From a virus: a DNA stretch of 37,957 nucleotides. Under the pieces are notes generated by a model that searched no databases, had not been told where the DNA came from, and saw only the letters and a list, made by a program, of their open reading frames with translations. Shown here in pieces: positions 1 through 37,957 of this stretch (its first letter is position 1; each line of letters starts with the position of its first letter). The position numbers and the translations under genes were made by a program. Location of the stretch: positions 1-37,957 of the IMG/VR virus record IMGVR_UViG_3300028372_000022. One strand, written 5' to 3'.

Positions 1-355
1 CTTCTAGGTCGCCCATCATGTCGTCAGTTGGATCGCCGCCCATCATGTCGTCGTCGCCTTCGATTTCAAATTCGTCTAGGTTAAAGTCTTCGTTAGTTTC
101 GTCTTCGTCTTCGTCTTCGTCTTCGTCTGAATCTTCGTCAACTTCTTCGTCTTTCTTGTTTTTCTTTTTCTTATCGTATGCTTCTTTTTCGTACTCTTCG
201 TCGTCTTCGTCGTCATCACAATCGCTTTCTAGAAGTGACTCATAGATGCCGCGTGACTTCTCAACTACGATGTCGTGGAATAAATCTTGTGCGCCTTCAC
301 GGTCTTCATTGATGAGCCGCTCTAGCATTTGTTCAAACTTACTTAAATCTGCCAT
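1..355 (-). CDS. gp67-like acidic prohead core protein (3' end outside window)
   Basis: Partial gene: the ATG is at 355 and the frame is still open at the left edge (118 codons seen). A clear AGGAG Shine-Dalgarno (364-368) sits 8 nt upstream of the ATG. The first ~45 residues are amphipathic, with the pattern FEQMLERLINEDREGAQDLF followed by an EKSRGIYESLLES segment. This resembles the N-terminus of T4 gp67 (Pip), a small internal prohead core protein. The rest is extremely acidic (long Asp/Glu runs with a Lys-rich patch) and includes a hexamer microsatellite. Position supports the call: in T4-like phages gp67 follows portal gp20 and precedes the prohead protease gp21. Known of the family: gp67 is needed for the scaffold core and is cleaved during head maturation. 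Identity is inferred from position, charge and the short N-terminal pattern; a generic acidic scaffold-like protein is the alternative. Confidence 0.65.
   Translation of the reverse strand, partial: MADLSKFEQMLERLINEDREGAQDLFHDIVVEKSRGIYESLLESDCDDDEDDEEYEKEAYDKKKKNKKDEEVDEDSDEDEDEDEDETNEDFNLDEFEIEGDDDMMGGDPTDDMMGDLE
98..127. repeat. (TTCGTC)5 hexamer microsatellite in gp67-like gene
   Basis: Five exact tandem copies of TTCGTC on the plus strand, reading as alternating Asp-Glu (GAC GAA) on the coding minus strand. Imperfect TCG/TCT-rich continuations flank it on both sides (about 45-145 and 185-215). It lies in the acidic tail of the gp67-like protein; whole-hexamer gain or loss would keep the frame. 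Confidence 0.85.
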
Positions 356-403
356 TTTATATTCTCCTGTTAAAAATAGTACCTATGGTAAGGCTGTCAA
401 TTG

Positions 404-411
404 TATTTAAC
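404..411 (-). promoter_or_regulatory. Late promoter box (GTTAAATA) for gp67-like gene
   Basis: GTTAAATAC on the minus strand matches the TAAATAC core shared by the other late boxes here. If the box covers -13 to -6, as in T4, transcription would start near 398 and leave a 43-nt leader before the ATG at 355. Weaker than the TATAAATA boxes because the first half differs. Confidence 0.5.
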
Positions 412-441
412 AAGAACCATTAAAATAGCAGATAAAGACGC

Positions 442-1056
442 TCAAAACGGGCCGTTTTGATATTTCGGGTCGTGTGGTAGGTGATTGCAGAACTCTTCCA
501 ATGTTATTGTATTAAAGTTCTCAAAGTTATTTAGCTCGGGTGGACAGTAATTATCAGGCTGGATAATGCGTGTAAACTGAATTTCTGAGTTATCTTTTAT
601 CACTTGACAAGTTTGCTTTAACCAGTTACCATAGTAAGTGGCTTTGTCTTCTGACTTCTTATAGTTAGGTGTATCAGCGTAGATGTTGTTAATATGCTTG
701 CCGTCATGGTTACCTTTATAGTCAAAGCCTAGTATGTATATATGTTCTTTTTTATGTTGACTAGCTAGGTAAAGTGCTGTTGGGCCTGAACTCCACCCCA
801 GTCTCGGTTCTATGAAATTCAACCCTTCAAACTGTGAAAACCCTTTTCGGTAATTAGTCCAGACCGGATGTCTTAAATGGTATTTGCTGCTAGCAATCTC
901 AGCAATCATTTTCGCATCAACTGCTATGAGGTAGTCTACTACATCAGATCTATACACTGCATTGCAAGCGTATATAGGTCCGTTTTTTCTTAATTGGAGT
1001 ATGCTGATTGAGGAGCGACTTGTGCCATTACCTAAAACAAAGGCAACCTTTTGCAT
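442..1056 (-). CDS. Rossmann-like DUF115/MptE-type protein, putative glycosyltransferase-like
   Basis: 204 aa. It begins with a nucleotide-binding-like strand-loop (VAFVLGNGTSRSS), followed by IYACNAVYRSDVVDYLIAVD and later WSSGPTALYLASQ...IYILGFDYKG. This order (LGNGxSR, then an acidic AVD, then SGxxAlxlA and an IyxLGfD strand) recalls the DUF115/motility-accessory-factor and sialyltransferase-like fold. Similar proteins are known to me from marine T4-like phages as hypotheticals. The start is 1 nt after the stop of the 80-aa gene, with a GAGG Shine-Dalgarno inside that gene, so translation is probably coupled. There is no signal peptide or membrane segment. A sugar-transfer role is inference only; its place between portal and prohead core genes suggests late expression and perhaps virion glycosylation or surface modification of the lysing cell. 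Confidence 0.5.
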   Translation of the reverse strand: MQKVAFVLGNGTSRSSISILQLRKNGPIYACNAVYRSDVVDYLIAVDAKMIAEIASSKYHLRHPVWTNYRKGFSQFEGLNFIEPRLGWSSGPTALYLASQHKKEHIYILGFDYKGNHDGKHINNIYADTPNYKKSEDKATYYGNWLKQTCQVIKDNSEIQFTRIIQPDNYCPPELNNFENFNTITLEEFCNHLPHDPKYQNGPF

Positions 1057-1057
1057 G

Positions 1058-1300
1058 TTATAGAGCCTCTTCTTCTCCAGTGCCGCCGTACATTTGTTTA
1101 ACGTGTTCTAAGTCTTTTTGCTGTTCTTTTTTGTGCAGTTCGCTTGATTTTCTAATTCTATTAAGCTGGCCTAATGTCAGTCTAGTGTTTCTAGTGTCTG
1201 ACATTTTTACAGGTGACTGGTCGTGTTCTGGCTCATACGAATCATCTGATTCGGGCTCAGCTGTGTCTGGGTTAAAATAGAAAAGTTCGCGTAGTATCAT
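1058..1300 (-). CDS. Conserved small protein downstream of portal (marine T4-like phages)
   Basis: 80 aa: an N-terminal ILRELFYF patch, an acidic middle (residues ~10-30), then a basic, probably helical half with TRLTLGQLNRIRKSSELHKK. I recognise the pattern as a hypothetical protein that sits next to gp20 in marine T4-like phages; no function is known to me. The ATG at 1300 is 8 nt after the portal stop and there is no Shine-Dalgarno. A perfect TATAAATA late box (1306-1313) ends 5 nt before the ATG, which would put the predicted transcription start on the ATG itself. The next in-frame ATG would lose the conserved N-terminus, so this start is favoured. A role in head assembly is inferred from position only. 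Confidence 0.7.
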   Translation of the reverse strand: MILRELFYFNPDTAEPESDDSYEPEHDQSPVKMSDTRNTRLTLGQLNRIRKSSELHKKEQQKDLEHVKQMYGGTGEEEAL

Positions 1301-1305
1301 ATGTG

Positions 1306-1313
1306 TATTTATA
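1306..1313 (-). promoter_or_regulatory. Perfect T4-type late box TATAAATA overlapping the portal stop codon
   Basis: The minus strand reads ATATAAATACACATATG. TATAAATA is identical to the T4 late promoter consensus recognised by gp55. The TAA of the portal gene (1309-1311) lies inside the box. With T4 spacing (-13 to -6), +1 falls on 1300, the A of the downstream ATG. Confidence 0.7.
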
Positions 1314-3075
1314 TCGAGCCGCCGATATCTCCGCTGCCGCCACTTGCTCCGCCTTCGCCGCCCGGCGCTTCATCTGTAATTGATCCAGGAGCTTCGCCGT
1401 CTCCTGCGAATTCACTATCACCGCCTTCGACTTCGTCTTCCATGCCGTCAAGATCGCCTTCAATACCGCCACCTGTTACGCCGCCGCCTTGCAGTTCATC
1501 AGCAGCATCTCCTGCATCGCCTTCGAAGTCGTCTTCGTTTTCTTCTCTCCACAAGCGCTCGTTCTCTGCGATCTCTTCTTCGCTCAAGCCCAAGAAGCGT
1601 TTTAGTGCAAATCGATTGGAGATAAAAGGAATTGCTGACATTTGAGTAAACGTAGGTATACGAGCATTGTCAATCTCACTCTGACGATATGCTGCAAAGT
1701 TCTGTGGTGGTTGGAACTTTAGATCAAACATTGAAGTATCAATGTTTACACCTTTTTCTAGCAAATAACGTTTGAACTCGGTGTCAAATCCTTCAATTAG
1801 AAGCCCTTGTAGACGCTCACAGTAGGTGTTAAAGCGAAGCTCCTGTATGTAGGCAGTGCCCACTCTGCCATCATTGTACTGGCTGCTTGAGTCCTCAGCA
1901 CCTGTTGGAAGATAGCTGCTCGGAATACGGAGTGCGCGTACCATTTTGTTAGTAAAGTAACGCAAGTCGTCAATTTCGCCGAGGTTTGTGCCGCCAGGCA
2001 GTGTTTCAACTTTAGATCCACGACCTTCTGCTGTTTGCGGGAAGAAGTAGTCTTCGTTGATTGAAAGTGGGTTGTAGCTTGAGTCAATAACATTTTGGCC
2101 GCCGCCGGTAGTACTTGGAATTCTGCGCTGGTGAATTTCTGTTTTTACTCGCTCAACAAACTGCATAGCAAGGTGACTTGGCATGTTACCTACGTCAACA
2201 TAAAACACACGACGCTCTGGTGCACGCTGTACACGATAGATAATAATAGCATCTTCAAGCAATTCTTTCTGCTTGTATACTTTGAAAATAGTTTCAAGCA
2301 AGCTGTTGCCAAATGGGTAGTTAACGTCTAAGCCTTCGCTCATCGACAAGTGAACAACGTTGTCTGCATCAACTGCAATCTCCATTTGGTCTAATGAAAA
2401 TCTAGTACCGGCTGCACTTCCGCTAGCGCCTTGACCTGCCAGGTAACCTTGTGCGCTTCCGCCTTTGTTATAAGATGTTGCGTGATCGCCTACATGCCCC
2501 TCTTGTGGAAATGGCGCTGCTGCTACTAGTTCACCAAAATTAAGGTTGAAGTCTTTAATAATATACTGTTCAGGAGTTTTGCCTTCGCTTTCGTTAACAA
2601 TAATTTTTGTTAGGTTACCTGGGTCTACGTGAAATAGTTTCTTAGTCTCAGGATCTCTAACAAAAATCTGATCGCCGTACTTGAATGTGTTACGGATGAC
2701 ACGAAACATTCTTGTGTCTAACTTGTTTAGTTTGTACCACTGTTGTAGATATTTTTGAAGTACAGTAGTTTCAGTGGTGCTAGCATTTTGTTTAAAATTA
2801 ATTAGGAAACTTGTACCGTTCTGACTGTTTTCCTGTGTGCAAAATTCTGCAAGGATATCAAGTGCAGCATTAACCTCGCTGTCTTGATCCATGGTATTGT
2901 ACTGGTTGTATCTTTCAATGCGATTCGGACTACCAGTATACACGTCTGGAAGGTGTGAAGTGTAATTCCTCGTAGCTGGGCCTGGCATTGATCCGGTCTG
3001 GCCACCAAGTGGCGAGAAGCTGCCGGTACTGTTATTTCCAGTCGGCACTGGTGTAAAATGTTTTTTCCAGCTCAT
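1309..3075 (-). CDS. gp20: Portal vertex protein gp20
   Basis: 588 aa, close to the usual length of T4-like portals (T4 about 520, marine relatives about 550-600). The N-terminal MSWKKHFTPVPTGN, the SPNRIERYNQYNTMDQDSEV block, ALDILAEFCTQEN, FKYGDQIFVRDPETKKLFHV and VDADNVVHLSMSEGLDVNYP are recognisable gp20 blocks. The C-terminal ~80 residues are acidic and Gly-rich (ENEDDFEGDAGDAADE, then Gly/Glu runs). Role: a dodecameric ring at the unique head vertex that starts prohead assembly, docks the terminase and joins the neck. The start ATG is 1 nt after the tape measure stop, with an AGGAA-type ribosome site inside the end of that gene, so the two are cotranscribed and probably coupled. The stop codon is embedded in a late promoter for the next gene. 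Confidence 0.97.
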   Translation of the reverse strand: MSWKKHFTPVPTGNNSTGSFSPLGGQTGSMPGPATRNYTSHLPDVYTGSPNRIERYNQYNTMDQDSEVNAALDILAEFCTQENSQNGTSFLINFKQNASTTETTVLQKYLQQWYKLNKLDTRMFRVIRNTFKYGDQIFVRDPETKKLFHVDPGNLTKIIVNESEGKTPEQYIIKDFNLNFGELVAAAPFPQEGHVGDHATSYNKGGSAQGYLAGQGASGSAAGTRFSLDQMEIAVDADNVVHLSMSEGLDVNYPFGNSLLETIFKVYKQKELLEDAIIIYRVQRAPERRVFYVDVGNMPSHLAMQFVERVKTEIHQRRIPSTTGGGQNVIDSSYNPLSINEDYFFPQTAEGRGSKVETLPGGTNLGEIDDLRYFTNKMVRALRIPSSYLPTGAEDSSSQYNDGRVGTAYIQELRFNTYCERLQGLLIEGFDTEFKRYLLEKGVNIDTSMFDLKFQPPQNFAAYRQSEIDNARIPTFTQMSAIPFISNRFALKRFLGLSEEEIAENERLWREENEDDFEGDAGDAADELQGGGVTGGGIEGDLDGMEDEVEGGDSEFAGDGEAPGSITDEAPGGEGGASGGSGDIGGSI

Positions 3076-3076
3076 G

Positions 3077-6000
3077 TTAGTTTACGTTTCCTAATTCGTC
3101 GATTGCTCTGTATGACTTCCTGGTGTTTTCTCGTATTTCCTCAAGAATCCTTAATATGTCTCTTGTATTTACGTCATTCTCTGAATTAGACTTGTTAGTT
3201 TGGCCTAGGATATCACCAGCGTTCGTACCTTTGCCAGGAGTCCAACCGTTGTTATCTTTTGACAACTGGTCATTCATTCTTTCAAGAGCTTCTGTTAATT
3301 CGTCAATAGCTTCGGCATACTTTGAAACATTTTCAATATCAAGTTTTTTGATTCCGCCTCTCGTAGCGCCGCCACTGCCGGACATTCCACCATACACTGT
3401 TTGGAAGTCTTCAACTGCCTGCAAGTTATCTCTTAATCCTGTGATGTTAATATTTTCGTCAGCAAACTCTTGTAATTGTTCTAATGGAGAGTCAGAGAAC
3501 CAACCTGACATAGACTCGGATATTGATTCCATAACACCTGGAGACACAATATTTCCAACTGCTGACATGCCAGATGCATACGCTTTCAAAGCTAATACGT
3601 TGTTGTTAATCTGTTCAACTTGAGTGAAAGTGAACTTTTGGTTAGCAAATTCTTTTAATTTGTCAAGTGGGCCGCCTTCGTTAAGCCAACTTCCAATACC
3701 TTGGAGGATGGATCCTACACCGGATGTCGCTGTCCCGGAACCAAATGCTGCCATCCCTGTAGCGTAGGCTTTCATTGCTCTTGTGTTTAATTCAATCTGT
3801 GCAACCTGATCTTCTGTGATCTTTTGGTCAGCAAACTTTTGAAGTTTCTCTATAGGCGAGTCAGCGCCAGTAATCAAATCCCAGCCTTTGCCTGCTAGAC
3901 CGGCTATCTTGCCGAAGAAACCAACTACTTCGCCTGCTCCCATAGCTGCTAGGCCGCCGCCTAGCAGAAGCATACCTTCGCCGACTGCTTTCAGTTTTTC
4001 ACCGTCGATGTCTTCAAAAGATTCTAACCCTTTTGCAAACGTAGGCAACGTCTTTCCAATAATGAACGCGCCAGCGCCTATACCTGTTGCAATAGCAGTT
4101 ATAGCAAGAGCTAATTTGCCTGCGCCGATTACTATTCCAGGTTGTGCAAACGCAGCTAGTCCGTCTGCTATACCAGTAAGTAATCCGCCAGTTAATCCAC
4201 CAAGTAAGCCGCCAAGGCCGCTTCTAACTCCGCCGGAGCCGCCACCACCGCCACCGCCACCGCCTCCGCCGCCGGTGCCTCTGCCAGACAACATCTTTGC
4301 GCCTAACAGTGTTGCAACGCCGCCGACGAGTGCTCCTACTACTAAAGGATTATCCCATAGTGACTTTATCCCGCTAACCAGTGTATCTTTGATTGATGTC
4401 AGTATTATTGGCACATATTCTTTAATTTTTGCTTCAATTGAAGGACCTTTATCTTTTATAAACTTAATTGTAGTGTTCCACAGGTCACTAACCATTTCTA
4501 GGAACTTGTCTTTTATTGCTTGAACTGGGTTTTCTCTAAACTTTTCTAAGAAATCACTAAGCCCGCTCGAGAAAGATTGTAAATAGTGGTTTACTTTTTC
4601 CCAAACCTCTGGTGTGTTAACAACATCTAATAATGCCGTCATGCCTTCAGTAAATGTTTCAAGTATACCGCTGGTTTCAAATGCTGTGATCAATGCTGAT
4701 CTCACATTAGCAACAGTTTGCTTGAATTTAGCCATCATACTTGTAGAGCCACTTCGAGCATCTGTTTCTGTTTGGGCAGCCTCTGCATACTCTCTTATCA
4801 TTTCTTCTTGCTCTTTTCTAGTAGCGCGCATAAACTGTGCAAGGTTTATGCCAGTATCACTAAGCATTTTATTCATCATGCCCGGCACGCCTTCCATACT
4901 TGCTGAACCAAATTTTAGTATTTCGTACAAATTATCCGATTCGTCTAACAAGGTCATCATTGAGTTAGTCATACGATCGGTCATGCCGGCTGCGAACTCT
5001 TCTTCTGATACCGCTGCATTCTGAGTAGCATCGTACAAGTCACGGAGCTTATCGTTAGTCGACGACAGCACCGCAGCAAACAATCGAGTTTCCTCTGTCA
5101 TCGGAGGCATACCGAGAACCATTTCTTTGAATCTTGCAACAGCCGCTGGTCCTTGAGCTGCTGCTTCTAGCATACCTTGTTGTGTCTTGGCAGCTTCTTT
5201 AGGATCCATCTTCGATAGTGCCATCTGGTAGGCCAAGTCGTTTTGTTCTGCTTGTTGCTTGTCCTTTAATGTATCAACTGATTCACCAGTTAGTTTTGAC
5301 AAAGTTTGAAGTGATGCGGCATATTCAGCAGCTCGGTTAGCTACCTCTCTTTGGTTACGAGACTCAAGTCTGCCCTGCGATCGTGTTAAGTAAGCGTAGT
5401 CTACCATAGCTTCGTTAATTTCTTCAAAGCTGAAACCCATAGATAGCAAACGCTGTTGCTGATCGCCTAGCTGATTAGTTAGCCCTACCATTTGCTTTGC
5501 ACCGTTGGTAACAGTGCCGCCTAGGGCTGCTAGCTTGTCAGTATTTCTTACGATTAGTGCAGTAAAGTCTTCCAAAGGAACCCTTGCTGCTGCTGCCGTT
5601 AACCGTATTTCACTAAGACTGTTGTTAAATGCTGCACCAGACATTACTAATTGTTGGAACGACGCAAACGACTGATCGATGTACCCGGCCAACACCGACA
5701 ATGCTGATCCAAATATAGGAATGTGTTGAGTGAAATCTTGTAAGCTATCACCGCTGTCAAAAAACTGACCGGCCAGGCCTAACAAGCCTGTTGCAAAACT
5801 TGTTATCGACCTTGTTGCTAAACCCAAAGTTACTGCGTATTTTTCAGTGGCTTTGGTAGCTTTCTTAGTAGACTCTGTGTTCTTTTGCTTCTCTTCGGTA
5901 TTCTTTTTGGTCTTTTCGTCTAGCTCTACGATGGATTTTTTGTATTGTTCATTGGCTTTCTTAACAGCCTGGGCACTATCCTTGCCTGTCTTGTTGGCCA

Positions 6001-6094
6001 TTAGCTCCATTGTCGCTAAAAGTCGCTGAAGAGTTATTTCAGACGCTATACCTGCGTCGCCGCCGACGTTATCAATATTAACTGAGTCTACCAC
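3077..6094 (-). CDS. Tail tape measure protein (putative)
   Basis: 1005 aa, starting with GTG (6092-6094) behind AGGAA. Residues ~40-95 are a charged coiled coil (QYKKSIVELDEKTKKNTEEK). Residues ~95-150 are hydrophobic (SITSFATGLLGLAGQF). Then comes a long Ala/Gln/Glu-rich helical region to ~570, a hydrophobic stretch (VVGALVGGVATLLGA, ~587-602), a run of 12 glycines (608-619), and another Gly/Ala hydrophobic block (~625-685). The C-terminal third holds three related ~60-residue repeats beginning SPIEKLQKFADQK (~743), GPLDKLKEFANQK (~807) and SPLEQLQEFADEN (~867). This mix of long coiled coil, membrane-like segments and Gly/Ala tracts is typical of tape measure proteins, which set tail length and leave during DNA injection. 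It lies beside the gp26-like chaperone candidate. It shows no recognised similarity to T4 gp29, so the call is by architecture and context. Confidence 0.75.
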   Translation of the reverse strand: MVDSVNIDNVGGDAGIASEITLQRLLATMELMANKTGKDSAQAVKKANEQYKKSIVELDEKTKKNTEEKQKNTESTKKATKATEKYAVTLGLATRSITSFATGLLGLAGQFFDSGDSLQDFTQHIPIFGSALSVLAGYIDQSFASFQQLVMSGAAFNNSLSEIRLTAAAARVPLEDFTALIVRNTDKLAALGGTVTNGAKQMVGLTNQLGDQQQRLLSMGFSFEEINEAMVDYAYLTRSQGRLESRNQREVANRAAEYAASLQTLSKLTGESVDTLKDKQQAEQNDLAYQMALSKMDPKEAAKTQQGMLEAAAQGPAAVARFKEMVLGMPPMTEETRLFAAVLSSTNDKLRDLYDATQNAAVSEEEFAAGMTDRMTNSMMTLLDESDNLYEILKFGSASMEGVPGMMNKMLSDTGINLAQFMRATRKEQEEMIREYAEAAQTETDARSGSTSMMAKFKQTVANVRSALITAFETSGILETFTEGMTALLDVVNTPEVWEKVNHYLQSFSSGLSDFLEKFRENPVQAIKDKFLEMVSDLWNTTIKFIKDKGPSIEAKIKEYVPIILTSIKDTLVSGIKSLWDNPLVVGALVGGVATLLGAKMLSGRGTGGGGGGGGGGGGSGGVRSGLGGLLGGLTGGLLTGIADGLAAFAQPGIVIGAGKLALAITAIATGIGAGAFIIGKTLPTFAKGLESFEDIDGEKLKAVGEGMLLLGGGLAAMGAGEVVGFFGKIAGLAGKGWDLITGADSPIEKLQKFADQKITEDQVAQIELNTRAMKAYATGMAAFGSGTATSGVGSILQGIGSWLNEGGPLDKLKEFANQKFTFTQVEQINNNVLALKAYASGMSAVGNIVSPGVMESISESMSGWFSDSPLEQLQEFADENINITGLRDNLQAVEDFQTVYGGMSGSGGATRGGIKKLDIENVSKYAEAIDELTEALERMNDQLSKDNNGWTPGKGTNAGDILGQTNKSNSENDVNTRDILRILEEIRENTRKSYRAIDELGNVN
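4238..4273 (-). repeat. Poly-glycine (12 Gly) tract in tape measure gene
   Basis: Twelve consecutive GGN codons (GGC/GGT/GGA mixed), flanked by Thr and Ser-Gly-Gly. It forms a flexible hinge between two hydrophobic blocks. The mixed codons argue against recent slippage of a single unit, although a CCGCCA-type hexamer is repeated within it. Confidence 0.85.
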
Positions 6095-6120
6095 TATTAG
6101 AGTTCCTAATTATATACGCA

Positions 6121-6128
6121 CATAAATA
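6121..6128 (+). promoter_or_regulatory. Late promoter box (CATAAATA) for gp26-like gene
   Basis: The plus strand reads CACATAAATAGATATG. With T4 spacing +1 is near 6134, a leader of about 36 nt ahead of the ATG at 6170. It faces the minus-strand box at 6151-6158, so the two predicted transcripts overlap at their 5' ends by about 12 nt. Confidence 0.55.
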
Positions 6129-6150
6129 GATATGATACATAGTTGTATAG

Positions 6151-6158
6151 TATTTATC
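6151..6158 (-). promoter_or_regulatory. Late promoter box (GATAAATA) for tape measure-portal operon
   Basis: The minus strand reads TGATAAATACTATAC. With T4 spacing the start would be near 6145, giving a leader of about 51 nt to the GTG at 6094. It overlaps the ribosome-binding region of the divergent gp26-like gene. Confidence 0.6.
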
Positions 6159-6169
6159 AGGAGAACAAA

Positions 6170-7039
6170 ATGGCAGAAATGCACGCACCAAACCAAGGGG
6201 CAAACCCCTTACAGAAGTACTTCAGACAACCAAAAATTTATGTTAGTTTGCCTAGCAGCGGTGAATTCTATCCGCAAGGCGTGCTGGACAAGACAGAAAA
6301 CAACGAATATCCTGTTTATGCAATGACAGCTAAAGATGAATTGACTATGAAAACACCAGATGCTTTGCTCAACGGCGAAGCAACAGTAAGTGTTATCCAA
6401 AGTTGTATGCCCAACATTAAAGATGCTTGGAAAATTCCTAGTCTTGACCTAGACGCTATGTTGATCGCAATTAGGATTGCTACTTACGGCGAAATGATGG
6501 ATCTGAACATCAAAGTCCCAGTAACTGGAGAAGAGAAAACGTTCCAAACAGACCTACGTTCTATGCTCGACAGTCTGAACGCTGCTGAATATGAAAACGT
6601 TGTAGACTATAATGAGATAAGAGTTATTCTTCGTCCGTTGACCTATCGTGAGTTTACTGAAATGAGTATCAAGACTTTCGAAGAACAGCGTATCTTCAGC
6701 ATTGTCAACGACGAAGACATGCCAGAAGAAGAAAAACTATTGGCGTTCAACAAAAGTTTCAACAAGTTAACAGATATGACAGTTGGAACACTCAAGGCCA
6801 GCATTGCAGCTATTCAGATAGACGACCAGACTGTTACGAATAAAGAACACATCAACGAATTTGTTGACAATGCTGACAAAGACTTGTTTAAGAAGGTTAC
6901 TGATCACTTAGAATCACAGAAAGAGAAATTTTCAATTAAGCCTATGGTAGTAGATGCTACTGAGGAAGAGATCGAAGCTGGGGTTCCAGAAACTTATCAA
7001 ATTCCGATTACGTTTGACCAAACAAATTTTTTCGGATGA
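6170..7039 (+). CDS. gp26: gp26-like baseplate hub / tail-assembly protein (zero-frame product of a probable frameshift pair)
   Basis: 289 aa. The start at 6170 is chosen because CAGGAGAA (6159-6166) precedes it; an in-frame ATG at 6143 lacks a ribosome site and overlaps the promoter region. Recognisable blocks are NPLQKYFRQPKIYVSLPSSG, YAMTAKDELTMKTPDALLNG, SVIQSCMPNIKDAW, LDAMLIAIRIATYGEMMD, KTFEEQRIFSIVNDE and IPITFDQTNFFG. These match what marine T4-like phages annotate as gp26 (T4_baseplate family). T4 gp26 is a baseplate hub assembly protein. The gene ends in T TTT TTC (7027-7033), directly followed by an overlapping ORF in the -1 frame and a stem-loop. Together with the neighbouring tape measure gene this suggests a tail-assembly chaperone expressed by frameshifting. 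Family call firm; chaperone role inferred. Confidence 0.85.
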   Translation: MAEMHAPNQGANPLQKYFRQPKIYVSLPSSGEFYPQGVLDKTENNEYPVYAMTAKDELTMKTPDALLNGEATVSVIQSCMPNIKDAWKIPSLDLDAMLIAIRIATYGEMMDLNIKVPVTGEEKTFQTDLRSMLDSLNAAEYENVVDYNEIRVILRPLTYREFTEMSIKTFEEQRIFSIVNDEDMPEEEKLLAFNKSFNKLTDMTVGTLKASIAAIQIDDQTVTNKEHINEFVDNADKDLFKKVTDHLESQKEKFSIKPMVVDATEEEIEAGVPETYQIPITFDQTNFFG

Positions 7040-7088
7040 GGGTTTTATCTTGGTCTGTTAAACAAATCCTTGAAGAAGTTAAAACCCT
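7027..7088 (+). promoter_or_regulatory. Candidate programmed -1 ribosomal frameshift signal
   Basis: Canonical slippery heptamer T TTT TTC (7027-7033) in the zero frame (codons TTT 7028-7030, TTC 7031-7033). After a 5-nt spacer (7034-7038), a perfect 9-bp stem pairs AGGGTTTTA (7039-7047) with TAAAACCCT (7080-7088), enclosing 32 nt. The zero-frame stop TGA is at 7037-7039. After slippage the reading continues CGG ATG AGG in the frame of the 75-aa ORF. All parts were read directly; function is inferred. Confidence 0.7.
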
Positions 7089-7263
7089 AGACGGACAAGC
7101 CAAGCAATTTAGATCAGAGCTAACAAAAATGTGTTGGTTTATGAGAGGAGGACTTACGTTAGAAGAAGCATACTACCTATGTCCCGAAGATAGAGAGCTT
7201 ATCGCAGATCTTATAGAAGATAATCTAGAAACAACGAAACGCTCAGGGATGCCTTTCTTTTAA
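7036..7263 (+). CDS. 75-aa ORF overlapping gp26-like gene; likely -1 frameshift extension
   Basis: 75 aa in the -1 frame relative to the gp26-like gene, overlapping it by 4 nt (ATGA). There is no Shine-Dalgarno before the ATG at 7036 and no other nearby start. Blocks: WSVKQILEEVKTLDGQAKQF, KMCWFMRGGLTLEEAYYL, EDRELIADLIEDNLETTKRS. It looks helical, soluble and real, and similar short proteins follow gp26 in marine T4-like phages as hypotheticals; its place corresponds to T4 gp51. It can be made by termination-reinitiation as a free 75-aa protein, or by -1 frameshifting at 7027-7033 as a 364-aa fusion (288 residues of gp26-like plus 76). The fusion parallels the lambda GT tail chaperone. A strong terminator follows 16 nt after the stop. 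Confidence 0.8.
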   Translation: MRVLSWSVKQILEEVKTLDGQAKQFRSELTKMCWFMRGGLTLEEAYYLCPEDRELIADLIEDNLETTKRSGMPFF

Positions 7264-7279
7264 AATCAAAGATTACATC

Positions 7280-7310
7280 AAAGCACTTACAAACGTAGGT
7301 GCTTTTTTTT
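7280..7310 (+). terminator. Intrinsic terminator after the gp26-like pair
   Basis: An 11-bp stem, AAAGCACTTAC (7280-7290) with GTAGGTGCTTT (7295-7305) and one G-U pair, with the tetraloop AAAC. Counting the stem end, the T run is 8 long (7303-7310). Classic rho-independent form. Confidence 0.9.
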
Positions 7311-7364
7311 GACTAAACATTCTCAAACACAAAAGCCAAACAAGATATTCAAGCCAGAGCATGC

Positions 7365-7390
7365 CATTTACTAAAACGTTTTACTTAATG
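7365..7390. repeat. 26-bp imperfect inverted repeat centred on AAAACGTTTT
   Basis: CATTTACTAAAAC is mirrored by GTTTTACTTAATG with 11 of 13 positions complementary; the central 12 bases TAAAACGTTTTA are perfectly palindromic. It could be a protein-binding operator-type dyad or a hairpin. Confidence 0.7.
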
Positions 7391-7394
7391 TATG

Positions 7395-7414
7395 TGTGTT
7401 AGCAAGCTAACACA
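7395..7414. repeat. Perfect hairpin TGTGTTAGC-AA-GCTAACACA
   Basis: Nine complementary bases either side of AA, so an 8-bp stem with loop CAAG is likely. GCAAGC at 7402-7407 can alternatively pair with GCTTGC at 7422-7427, which would break this hairpin. The two structures are mutually exclusive, as in attenuators. No T run follows, so it is not a normal terminator. Confidence 0.75.
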
Positions 7415-7536
7415 AGTTTTCGCTTGCGCTCAAACTACACTATTCTTTCTTTTATTTGTTTTAAGAAGTAATAAAGTAATTGTTTTGCAAGACACGAAGT
7501 GGATTGTTCTTATATTCATCTAGATAGCGGAGTCAT

Positions 7537-7561
7537 AATTCACCCGTACTAGGGGTGAATT
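7537..7561. repeat. Hairpin with 9-bp stem (AATTCACCC / GGGTGAATT)
   Basis: Perfect 9-bp stem with the 7-nt loop GTACTAG, followed by TAATGG rather than a T run. It is the strongest isolated hairpin of the gene-free interval and may be part of a non-coding RNA. Confidence 0.75.
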
Positions 7562-7885
7562 TAATGGAAAAACAGAATTTCATCTGAGTGAGCATCACCA
7601 TCTTAATAAAAGAGATTTGTATTTCTACATCAGAGGCGGTTGACCGGTACCCCTTACTCTAGCTTCACATAATCAACGGAAAGCAGTTAATTCCTATTAA
7701 GCGAAATCACTTGCTCTTGGGTTGTATCTTTTTCACAGAGCCCACATCTTTTAAGCCTTTAGTTAGCTTTTGCCTTCCAGATCATCAACTCTGTCGACGT
7801 TTTACACGCAAACTCTTGATGAGTCGAGCACCCCGACCAAACAGTACTGGTTGTATTGCCTATATGAGCCTAAGTTTGAGAGATG

Positions 7886-8404
7886 TTAAGGATGAGATTT
7901 ACAACGACCTTCAAAATCTACAGTGTTGTGTTCAAAGAAGTCGTCGAAGCCGGTGATACGCCAAGTATTGCCTTGTTTATCAGTGTAATCTAAATGCCTA
8001 ATAGTTGAGAATGATTCTGGTAGCATAAATGCTACATACTTGCCTTTGCGGTTAAATTTCATGAAGAGAATGTTACAATCGCCTGGATCTGCTGCCTCTA
8101 GTGTTTGTTCGAGCCACTGTTCCAAGATAGGAATAGGACTTTTAGTGAAAAGTTGGTGAAAACTAAAATCTGCGTAATTTTTACACTCGCAGTTAAAATA
8201 TTTCCAGTTGTCAGGCGGTGTAATGTCGCCTTTTTGTGCTCTTACTTGACCTTCTGTAAGACTGTCTCGTCGGTGTGCGTTCTTCCCACCAGTGAATGCC
8301 CCTGAGTCAAACACCCGTTTGAAGCTGTCTGAATATGTTTGAGAAAGATAGGTTGCTATCTCTCGTTCAAACGTCTTACCTTTGGTTTTACTTTTACTTG
8401 GCAT
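7886..8404 (-). CDS. PD-(D/E)XK-type nuclease, resolvase-like (putative)
   Basis: 172 aa. The start at 8404 has GGGGGAAGA immediately upstream and overlaps the previous gene by 11 nt. The N-terminal SKSKTKGKTFEREIATYL supplies the conserved acidic helix (E13/E15). K58-G59-D60 followed by a strand, and C72-E73-C74-K75, give the D...ExK core of PD-(D/E)XK nucleases such as archaeal Hjc resolvases and RecB-type domains. Length fits a single-domain nuclease. It is the last gene of the gp55-gp47-gp46 strand, so a role in resolving or trimming recombination intermediates is plausible. T4 uses the unrelated gp49 (endonuclease VII) for resolution, so this could be a replacement. The motif is seen; substrate and role are inferred. 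Confidence 0.6.
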   Translation of the reverse strand: MPSKSKTKGKTFEREIATYLSQTYSDSFKRVFDSGAFTGGKNAHRRDSLTEGQVRAQKGDITPPDNWKYFNCECKNYADFSFHQLFTKSPIPILEQWLEQTLEAADPGDCNILFMKFNRKGKYVAFMLPESFSTIRHLDYTDKQGNTWRITGFDDFFEHNTVDFEGRCKSHP

Positions 8405-8723
8405 TCTTCCCCCTTTGGAGTCTTACGCCTGGCCGCAATCTTTCTTTATAAAAGTTGTCTTGAGCGTCAAGCTGTACTAATTTAGCCAGCTCGATAACTT
8501 CCCTGAGCTTTTTCTGGTAGCTATAGTATGTTCTATAAGAATCACGCTCTAAATACAAGAAATAAGCATCAAAGTATTCAAGATATGCCTTGGCAAAGGC
8601 GTCGTGGGCATCGGTAAACTCTTCATCACTGACAACACGATACTCTTCTGGCTCCTTAGGTGGCGGATGATAGGCGGCAGCCCGCATCCTTGCCATCTTT
8701 TCGTCCATTGACTCTTTTGCCAT
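8394..8723 (-). CDS. Conserved protein of unknown function downstream of gp46
   Basis: 109 aa, predicted largely helical. EKMARMRAAAYHPPPKEPEEYRVVSDEEF is followed by a Tyr-rich helix (KAYLEYFDAYFLYLERDSYR) and a basic C-terminus (RLRPGVRLQRGKNAK). Proteins with this N-terminus occur beside gp46 in marine T4-like phages, without known function. The ATG overlaps the gp46 stop by 1 nt (TAATG) and its 3' end overlaps the nuclease gene by 11 nt, so the three are translationally coupled and cotranscribed. The basic tail would suit nucleic-acid contact; that is speculation. Confidence 0.8.
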   Translation of the reverse strand: MAKESMDEKMARMRAAAYHPPPKEPEEYRVVSDEEFTDAHDAFAKAYLEYFDAYFLYLERDSYRTYYSYQKKLREVIELAKLVQLDAQDNFYKERLRPGVRLQRGKNAK

Positions 8724-10495
8724 TACTCTACAATGTCCACGTCGTTGGCGTATGCTGTAAATCCACCGTCTTTAACTACTTTGAGAATGTGATTCACACG
8801 TCCTACTAGCTCGTCCTTGTGTGAGATAAGGAAAATGTTCTTCTCACGCTCTCTTCCGATCTTCTTTAGTACAGAAAGTGCATTTTCCACTCCTGCTGAG
8901 TCAAGACCACTGTCAATCAGCTCGTCAATGAACAGCAAGTTGACGTTTTGATACAAACTTTCCCAAACATCACGGAAAGCAAAGCTCAGACCAAGTATAA
9001 GCCTGTTTCTCTCGCCTCGTGACAAGTTATCAAAGTCTAAATCCTGACCTAGCTGGGTAATTTCAACGTTCAAGTCGTTTTGGAACGTCACTTGATGCGG
9101 TAATCCCAGTCTATCCAAGTAATATGAGAGCCTGTGGTTCAAATATGCCAAGTTCTGATCAATAATCTTCTTGCGAATAAACGAATCTTTGTTTGTAAGC
9201 AATTTAAGCAGAAATTCTTGATGCTCTTTGTGATTTGTCAAGTCATTTACTGTGCCCCAACTGATTTCTTGAATAGCTTCTGTTTGCAATTCGTCAATCT
9301 GACTTTGATAAGGGTCTTCTTCGTCTCGTTTGCTTTTCAACGCTTGTTCTAAGCTAGCAACGTTGTTTCTATGCTCATATGCTTCTTTCATAGACTCGTA
9401 AAACGTTTGCGGCTTGTGTTCTAGCTCACCAATCTCTTCCATGCTTGCTTGTACTTTGCTTAATTTGTCTGCAACTTCGGTTTGGTAAGCAACAGCGTCA
9501 GATTGTTCCTTCTTTTTCTTGTTAAGAATCTCTTTTTTCTTATCTGCGTGCAATTCTTGACCGCAAGCATAGCAGGTTGCGTCAGCAAGGTCTTCTATAT
9601 CTTTCTCAACCTTGTTTACAGCCTTCTCTGCACGGCTTAGAGCGCTTTCTAAGGTGCTTTGCTCCTTTTGGAGTGCACTGAGCTTGTTATCAAGTTCGGT
9701 CCAATTGGACAGGGTGTCGTGTGCAGCAAGTTCTTCATCAATGTTAAGATGCTCAAGCTCGTCAATCGCCTTTACTAGGTTGTTGATATCTTTATCTTTC
9801 TTAGAGTTCCAAGCACTTCTTTTAGTGCCAAGGCTTTTAATTGTGTGCTCGATCTTGCTGTTTGCTGTCTGAATTGCATCAATCTTGAGCGTTTCTTCGG
9901 TGATTTCTGCCTTTACACTGCGAATCTTTTCTTTAAGAGCTTCTGCTTTTTCAGATAGGATTGTGATTCCCAAGAGTTGCTCAATAATTCCACGCTGGTC
10001 ATTGGTCCTCATGCTGAGAAACGGTTCGGTATAGGTGTTTAAAGCAACAATATGCTTGAACATGTCGTGAGTCATGCCTAAAAGCTCGTTAATCACTTCT
10101 TGAGTTTTACGGCTATCGCCCTGCGACTCGTCTGTCATTGCTTGCTCTTGCTCGTCAATGTAAAATTTGAGAATATTAGGGCTGCGACCTCGCTCTATAC
10201 GATAGTCTAGACCGTCTTTCTCAAAATGCAGTGTAACCAACATGCCTTTGCTGTTAGTCTTGTTGATCAAGTTATTCTTTTTGATATTTGTAAGGGCAGT
10301 GCCGTACAATGCGTAACTGAGAGCGTTGATGATAGAAGTTTTGCCCGTACCATTTCGAGATCCAGTATCGTCACCGCCTTGGTCTAGGTTCTCACCTAAC
10401 ACCAGAGTAAGTTTTTCTTTGTTAAAGTCCACTGCCTGCGACACGTTGCCTACAGACATGAAATTGCGGACTGTTAAATCCTTGATGCGGATCAT
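8723..10495 (-). CDS. gp46: Recombination endonuclease subunit gp46 (Rad50/SbcC-like ATPase)
   Basis: 590 aa, near the T4 gp46 length (560). N-terminal half-ATPase: G34-E-N, then R47-N-G-T-G-K-T-S54 (Walker A, with a short insertion between the two parts). Coiled coil from ~170 to ~440, with a zinc hook CYAC near residue 307. C-terminal half: signature LSRGERNRLILG, Walker B NLLFIDELID, D-loop and switch His in LISHKDEL. It pairs with gp47 to resect DNA ends for recombination-dependent replication. GAGGAA lies 6 nt before the ATG. A micro-ORF copying the first residues lies just upstream (10509-10562). Confidence 0.97.
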   Translation of the reverse strand: MIRIKDLTVRNFMSVGNVSQAVDFNKEKLTLVLGENLDQGGDDTGSRNGTGKTSIINALSYALYGTALTNIKKNNLINKTNSKGMLVTLHFEKDGLDYRIERGRSPNILKFYIDEQEQAMTDESQGDSRKTQEVINELLGMTHDMFKHIVALNTYTEPFLSMRTNDQRGIIEQLLGITILSEKAEALKEKIRSVKAEITEETLKIDAIQTANSKIEHTIKSLGTKRSAWNSKKDKDINNLVKAIDELEHLNIDEELAAHDTLSNWTELDNKLSALQKEQSTLESALSRAEKAVNKVEKDIEDLADATCYACGQELHADKKKEILNKKKKEQSDAVAYQTEVADKLSKVQASMEEIGELEHKPQTFYESMKEAYEHRNNVASLEQALKSKRDEEDPYQSQIDELQTEAIQEISWGTVNDLTNHKEHQEFLLKLLTNKDSFIRKKIIDQNLAYLNHRLSYYLDRLGLPHQVTFQNDLNVEITQLGQDLDFDNLSRGERNRLILGLSFAFRDVWESLYQNVNLLFIDELIDSGLDSAGVENALSVLKKIGREREKNIFLISHKDELVGRVNHILKVVKDGGFTAYANDVDIVE

Positions 10496-10508
10496 TCGAA
10501 GTTCCTCA

Positions 10509-10562
10509 TTAAATTAGTTTTCCACGGCAGCATTCGACAGCTAAATCCTTTATTTTTATCAT
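10509..10562 (-). pseudogene. 17-codon micro-ORF duplicating the start of gp46
   Basis: It reads MIKIKDLAVECCRGKLI then TAA. The first nine residues match gp46 MIRIKDLTV at 7 of 9, and the DNA shares ATGAT and AAGGATTTA at matching places. The ATG is 2 nt after the gp47 stop with no ribosome site, in a position to be coupled to gp47 translation. Interpretation: a fragment of an earlier gp46 start left by tandem duplication or an insertion/excision event, or a leader peptide coupling gp47 to gp46. Confidence 0.55.
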
Positions 10563-10564
10563 TA

Positions 10565-11575
10565 TTAAAGCTCGTTGTAGATGTCTAACAGTAATTTCTT
10601 ATCAAAGTTGTCAGAGTCTATTGCTGTGATTTCATTTGACACAATCTGATCAACACTTTCAAAATGCTCAATGTCGATATCTGTAGAGATTTCCTCTACT
10701 TGCTTTTGCGGAATCAGCGTGATCTCTCTGCAATTATATTGCGAGATAAAAGTTTCTTTGATGAAACTTGCTTCTTCGTATGAGATAGGTACATCAATGG
10801 TTACTCGCAAGTACATCTTTGACTTGATAATGTTGTCTGTGTCGTCTAGCAGCTCAGAAAGTTTGATAGTACGATACTTGGGAGCATCAGGCCAATCCAA
10901 GAAGACAGGTTCTAGATCGTTTTCCTTGTCTAAGATCATCATACCTCTTGCATCATCCCATGCGTCTGCATAGTTGTGAGGAAAGGCATTGCCTATGTAA
11001 TGTATCTTACCTTTTTTCTGACGCTTGTGAAAGTGTCCTGAGAACACATAGTCTTGATGCTGAAAGTGTTGTGCTTTCAAGTCACCGTGATCTGGCATCT
11101 GTACCATAGCATTCATGTAAAAACTAGGAAGCTCAAAGTGACCAAACAAGTATTTTGCTTTTATCTTGGTCATTTGCTTCCACTCGTCGCCTACTAGCCA
11201 AGGTACAAGTGCCACGTCGTCTTTGACTGTGATTTCGTTCACAATCGTTACACCGGGAACGTGCCGTCCAAATTCTACAGAGTGAATGTCACGCTTGTCT
11301 TTGTAGTACAGGTCGTGGTTGCCAGGAAAAAAGAAGAACTGCTCAAAAGCTTCTCCTAATTTCTCTAGTATTCGCAGCGAGCTGTTCATAGTAGACACGT
11401 TCAAAGTGTTGCGATTATGATGATAATCGCCGCAAAAGATGCCGGTTTCGCAACCCGCAGCCTTTGCTTCAGCAATGTACCAATCAATAAATTCTTCACA
11501 GTCGCGGTTGTGAATCTTGGAATTACCTTTAAGTCCAAGGTGTAAGTCTGTGAAAACAGCAGCTTTTTTAAACAT
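10565..11575 (-). CDS. gp47: Recombination endonuclease subunit gp47 (Mre11/SbcD-like)
   Basis: 336 aa, the same size class as T4 gp47 (339). Calcineurin-like metallophosphoesterase motifs are in order: D10-L-H12, G49-D50-Y-H52, G85-N-H87-D88, GHFE, and SGHFHKRQ with its second metal-binding GHxH. It forms the nuclease of the gp46/gp47 complex, which makes 3' single-stranded ends for UvsX-driven recombination and replication. The ATG at 11575 is preceded by GGAGAAAAT. A sigma-70-like promoter sits in the 56-nt gap after gp55, allowing expression before late genes. Confidence 0.97.
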   Translation of the reverse strand: MFKKAAVFTDLHLGLKGNSKIHNRDCEEFIDWYIAEAKAAGCETGIFCGDYHHNRNTLNVSTMNSSLRILEKLGEAFEQFFFFPGNHDLYYKDKRDIHSVEFGRHVPGVTIVNEITVKDDVALVPWLVGDEWKQMTKIKAKYLFGHFELPSFYMNAMVQMPDHGDLKAQHFQHQDYVFSGHFHKRQKKGKIHYIGNAFPHNYADAWDDARGMMILDKENDLEPVFLDWPDAPKYRTIKLSELLDDTDNIIKSKMYLRVTIDVPISYEEASFIKETFISQYNCREITLIPQKQVEEISTDIDIEHFESVDQIVSNEITAIDSDNFDKKLLLDIYNEL

Positions 11576-11594
11576 ATTTTCTCCAATTTTTTAA

Positions 11595-11623
11595 AGTGTA
11601 CAGCACTAAGTCATTGATGTCAA
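11595..11623 (-). promoter_or_regulatory. Sigma-70-type promoter for gp47-gp46 operon
   Basis: Minus strand: TTGACA (11623-11618), a 17-nt spacer, TACACT (11600-11595). The -35 is perfect and the -10 keeps four of six consensus bases. The predicted start near 11588 leaves a short leader that includes GGAG before the gp47 ATG. Confidence 0.65.
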
Positions 11624-11631
11624 GCGATTTT

Positions 11632-12456
11632 TTAGTCAGTGCTATCGTCATTGCGTTTGACTTCTGCTTCCCACTGTCCTGCTTGCTGCCGTGTGTAGCT
11701 TGGAGTGAGGTCGTTCATCTCAAGAATATCGTCACGAATGTTTTGATTGCGCTTTTCGATATTGATAACTCGAACAAAGCTGTTGGTAACTGCGGCTGTA
11801 TAGTATGCAAAGGGGTTGTCTGACTTGCTTTCGTCAAACTGTAACCCGATCTGCGATAGCTGCAAGATAGCCTGCCCACGCATTTCGTCATTGTACGTAT
11901 AACCACGAACGTTGCCCCGGGTAGCATAGCGGTCACAAAGTTTCATCCACATCTTAGCAAGCTCGTTGGTTGCCTGTCCGTGTTCTCTGTCAAAATGACC
12001 TGTTTCCAAGTCCCCATTCCAGTGACTTTTACCAACTAGTCCAAGGTTGCCTTCGTCGTCAAATTTATAATGTTTAAACGGAGGGAAGTTTAGCTTGATC
12101 TTAGTGTCGGCTACTGTCTTTGGTGTGCGCTTCCGGCCTGGCGCATCGGGAATATGGTCAAATGCCATAACGCGGAACACAAGTTCTTCCGTCGTGATGC
12201 TGCTGGCTAAGGTTTCGCACTCTGCTTGCTTAACTTTTTCGCCTGCTAGCTTCCTTCTTTCGTATTCTTGTGAACTTAATCTTTTGGCTTTGTTTGCTTT
12301 AGCTTGCTCGATTACTTCGCCGTTGATTTCATCAGTAGAATTTAAGATAATATCATAACGGTTGTATTCGGGTTTTGTAAAGCTGCAAAAGGTGTTCTTA
12401 GATTTGTGTATCTGTGCTAAAATGTCTTTGTTGTTGAGATAGTTGCGTTTTTTCAA
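11632..12456 (-). CDS. gp55: Late-transcription sigma factor gp55
   Basis: 274 aa from a TTG start (12454-12456). An AGGAG (12463-12467) lies 6 nt upstream, and the protein then begins KKRNYLNNKDILAQIHKSK, the N-terminus I associate with marine-phage gp55. An in-frame ATG at 12513 would extend it by 19 residues but would run through both promoters. Conserved blocks: LVFRVMAFDHIP, VNFPPFKHY-like KLNFPPFKHYKF, and the sigma region-2-like ILQLSQIGLQFDESKSDNPF with NSFVRVINIEKRNQNIRDD. gp55 directs host polymerase to TATAAATA boxes. It is longer than T4 gp55 (185 aa) because of the N-terminal extension. Its C-terminus (EAEVKRNDDSTD) lacks an evident hydrophobic tail like the one T4 gp55 uses to bind the sliding clamp. 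Confidence 0.93.
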   Translation of the reverse strand: MKKRNYLNNKDILAQIHKSKNTFCSFTKPEYNRYDIILNSTDEINGEVIEQAKANKAKRLSSQEYERRKLAGEKVKQAECETLASSITTEELVFRVMAFDHIPDAPGRKRTPKTVADTKIKLNFPPFKHYKFDDEGNLGLVGKSHWNGDLETGHFDREHGQATNELAKMWMKLCDRYATRGNVRGYTYNDEMRGQAILQLSQIGLQFDESKSDNPFAYYTAAVTNSFVRVINIEKRNQNIRDDILEMNDLTPSYTRQQAGQWEAEVKRNDDSTD

Positions 12457-12476
12457 TAGCTTCTCCTGGCTTATAG

Positions 12477-12484
12477 TATTTATA
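12477..12484 (-). promoter_or_regulatory. Perfect late box TATAAATA for gp55, abutting the sigma-70 -10
   Basis: TATAAATACTATAAG on the minus strand, starting at the base right after TATAAT. With T4 spacing +1 is 12471, a 15-nt leader to the TTG. It implies positive autoregulation of gp55 once made. Confidence 0.75.
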
Positions 12485-12513
12485 ATTATAATACACGCGG
12501 TTAATTTTGTCAA
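12485..12513 (-). promoter_or_regulatory. Consensus sigma-70 promoter for gp55
   Basis: Minus strand: TTGACA (12513-12508), a 17-nt spacer, TATAAT (12490-12485): a full consensus match. The start is expected near 12478, about 22 nt upstream of the TTG, leaving room for the AGGAG. Confidence 0.85.
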
Positions 12514-12520
12514 CTAAATA
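12513..12520 (+). promoter_or_regulatory. Late box (ACTAAATA) for the baseplate operon
   Basis: AACTAAATACTTG on the plus strand. +1 near 12526 with T4 spacing, then GGAG (12533-12536) and the ATG at 12546. It shares its first base with the -35 of the divergent gp55 promoter. Confidence 0.6.
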
Positions 12521-12545
12521 CTTGATATAATTGGAGATTATTTTA

Positions 12546-13460
12546 ATGGCAACGAATCCCTACAATGATACACCAGGCCCACCAGGCAATAAAAGACGCC
12601 AACAGGTAGATCAAGACAAGCTAGACTCGCTTTTTCCGCCTACGTCAAGTGTGTCAGAGTTTATTGGCGACACGTTCAACAGCGGTATCGACACAGCAAA
12701 GGAGTTTGCTAGCGAAATAACCTCATCTTTTGGCCTTGCCAAAAAATCACGAAGCAAGAGTATACCAACGTCAGCTACACAAAAGTCTAAAGGCACAGCA
12801 ACAGCGCAGTGGCGAAACACTATTGAGAATCCAGACTGGCGAGTTAAACTTAGTCTGCCTACTCAGTTTACTGCTGACAAGTTACTTGCTCCGCTAGCAG
12901 AAAACAGCGGTCTGGTATTTCCTTATACTCCGACAATCATTCTAGGCCACAGTGCAAATTACAATAGTTTACAGCCTGTACACACAAATTATCCGTTTCA
13001 ACTCTACGAAAATAGTAGTGTACAGGAAATAGTTATTACTGGCGACTTCACTGTAGAGAACGAAAGTGACGGTCGTTATTGGATAGCAGCAATTCATTAC
13101 TTACGAAGTGTTACAAAAATGTTTTATGGCAACGGTGAAAATTCCGGACAGCCGCCACCAAGGGTCTTATTAAACGGCTACGGTGATTTTGTGTTTAACA
13201 ACGTCCCTTGCGTAGTAACAAATTTTACAGTAGACTTACCGTCTGATGTAGATTATATTGCTGTTCCTATGAACGTAACGGCACCACTTGCTGGTGACGG
13301 TCGTTCTGGCAACAACGGTCAAGGCACTGCTTGGGTTCCGAGCTCTAGTCTTATTACTGTTACTGTGATGCCTACTTACAGTAGGTCAGCGGTATCTAAG
13401 TTTAACCTAAACGACTTTGTAAACGGGTCGTACATAACCAAAGGCGGAGGCTTTATCTAA
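12546..13460 (+). CDS. gp48-like baseplate / tail tube cap protein (putative)
   Basis: 304 aa; the start at 12546 follows TTGGAGATT, so an upstream in-frame start at 12531 inside the leader is rejected. The first ~90 residues are Pro/Ser/Lys-rich linker. The folded part starts near WRVKLSLPTQFTADKLLAPL, continues with GLVFPYTPTIILGHSANY, VHTNYPFQLYENSSVQEIVI, HYLRSVTKMFYGNG and PSDVDYIAVP. This series is recognisable in the structural protein that marine T4-like phages list as gp48, which caps the baseplate and starts tube assembly. It opens the baseplate operon and overlaps gp53 by 1 nt. Similarity to T4 gp48 itself is not obvious to me, so the name depends on marine homologues and context. 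Confidence 0.6.
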   Translation: MATNPYNDTPGPPGNKRRQQVDQDKLDSLFPPTSSVSEFIGDTFNSGIDTAKEFASEITSSFGLAKKSRSKSIPTSATQKSKGTATAQWRNTIENPDWRVKLSLPTQFTADKLLAPLAENSGLVFPYTPTIILGHSANYNSLQPVHTNYPFQLYENSSVQEIVITGDFTVENESDGRYWIAAIHYLRSVTKMFYGNGENSGQPPPRVLLNGYGDFVFNNVPCVVTNFTVDLPSDVDYIAVPMNVTAPLAGDGRSGNNGQGTAWVPSSSLITVTVMPTYSRSAVSKFNLNDFVNGSYITKGGGFI

Positions 13461-13762
13461 TGGCAAAGTACGCACCAACTAGTCCATGGGCAGACACAAG
13501 AATTACCAACCTCGGAGCACTTGACGTGTTGACAATACGTGCTGTTCCTGCAGAAAGCGATGATGCAAAATATACCTTAGAAACCCAGTACACTTATCGT
13601 CCAGATTTATTAGCATACGACATTTACGGGTCACCGAAATTATGGTGGGTTTTTGCACAGCGTAACATGGACGTAATTAAAGATCCAGTGTATGATATGG
13701 TTGCAGGAACTACAATATATCTGCCTAAAGCAGATACGTTAAAAGACCTTTTAGGAATATAA
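13460..13762 (+). CDS. gp53: Baseplate wedge protein gp53 (LysM-like)
   Basis: 100 aa. YTYRPDLLAYDIYGSPKLWW followed by VFAQRNMDVIKDPVYDMVAG and TIYLP is the gp53/LysM-like signature of T4-type baseplates. It is shorter than T4 gp53 (196 aa) but usual for marine relatives. gp53 joins neighbouring baseplate wedges around the hub. The ATG overlaps the upstream stop (TAATG) and the stop abuts the next ATG without a gap, so translation is coupled through three genes. Confidence 0.85.
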   Translation: MAKYAPTSPWADTRITNLGALDVLTIRAVPAESDDAKYTLETQYTYRPDLLAYDIYGSPKLWWVFAQRNMDVIKDPVYDMVAGTTIYLPKADTLKDLLGI

Positions 13763-16477
13763 ATGTCAAGAGTAGACAGAATTCAAGAGAATAAAGCAAG
13801 AACGCTATCCCAGTTAACTGGGTCTGATAACACTGACACGTCAGGTGTGCGCCCAGGTCAATTCCCAGCTTCTTCGAGCGATGTTGATAACAACGACGAC
13901 ATAAGAGTCATTGACTCAATAGGAGACACGCTATCTGATGTATCAACTGGAATAAGTTCAGCAGCGTCGTCTGCTTTTACGTCGTTGAAGGATTTTGGTA
14001 GCGGCATCCTTTCAACCAAAAGTAAAGAAGAACGTGCAAACGAGTTTAAAAACAAAAAAACTAGTTCAACAAGACCAGGTAACAGTGCCACAATAGATCC
14101 TACAACGAAATCTTCAGGACCGTATTCGGGCGGAACGTCTGCTAAGATCTCAATGAGAGATGCGTTATCTAACGGAATCCCTTCTGCGGACACAGAGGAG
14201 AAAAATCCGCCAGGCGCCAATAATTCAATACCGAATCAGTTAGAAGACTTCGCAACTTATAATTGCGTGTTTACACTAGGAGTACTATCACCTAGCAGTA
14301 TAAATGATCCACAGAACAGTTACAGAAAGAAAGGAGCAACCTACACTATCTTGCGTTCTGGTGGTGGCGGGATCGACCAGAACCGAATTACAAATGGATT
14401 TGAACTTGAGGGAAATTTAGAATATTTTATTGATGACTTTAGTATGGAGTCTATACTCAGTCCTAACCAAAAAACAGGTATTGCTCTAGGTACTAGAATA
14501 TCGTTTAAGGTCCATGAGCCTTATAGTTTAGGTATTTTTTTACAGAGTTTAGAAATTGCAGCAATAAAAGCAGGCTATAAAAATTACCTTAAAGCTCCTT
14601 ACTTACTCGAACTTAATTTCTTTGGATGGGACGAGTTTAATAATGCAAGGCCAGTAGATTATGCAAGCAGAAAATTACCTCTTCAATTGAAAAGTGTTGA
14701 GTTTGATGTCGACAGCGGCGGCTCAGTTTATACAGTAGAAGGAGTACCGTGGAACGAACAGTCGTTCACTGACGAAGTCCAAAGAATTAAAGACCCAGTT
14801 GAAATACGAGGCGCATCAGTTGCAGAAGCACTTTCTTTCGGTGAACAGAGTTTAACGGCAATTATTAACCAGAAGCAACGAGAAATAGCAGAAAAAGATT
14901 CGCTGCCAATTAACGACCTGTACGTAATTAGGTTTCCAAAGTCAAGGGTCAAAGCCGGAACGGCAGGAAGTAGTCCAACCGACAATTTAAGTGCTACAGT
15001 AAGCAAAGAAGATTCCTCAAATAGCTCTGTTATAAGCACCGACCAGTTTAAAAGTCGTATAGGAGACTACTTTAATTCTGCTGGGCAGCAAGCCAATAAC
15101 AACATATACCAGACGTTAGTTGGCGAGTCAACTACTGATGTTAACAAGATTGGCAGCAGCAAGATGGTTGAAGATTATAATCAAGGCAGCAATCATCCGT
15201 TTCCACGAAGCCTGTATACTTACGATGAAGAAACACAGGTATACAGTCGTAAAGGTATTGAACTAAGCCTAAGCGACGACGAGCGTGTCTTTAAATTTCC
15301 ACAAGGAATGACTATACAAAAAATTATTGAAGAGATAGTTCTTATCAGTAATTACGGAGCAAACGCTACTAAAGCATTAGATAAAGAAGGCATGGCGACT
15401 TGGTTTAAGGTCGAGACAGAGTGCTATATTCTTGACAGCGTTGAAGTTGAAGAAGCAATAGGTAGAAAGCCTAAGGTATTTGTGTATAACGTTGTTCCTT
15501 ATAGAGTAAACGGTGCTATTACTGGGGCGCCGAACAAAGGTAATCCAGGCGCTGCAGAACGAGAAAAGCAAGTATCTAAAAGATACAGCTACATTTACAG
15601 CGGTGAAAATAAAGATATCCTCAGCTTTGATATTCAGTTTAGAACAGCATTTTTTGAAACAATAAGAGCAGACCGTGGCGACGAACAATATTCACAGTCT
15701 AGAAACCAAGAAGATGAGAAAACAGAGAAAGGTGTTGATAATTCGCCGGGTGATATAGACCCGGCGTACAGTGTTGAAACCGTTTCCGAAACAGGCTTGT
15801 ATATAGGCGGCGGAAGCGAAACAAACGCTAAGATAAACTTAGCAAAACAGTTTCACAATACACTGCTAAACAGTAACGCAGACTTAATTACTGCTAACGT
15901 AGTAATATGGGGAGATCCGTATTACCTGCCAGACAGCGGCATGGGGAATTATTCATCAAGGAATAGTGGACTGAAGGCTACTTTGACAGAAGACGGATCT
16001 ATAGACTATCAACGAAACGAAGTTGACGTATTAATAAACTTTAGAACGCCGGTAGACTATAAACCAACCGGCGAAATGTCCTTCCAGTCTGATACAACTA
16101 CAATTAACGGATTTAGTGGCTTTTATAAAGTAACTAGAGTAGAGTCGACTATTAGCAGAAACAAGTTTACTCAGTCATTAGAGCTCATACGTCGCAGAAA
16201 CCAGTCACTCGACGGTATCGGAGGCAACTCTATTGTCGAAAAGCAGAACCCTTCGACAGGTAACACTACCGCCGGACGTCCAGGACAAACTGGATCAGCA
16301 ACACCGTCAGGCAGAACAAGTAGCGGCCCTGGAGCAGCCGGCGCATTGGCAGCCGAACAAGCCGCTGATGAACAAGCTGCAACAATACCGCCTAAGCCTG
16401 ACAATGCTCCTATAAGCGTCAGGCCAGGTCAGAGTCCGAGTGGCACAAGACCAGTAACACGCCCTGGTCAAGGATAA
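13763..16477 (+). CDS. Large baseplate hub-region structural protein (gp27-position, VrlC-like annotation in relatives)
   Basis: 904 aa. A low-complexity N-terminus (1-150, Ser/Asp/Gly), then a structured core from ~150: NQLEDFATYNCVFTLGVLSP, FELEGNLEYFIDDFSMESIL, FKVHEPYSLGIFLQSLEIAA, YLLELNFFGWDE, and later SYIYSGENKDILSFDIQF and NVVIWGDPYYLPDSG. The C-terminal ~75 residues are Gly/Pro/Ala linker. The motif RPGQ occurs four times at the two ends (VRPGQFP, GRPGQTG, VRPGQSP, TRPGQG), plus one RPGN. Marine T4-like phages carry a protein here that is often called VrlC. Lying directly before gp5, and with no other gp27 candidate in the window, it may be the gp27 hub equivalent. That is positional inference; no gp27 motif was recognised. 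Confidence 0.6.
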   Translation: MSRVDRIQENKARTLSQLTGSDNTDTSGVRPGQFPASSSDVDNNDDIRVIDSIGDTLSDVSTGISSAASSAFTSLKDFGSGILSTKSKEERANEFKNKKTSSTRPGNSATIDPTTKSSGPYSGGTSAKISMRDALSNGIPSADTEEKNPPGANNSIPNQLEDFATYNCVFTLGVLSPSSINDPQNSYRKKGATYTILRSGGGGIDQNRITNGFELEGNLEYFIDDFSMESILSPNQKTGIALGTRISFKVHEPYSLGIFLQSLEIAAIKAGYKNYLKAPYLLELNFFGWDEFNNARPVDYASRKLPLQLKSVEFDVDSGGSVYTVEGVPWNEQSFTDEVQRIKDPVEIRGASVAEALSFGEQSLTAIINQKQREIAEKDSLPINDLYVIRFPKSRVKAGTAGSSPTDNLSATVSKEDSSNSSVISTDQFKSRIGDYFNSAGQQANNNIYQTLVGESTTDVNKIGSSKMVEDYNQGSNHPFPRSLYTYDEETQVYSRKGIELSLSDDERVFKFPQGMTIQKIIEEIVLISNYGANATKALDKEGMATWFKVETECYILDSVEVEEAIGRKPKVFVYNVVPYRVNGAITGAPNKGNPGAAEREKQVSKRYSYIYSGENKDILSFDIQFRTAFFETIRADRGDEQYSQSRNQEDEKTEKGVDNSPGDIDPAYSVETVSETGLYIGGGSETNAKINLAKQFHNTLLNSNADLITANVVIWGDPYYLPDSGMGNYSSRNSGLKATLTEDGSIDYQRNEVDVLINFRTPVDYKPTGEMSFQSDTTTINGFSGFYKVTRVESTISRNKFTQSLELIRRRNQSLDGIGGNSIVEKQNPSTGNTTAGRPGQTGSATPSGRTSSGPGAAGALAAEQAADEQAATIPPKPDNAPISVRPGQSPSGTRPVTRPGQG

Positions 16478-16485
16478 GGATTATA

Positions 16486-18363
16486 ATGCCAAGAGAAACT
16501 AGAAGTAGCGCATATCGGTCGTTAAAAGAACTTGGATTTACCGGGTCCGGGCCATTTGAAGCAGTTGTCGTAAGCCACCTTGATCCTGGTTATATGGGCT
16601 CTCTCAAAGTTGATTTATTGCGTAAAAATAAATCAGGGTCGTTCAAGGAAAGAGCAGGTACTACTATAGATGTTAGCTACCTAAGTCCTTTCTACGGTGT
16701 TACGAACAAGGATCACGCCACGGCCAATGACGGATACGAAAACACACAAAAGTCATATGGCATGTGGATGGTTCCGCCTGATTCAGGAACACGAGTTCTT
16801 GTAATTTTTGCTGAGGGCGACATCTCTCGAGGCTATTGGATCGGATGCATACAAGACCAGTACATGAACTTCATGGTTCCTGATGGCAGGGCTAGCACAG
16901 AGGTTACAACAGAAGGGACCCCCGGCGACCTTAAAGGAAAGAAACTACCAGTAGGTGAGTACAACAAACGTACTACATCTGAAAACAAAGACCCTACATT
17001 ATATGCAAAGCCTTACAATACAGATTTTTCTGCATCACTTGTAGCGTCAGGTCTGATAGATGACGAGAATAGAGGAACGACAACTACCAGTGCACGACGT
17101 GAAGTGCCTAGTGCTGTATTTGGTATTAGCACTCCTGGGCCTATCGATAAACGACAAGGCGCGCTAAAGGGACAGTACGGTGAGTTCGAAGCAAAAGCCA
17201 ACGTCTTTGTTAACAGACTGGGTGGCTCTAGTTTTGTAATGGATGACGGCGATGATAAGTTTATTCGCAAAACCCCAGCAAGCGAAGGCCCTCCTGAATA
17301 TTCAAATGTTGAAAAAGGTGAAACTGCCGGCGACCGTACTATTCCTCAAAACGAAGTATTTAGGTTGCGTACCAGAACTGGTCATCAGATTCTTATGCAT
17401 AATTCTGAGGATTTAATCTACATAGGTAATGCTCGTGGCACGTCGTGGATTGAGCTGTCTAGCAATGGTAAGATAGATATTTACGCTAATGATAGCATAA
17501 GTGTGCATTCAGATCAAGACATAAATTTCACTGCTGACAGAGATATGAATATTGAAGCAGGTCGCAATATAAACATGCGTGCTAGAGGACGTGATAAAAA
17601 AGGCGAAGATCTACCAGATGGCGGCAATATTCAAATGGAAAGCAAGAAAGATACACACATTCTTGTTGAAGAAAATATGAAAGTAGATGTAAAAATGCAG
17701 CAGGACACTACAGTTGGCGCAGATCGTTTCCTTACTGTAGTAGGTGATATGCATACAAAAGTTGATACATCTATCTTCGAATTAGCAGCTACTGACATTA
17801 ATAAGAAAGCAGGCGCAAACATTAATATTGAATCAGGCGCAAATACTAATTCTCTTTCCGGAGCAGCAACAAACCTAGAAGCAGGAGCAGTGTTTAATGC
17901 TCTAGCTGGAGCCGCAATGAATCTTAATAGTTCAGCTGGGACAAATATTCTAAGTGACGGAATAGTTGCTATAGACGGGTCTCTAACACACCTTAACAGT
18001 GGGCTCGCAGGGCCAGCAGCGCCAGCATCACCTGCAATAGACGCACAGCCTGCAACGGTGTTTGAGCCGCTCTTAGTGCACACTAACAGCCAGATACTTC
18101 CTGAAGATATGTCTAAAGTAACAGTAGAATCGATAGTAAAACGGATGCCGAGTCACGAACCGTGGGCACAGCACGAGAACCTAATGCCCAAGGACTTTCT
18201 GCCAGAAAAAACTGATATAACTGTTGCGGCACCTATTGAAGATGCAGAGTATATCAAGTCTACAGACACGTTTAGAAAGAACCGAACCACGGCAGGAACC
18301 GGAGTAGGAATTGCTGCTCAGTCAAGCCAACAAGACGAGAAAAGCATACCGAGTAGAGGCTAA
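16486..18363 (+). CDS. gp5: Baseplate hub spike protein gp5 without lysozyme domain
   Basis: 625 aa, with AAGGAT before the ATG. OB-fold (~15-150): GPFEAVVVSHLDPGYMGSLK, MWMVPPDSGTRVLVIFAEGD, GYWIGCIQDQYMNFMVPDG. A linker of ~150-300 is too short and lacks T4-lysozyme motifs, so the catalytic domain of T4 gp5 is absent, as in many marine relatives. From ~315 to ~525 there are short alternating repeats such as DINFTADRDMNIEAGRNINM, the triple-stranded beta-helix of the VgrG/gp5 needle. The C-terminal ~100 residues (WAQHENLMPKDFLPEK onward) form an extra tail. A trimer at the tail tip punctures the outer membrane. Its TAA is part of the late box for gp25. Confidence 0.92.
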   Translation: MPRETRSSAYRSLKELGFTGSGPFEAVVVSHLDPGYMGSLKVDLLRKNKSGSFKERAGTTIDVSYLSPFYGVTNKDHATANDGYENTQKSYGMWMVPPDSGTRVLVIFAEGDISRGYWIGCIQDQYMNFMVPDGRASTEVTTEGTPGDLKGKKLPVGEYNKRTTSENKDPTLYAKPYNTDFSASLVASGLIDDENRGTTTTSARREVPSAVFGISTPGPIDKRQGALKGQYGEFEAKANVFVNRLGGSSFVMDDGDDKFIRKTPASEGPPEYSNVEKGETAGDRTIPQNEVFRLRTRTGHQILMHNSEDLIYIGNARGTSWIELSSNGKIDIYANDSISVHSDQDINFTADRDMNIEAGRNINMRARGRDKKGEDLPDGGNIQMESKKDTHILVEENMKVDVKMQQDTTVGADRFLTVVGDMHTKVDTSIFELAATDINKKAGANINIESGANTNSLSGAATNLEAGAVFNALAGAAMNLNSSAGTNILSDGIVAIDGSLTHLNSGLAGPAAPASPAIDAQPATVFEPLLVHTNSQILPEDMSKVTVESIVKRMPSHEPWAQHENLMPKDFLPEKTDITVAAPIEDAEYIKSTDTFRKNRTTAGTGVGIAAQSSQQDEKSIPSRG

Positions 18364-18366
18364 ATA
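18359..18366 (+). promoter_or_regulatory. Late box (GCTAAATA) fused to gp5 stop, for gp25
   Basis: GCTAAATACTACTATG: the gp5 stop TAA (18361-18363) lies in the box. With T4 spacing +1 falls on 18372, the A of the gp25 ATG. No Shine-Dalgarno is present. Confidence 0.55.
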
Positions 18367-18371
18367 CTACT

Positions 18372-18824
18372 ATGAGCTCATTAGAGAAGAATCTTTACAA
18401 AAGAGTACAATCCAAGCGAGAGGGTGGAGCAGCAGCAACACGTTCTGTTCCTAATACCGTCTACCGCGGCCTTAGCACAGTCAATCCGGAAAACGACGGG
18501 TTCCGTCTGTATGACGTTGCTATAATCAAACAAGATTTGATTAATCATTTTAATATTCGCCAAGGTGAAAAGTTAGAGAATCCTGAATTCGGAACTATCA
18601 TTTGGGAAGTTCTTTATGAGCCCCTTACAGAAGCACTTAAACAGGTTATTATCGAAGACGTTGAAACTATTATTAACAGTGATCCAAGAGTTGCGGTAGA
18701 CAGAGTTATTGTCGACGATTATTTTAACGGCCTACAAATCGAGTGTGTTCTTACCTTCCTAGATTACAACATCTCTGAGCAGCTTCGCTTCCAATTCGAC
18801 GAAGCTAATGGATTAATTGCGTAA
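18372..18824 (+). CDS. gp25: Baseplate wedge protein gp25
   Basis: 150 aa (T4 gp25 is 132). The lysozyme-like fold family core is visible: IIKQDLINHFNIRQGEKLEN, PEFGTIIWEVLYEPLTEALK, and a C-terminal strand (LTFLDYNISEQLRF). The WEVLYEP stretch corresponds to the conserved EPR-type region of gp25, which binds gp6/gp53 and the first sheath ring. The residue usually Arg is Leu here (YEPLT). The ATG at 18372 has no Shine-Dalgarno and is only 5 nt after a late box. Confidence 0.92.
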   Translation: MSSLEKNLYKRVQSKREGGAAATRSVPNTVYRGLSTVNPENDGFRLYDVAIIKQDLINHFNIRQGEKLENPEFGTIIWEVLYEPLTEALKQVIIEDVETIINSDPRVAVDRVIVDDYFNGLQIECVLTFLDYNISEQLRFQFDEANGLIA

Positions 18825-18847
18825 TAATATACGCGGTTTTCTCTTTC
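18819..18847 (+). terminator. Weak terminator-like hairpin at gp25 end
   Basis: GCGTA (18819-18823) pairs with TACGC (18830-18834) across a 6-nt loop, followed by GG and a T-rich TTTTCTCTTT. The gp25 stop codon is in the hairpin. The short 5-bp stem makes it a weak or leaky terminator in front of the gp6 promoter. Confidence 0.35.
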
Positions 18848-18848
18848 A

Positions 18849-18856
18849 AATAAATA
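18849..18856 (+). promoter_or_regulatory. Late box (AATAAATA) for gp6
   Basis: AAATAAATACTACG on the plus strand. +1 near 18862 with T4 spacing, followed by GAGGAAA (18869-18875) and the ATG at 18879. Confidence 0.65.
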
Positions 18857-18878
18857 CTACGATAACAGAGGAAAGCAC

Positions 18879-21800
18879 ATGTCAGCCACAGATAGACAGA
18901 ATCGATTACTGGTAGCAGAGGACTGGAAAAGAGTATACCAGACCTTCCGTAATGCAGATTTTCAGAGTTACGATTTTGACAATCTAAGACGCACAATGAT
19001 TTCTTACTTGCGTGAGAACTATCCAGAAGACTTCAACGATTATATTGAATCGTCGGAGTACCTTGCGCTAATTGATCTAATTGCATTCCTAGGACAAAAC
19101 CTATCGTTTCGTATAGATCTAAACGCTAGAGAAAACTTTTTAGAACTTGCTGAACGTCGTGAAAGTGTACTGCGTCTTGCAAGACTTATTAGCTACAATC
19201 CAAGCAGAAACCAAGCAGCTAACGGCTTCTTAAAGTTTACTGCCGTGCGTACATCAGAAGATCTTATTGATAGCAACGGCATTAACCTCAAAGGGCAATC
19301 GATCCAATGGAACGACAGCACCAACGCCAACTGGTTTGAACAATTTATTAAGGTAATCAACACTGCACTTCCTCTCAATGGTGTATTTGGCCAGCCTGAC
19401 AAAAAAGAAGACGTTGCAGGTATTCCTACCGAACAGTATCGAGTTAATGGGTTGAACACAACTGTTCCAATTTATAGCTTCCAGAAAGCGGTTGAAGGGA
19501 AAAGCACTCCGTTTCAGATTGTGCCTACCGATATTGTTGACGGTAATTTAGTTGAAGAACCGCCGCTTGCTGGCAATAACTTTTCATTCATTTATAAAAA
19601 TGACGGCCGCGGTCCAAGCAGCACAAACTCTGGATTCTTTGCTCATTTCCGCCAGGGCATACTTGACAATGGTCAGTTTACGGTTACACAGCCAGTGGCA
19701 AATCAAACTGTTGCTGTTGACACAACTAACATCAACGACACTGACGTCTGGCTTTATAAGCTAGATGCAAACGGCAACGAACAAGAGCTATGGACTAAAG
19801 TAGCCAGTGTTGAAGGCAATAACATTATCTACAATAGCATCAACAACAATATTAGAAATGTGTTTAGTGTTTTAACCAGAGTTGATGACAGAATTAACTT
19901 GATCTTCTCTGATGGGGTATTCGGTGAATTGCCAAAAGGTAACTTTAGAACCTACTACCGCGTTAGTGAAAACAGAAGTATGATTATTACTCCTGCGGCA
20001 CTATCAGGTATTAACTTTAGTATACCGTACCTAAGTAAGCAAGGTAAACAAGAAGAAATTACATTTACTGTTAGTCTGCAGACCACGGTATCAAACTCAA
20101 CAGTAAGCGAGACTAACGCTAGTATTAAAGCTAATGCTCCTGCTACTTATTACACTCAAAACAGAATGATTACTGGTGAAGATTACAACGTAGCTCCTTT
20201 AGCAGTAAGTCAAGAGATTGTAAAAGTTAAGAGTGTTAACCGTACATCAAGTGGTATTTCGCGTTACTTTGACTTAATAGATGCAACCGGAAAATACAGT
20301 AGCACTAACTTATACGGCAATGACGGCATTGTTTATAAAGAATTTATTGATAGAACTACATCGTTTTCCTTCCAAACTCAAACCGACATTGAAGGTGTTG
20401 TAATTAACGAAATCGAACCTATTTTTAAAGACAAAAGAGTGAATCACTTTTACTTCGATAGATTTCCTGAGATTAATGCAGTTGACTTAAATGTTTACTG
20501 GGTATCGGCGACTAAAGACACTAATACATTTACAGGATTTTTAAGTAACAACGAAACAACGCCTGAGGATGGATATCAACGGGTAGGAAGTTTTACTTCG
20601 ACTAGTCTTCGTTATGTAAAAGCCGAGAGCTTACTAAAGTTTGTAGCACCAGCCGGACAATACTTTGATAAAAACAATGCGTTGAAGATAGGTTCGCCTA
20701 GTGATGTAGGGCACAAAACCGTACTTTGGACCAAAGTTTTTAACATTGCAGGCAATGGTGTTGACCAGCTAATTACAACTACATCTGGTGCTATAGCACT
20801 TAGTGACGATATCCCACAAGGTGCAATTCTAACAGAAATACGTCCTAAGCTAGCAGGATCGTTGCTTGACGATGTTAAACGCCAACTTATTGATCAGACG
20901 TTTGCCTACAATAACTTCGGATTAAGATTTGACGTAGAAGATCAGCGGTGGAAGTTAATTAAGGCATCTAACCTAAACGCCAGCGGTGATTTCAACACTG
21001 GTTTTGCTGGAGACACAAGTGGCCAAGGCCTTGATGCTAGCTGGCTAATCAAGTTTGAAACATCTGGTGAAAGGTATAAAGTTTTTTATCGTGGGCTAAG
21101 GTATGTTTTTGAAAGCGACGAAGAGATCAGATTCTTCTATGATTCGACTGATAAGATTTTTGATAGCCGAACCGGCAAAATTATTAAAGACAAAATCACA
21201 GTATTAAACATTAACAAGCAACCTGACAATCCGTCTCCGTTTACAAATGATTTTACTTGGGAGGTTTTGTCTGAGTATAGAGACAAAGAAGGTTATGTAG
21301 ACAGTACCCGTGTTGAACTTACGTTCTTTGACAGCGACGAAGACGGCGTAGTTGATGACCCTGACTTGTTTGAAGACATAGTAGCACCTGATTATGTTGA
21401 TCCGGAAACAGGGCTTACAACAGTCGTAGATAAAAAGACTGTTATACAGGAAAAGTATATCACGTCAGCAGGAACTGAAGACTTCCGTTATGTTAACGCT
21501 GAAGCCACCGGTATTAGTTTATATAGATCAGAGAGTGCGCCGGCTGTGCCTTTGGCTAGTGAAAGAGCCAGCGGCGCCATTTATTATTTCCTTGACGTAG
21601 ATTTGTTTAAGATCTGGGATACTAATACAATGACGTTTTCTATAACAAATGATTACAAGGCGTTTACTGGCAGAGATATGCTAAAATTCCAGTATGTACA
21701 CACTGCGGATTCGAACAATAGAATTGATCCAAGTGCTAGTAATATTATGGATACATACTTACTAACAAGAGGTTACGACAGACAATATAGACTTTTCCTA

Positions 21801-22388
21801 GACGGGCAGTTGACAAATCGTCCCCTACCGCCTAGTTCAGATCAACTGTTTAGATCGTTTGGATCTAAACTGAATCAGATTAAGTCAATAAGCGATGAAG
21901 TGATTTATCATCCGGTTAAGTACAAAGTACTATTTGGCCCAAAGGCGAACGGAGATTTGCAAGCAACATTTAAAGCAGTTAAGAACCCAGATCAAGTGTT
22001 AAACGATAACGATATCAAAACACGTATTATTGGTCTTGTAAATCAATATTTTGCAATTGAAAACTGGGACTTCGGCGACACATTTTTCTTCCAAGAACTA
22101 GCTACATTTGTAATGAACAGAATGGCGCCAGACTTGGTTACATTTATTATTGTACCAAATCAGGTAGAGCAAGGATTTGGCAGCTTATTTGAAATACGCT
22201 CAGCACCAGACGAAATTTTTATTAGTGGCGCAACGGTAAACGACGTTCTTCTAATAGACGAAATAACAGCTTCGCGCTTAAATGCAAACGGCAAGGTTGT
22301 TACAACATCAGATATATCAACAAACAAAGGATTACAAAGTACTCCGTCAGTTGGTACACTCAACAGCACAGGGGGTTTTAGTTACTAA
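18879..22388 (+). CDS. gp6: Baseplate wedge protein gp6
   Basis: 1169 aa; T4 gp6 is 660, and marine relatives are longer. N-terminal gp6 blocks: WKRVYQTFRNADFQSYDFDN, FNDYIESSEYLALIDLIAFL, GQNLSFRIDLNARENFLELA, RRESVLRLARLISYNPSRNQ. C-terminal region: VKYKVLFGPKANGDLQATFK, RIIGLVNQYFAIENWDFGDT. gp6 dimers form the iris-like ring round the hub that triggers sheath contraction. The insert includes FFDSDEDGVVDDPDLF near residue 818, a D-x-D-x-D-G loop like EF-hand or thrombospondin type 3 calcium sites. Own late promoter and a GAGGAAA ribosome site. It overlaps the giant gene by 1 nt. Confidence 0.95.
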   Translation: MSATDRQNRLLVAEDWKRVYQTFRNADFQSYDFDNLRRTMISYLRENYPEDFNDYIESSEYLALIDLIAFLGQNLSFRIDLNARENFLELAERRESVLRLARLISYNPSRNQAANGFLKFTAVRTSEDLIDSNGINLKGQSIQWNDSTNANWFEQFIKVINTALPLNGVFGQPDKKEDVAGIPTEQYRVNGLNTTVPIYSFQKAVEGKSTPFQIVPTDIVDGNLVEEPPLAGNNFSFIYKNDGRGPSSTNSGFFAHFRQGILDNGQFTVTQPVANQTVAVDTTNINDTDVWLYKLDANGNEQELWTKVASVEGNNIIYNSINNNIRNVFSVLTRVDDRINLIFSDGVFGELPKGNFRTYYRVSENRSMIITPAALSGINFSIPYLSKQGKQEEITFTVSLQTTVSNSTVSETNASIKANAPATYYTQNRMITGEDYNVAPLAVSQEIVKVKSVNRTSSGISRYFDLIDATGKYSSTNLYGNDGIVYKEFIDRTTSFSFQTQTDIEGVVINEIEPIFKDKRVNHFYFDRFPEINAVDLNVYWVSATKDTNTFTGFLSNNETTPEDGYQRVGSFTSTSLRYVKAESLLKFVAPAGQYFDKNNALKIGSPSDVGHKTVLWTKVFNIAGNGVDQLITTTSGAIALSDDIPQGAILTEIRPKLAGSLLDDVKRQLIDQTFAYNNFGLRFDVEDQRWKLIKASNLNASGDFNTGFAGDTSGQGLDASWLIKFETSGERYKVFYRGLRYVFESDEEIRFFYDSTDKIFDSRTGKIIKDKITVLNINKQPDNPSPFTNDFTWEVLSEYRDKEGYVDSTRVELTFFDSDEDGVVDDPDLFEDIVAPDYVDPETGLTTVVDKKTVIQEKYITSAGTEDFRYVNAEATGISLYRSESAPAVPLASERASGAIYYFLDVDLFKIWDTNTMTFSITNDYKAFTGRDMLKFQYVHTADSNNRIDPSASNIMDTYLLTRGYDRQYRLFLDGQLTNRPLPPSSDQLFRSFGSKLNQIKSISDEVIYHPVKYKVLFGPKANGDLQATFKAVKNPDQVLNDNDIKTRIIGLVNQYFAIENWDFGDTFFFQELATFVMNRMAPDLVTFIIVPNQVEQGFGSLFEIRSAPDEIFISGATVNDVLLIDEITASRLNANGKVVTTSDISTNKGLQSTPSVGTLNSTGGFSY

Positions 22389-25300
22389 TGGCTAACACTG
22401 ACCAGAACGATTTTCCACTACCAGCAGGTGGTGAGCAGGACAGGAAGAGCGCAAACCTTCTACCTAAGTATTTTAGAACTCAAGCCAACGAAAAGATTTT
22501 AGGTAGTACTTTAGATCAAATGGTCCAGCCGGGTATTGCTGAAAAAATCTCGGGATTCTACGGCCGTCAAACTGCGAAAGCATACCAGTCAGACGACACG
22601 TATATCGAGGATATCAGCGAGCAAAGGCAAAACCGCCAACTAGAGCCGGCTTCTGTAGTTAAAGATGATTTAGGCAACGTTGAGTTCTTTAGTGATTATC
22701 CTGACTTTATTAATCAAATCAGTGCGTTTAGCGGTGATGTTTCTAATCACAGTAAACTAAACACCCAAGAATTTTATGCTTGGAATCCTAACGTAGATTG
22801 GGACAAATTAGCAAACTTTCGCGAGTATTTCTGGCTACCTAATGGCCCACAAACTGTTAGCGTCTTCGGTCAATCCCAAGAGGTTACCAGTACTTACAAA
22901 GTAACAATCCAAGACCAGGGCGATAATACTACGTACAAGTTCTCAAATAGACTTGCAGCCAACCCAGTTCTTACTTTGTATAGAGGACAGACGTATAGGT
23001 TTGAGATAGATACTCCAGGGTTCCCTATTGCTTTTACGGTTGACAGAAACTATACAACTCCGGATCCGGATGAAGAGAGCGAAAACGTATCAAGCGAATA
23101 TATCAAAGGACAAAAGTTTTTTGACGCAGACGGTAACGAAGTTGATCCGCAGTATATTGAAAACGGTGTAATTGAATTTACAGTACCGTTGCAAGCGCCT
23201 GATCACTTATTTTACCTTAGTGAAAGCGATATCAATACAGGCGGCTTCATTAAGATTTTTGATATTGAAGAGAACACTGCAATTGATGTTGGACAGGAAA
23301 TTTTAGGGAAGTCGACATATACAAGTGCTAACGGTGTAACGTTAACAAATGGTCTTAAAGTAACATTCTTAGGTAATGTTACTCCGGAGATATACGGCAC
23401 CGGTGATTGGTACGTAGACGGCGTAGGTACTGAAATAAGACTAGTGAGCGAAGCTGCACTTTTGGTTCCAGCAGGATACGCTGACGATGTTCTTGTTCCT
23501 TGGGGTTCAGGAAGATGGGATAGATTGCCATTTGATAATGCTAGTAGCTTTGCTGGTACTAAAGATTATATTGTTGTCAACCGAGTCAGCGCTGACAGAA
23601 ACCCGTGGTCACGTTATAACCGTTGGTTCCATTCTAGCACAATTGCAGCCGCAGCAGGTTATAATAACGTTGCTGAGGAGTTAGATCAGTCAGCCCGTGC
23701 AACTCGTCCTATTATTGAATTCGACCCAGGTCTAAGACTGCATAATTACGGCACCGAAGCAAAGAATGACGTTGACCTTGTAGACGACTTTACATTAGAT
23801 GTATTTTCAAATGTCGAAGGCCAACTTGGTTACAACGTCGATGGTGTTCCTTTGACACAAGGACAGCGAGTATTATTTGCTGCTGATCCTGACAAGCGTG
23901 TTAATGGTAAAATATACCGAGTTACTTTCTTAAGAGTTAACAATAGAAACCAGATTTCTTTGATCGAAGAACCAGATTGTGACCCTATAGAGGGCGAAGT
24001 TGTATTGGTTACTAACGGCAACGAAAACGCAGGTAAGTTTTACTGGTATAACGGAACAACTTGGAAACTAGCACAAGAAAAAACTGAAAATAACCAATCA
24101 CCTCGTTTTGAACTATACGACAGTGCTGGTAATGCATTCAGCGACACTGTTGTTTATGAAGAATCATCATTTACAGGTAATACTGTATTTGAATATAAGC
24201 AAGGCACTGGCTCACTGGACCCTGAGTTAGGATTTCCACTAAGCTACAGAACAATCGAAAACGTAGGCGATCTACAATTTAACTTCTCTCTTGTAAACGA
24301 GAGCTTTGTTTATAGTATCGACCAGACGTTGTACACTAAGAATACTGATATCGGATATCTAAGAAGGTATACTGATTTAAACACGTTTACTGTGCAGAAC
24401 GGTTGGGCAAAAACTAATAAGTCAAGTACCCAAGCAGTTATTAGACAGTACATTGTTGAAGAACCAACAGACAGATTTGAAATAGATGTCTATGATCGCA
24501 GTAGTTCTATACAAGATTTAGAAGTTAAAGTTGTTCTTGACCAGGACTATCAATTACTAGATGTTGATTATACAATCGACCGCAGTGAGCAAACTGCCGC
24601 GATTGTGTTCAACAGCGTATTGCCTGTTGATTCAAATGTCATTTTAAAAGTAAAAAGTGATACATCGAAGAACGACAACGGTTATTATGAAATGGCATAT
24701 AACCTAGAAAGGAATCCGCTTAACAATAACATCGGAGAATTCACTCTAGGCGAAGTAAACGATCATGTAAGAACAATTGTAGAAAACGTTAGAGGATTCA
24801 GCGGCAAGTTCCCTGGAACTAACAACTTGCGGGACTTAGGCCAGTTAGACGCGTTCGGTCGACGTTTTGTGCAGCACACCGGCCCGCTTAACCTTGCAAG
24901 TTACCACATTACAAACAAAGAAGCAAACATCATTAAGGCACTTCGTTTTAATCGATCAGAGTATGCAAAATTCAAAAGAGTGCTTCTTCAAACTGCTGAA
25001 GATTTAGGGTTCGACGGTACACCAAAGCAACAGCTTGATCTGACATTGAGTCGAATTAATGCAAGTAAAACTCCAGCAATGCCGTTCTACTTCACAGATA
25101 TGCTGTGCGCAGCCGCATCACGTACTTTAGAGTATAAAGTGCCAGCGGGCGGCGAAAACTTCTATGCATTGTCTGAACCGTTTACATTAGACGAGTTAAG
25201 CGCCAAGTCTGTTCTTGTGTATCTAAATTCAGAGCAGTTGGTACACGGACGAGACTATACATTTAGCAACGAAGGGTTTGTTGATATAAGTGCAGACTTA

Positions 25301-28300
25301 GTACAGAATGATATCATTCAGGTTGTTGAGTGTGACACAACTGACGGTTCTTATATTCCTGCCACACCAACTAAGTTAGGTTTATATCCTGCATATATTC
25401 CTCAGAAGTTTGTTGATAACACGTATAGAGAACCACGTAACGTAATTCAGGGGCACGACGGAAGTATTGTACTTGCGTTTGATGACTACCGCGATGACAT
25501 TATTCTTGAGTTTGAACTTCGTGTTTACAACAACATCAAACAATCTTACGATACTGATTTATTTGACCTAGATAAGTTTGTTTCGGGTGATTTCAGATAC
25601 ACAGGTTATACAAAAGAGTCAATTGATCGTTCAATGACAGCAGACTTTGTCGAGTGGACTACCGTTGCGGGCAACCCGGATTATACTTCCGGCTCTGGCT
25701 ACGACAGAACTGACTCTTTTACTTATAACTACACTGGTACGATTTCACCTAGTGGAGTACAGTTAAATGGTTACTGGAGATCAGTATACATACAGGCGTA
25801 CGACACTGATCGTCCTCACACCCATCCTTGGGAAATGTTAGGATTTAGTGTAGAGCCAACTTGGTGGCAAGAAGTGTATGGGCCTGCACCATATACAAAA
25901 AATAACTTAATTTTGTGGACAGACCTACAAAACGGTATTATTAGAGAGCCAGGCAAAGCAGAAATACGTTATGAAAGATACAAGCGTCCAACGCTGCTTT
26001 CACACATTCCTGTAGACGTTAGCGGTAACTTGCTCAGCCCTCTTGCTAGCAATTATGCAACAAGCCTTGTAGACAGATTGTCTAGAGCACCGTTTAGATT
26101 CGGTGATCATACACCTGCAGAAACTGCATGGCGCCGTAGTTCTGAGTACCCATTTAGTTTAATTACTGCACGAGTTCTAAATCAACCAAACACTACTTTT
26201 GCTACAGGTTTTGACCTGTCAAGAATGAAGCGCAACCAAGTAGGGCAGATTATCTACACAGAAACAGGCAAAGTCCTAAGATTAGCAGATATTGCTTTCC
26301 CTAATGGCACCAACGCAGATACTCGTGTTAGTACAAGTGGTCTTGTAAATTACATTTTTGATTATCTTGCAAGCAGTGTTCAACTACAGCAAGACATATA
26401 CAAGGATCAGCTTACAAGAATTGACAATCAGCTATGTATCAAAGTAGGCGGCTTTACTGAGAAAGAAAAGTTCAACTTAATACTTGATAGTCGTAATCCG
26501 TTAAACGAAGGGAACGTATTTCTACCAAAGGAAAACTACCAGGTTTTCCTAAATACAAGTTCTCCTGTAGATGTTGTGTCATACAGTGGTGTAATTGTTG
26601 AAAAGACTCCGAGCGGTTTCGTTATCAAAGGATACGACAGAGAAACCCCAACATTTGAATATTATACTCCGATTCCTTCGGCTACTGACCCTGTGATTAA
26701 TATCGGCGGTGTTAGTGAGCAGTTTGTAGAATGGGGTCCTGCAAAGCAGTACATCAAAGGTCAGAACGTAAGAAACATGAGTTTCTTCTACAGAGTGTTA
26801 GAGTCTCATGTAAGTTCGGACACGTTTGATAGTAATAAATTCCGTAGGATTTCGTCACTTCCGCAAATTGGGGGACGAGATGCTACATTGCGTAGGAATT
26901 TTGAATCTAGGTTAACTGAGTTGTCGTACGGCACAGTATTGCCTACGATCCAAGACGTTGTAGACTTTATGCTAGGCTACGAAGCTAGGCTAAAAGAGCA
27001 AGGATTTAAGTTCGAGTTTTTCAGCAGCGAAAGCGGACAGGTAGAAGATTGGACATACAGTGTTAAAGAGTTCTTGTTCTGGACTACACAAAACTGGGCA
27101 GCAGGCAGTATTATTACACTTAGTCCGGGCGCTGAACAAGTTACATTCGAGCGTGAATTTGTAGTAGTTGATGACATTTTCGATAACTTTTACCCTTATT
27201 CATTGCTAGCTGCTAACGGTACGAAGTTAGATAGAAGGTTCAGCAGTATAGCAAGAAGCAACCAGAACGAGTTTGGACTGAAGTCTACTGGTACCACAGA
27301 CGGCATCTATCATGTTAGACTGCCGCTAGTACAAAAAGAGCACGTTATCTTACTCGACAATCGTTCAGTATTTGACGACATCATTTACGACCAAGAAGCT
27401 GGGTATCGTCAAGAAAGAATCCGTGTTACAGGCTACAGAAGTGACAAGTGGAACGGCGGTTTAGATATCCCTGGTTTTGTATACGACAGTGCGGTTGTAG
27501 TTGACTGGGAACAGTGGACAGATTATTCAATCGGTACTCTTGTAAAGTACAAAGAGTTCTTTTATGTTTCACTATTCGACATTCCGGGTTCAAGTGTGTT
27601 CAACACTGGTGCGTGGAAGCGTTTAAGAGAGCGCCCAGAGTCTAAACTAATTCCAAACTTTGATTATAAGATCAATCAGTTTGCAGATTTCTACGACTTA
27701 GATTCTGATAACTTTGATGTGGAGCAGCAAAGGCACGCCCAGCATCTAACAGGCTACCAAAAGCGTCAGTACTTACAGAATATCATTAATGATGACGTAT
27801 CACAGTATAAGTTCTATCAGGGATTTATACAAGACAAAGGTACAACAAATTCTCTAACCAAGTTGTTTGATGCATTAGGAACGTCTGACAAAGATAGCTT
27901 AGAATTTTATGAAGAGTGGGCTATACGCCTGGGTCGCTACGGCGATACAGATAACGCAGAAGTAATCGAGTTTAGACTTGATGAGTCTAAATTTAGATTG
28001 TCTCCACAGCCGGTGGAGTTAGTAAACAGGCTGCCAGTGAATTCGGTAGATAACATTTACCGCCAGCGCCCGTTTGAAATCTATGCAGCTCCTGAAAACT
28101 ATGACAGCAAGCCTTTTCCTGTTGTCAAGAAAGATCCGTTTGAGCTAAAATCTGCAGGCTATGTACGTGAAGATGACGTTGCATACAGAGTTACGAATTC
28201 GATAGACGTACTGAACGGCGATGTATCAAGTGTTGGATACGGCGACTATATATGGGTTGTTGGTTTAACTGAAGACTGGGACGTTTTACAGCATGTTAGA

Positions 28301-31300
28301 ACAGTTCTAAAAGTTACTCAAATCGAACGACTAGACAATGCTCAGGCAAGAATTACATTTGATAATAGTACTATCGGTTTAGTAGTAGGCCAGTTCTTAG
28401 GTGTACAGAACCTTTCTTTTGTTAATAACAACTTCTACCAGATCGAAAGTATTAAATCTAATTCGGTTGTAGTAACAGCACCGTCTGATGTTGTTATTGA
28501 AGACGAGGAAAATGCTAGCGGATTTGTCAGCACACTAAGAAGTGTTCGAGTTAAGGACTTAGAGCAAGCAGAAACCGTTATTCAACAACAAGTAACGCCT
28601 GGACAGCGAGTTTGGGTTGACGGCGAGTCGTATAATGATTGGTCAGTTTATGAGAATCAAGAAGTATATTCTAAAACTAATACCATTGACAACCGAAATA
28701 CAGAAAACCCAGGCTCGGCATTTGCAAGAGCTATTGCAGCATCAAAGGACAATACTAAGGTTGCTATTGGTGATGCTGCTGAAGGCAACGGTGTTGTAAA
28801 CATTTACACCAGAGCTACAGAAGCTAATAAATTACAATTTGAAACACTAATTGAAGCTCCGTTTTTGTTGCAGAGTACTATTACTTTAGATACTAATAAT
28901 AGGTTCGGGTCTAGTGTAGCTATTAGTCCTGACGGCAACTATCTAGCAGTAGGCTCACCAGAAGCGTCGGATATTTCATCCCCGTTTGTAGGACCATATG
29001 TTGCAGGCGACGAGTACGAAGACGGCGATATTGTTAGCTACAGTGCTCAATACTGGGAAGCTCAAGTAGCAATTAATCCCGGCAATACAGAATATCCGTA
29101 TGTTGGTAGCCAGTCTTGGAAGCAGGTCTTTAGAGTTCCTGTTAGTCTTAATAAGCCAAGAAACGGGCTTAATAACCAAGGCGCATTTACTGTTTACGAA
29201 AGAGCAGGCCGGGCTTGGAACGTTCAAGGCACGTTTGTAATTCCTGGCACAGGCGAAAACTCGTTTACTGGAAAAGATTTAGACTTTGCACAACAAGACG
29301 AGTTGTATAGACTATTCATTTCAACCAACAGTAAAGTGTATGTTGTTAAGAAAGGCACTGATGCCGAAGGCACTAGGTTTAATTGGGAGCTAGATAAAGA
29401 TCCGCAATTCCGCGGCGAATGGGCAGCAGTTCAGTCGCAGATTGATTTTGCTACAGGCGATATTGTCAGCTATCTAAAAGACGGCGAAACTACGTTATAC
29501 AAGGCAAAAACTGTTGTGAGCGCCGGCTCAACTAACCCACAAGGTAATTCTACGCAGTGGGAATTAGTAGACCAAAGTGTAACAGTTGAGCCTTTTGTTC
29601 CTCACGTACTTACTGAAGAGATTTACGGGGATGAGGTATTTGTTGATGAAGACTTAACAGAGTTTGCCGCAGAAGTAACTGTTTCTGGTAACGGTCATGT
29701 TATGGCAATCACAGCAGTAACAAAAGTGTTCGACGAAACAAATTTAAATGCATTGCCAGTAGTCACTAACCGTGTTTTGATTTATAGAATTCAGGACGGG
29801 CGTTATGTTCTAAGACAAGTTATAGACCCAACTTTGCCTGACACACGATTTGCGGAAAGCCTGTCAGTATCGCCAAGCGGCGAGTTCCTAGTTATAGGCG
29901 AACCAGGCAGTGATGTATATGCTTACGATCAAGGTCGAGTAAGAGTATATAAACAGATAAATGGCCGCTTTGAACACCTGCAGACACTAATTTCACCTAG
30001 AGATGATTTAGTTGAAATGTTCGGTTTTAAAGTTAGTGCAACTGACAGTTCTATTTCTGTTACTAGCTTTAACGGCGATATGATTCTGCCAACTGTGTTT
30101 GACAAGAATCTTAGCAACGAAACAGTATTCGACAACGGACTTACTACATTCTCTGACAAGATTTCAAACTCTGGTAGCGTTACTGTATTTGACAACGTTG
30201 ATGGTACGTTCTTATATGCAGATGCATTAGAATACGTTGACGCTAAAAACAGTCAGTTTGGTGAGAGTATGGTTGCTGTGCGTAACCATATATATGTCGG
30301 GCTGCCAAGAGCACAAACAGATAACACCAAAGGCACTATGTCAGACTACCGTCGCGAGCGTAATAGTCAGTCGTGGTTTAAGATTAGAACACCTAACCCT
30401 ATCATTGACTTAGATAAGATGAACGAAGTGTTTTTGTTTGACACACGCACTAATCAATTAGTGACCTACTTAGATTATATTGATGTTCGTCAGGGTAAGA
30501 TTGCCGGACCAGCAGCAGAACAGATAGACTTTAGGACAAACATAGATCCAGCCCGTTACAATATAACTGACGACGAAAGATTCTTCGACGAAGTGAATAA
30601 CTGGGAAGACGGGTTTGTTGGTCGTGTATGGTGGGATTTAAGTACTGCAAGATTTACCAATCCTTACCAAGGTGAAGCAGTTTACCAAAGTGCAAATTGG
30701 AACAGACTGATTCCAGGTACAAGAGTTGATGTATACGAATGGGTAGCAAGTGATGTTATCCCGTCAGAATGGGATGAGCTAGCTGACACTACAGAAGGGA
30801 TTGCTCGAGGTATTAGCGGTCAAAGTAAGTATGGTGATGCATTATACTCACAAAAACTCAAGTATGACTTTGTTGCTAAAACATTCAGCAATATCTACTA
30901 CTTCTGGGTTGTCAATAAGTTTACAACACCGAATGTTGAAACTAGAACATTAAGCGTAGGTAACATTGCTAGACTTATTGAGGATCCATTCCAAGAAGGT
31001 TACCGCTTTGCTAGCTTTATGACTGACAACAGGTTTGTAATGTACAACGTGGATAGTTTGGTATCAGGCACTGACACAGCACTAGCCGTTGCATATTACA
31101 CACTCGAAAATCAAGAACAGAATGTTCACAACGAATATCAGCTGTTGTCAGAAGGCCTCAGTACTAGCTTGCCTAAAAGAGATATCGAGCGCAAGTGGGT
31201 TGACAGTCTAGTAGGGTATGACGAGCAGACTCGTATTATTCCAGATCCAACACTAAGCCCAAGACAGAAATACGGCACGCTGTTTAGTCCGAGACAGAGC

Positions 31301-34300
31301 TGGTTTATTAATAAGGCAGAAGCACTTAAACAAGTTGTTGAACGTGCTAACATTTCTCTGAAAAAGCTACCGATAGTGGACAGCCGTGATTTGTCTACAA
31401 TGTTAAGCGAGGATACAATTCCGCTTGTTGAAGAAAAACAATACGATTACATTGTAGATACAGTAGAAGAGCTACGATTTATTGGTACTAGCAGGTCTGC
31501 AACAGCGGCAATTAGTGTCGAAGTAACCAACGGCTCAATTACCGACATTACAATAGATGAACCAGGTAGGAGATATAAAGACCTGGCTTACGAAGGAACT
31601 GGCCGCAGGAACGGACCGGCTGTTACTGTAAACGGTAATGGATCAGATCTTGATATCGACCTATTCATTAACAACTCGGGACAAGTTGTAGACTTCGATA
31701 TTGTCAACCCAGGTCAAGGGTATAGTAATACAGTTCGCGTTGATGTAAGACCTGTAAATGCATTAGTACGTTCGGATTCAACAATCACAGGACGCTGGGC
31801 AATTTATTCGTTGAACCCAGCAACTGGCGAGTGGGAGCGTACAGAAACTCAGAAATACCAAGTTAGTGACTATTGGGACTACATTGATTGGTATGCCGAA
31901 GGCGACAATCAGTTTACATTAGTTAATCACTTGATAGACGGAACTTACCAGCTGCCGTCTATTGACGACAGCATCGGCGACGTTATTAAGATATCAAATG
32001 TTGGGTCAGGCGGCTGGCTATTGTTACGAAAAGTTAACGATGTAGATACTGATGACTTTACAGTTAACTATGACACTATCGGTCGTCAGGGCGGCACAAT
32101 ACAAATTAAGTCTATCTTGTACGACAATCCAGAAAACCTTGTAGGGTTTGACGTTTCTCGTTACGACGGCAAGTTCTTTGATAGAGAGCCAGCAACAGAA
32201 ATTAGATTGATTATGAAGGCTCTTAAAGAAGATCTGCTAACAGATGATTTAGCAGTTGATTATAATCAGCTATTCTTTGCAAGCATTCGATACGTATTTG
32301 CAGAACAGTTAAACGTAAACTGGGCATTCAAGACTAGCTTTGTTAAAGCCAAGCACAACGTTGGAGCACTAGAGCAGAGAATTACATTCCGTAACAGCAA
32401 TTTGCCAAGTTACAACGATTATGTTGAAGAAGTTAAGCCTTACAAGACTAACGTAAGAGAGTACATCAGTTCACTTGATCGTCTTGAGGAAACAAATTCT
32501 GTAGTTACAGATTTTGACTTACCGCCAAGGTACAATCCTAGTGATAAGAAGATACTACCGGTTCCGGTTACTGTTGAAGACAACCGCATCGTAGGTGCCG
32601 AATCGTTCTTTGGCGAGTTTCCAGACAAGAACTGGAAAGACAATGTAGGTTTTAAGGTTACAGAAATTGCTGTAGCAGATCCAGGCACAAGGTACAGGTA
32701 CGCACCTGATGTAAGAATCGAAGGAGGCGGCGGCACTGGTGCAACTGCTCAAGCCTACATCGGTAAAGGCGGAGTTGTTCGTGTTCGTGTTATTAACAGC
32801 GGTTCTGGTTACCTAAGTACTCCGACAGTTACTATTGCTGCACCAGGTAACAACGAAGGAGTACAGGCAAGAGCAACAGCTATTATAGGAGAGAGCGTTG
32901 TACGAAGCATGAAGGTAACTGTTAAGTTTGACAGAGTATCAGGTAAGGCTATTGTGCTTTCACTAGACCAGAGCAAAACAATCACAGGCACAGGTGTAAA
33001 TGTGATCTTTGATTTGGATTGGCCTATGGACTTAACCGCTAGCAAGATCTCAATTACAAAAGACGGCGAAGAAGTTCTTAGAAGCGAATACAGCTATAAA
33101 AACGTAGTAGACAATAGCTTGTCATACACTCGTTACAATGGTCAAATTGAATTCACAAAGCCGCCTCTTGTTGGCGAAACTGTTGTAATAAATTACGTCA
33201 AGTCTCCTGCATTGCTAAATGCAGCAGATCGAATTGAGTACTTGTATGTACCAACTAGCGGCATGATAGGCGCTGAGATTCCTCAGCTTATGTCAGGCGT
33301 TGATTACGGCGGCGTGGAAGTCAAGAGCTTTGACTTTGATACAGCAACAGGGTGGGACAACGACGAATGGTCAACAGATGGCTGGGATATCTACGATACT
33401 ACTTACGAAGATATTGTAATTCGCCCAGACGGCACTACAGTTATATTCGAACTCGACGAACCACTTGAAGAAGGTGTAGAGTACAACGTATATAGAAACG
33501 GTGTTCGTATTGATGATCCAGCATACGACGGTTCCACTGTTGTAGACAACGAAAATGCAGAAATGGAAACTATTGTCGGCGACGGTAGCACTACTAGTTT
33601 TGAGCTAGGTAACGGCGCAGACGGCGACGATGTAGTTATTATTCGCAAGACAACTAGTGACGGTAGCTTTGCTCCAGATCCAGATAGCTATGATACACAA
33701 TTATCCGGCGGCAGACTTGACTACGGTAACGCAACAGGACTGAACGCTGAAGACATTATCGTTGACGGTGACTTGTTTGTTACACCAACTACAAGCGCAG
33801 GTCCAGAAGAAATGGTACCTGGGCAAGTACTTGACACAGTAAACATCAAGGTATTCGAGCGTGTAGGTGACGGCCAAGGTGAGATTATTAATCAGTCTTA
33901 CATCACAGACGGAACAACAGCTACGTACAGCTTCGGCATCAGACCAAACAGCTTAGATGCAGTTATTGTAAAAGTTGATAACACTATTGTTGATCAGTCT
34001 CTGTATACAATTGACTACGAAAATCTAACAGTGACATTTGATCCTGTTCTTTCAGTAGCGCAGAGAGTAAGCATTCTAGCTGTTGGCATGAACGGTAACA
34101 ATGTTCTAGACACAGACGCAATTATATCAGACGGTTCAACTACAAAGATTGTTACTCCGATCGAGTCCCAAGACGACTATACTACAGTCGTGATGGTTAA
34201 CGGTGTAGTGGTTACCGACCCAGATGTTATAATTATCGAGGAAGATAGCAGATTAGTTATTCAGTTTGCGGTAGCCCCTGCAGCCGGCGCGGTTATTGAA

Positions 34301-35902
34301 TATGCAGTAACTGATCCACAAACTGAGATTCGTAGTTATAGTAGAGTGTTAAGAGACACGTTTACTGCAACTGGTGATAGTACAGCGTACAACCTTACAC
34401 AAAACCCAGTAGAGCAAGAACCTGTAGAGTTCTTTGTTCTAGTTGATGTTGACGGATTCATAAAGAGCCCGGGCTACAGCAAAGAGTTTACTGTTGAAAG
34501 TACGAATACGGTAGTATACCAATTTGATACGTTCCAGATCCCACAAAGTACTATAGATTCTGAACAAGTACGAGTATTTAAAAACAATGTTGAGCTTGAT
34601 AGAAATATTGATTTCATTGTTGATTTCGCTACAAGTAGTATCAGATTAGATCCTAACGCTATTGAAGTAGGTGACACACTAAATGCTTACTACACCGGTG
34701 ATGCTGACTACTTTATTAATGGCAACGAGCTTGAGTTTAGCGAAGAGTTAACAGTCGGTTCTATAGTTAATGTGTACCAGTTCTCTAATCACGATGTACT
34801 AGATATAGACCGTATTGGATATAGCGTATTCGAAAAAGATACGTTAACTCTAAACGATGAAAACAATACAGTCTATAATGCACTAAGAAGCGGTACTATA
34901 AATCTGCGTAGCACAGCAGCAGGCGTACAATACGTTTGGGTAGCAGTTAACGGCAAGTTACTAACACCGTCAGTAGACTACAGCCTGTCAGCAGATAGAC
35001 TTGTAGTGTTCATAAACGGTAATCTTGAAGTAGGCGACGAAGTTGACGTAATTCACTTCAGCGCACCTATTCAAACACCGAGGCTGGCATGGAGTAAGTT
35101 TAAGGATATCTTGAACAGAACACATTACAAGAGATATGACAACGATACTGGCCAAGAACTAACAGCTTCGTTAATGCCAGATGATCTGTATATTGAAGTA
35201 GCAGATGCAACTACTTTACCGGTGCCAAGCAAGAGTGCAAACAAGCCAGGTATTATTTTTGTGGACGGTGAGCGTATTGAATATTTCGAAAGAGATACAA
35301 ATGGCAACAAACTACGTCAGCTACGTCGAGGCACGTTAGGCACAGGTGTTAAGGACGAATACCCAGCAGGCACTATTGTTGTTAACAATGGCAGTGAAAA
35401 GAATATTCCTTACAGTGACGAATTTGTAAGCGAAGAAATTGTAAACAACGGTGTTTCAACGGTATTTGATACCAAGTACAACCTAGCTGGTTTTAATCTG
35501 AACTTTAACCAAACCTATAGAGACTTTTTTGAAGTGTTTGTAGGTGGTAAAAGATTGCATAAGAATGCAGTTCAAACTTACCAGTTTGACATGGTAGACG
35601 AAAACGGTGATATTGTTCAAGCAATAGCACCAGATAGCCCAGCAGGCGACGTTGAAGTTGAAAAAGAGTTCGATATTATTGTAGACTCAAGTACCGGAAA
35701 TGTTAGCCTAGAGATTACAAATCTTCCAGTAACAGAGGTACCAAATCCTGCTGATCCTGATAACCCTACTATCTACAAAGATAGAATATTAATAGTACGT
35801 AAAACAGGAAGTTTGTGGAGCGACCAAGGGGTTGCACTCAAAGATTCAGACAATGCAATTGCTAATTTCTTGCGCGGAAGTATAAGTAAGCTGCCTGAAT
35901 AA
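22388..35902 (+). CDS. Giant 4504-aa baseplate wedge/fibre protein in the gp7 position
   Basis: 4504 aa with no internal stop, coupled to gp6 (TAATG). The N-terminus (NLLPKYFRTQANEKILGSTL, NQISAFSGDVSNHSKLNTQE, NFREYFWLPNGPQTVSVFG) is recognisable from gp7-position proteins of marine T4-like phages. Visible modules: a cupredoxin-like beta domain (~190-300); YxxGDxVxYxxxxY...W units like carbohydrate-binding family 5/12 near 1449, 1707, 2204 and 2355; FG-GAP/beta-propeller-like repeats (RFGSSVAISPDGNYLAVGSP ~2171, FAESLSVSPSGEFLVIGEPG ~2488, FGESMVAVRNHIYVGLP ~2623); VxxxGxGYxxxPxV repeats (~3040-3110, ~3428-3480); a conserved NVNWAFKTSFVKAKHNVGAL block (~3306); and beta-hairpin repeats to the end. 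T4 gp7 (1032 aa) starts wedge assembly. Here gp7 appears fused to or expanded with receptor-binding-like modules. Module names are by eye; the gp7 role is inferred by position. Confidence 0.75.
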   Translation: MANTDQNDFPLPAGGEQDRKSANLLPKYFRTQANEKILGSTLDQMVQPGIAEKISGFYGRQTAKAYQSDDTYIEDISEQRQNRQLEPASVVKDDLGNVEFFSDYPDFINQISAFSGDVSNHSKLNTQEFYAWNPNVDWDKLANFREYFWLPNGPQTVSVFGQSQEVTSTYKVTIQDQGDNTTYKFSNRLAANPVLTLYRGQTYRFEIDTPGFPIAFTVDRNYTTPDPDEESENVSSEYIKGQKFFDADGNEVDPQYIENGVIEFTVPLQAPDHLFYLSESDINTGGFIKIFDIEENTAIDVGQEILGKSTYTSANGVTLTNGLKVTFLGNVTPEIYGTGDWYVDGVGTEIRLVSEAALLVPAGYADDVLVPWGSGRWDRLPFDNASSFAGTKDYIVVNRVSADRNPWSRYNRWFHSSTIAAAAGYNNVAEELDQSARATRPIIEFDPGLRLHNYGTEAKNDVDLVDDFTLDVFSNVEGQLGYNVDGVPLTQGQRVLFAADPDKRVNGKIYRVTFLRVNNRNQISLIEEPDCDPIEGEVVLVTNGNENAGKFYWYNGTTWKLAQEKTENNQSPRFELYDSAGNAFSDTVVYEESSFTGNTVFEYKQGTGSLDPELGFPLSYRTIENVGDLQFNFSLVNESFVYSIDQTLYTKNTDIGYLRRYTDLNTFTVQNGWAKTNKSSTQAVIRQYIVEEPTDRFEIDVYDRSSSIQDLEVKVVLDQDYQLLDVDYTIDRSEQTAAIVFNSVLPVDSNVILKVKSDTSKNDNGYYEMAYNLERNPLNNNIGEFTLGEVNDHVRTIVENVRGFSGKFPGTNNLRDLGQLDAFGRRFVQHTGPLNLASYHITNKEANIIKALRFNRSEYAKFKRVLLQTAEDLGFDGTPKQQLDLTLSRINASKTPAMPFYFTDMLCAAASRTLEYKVPAGGENFYALSEPFTLDELSAKSVLVYLNSEQLVHGRDYTFSNEGFVDISADLVQNDIIQVVECDTTDGSYIPATPTKLGLYPAYIPQKFVDNTYREPRNVIQGHDGSIVLAFDDYRDDIILEFELRVYNNIKQSYDTDLFDLDKFVSGDFRYTGYTKESIDRSMTADFVEWTTVAGNPDYTSGSGYDRTDSFTYNYTGTISPSGVQLNGYWRSVYIQAYDTDRPHTHPWEMLGFSVEPTWWQEVYGPAPYTKNNLILWTDLQNGIIREPGKAEIRYERYKRPTLLSHIPVDVSGNLLSPLASNYATSLVDRLSRAPFRFGDHTPAETAWRRSSEYPFSLITARVLNQPNTTFATGFDLSRMKRNQVGQIIYTETGKVLRLADIAFPNGTNADTRVSTSGLVNYIFDYLASSVQLQQDIYKDQLTRIDNQLCIKVGGFTEKEKFNLILDSRNPLNEGNVFLPKENYQVFLNTSSPVDVVSYSGVIVEKTPSGFVIKGYDRETPTFEYYTPIPSATDPVINIGGVSEQFVEWGPAKQYIKGQNVRNMSFFYRVLESHVSSDTFDSNKFRRISSLPQIGGRDATLRRNFESRLTELSYGTVLPTIQDVVDFMLGYEARLKEQGFKFEFFSSESGQVEDWTYSVKEFLFWTTQNWAAGSIITLSPGAEQVTFEREFVVVDDIFDNFYPYSLLAANGTKLDRRFSSIARSNQNEFGLKSTGTTDGIYHVRLPLVQKEHVILLDNRSVFDDIIYDQEAGYRQERIRVTGYRSDKWNGGLDIPGFVYDSAVVVDWEQWTDYSIGTLVKYKEFFYVSLFDIPGSSVFNTGAWKRLRERPESKLIPNFDYKINQFADFYDLDSDNFDVEQQRHAQHLTGYQKRQYLQNIINDDVSQYKFYQGFIQDKGTTNSLTKLFDALGTSDKDSLEFYEEWAIRLGRYGDTDNAEVIEFRLDESKFRLSPQPVELVNRLPVNSVDNIYRQRPFEIYAAPENYDSKPFPVVKKDPFELKSAGYVREDDVAYRVTNSIDVLNGDVSSVGYGDYIWVVGLTEDWDVLQHVRTVLKVTQIERLDNAQARITFDNSTIGLVVGQFLGVQNLSFVNNNFYQIESIKSNSVVVTAPSDVVIEDEENASGFVSTLRSVRVKDLEQAETVIQQQVTPGQRVWVDGESYNDWSVYENQEVYSKTNTIDNRNTENPGSAFARAIAASKDNTKVAIGDAAEGNGVVNIYTRATEANKLQFETLIEAPFLLQSTITLDTNNRFGSSVAISPDGNYLAVGSPEASDISSPFVGPYVAGDEYEDGDIVSYSAQYWEAQVAINPGNTEYPYVGSQSWKQVFRVPVSLNKPRNGLNNQGAFTVYERAGRAWNVQGTFVIPGTGENSFTGKDLDFAQQDELYRLFISTNSKVYVVKKGTDAEGTRFNWELDKDPQFRGEWAAVQSQIDFATGDIVSYLKDGETTLYKAKTVVSAGSTNPQGNSTQWELVDQSVTVEPFVPHVLTEEIYGDEVFVDEDLTEFAAEVTVSGNGHVMAITAVTKVFDETNLNALPVVTNRVLIYRIQDGRYVLRQVIDPTLPDTRFAESLSVSPSGEFLVIGEPGSDVYAYDQGRVRVYKQINGRFEHLQTLISPRDDLVEMFGFKVSATDSSISVTSFNGDMILPTVFDKNLSNETVFDNGLTTFSDKISNSGSVTVFDNVDGTFLYADALEYVDAKNSQFGESMVAVRNHIYVGLPRAQTDNTKGTMSDYRRERNSQSWFKIRTPNPIIDLDKMNEVFLFDTRTNQLVTYLDYIDVRQGKIAGPAAEQIDFRTNIDPARYNITDDERFFDEVNNWEDGFVGRVWWDLSTARFTNPYQGEAVYQSANWNRLIPGTRVDVYEWVASDVIPSEWDELADTTEGIARGISGQSKYGDALYSQKLKYDFVAKTFSNIYYFWVVNKFTTPNVETRTLSVGNIARLIEDPFQEGYRFASFMTDNRFVMYNVDSLVSGTDTALAVAYYTLENQEQNVHNEYQLLSEGLSTSLPKRDIERKWVDSLVGYDEQTRIIPDPTLSPRQKYGTLFSPRQSWFINKAEALKQVVERANISLKKLPIVDSRDLSTMLSEDTIPLVEEKQYDYIVDTVEELRFIGTSRSATAAISVEVTNGSITDITIDEPGRRYKDLAYEGTGRRNGPAVTVNGNGSDLDIDLFINNSGQVVDFDIVNPGQGYSNTVRVDVRPVNALVRSDSTITGRWAIYSLNPATGEWERTETQKYQVSDYWDYIDWYAEGDNQFTLVNHLIDGTYQLPSIDDSIGDVIKISNVGSGGWLLLRKVNDVDTDDFTVNYDTIGRQGGTIQIKSILYDNPENLVGFDVSRYDGKFFDREPATEIRLIMKALKEDLLTDDLAVDYNQLFFASIRYVFAEQLNVNWAFKTSFVKAKHNVGALEQRITFRNSNLPSYNDYVEEVKPYKTNVREYISSLDRLEETNSVVTDFDLPPRYNPSDKKILPVPVTVEDNRIVGAESFFGEFPDKNWKDNVGFKVTEIAVADPGTRYRYAPDVRIEGGGGTGATAQAYIGKGGVVRVRVINSGSGYLSTPTVTIAAPGNNEGVQARATAIIGESVVRSMKVTVKFDRVSGKAIVLSLDQSKTITGTGVNVIFDLDWPMDLTASKISITKDGEEVLRSEYSYKNVVDNSLSYTRYNGQIEFTKPPLVGETVVINYVKSPALLNAADRIEYLYVPTSGMIGAEIPQLMSGVDYGGVEVKSFDFDTATGWDNDEWSTDGWDIYDTTYEDIVIRPDGTTVIFELDEPLEEGVEYNVYRNGVRIDDPAYDGSTVVDNENAEMETIVGDGSTTSFELGNGADGDDVVIIRKTTSDGSFAPDPDSYDTQLSGGRLDYGNATGLNAEDIIVDGDLFVTPTTSAGPEEMVPGQVLDTVNIKVFERVGDGQGEIINQSYITDGTTATYSFGIRPNSLDAVIVKVDNTIVDQSLYTIDYENLTVTFDPVLSVAQRVSILAVGMNGNNVLDTDAIISDGSTTKIVTPIESQDDYTTVVMVNGVVVTDPDVIIIEEDSRLVIQFAVAPAAGAVIEYAVTDPQTEIRSYSRVLRDTFTATGDSTAYNLTQNPVEQEPVEFFVLVDVDGFIKSPGYSKEFTVESTNTVVYQFDTFQIPQSTIDSEQVRVFKNNVELDRNIDFIVDFATSSIRLDPNAIEVGDTLNAYYTGDADYFINGNELEFSEELTVGSIVNVYQFSNHDVLDIDRIGYSVFEKDTLTLNDENNTVYNALRSGTINLRSTAAGVQYVWVAVNGKLLTPSVDYSLSADRLVVFINGNLEVGDEVDVIHFSAPIQTPRLAWSKFKDILNRTHYKRYDNDTGQELTASLMPDDLYIEVADATTLPVPSKSANKPGIIFVDGERIEYFERDTNGNKLRQLRRGTLGTGVKDEYPAGTIVVNNGSEKNIPYSDEFVSEEIVNNGVSTVFDTKYNLAGFNLNFNQTYRDFFEVFVGGKRLHKNAVQTYQFDMVDENGDIVQAIAPDSPAGDVEVEKEFDIIVDSSTGNVSLEITNLPVTEVPNPADPDNPTIYKDRILIVRKTGSLWSDQGVALKDSDNAIANFLRGSISKLPE

Positions 35903-35905
35903 ATA
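35898..35905 (+). promoter_or_regulatory. Late box (AATAAATA) overlapping the giant gene's stop
   Basis: GAATAAATACAC: the TAA stop (35900-35902) is within the box. +1 near 35911 with T4 spacing, leaving a 20-nt leader to the ATG at 35931. Confidence 0.6.
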
Positions 35906-35930
35906 CACTTAACAGAAATGGAATTAAAAC

Positions 35931-36539
35931 ATGATAAATGAAATGAACGGCGTATTTATACAAGGGCACATTAAGATCCATGACCCGGAAACTGGCGAAG
36001 TTCTTGTTAATAAAAAGAATGCCATACATTACGAGAACATGAGCATAGCGTTAGCTGAAAGTCTAGCTAACGCAGGTACCGGCCCTATCTCGGAGATGAG
36101 TTTTGGCAACGGCGGCACAAGTATTGATCCAACAGGGATTATTACTTACCTAACACCAAACTCTACAGGCGCTAATGCTAGTCTTTACAATCAAACCTAC
36201 AGTAAGATTGTAGATGATCGTAATGCAAGTAATTTGGATCCAACAAGAAACAAAATTGAAACAAGACACGTTAGTGGTACAAACTATACTGACATTATTG
36301 TTACTACTTTGCTTGACTACGGTGAGCCTAACGGGCAAGATGCTTTTGATACAGCATCATCTACAAACTCTACTTTTGTTTTTGACGAGATCGGTCTACG
36401 AGCTGCTCCTGTTGCTGGGCAAGCTAGAGGAAGGCTGCTAACTCACGTAATATTCCACCCAGAACAAAAGTCACTTAACAGATTGATCCAAATTGATTAT
36501 ACTGTAAGAGTGCAAAGCCTTAGCGGAGGTAATAGCTGA
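35931..36539 (+). CDS. Virion structural protein in the gp8 position (function unknown)
   Basis: 202 aa. Features: HIKIHDPETGEVLVNKKNAI, HYENMSIALAESLANAGTGP, MSFGNGGTSIDPTGIITYLT, FDEIGLRAAPVAGQ, RGRLLTHVIFHPEQKSLNR. Proteins with this ENMSIAxAxxLAN...GNGGxxID...FDEiGLrx...LLTHVIFxP series are common in marine T4-like phages near gp6-gp8 and are labelled structural or gp8-like. Similarity to T4 gp8 (334 aa) is not evident to me, so gp8 identity is not claimed. It is mostly beta, with no membrane segment. The start ATG has only a weak GGAAT upstream; a second in-frame ATG is 4 codons later. It overlaps the next gene by 1 nt (TGATG). Confidence 0.8.
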   Translation: MINEMNGVFIQGHIKIHDPETGEVLVNKKNAIHYENMSIALAESLANAGTGPISEMSFGNGGTSIDPTGIITYLTPNSTGANASLYNQTYSKIVDDRNASNLDPTRNKIETRHVSGTNYTDIIVTTLLDYGEPNGQDAFDTASSTNSTFVFDEIGLRAAPVAGQARGRLLTHVIFHPEQKSLNRLIQIDYTVRVQSLSGGNS

Positions 36540-37957
36540 TGGCATATTTTATACGGTTTAGTGATAACGTTAACAGAGACCCAATTATTGTTGAGGACAG
36601 GGATGTTAACGACGAAGTTACCAGTTTAAGTTTTCCTGGCAAAGGCGTTACAGAGTACGGCAAAATTATTGCCGAAAACATGTTGCACTTGCTTGAGAAC
36701 TTTGCGTTTTCACAGCCTCCAGAAAACCCAAACGAAGGTCAAACATGGTACGACACTACTACGAATGTAGATCAGTTAAAGATCTATGACGGAACACGTT
36801 GGGTACCGGCAAGTGGTATATTTAAAGCCACTTCGTCTCCAGAAGTATCAGATGCATTAGCAGGCGACCTATGGGCCGACACTGATAACGAGCAGCTTTA
36901 CTTAGCAACCGGGTCAGGTTGGGTGCTTATTGGTCCTGAATTTTCTGCAGGGTCGTCTACAGGACCGCGAGCAGGCTTACTTACGGGGACAGATAACCAG
37001 GATTACGCAGTTTTAATAATCGACGTAGATCAAGCGCCAGCAGTAATAATTTCAACTAATCAATTTATACCAAAGACTACAATCGAAGGATTTCCTGAGA
37101 TATTTCCAGGCATAAACCTTAGTACTGTAGGGGCGCTAAAGTATTACGGGGTCGCTGAGTCAGCCGCCGCACTAAGAATACAAAACAAAAACGTTCCAGC
37201 AAACAGATTTTTACGCAGTGACATTGATACAACTGCTAATGGAATCTTTAGTGTTAGAAACAACCAAGGTATTCAAGTAGGCGACAACAGTCAGTTTTCT
37301 TTGTTAACTGACGGTACTAGATCACTGATTAGAAACAATTTTGGTGGCGGCGGCATAGACCTGCAAGTAAAGCAAGGTGCCGAATTTAGAAGGGTAATGA
37401 GACTTAACAGTAACCCCGGCGAAACGCCAACAGTTGGCATCAATAATCTAAAACCACAAGAAACATTAGATATAACAGGCACACTAAGAGTAAGCGATAT
37501 TGTAACCCTAACTTCTACAGAAACATCAGACAGACCAAACGACGGCGCACTTCAAGTAGCAGGCGGCGCCTGGATTGCAAAGAATTTACGTGTCGGAACT
37601 GATGCAACAGTTTACGGGGACGTAGATGTTAAAGGGAATATAAGCGGAGGTGGCAACCAGACAATAACAGGTTTTGATAGTATTTCGGCTAGTACGTTTA
37701 TTGGTAATTTCCAAGGCAACCTAACAGGCTCGTTTACAGGTGTAGCGGGTTCAGCAATTAGATTAGAAAGTCCTTCTACATTTAGTATTGCAGGCGACGT
37801 AGTTGCACCTGGTATATCGTTTAACGGCGCAGGCAACTCAACCAAAGAATTTAATACTACTATTAGTAATGGATTTATTATTAACAAGACTGCTTCTTCG
37901 TTTGCTGAAGCAGACGACGAAGTTCTTGTTAATAGGGGATCGAGTCTGTTTAGAATT
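36539..37957 (+). CDS. Tail-fibre-like virion structural protein (3' end outside window)
   Basis: Open to the right edge: 473 codons seen. The ATG at 36539 overlaps the previous stop (TGATG) and has a strong GGAGGT about 9 nt upstream. N-terminus: MAYFIRFSDNVNRDPIIVED, FPGKGVTEYGKIIAENMLHL, LENFAFSQPPENPNEGQTWY. Then two related WYDTTTNVDQLKIYDGTRW and LWADTDNEQLYLATGSGW units, each a short beta-meander seen in marine phage fibres. Downstream are fibre-shaft-like segments (GTLRVSDIVTLTSTE, GALQVAGGAWIAKNLRVG, ATVYGDVDVKGNISGG). Such proteins are widespread structural proteins of marine T4-like phages, probably a baseplate-attached fibre. The receptor-binding end is outside the window. Confidence 0.75.
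   Translation, partial: MAYFIRFSDNVNRDPIIVEDRDVNDEVTSLSFPGKGVTEYGKIIAENMLHLLENFAFSQPPENPNEGQTWYDTTTNVDQLKIYDGTRWVPASGIFKATSSPEVSDALAGDLWADTDNEQLYLATGSGWVLIGPEFSAGSSTGPRAGLLTGTDNQDYAVLIIDVDQAPAVIISTNQFIPKTTIEGFPEIFPGINLSTVGALKYYGVAESAAALRIQNKNVPANRFLRSDIDTTANGIFSVRNNQGIQVGDNSQFSLLTDGTRSLIRNNFGGGGIDLQVKQGAEFRRVMRLNSNPGETPTVGINNLKPQETLDITGTLRVSDIVTLTSTETSDRPNDGALQVAGGAWIAKNLRVGTDATVYGDVDVKGNISGGGNQTITGFDSISASTFIGNFQGNLTGSFTGVAGSAIRLESPSTFSIAGDVVAPGISFNGAGNSTKEFNTTISNGFIINKTASSFAEADDEVLVNRGSSLFRI

Follow-up and report, generated by a model that had tools for sequence, protein, structure and literature searches.

A Candidate Early-to-Late Switch of Back-to-Back Promoters Between the Late Sigma Factor Gene and the Baseplate Operon of Marine T4-Like Phages

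Results

The gp55 Locus and Its Promoter Elements

The window, that is, the whole stretch of DNA analyzed here, is the 37,957-bp viral record IMGVR_UViG_3300028372_000022 of IMG/VR and belongs to a T4-like phage whose gp55 is of the jumbo-phage type. The genes of portal gp20, gp46, gp47, gp55, and the baseplate were recognized in it. Judged by profile matches, the minus-strand gene at 11632–12456 is a true gp55 relative and a member of the late sigma factor family, as its product matches PHROG 12791 over the full length (E 6e-83) and, with residues 157–260, PHROG 234 (E 2e-22), both of late sigma factors. The open reading frame list starts this gene at the TTG at 12513, which falls within the promoter. 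A DNA-level search of phage records with positions 11500–13500 of the window gave no match. The features of the locus are as follows:

11632–12456, minus: gp55-type late sigma factor gene, 274 aa, TTG start at 12456
12463–12467, minus: AGGAG, ribosome-binding site of gp55, from sequence
12477–12484, minus: TATAAATA in gp55 orientation, a possible lineage-specific late box, abutting the -10
12485–12490, minus: -10 TATAAT of the gp55 promoter (TATAAT in 75 of 78 relatives), predicted start near 12478
12507–12491, minus: 17-bp spacer (17 in 77 of 78 relatives)
12508–12513, minus: -35 TTGACA of the gp55 promoter (TTGACA or TTGACT in 78 of 78 relatives)
12513–12520, plus: ACTAAATA, divergent late box, predicted start near 12526
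12533–12536, plus: GGAG, ribosome-binding site of the divergent gene, from sequence
12546–13460, plus: first baseplate operon gene, ATG at 12546, encoding a virion structural protein (PHROG 12050)
13460–18824, plus: further baseplate genes of the same operon, from profile matches

The perfect TTGACA-17-TATAAT upstream of the ribosome-binding site and start codon of gp55 is the only one in the whole window (0.07 expected). It is contiguous with TATAAATA on the minus strand (12513 to 12477), and ACTAAATA begins at 12513 on the opposite strand; the sequence-only reading had located all of these elements exactly. The CTAAATA core of ACTAAATA (12514–12520, plus strand) directly adjoins the -35 of gp55. 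A plus-strand TATAAT at 12526–12531, noticed by eye, is without a good -35 and was set aside.

Conservation was examined by laying side by side the upstream regions of 80 gp55 relatives from IMG/VR, which are 70–84% identical in their best segment and were taken with their flanks. Of these, 78 were usable for the promoter elements and 79 had enough upstream DNA for TATTTAGTTGAC. The sigma-70 core together with the divergent CTAAATA is kept in 77 of the 79. Ahead of gp55, 77 of the 79 also carry TATTTAGTTGAC, the exceptions being L077 and L078, and in all 17 larger records (up to 138 kb) this string is found in exactly one place. In 63 distinct sequences, the core TATTTAGTTGAC...TATAAT is invariant, while the flanks on both sides vary, a contrast that speaks for selection in addition to recent descent. 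The predicted start of gp55 by host polymerase, as claimed from the sequence alone, is supported by the perfect sigma-70 match and its conservation, as is the predicted late promoter for the baseplate operon, whose divergent box is also kept in 16 of 16 isolates (see below). As separate observations, a further sigma-70-like promoter lies beyond the conserved fused site, on its downstream side, in L016 and L028, and L077 has lost the fused site upstream of gp55.

The Same Locus in Isolated Jumbo Phages

Sixteen sequenced isolates, including PA5oct, 121Q, RaK2, CBB, GAP32, BF, and Munch, have the same type of gp55. The gene divergent from gp55 in these phages encodes a structural protein, except in Phosso and Atu_ph07, where it encodes a nucleotidyltransferase. 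As in the window, CBB, GAP32, RaK2, 121Q, Munch, PA5oct, and their kin have gp55–gp47 divergent from a structural gene and the gp53-like wedge gene. The motif [AC]TAAATA was found in every one of the 16 isolates, always on the divergent strand and never facing gp55.

The distance between the box and the gp55 -10 is 26–28 bp in 11 of the 16 isolates, versus 23 in the marine group. The -35 regions of the isolates are unlike those of the marine group, for instance GGAACG or GAAACG in CBB, GAP32, BF, XbC2, and XaC1. Atu_ph07 has a nearly marine sequence, TAGTTAATTTGTCAACTAAATA, in which CTAAATA and TTGACA are kept and the TATAAT 17 bp further on is absent. The predictions published for CBB include ATAAATA as a late motif and a promoter immediately upstream of gp55 (PMC5259590). 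No transcript map of PA5oct was found in the literature searched, the coverage of which was incomplete.

An inverted repeat is located between the -10 and the gp55 start in CBB, GAP32, BF, XbC2, Munch, fENko, 121Q, Hallingskeid, and XaC1 (records L202, L205, L209, and L211–L216). Its arms change and its loop remains similar, e.g., TAAAAC-AAGGATC-GTTTTA and GGTACA-AGGAT-TGTACC, and it is a possible RNA control hairpin. A repeat of this type was not seen in the window.

The Late Box of the Marine Group

In a k-mer count before the genes of ten records, with no motif assumed beforehand, ATAAATA was the top 7-mer (60 vs 0.9 expected). CTAAATA was counted 18 times versus 1.0 expected, and many of these are the gp55 site itself. 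The boxes are oriented toward the gene and lie mostly 16–30 nt, or exactly 4–5 nt, from the start codon. According to these counts and positions, a T4-type late box is real in the marine group and CTAAATA is its minority form. The latter accounts for 12% of the boxes in the group, yet it is nearly fixed at the gp55/baseplate site.

The divergent CTAAATA of the window is placed 25 nt before the ATG at 12546, inside the 16–30 nt range of late boxes, and the relatives keep it. At -12 it has C, where the consensus has A. This, together with the fact that CTAAATA always abuts the -35, would agree with a different role, namely as an extended -35 or an activator site in the upstream portion of the sigma-70 promoter, with the baseplate operon starting elsewhere. 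We consider this very improbable. The block, read as TATTTAG on the other strand, was rejected as a general extended -35, being found once per genome and absent from the other sigma-70 promoters of the same genomes. In L078, CTAAATA is exchanged for the canonical AATAAATA, which has A at -12 and overlaps a -35 that is kept; such a swap in nature speaks for a function of the block in late transcription and against one for sigma-70. Moreover, all 16 isolates, whose promoter sequences are different, have a late box on this strand, and CTAAATA is the predicted late consensus of the Aeromonas phage Aeh1 (PMC1524935). Aeh1 differs in that CTAAATA is its consensus, whereas in the marine group it is a minority form nearly fixed at one site.

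Several further observations concern the late boxes in general. Boxes exactly 4–5 nt before an ATG are found in the window at 1306–1313 (minus) and 18359–18366 (plus) and at about 20 sites in related records. The late box of T4 occupies -13 to -6; with the same geometry, these boxes would give leaderless late mRNAs starting at the ATG. Counted without gene calls, 14 of 155 ATAAATA words are followed by an ATG at 5 nt, whereas 20 permuted control words give an expectation of about 2.4. Genome-wide in nine related records, ATAAATA is scarce, as though it were kept out of DNA other than promoters: it occurs 155 times, whereas words permuted from its letters average about 417.

Between the head gene at 3077–6094 and the hub gene, the late boxes CATAAATA (plus) and GATAAATA (minus) face each other at 6121–6158. 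They overlap motif X, described below, and the same pairing exists in several related records.

The Possible Late Box Facing gp55

According to the sequence-only reading, sigma-70 starts gp55, and its own product then maintains it from TATAAATA, with the sigma-70 start falling inside this late box. In the window, TATAAATA occurs three times versus 2.2 expected, i.e., at chance frequency, so position and conservation carry the weight. Its position speaks for a function: an exact TATAAATA followed by C precedes the start codon by 20 nt, as is normal for late boxes. For RB49, S-PM2, and Syn9, early and late promoters that overlap have also been proposed (PMC2984593); there, like in the TATAAT-TATAAATA pair of the window, early and late elements precede one gene. 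Unlike in those phages, the pair that is conserved here is opposite in direction and serves two operons.

Conservation points the other way. The exact TATAAATA after the -10 is limited to the window and its two nearest kin, L002 and L003 (3 of 78), and the next relative, L004, has AGTAAATA in its place. NATAAATA in any form follows the gp55 -10 in 15 of 77 relatives, being absent in 62, and no box faces gp55 in any of the 16 isolates; the trait requires at least seven changes on the gp55 tree. Among distinct leaders, NATAAATA is still commoner than composition predicts: it occurs in 9 of 56, whereas column shuffling gives an expectation of 3.7 (P = 0.005) and a Markov model one of 4.5 (P = 0.035), an excess from which phylogeny was not removed in either case.

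Most relatives lack the element on which self-activation would depend, an absence that the sequence-only reading had itself named as a refutation, and with the box of all isolates on the divergent strand, gp55 driving its own gene as a general feature is unlikely. The early part of that reading, the nearly invariant sigma-70 promoter, is what the relatives retain. The proposed self-activating late box is, by this comparison, a lineage-specific extra. Given its normal distance to the start codon, TATAAATA may still work in the window's own lineage and add a late gp55 start there.

Motif X

Several positions of the sigma-70 spacer that are dispensable for sigma-70 are nearly fixed in the relatives. 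They form a sequence close to ATTAASTRCGYASTTAAT, named here motif X, which in the relatives also precedes the late box of the baseplate wedge gene. The respective features of the window are:

12487–12506, no strand assigned: motif X (about ATTAASTRCGYASTTAAT), located in the sigma-70 spacer and, counted from the divergent late promoter, at -39 to -21
18823–18841, plus: motif X, second copy, before the wedge gene
18849–18856, plus: AATAAATA, late box of the wedge gene
18879–22388, plus: wedge gene, with AATAAATA upstream
6108–6126, plus: motif X, third copy, overlapping the late box CATAAATA at 6121–6128

The wedge gene is followed by a single open frame of 4504 residues at 22388–35902.

When a matrix was trained on the wedge sites only, the gp55 site was among the best genome-wide matches in most of the ten records. 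The strongest matches of the motif X matrix are mostly intergenic, and 93 of 234 matches were intergenic versus 33–52 of about 245 with permuted matrices. Motif X precedes the late box with an offset of 26 nt at gp55 (76 of 77), at the wedge gene, and at a gene of 387 aa, and in 74 of 77 its start is 7 nt past the first T of the -35. Elsewhere it overlaps the box, e.g., at 6108–6128.

The same late-box distance before the gp55-site and wedge boxes suggests a regulator. From these positions, a regulator site is the best reading of motif X, and an upstream part of some late promoters is a less likely one. Its dyad symmetry is suggestive only, with 4.6 of 9 pairs versus 2.7 in shuffled sequences at the wedge promoters and with other axes equal at gp55. 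A perfect palindrome, TTAASTACGTASTTAA, was set aside, since among the matches listed in viral contigs it occurs at about chance level by a rough estimate. Motif X and the exact fusion are the marine group's own, with a partial copy in Atu_ph07.

These data also bear on the view that the two promoters are independent, close to each other through short intergenic space and without meaningful competition, motif X and the abutment being inherited. Phage intergenic regions are compact, and with no linker between two required elements, the spacing is changeable by insertion only; the fixed abutment could be inherited geometry and not selected competition. Against this stand the near fixation of spacer positions that sigma-70 does not need and the recurrence of motif X at other late promoters with the same offset. 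Distant isolates with other -35 sequences also retain a similar gap between the box and the -10. On balance, independence of the two promoters seems doubtful.

Discussion

The arrangement is best explained, with reasonable though not high confidence, as an early-to-late switch of two back-to-back promoters, an early one for gp55 and a late one for the baseplate operon, of which one probably closes as the other opens. The host sigma-70 polymerase would first, early in infection, read gp55 leftward from TTGACA-17-TATAAT, with a start near 12478. Later, gp55 would replace sigma-70 on the polymerase, and the late enzyme would open CTAAATA (12514–12520) and read the baseplate operon rightward from about 12526. 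The two starts, 48 bp apart, are predicted from knowledge of T4 and sigma-70.

With the late box abutting the -35 and with starts at this distance, the two polymerase complexes would overlap in their upstream parts and should exclude each other, and late firing at the divergent box would tend to close the promoter of gp55 itself. The competition between two forms of polymerase, which had been placed between the sigma-70 start and TATAAATA, should thus exist, but the conserved contest is that of the sigma-70 promoter with the divergent late promoter. This favors gp55 shut-off over self-activation, and shut-off once the gp55 product opens the baseplate promoter is the likeliest consequence. While the elements, their conservation, and their geometry are observed, the exclusion, the direction of the feedback, and the protein binding motif X are what we infer.

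A protein bound to motif X would prevent use of the gp55 promoter and could also modulate the late one. More tentatively, and as a combined proposal that we hold as possible rather than probable, motif X would bind a regulator not described so far, from phage or host, by which the switch is thrown. It would block the sigma-70 promoter of gp55 from within the spacer, act on the divergent baseplate late promoter, and control the wedge and head/hub late promoters, which would unite the late sigma gene with a subset of the late operons in one regulon.

As in T4 (PMC2988020), the window has a TATAAATA-type box at the -10 position, read by a gp55-type sigma factor. It differs from T4 in that the box is NATAAATA with a minor CTAAATA form, in the divergence of gp55 from the baseplate operon with a fused early promoter, and in that some late promoters have motif X upstream, whereas those of T4 have no conserved -35 sequence (PMC2988020). 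The single pieces are known, and the divergent fusion with a shared spacer motif is a variant; in the literature searched, with incomplete coverage, no description of such a fusion was found.

To our knowledge, little is known outside T4 about the timing and switch-off of the late sigma factor in T4-like phages. The late system of T4 is described with the late box, gp55, gp33, and the clamp, and motif X would add a regulator to it. Pfam models of gp33 and gp45 had no match in nine partial records, where the controls were equally silent. The group concerned is a large and widespread one of uncultured marine T4-like phages; the looser layout in isolates that grow on laboratory hosts makes the proposal testable there. 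If the layout works as proposed, the occupation of a single site of about 50 bp would couple rising transcription of late structural genes to declining gp55 synthesis.
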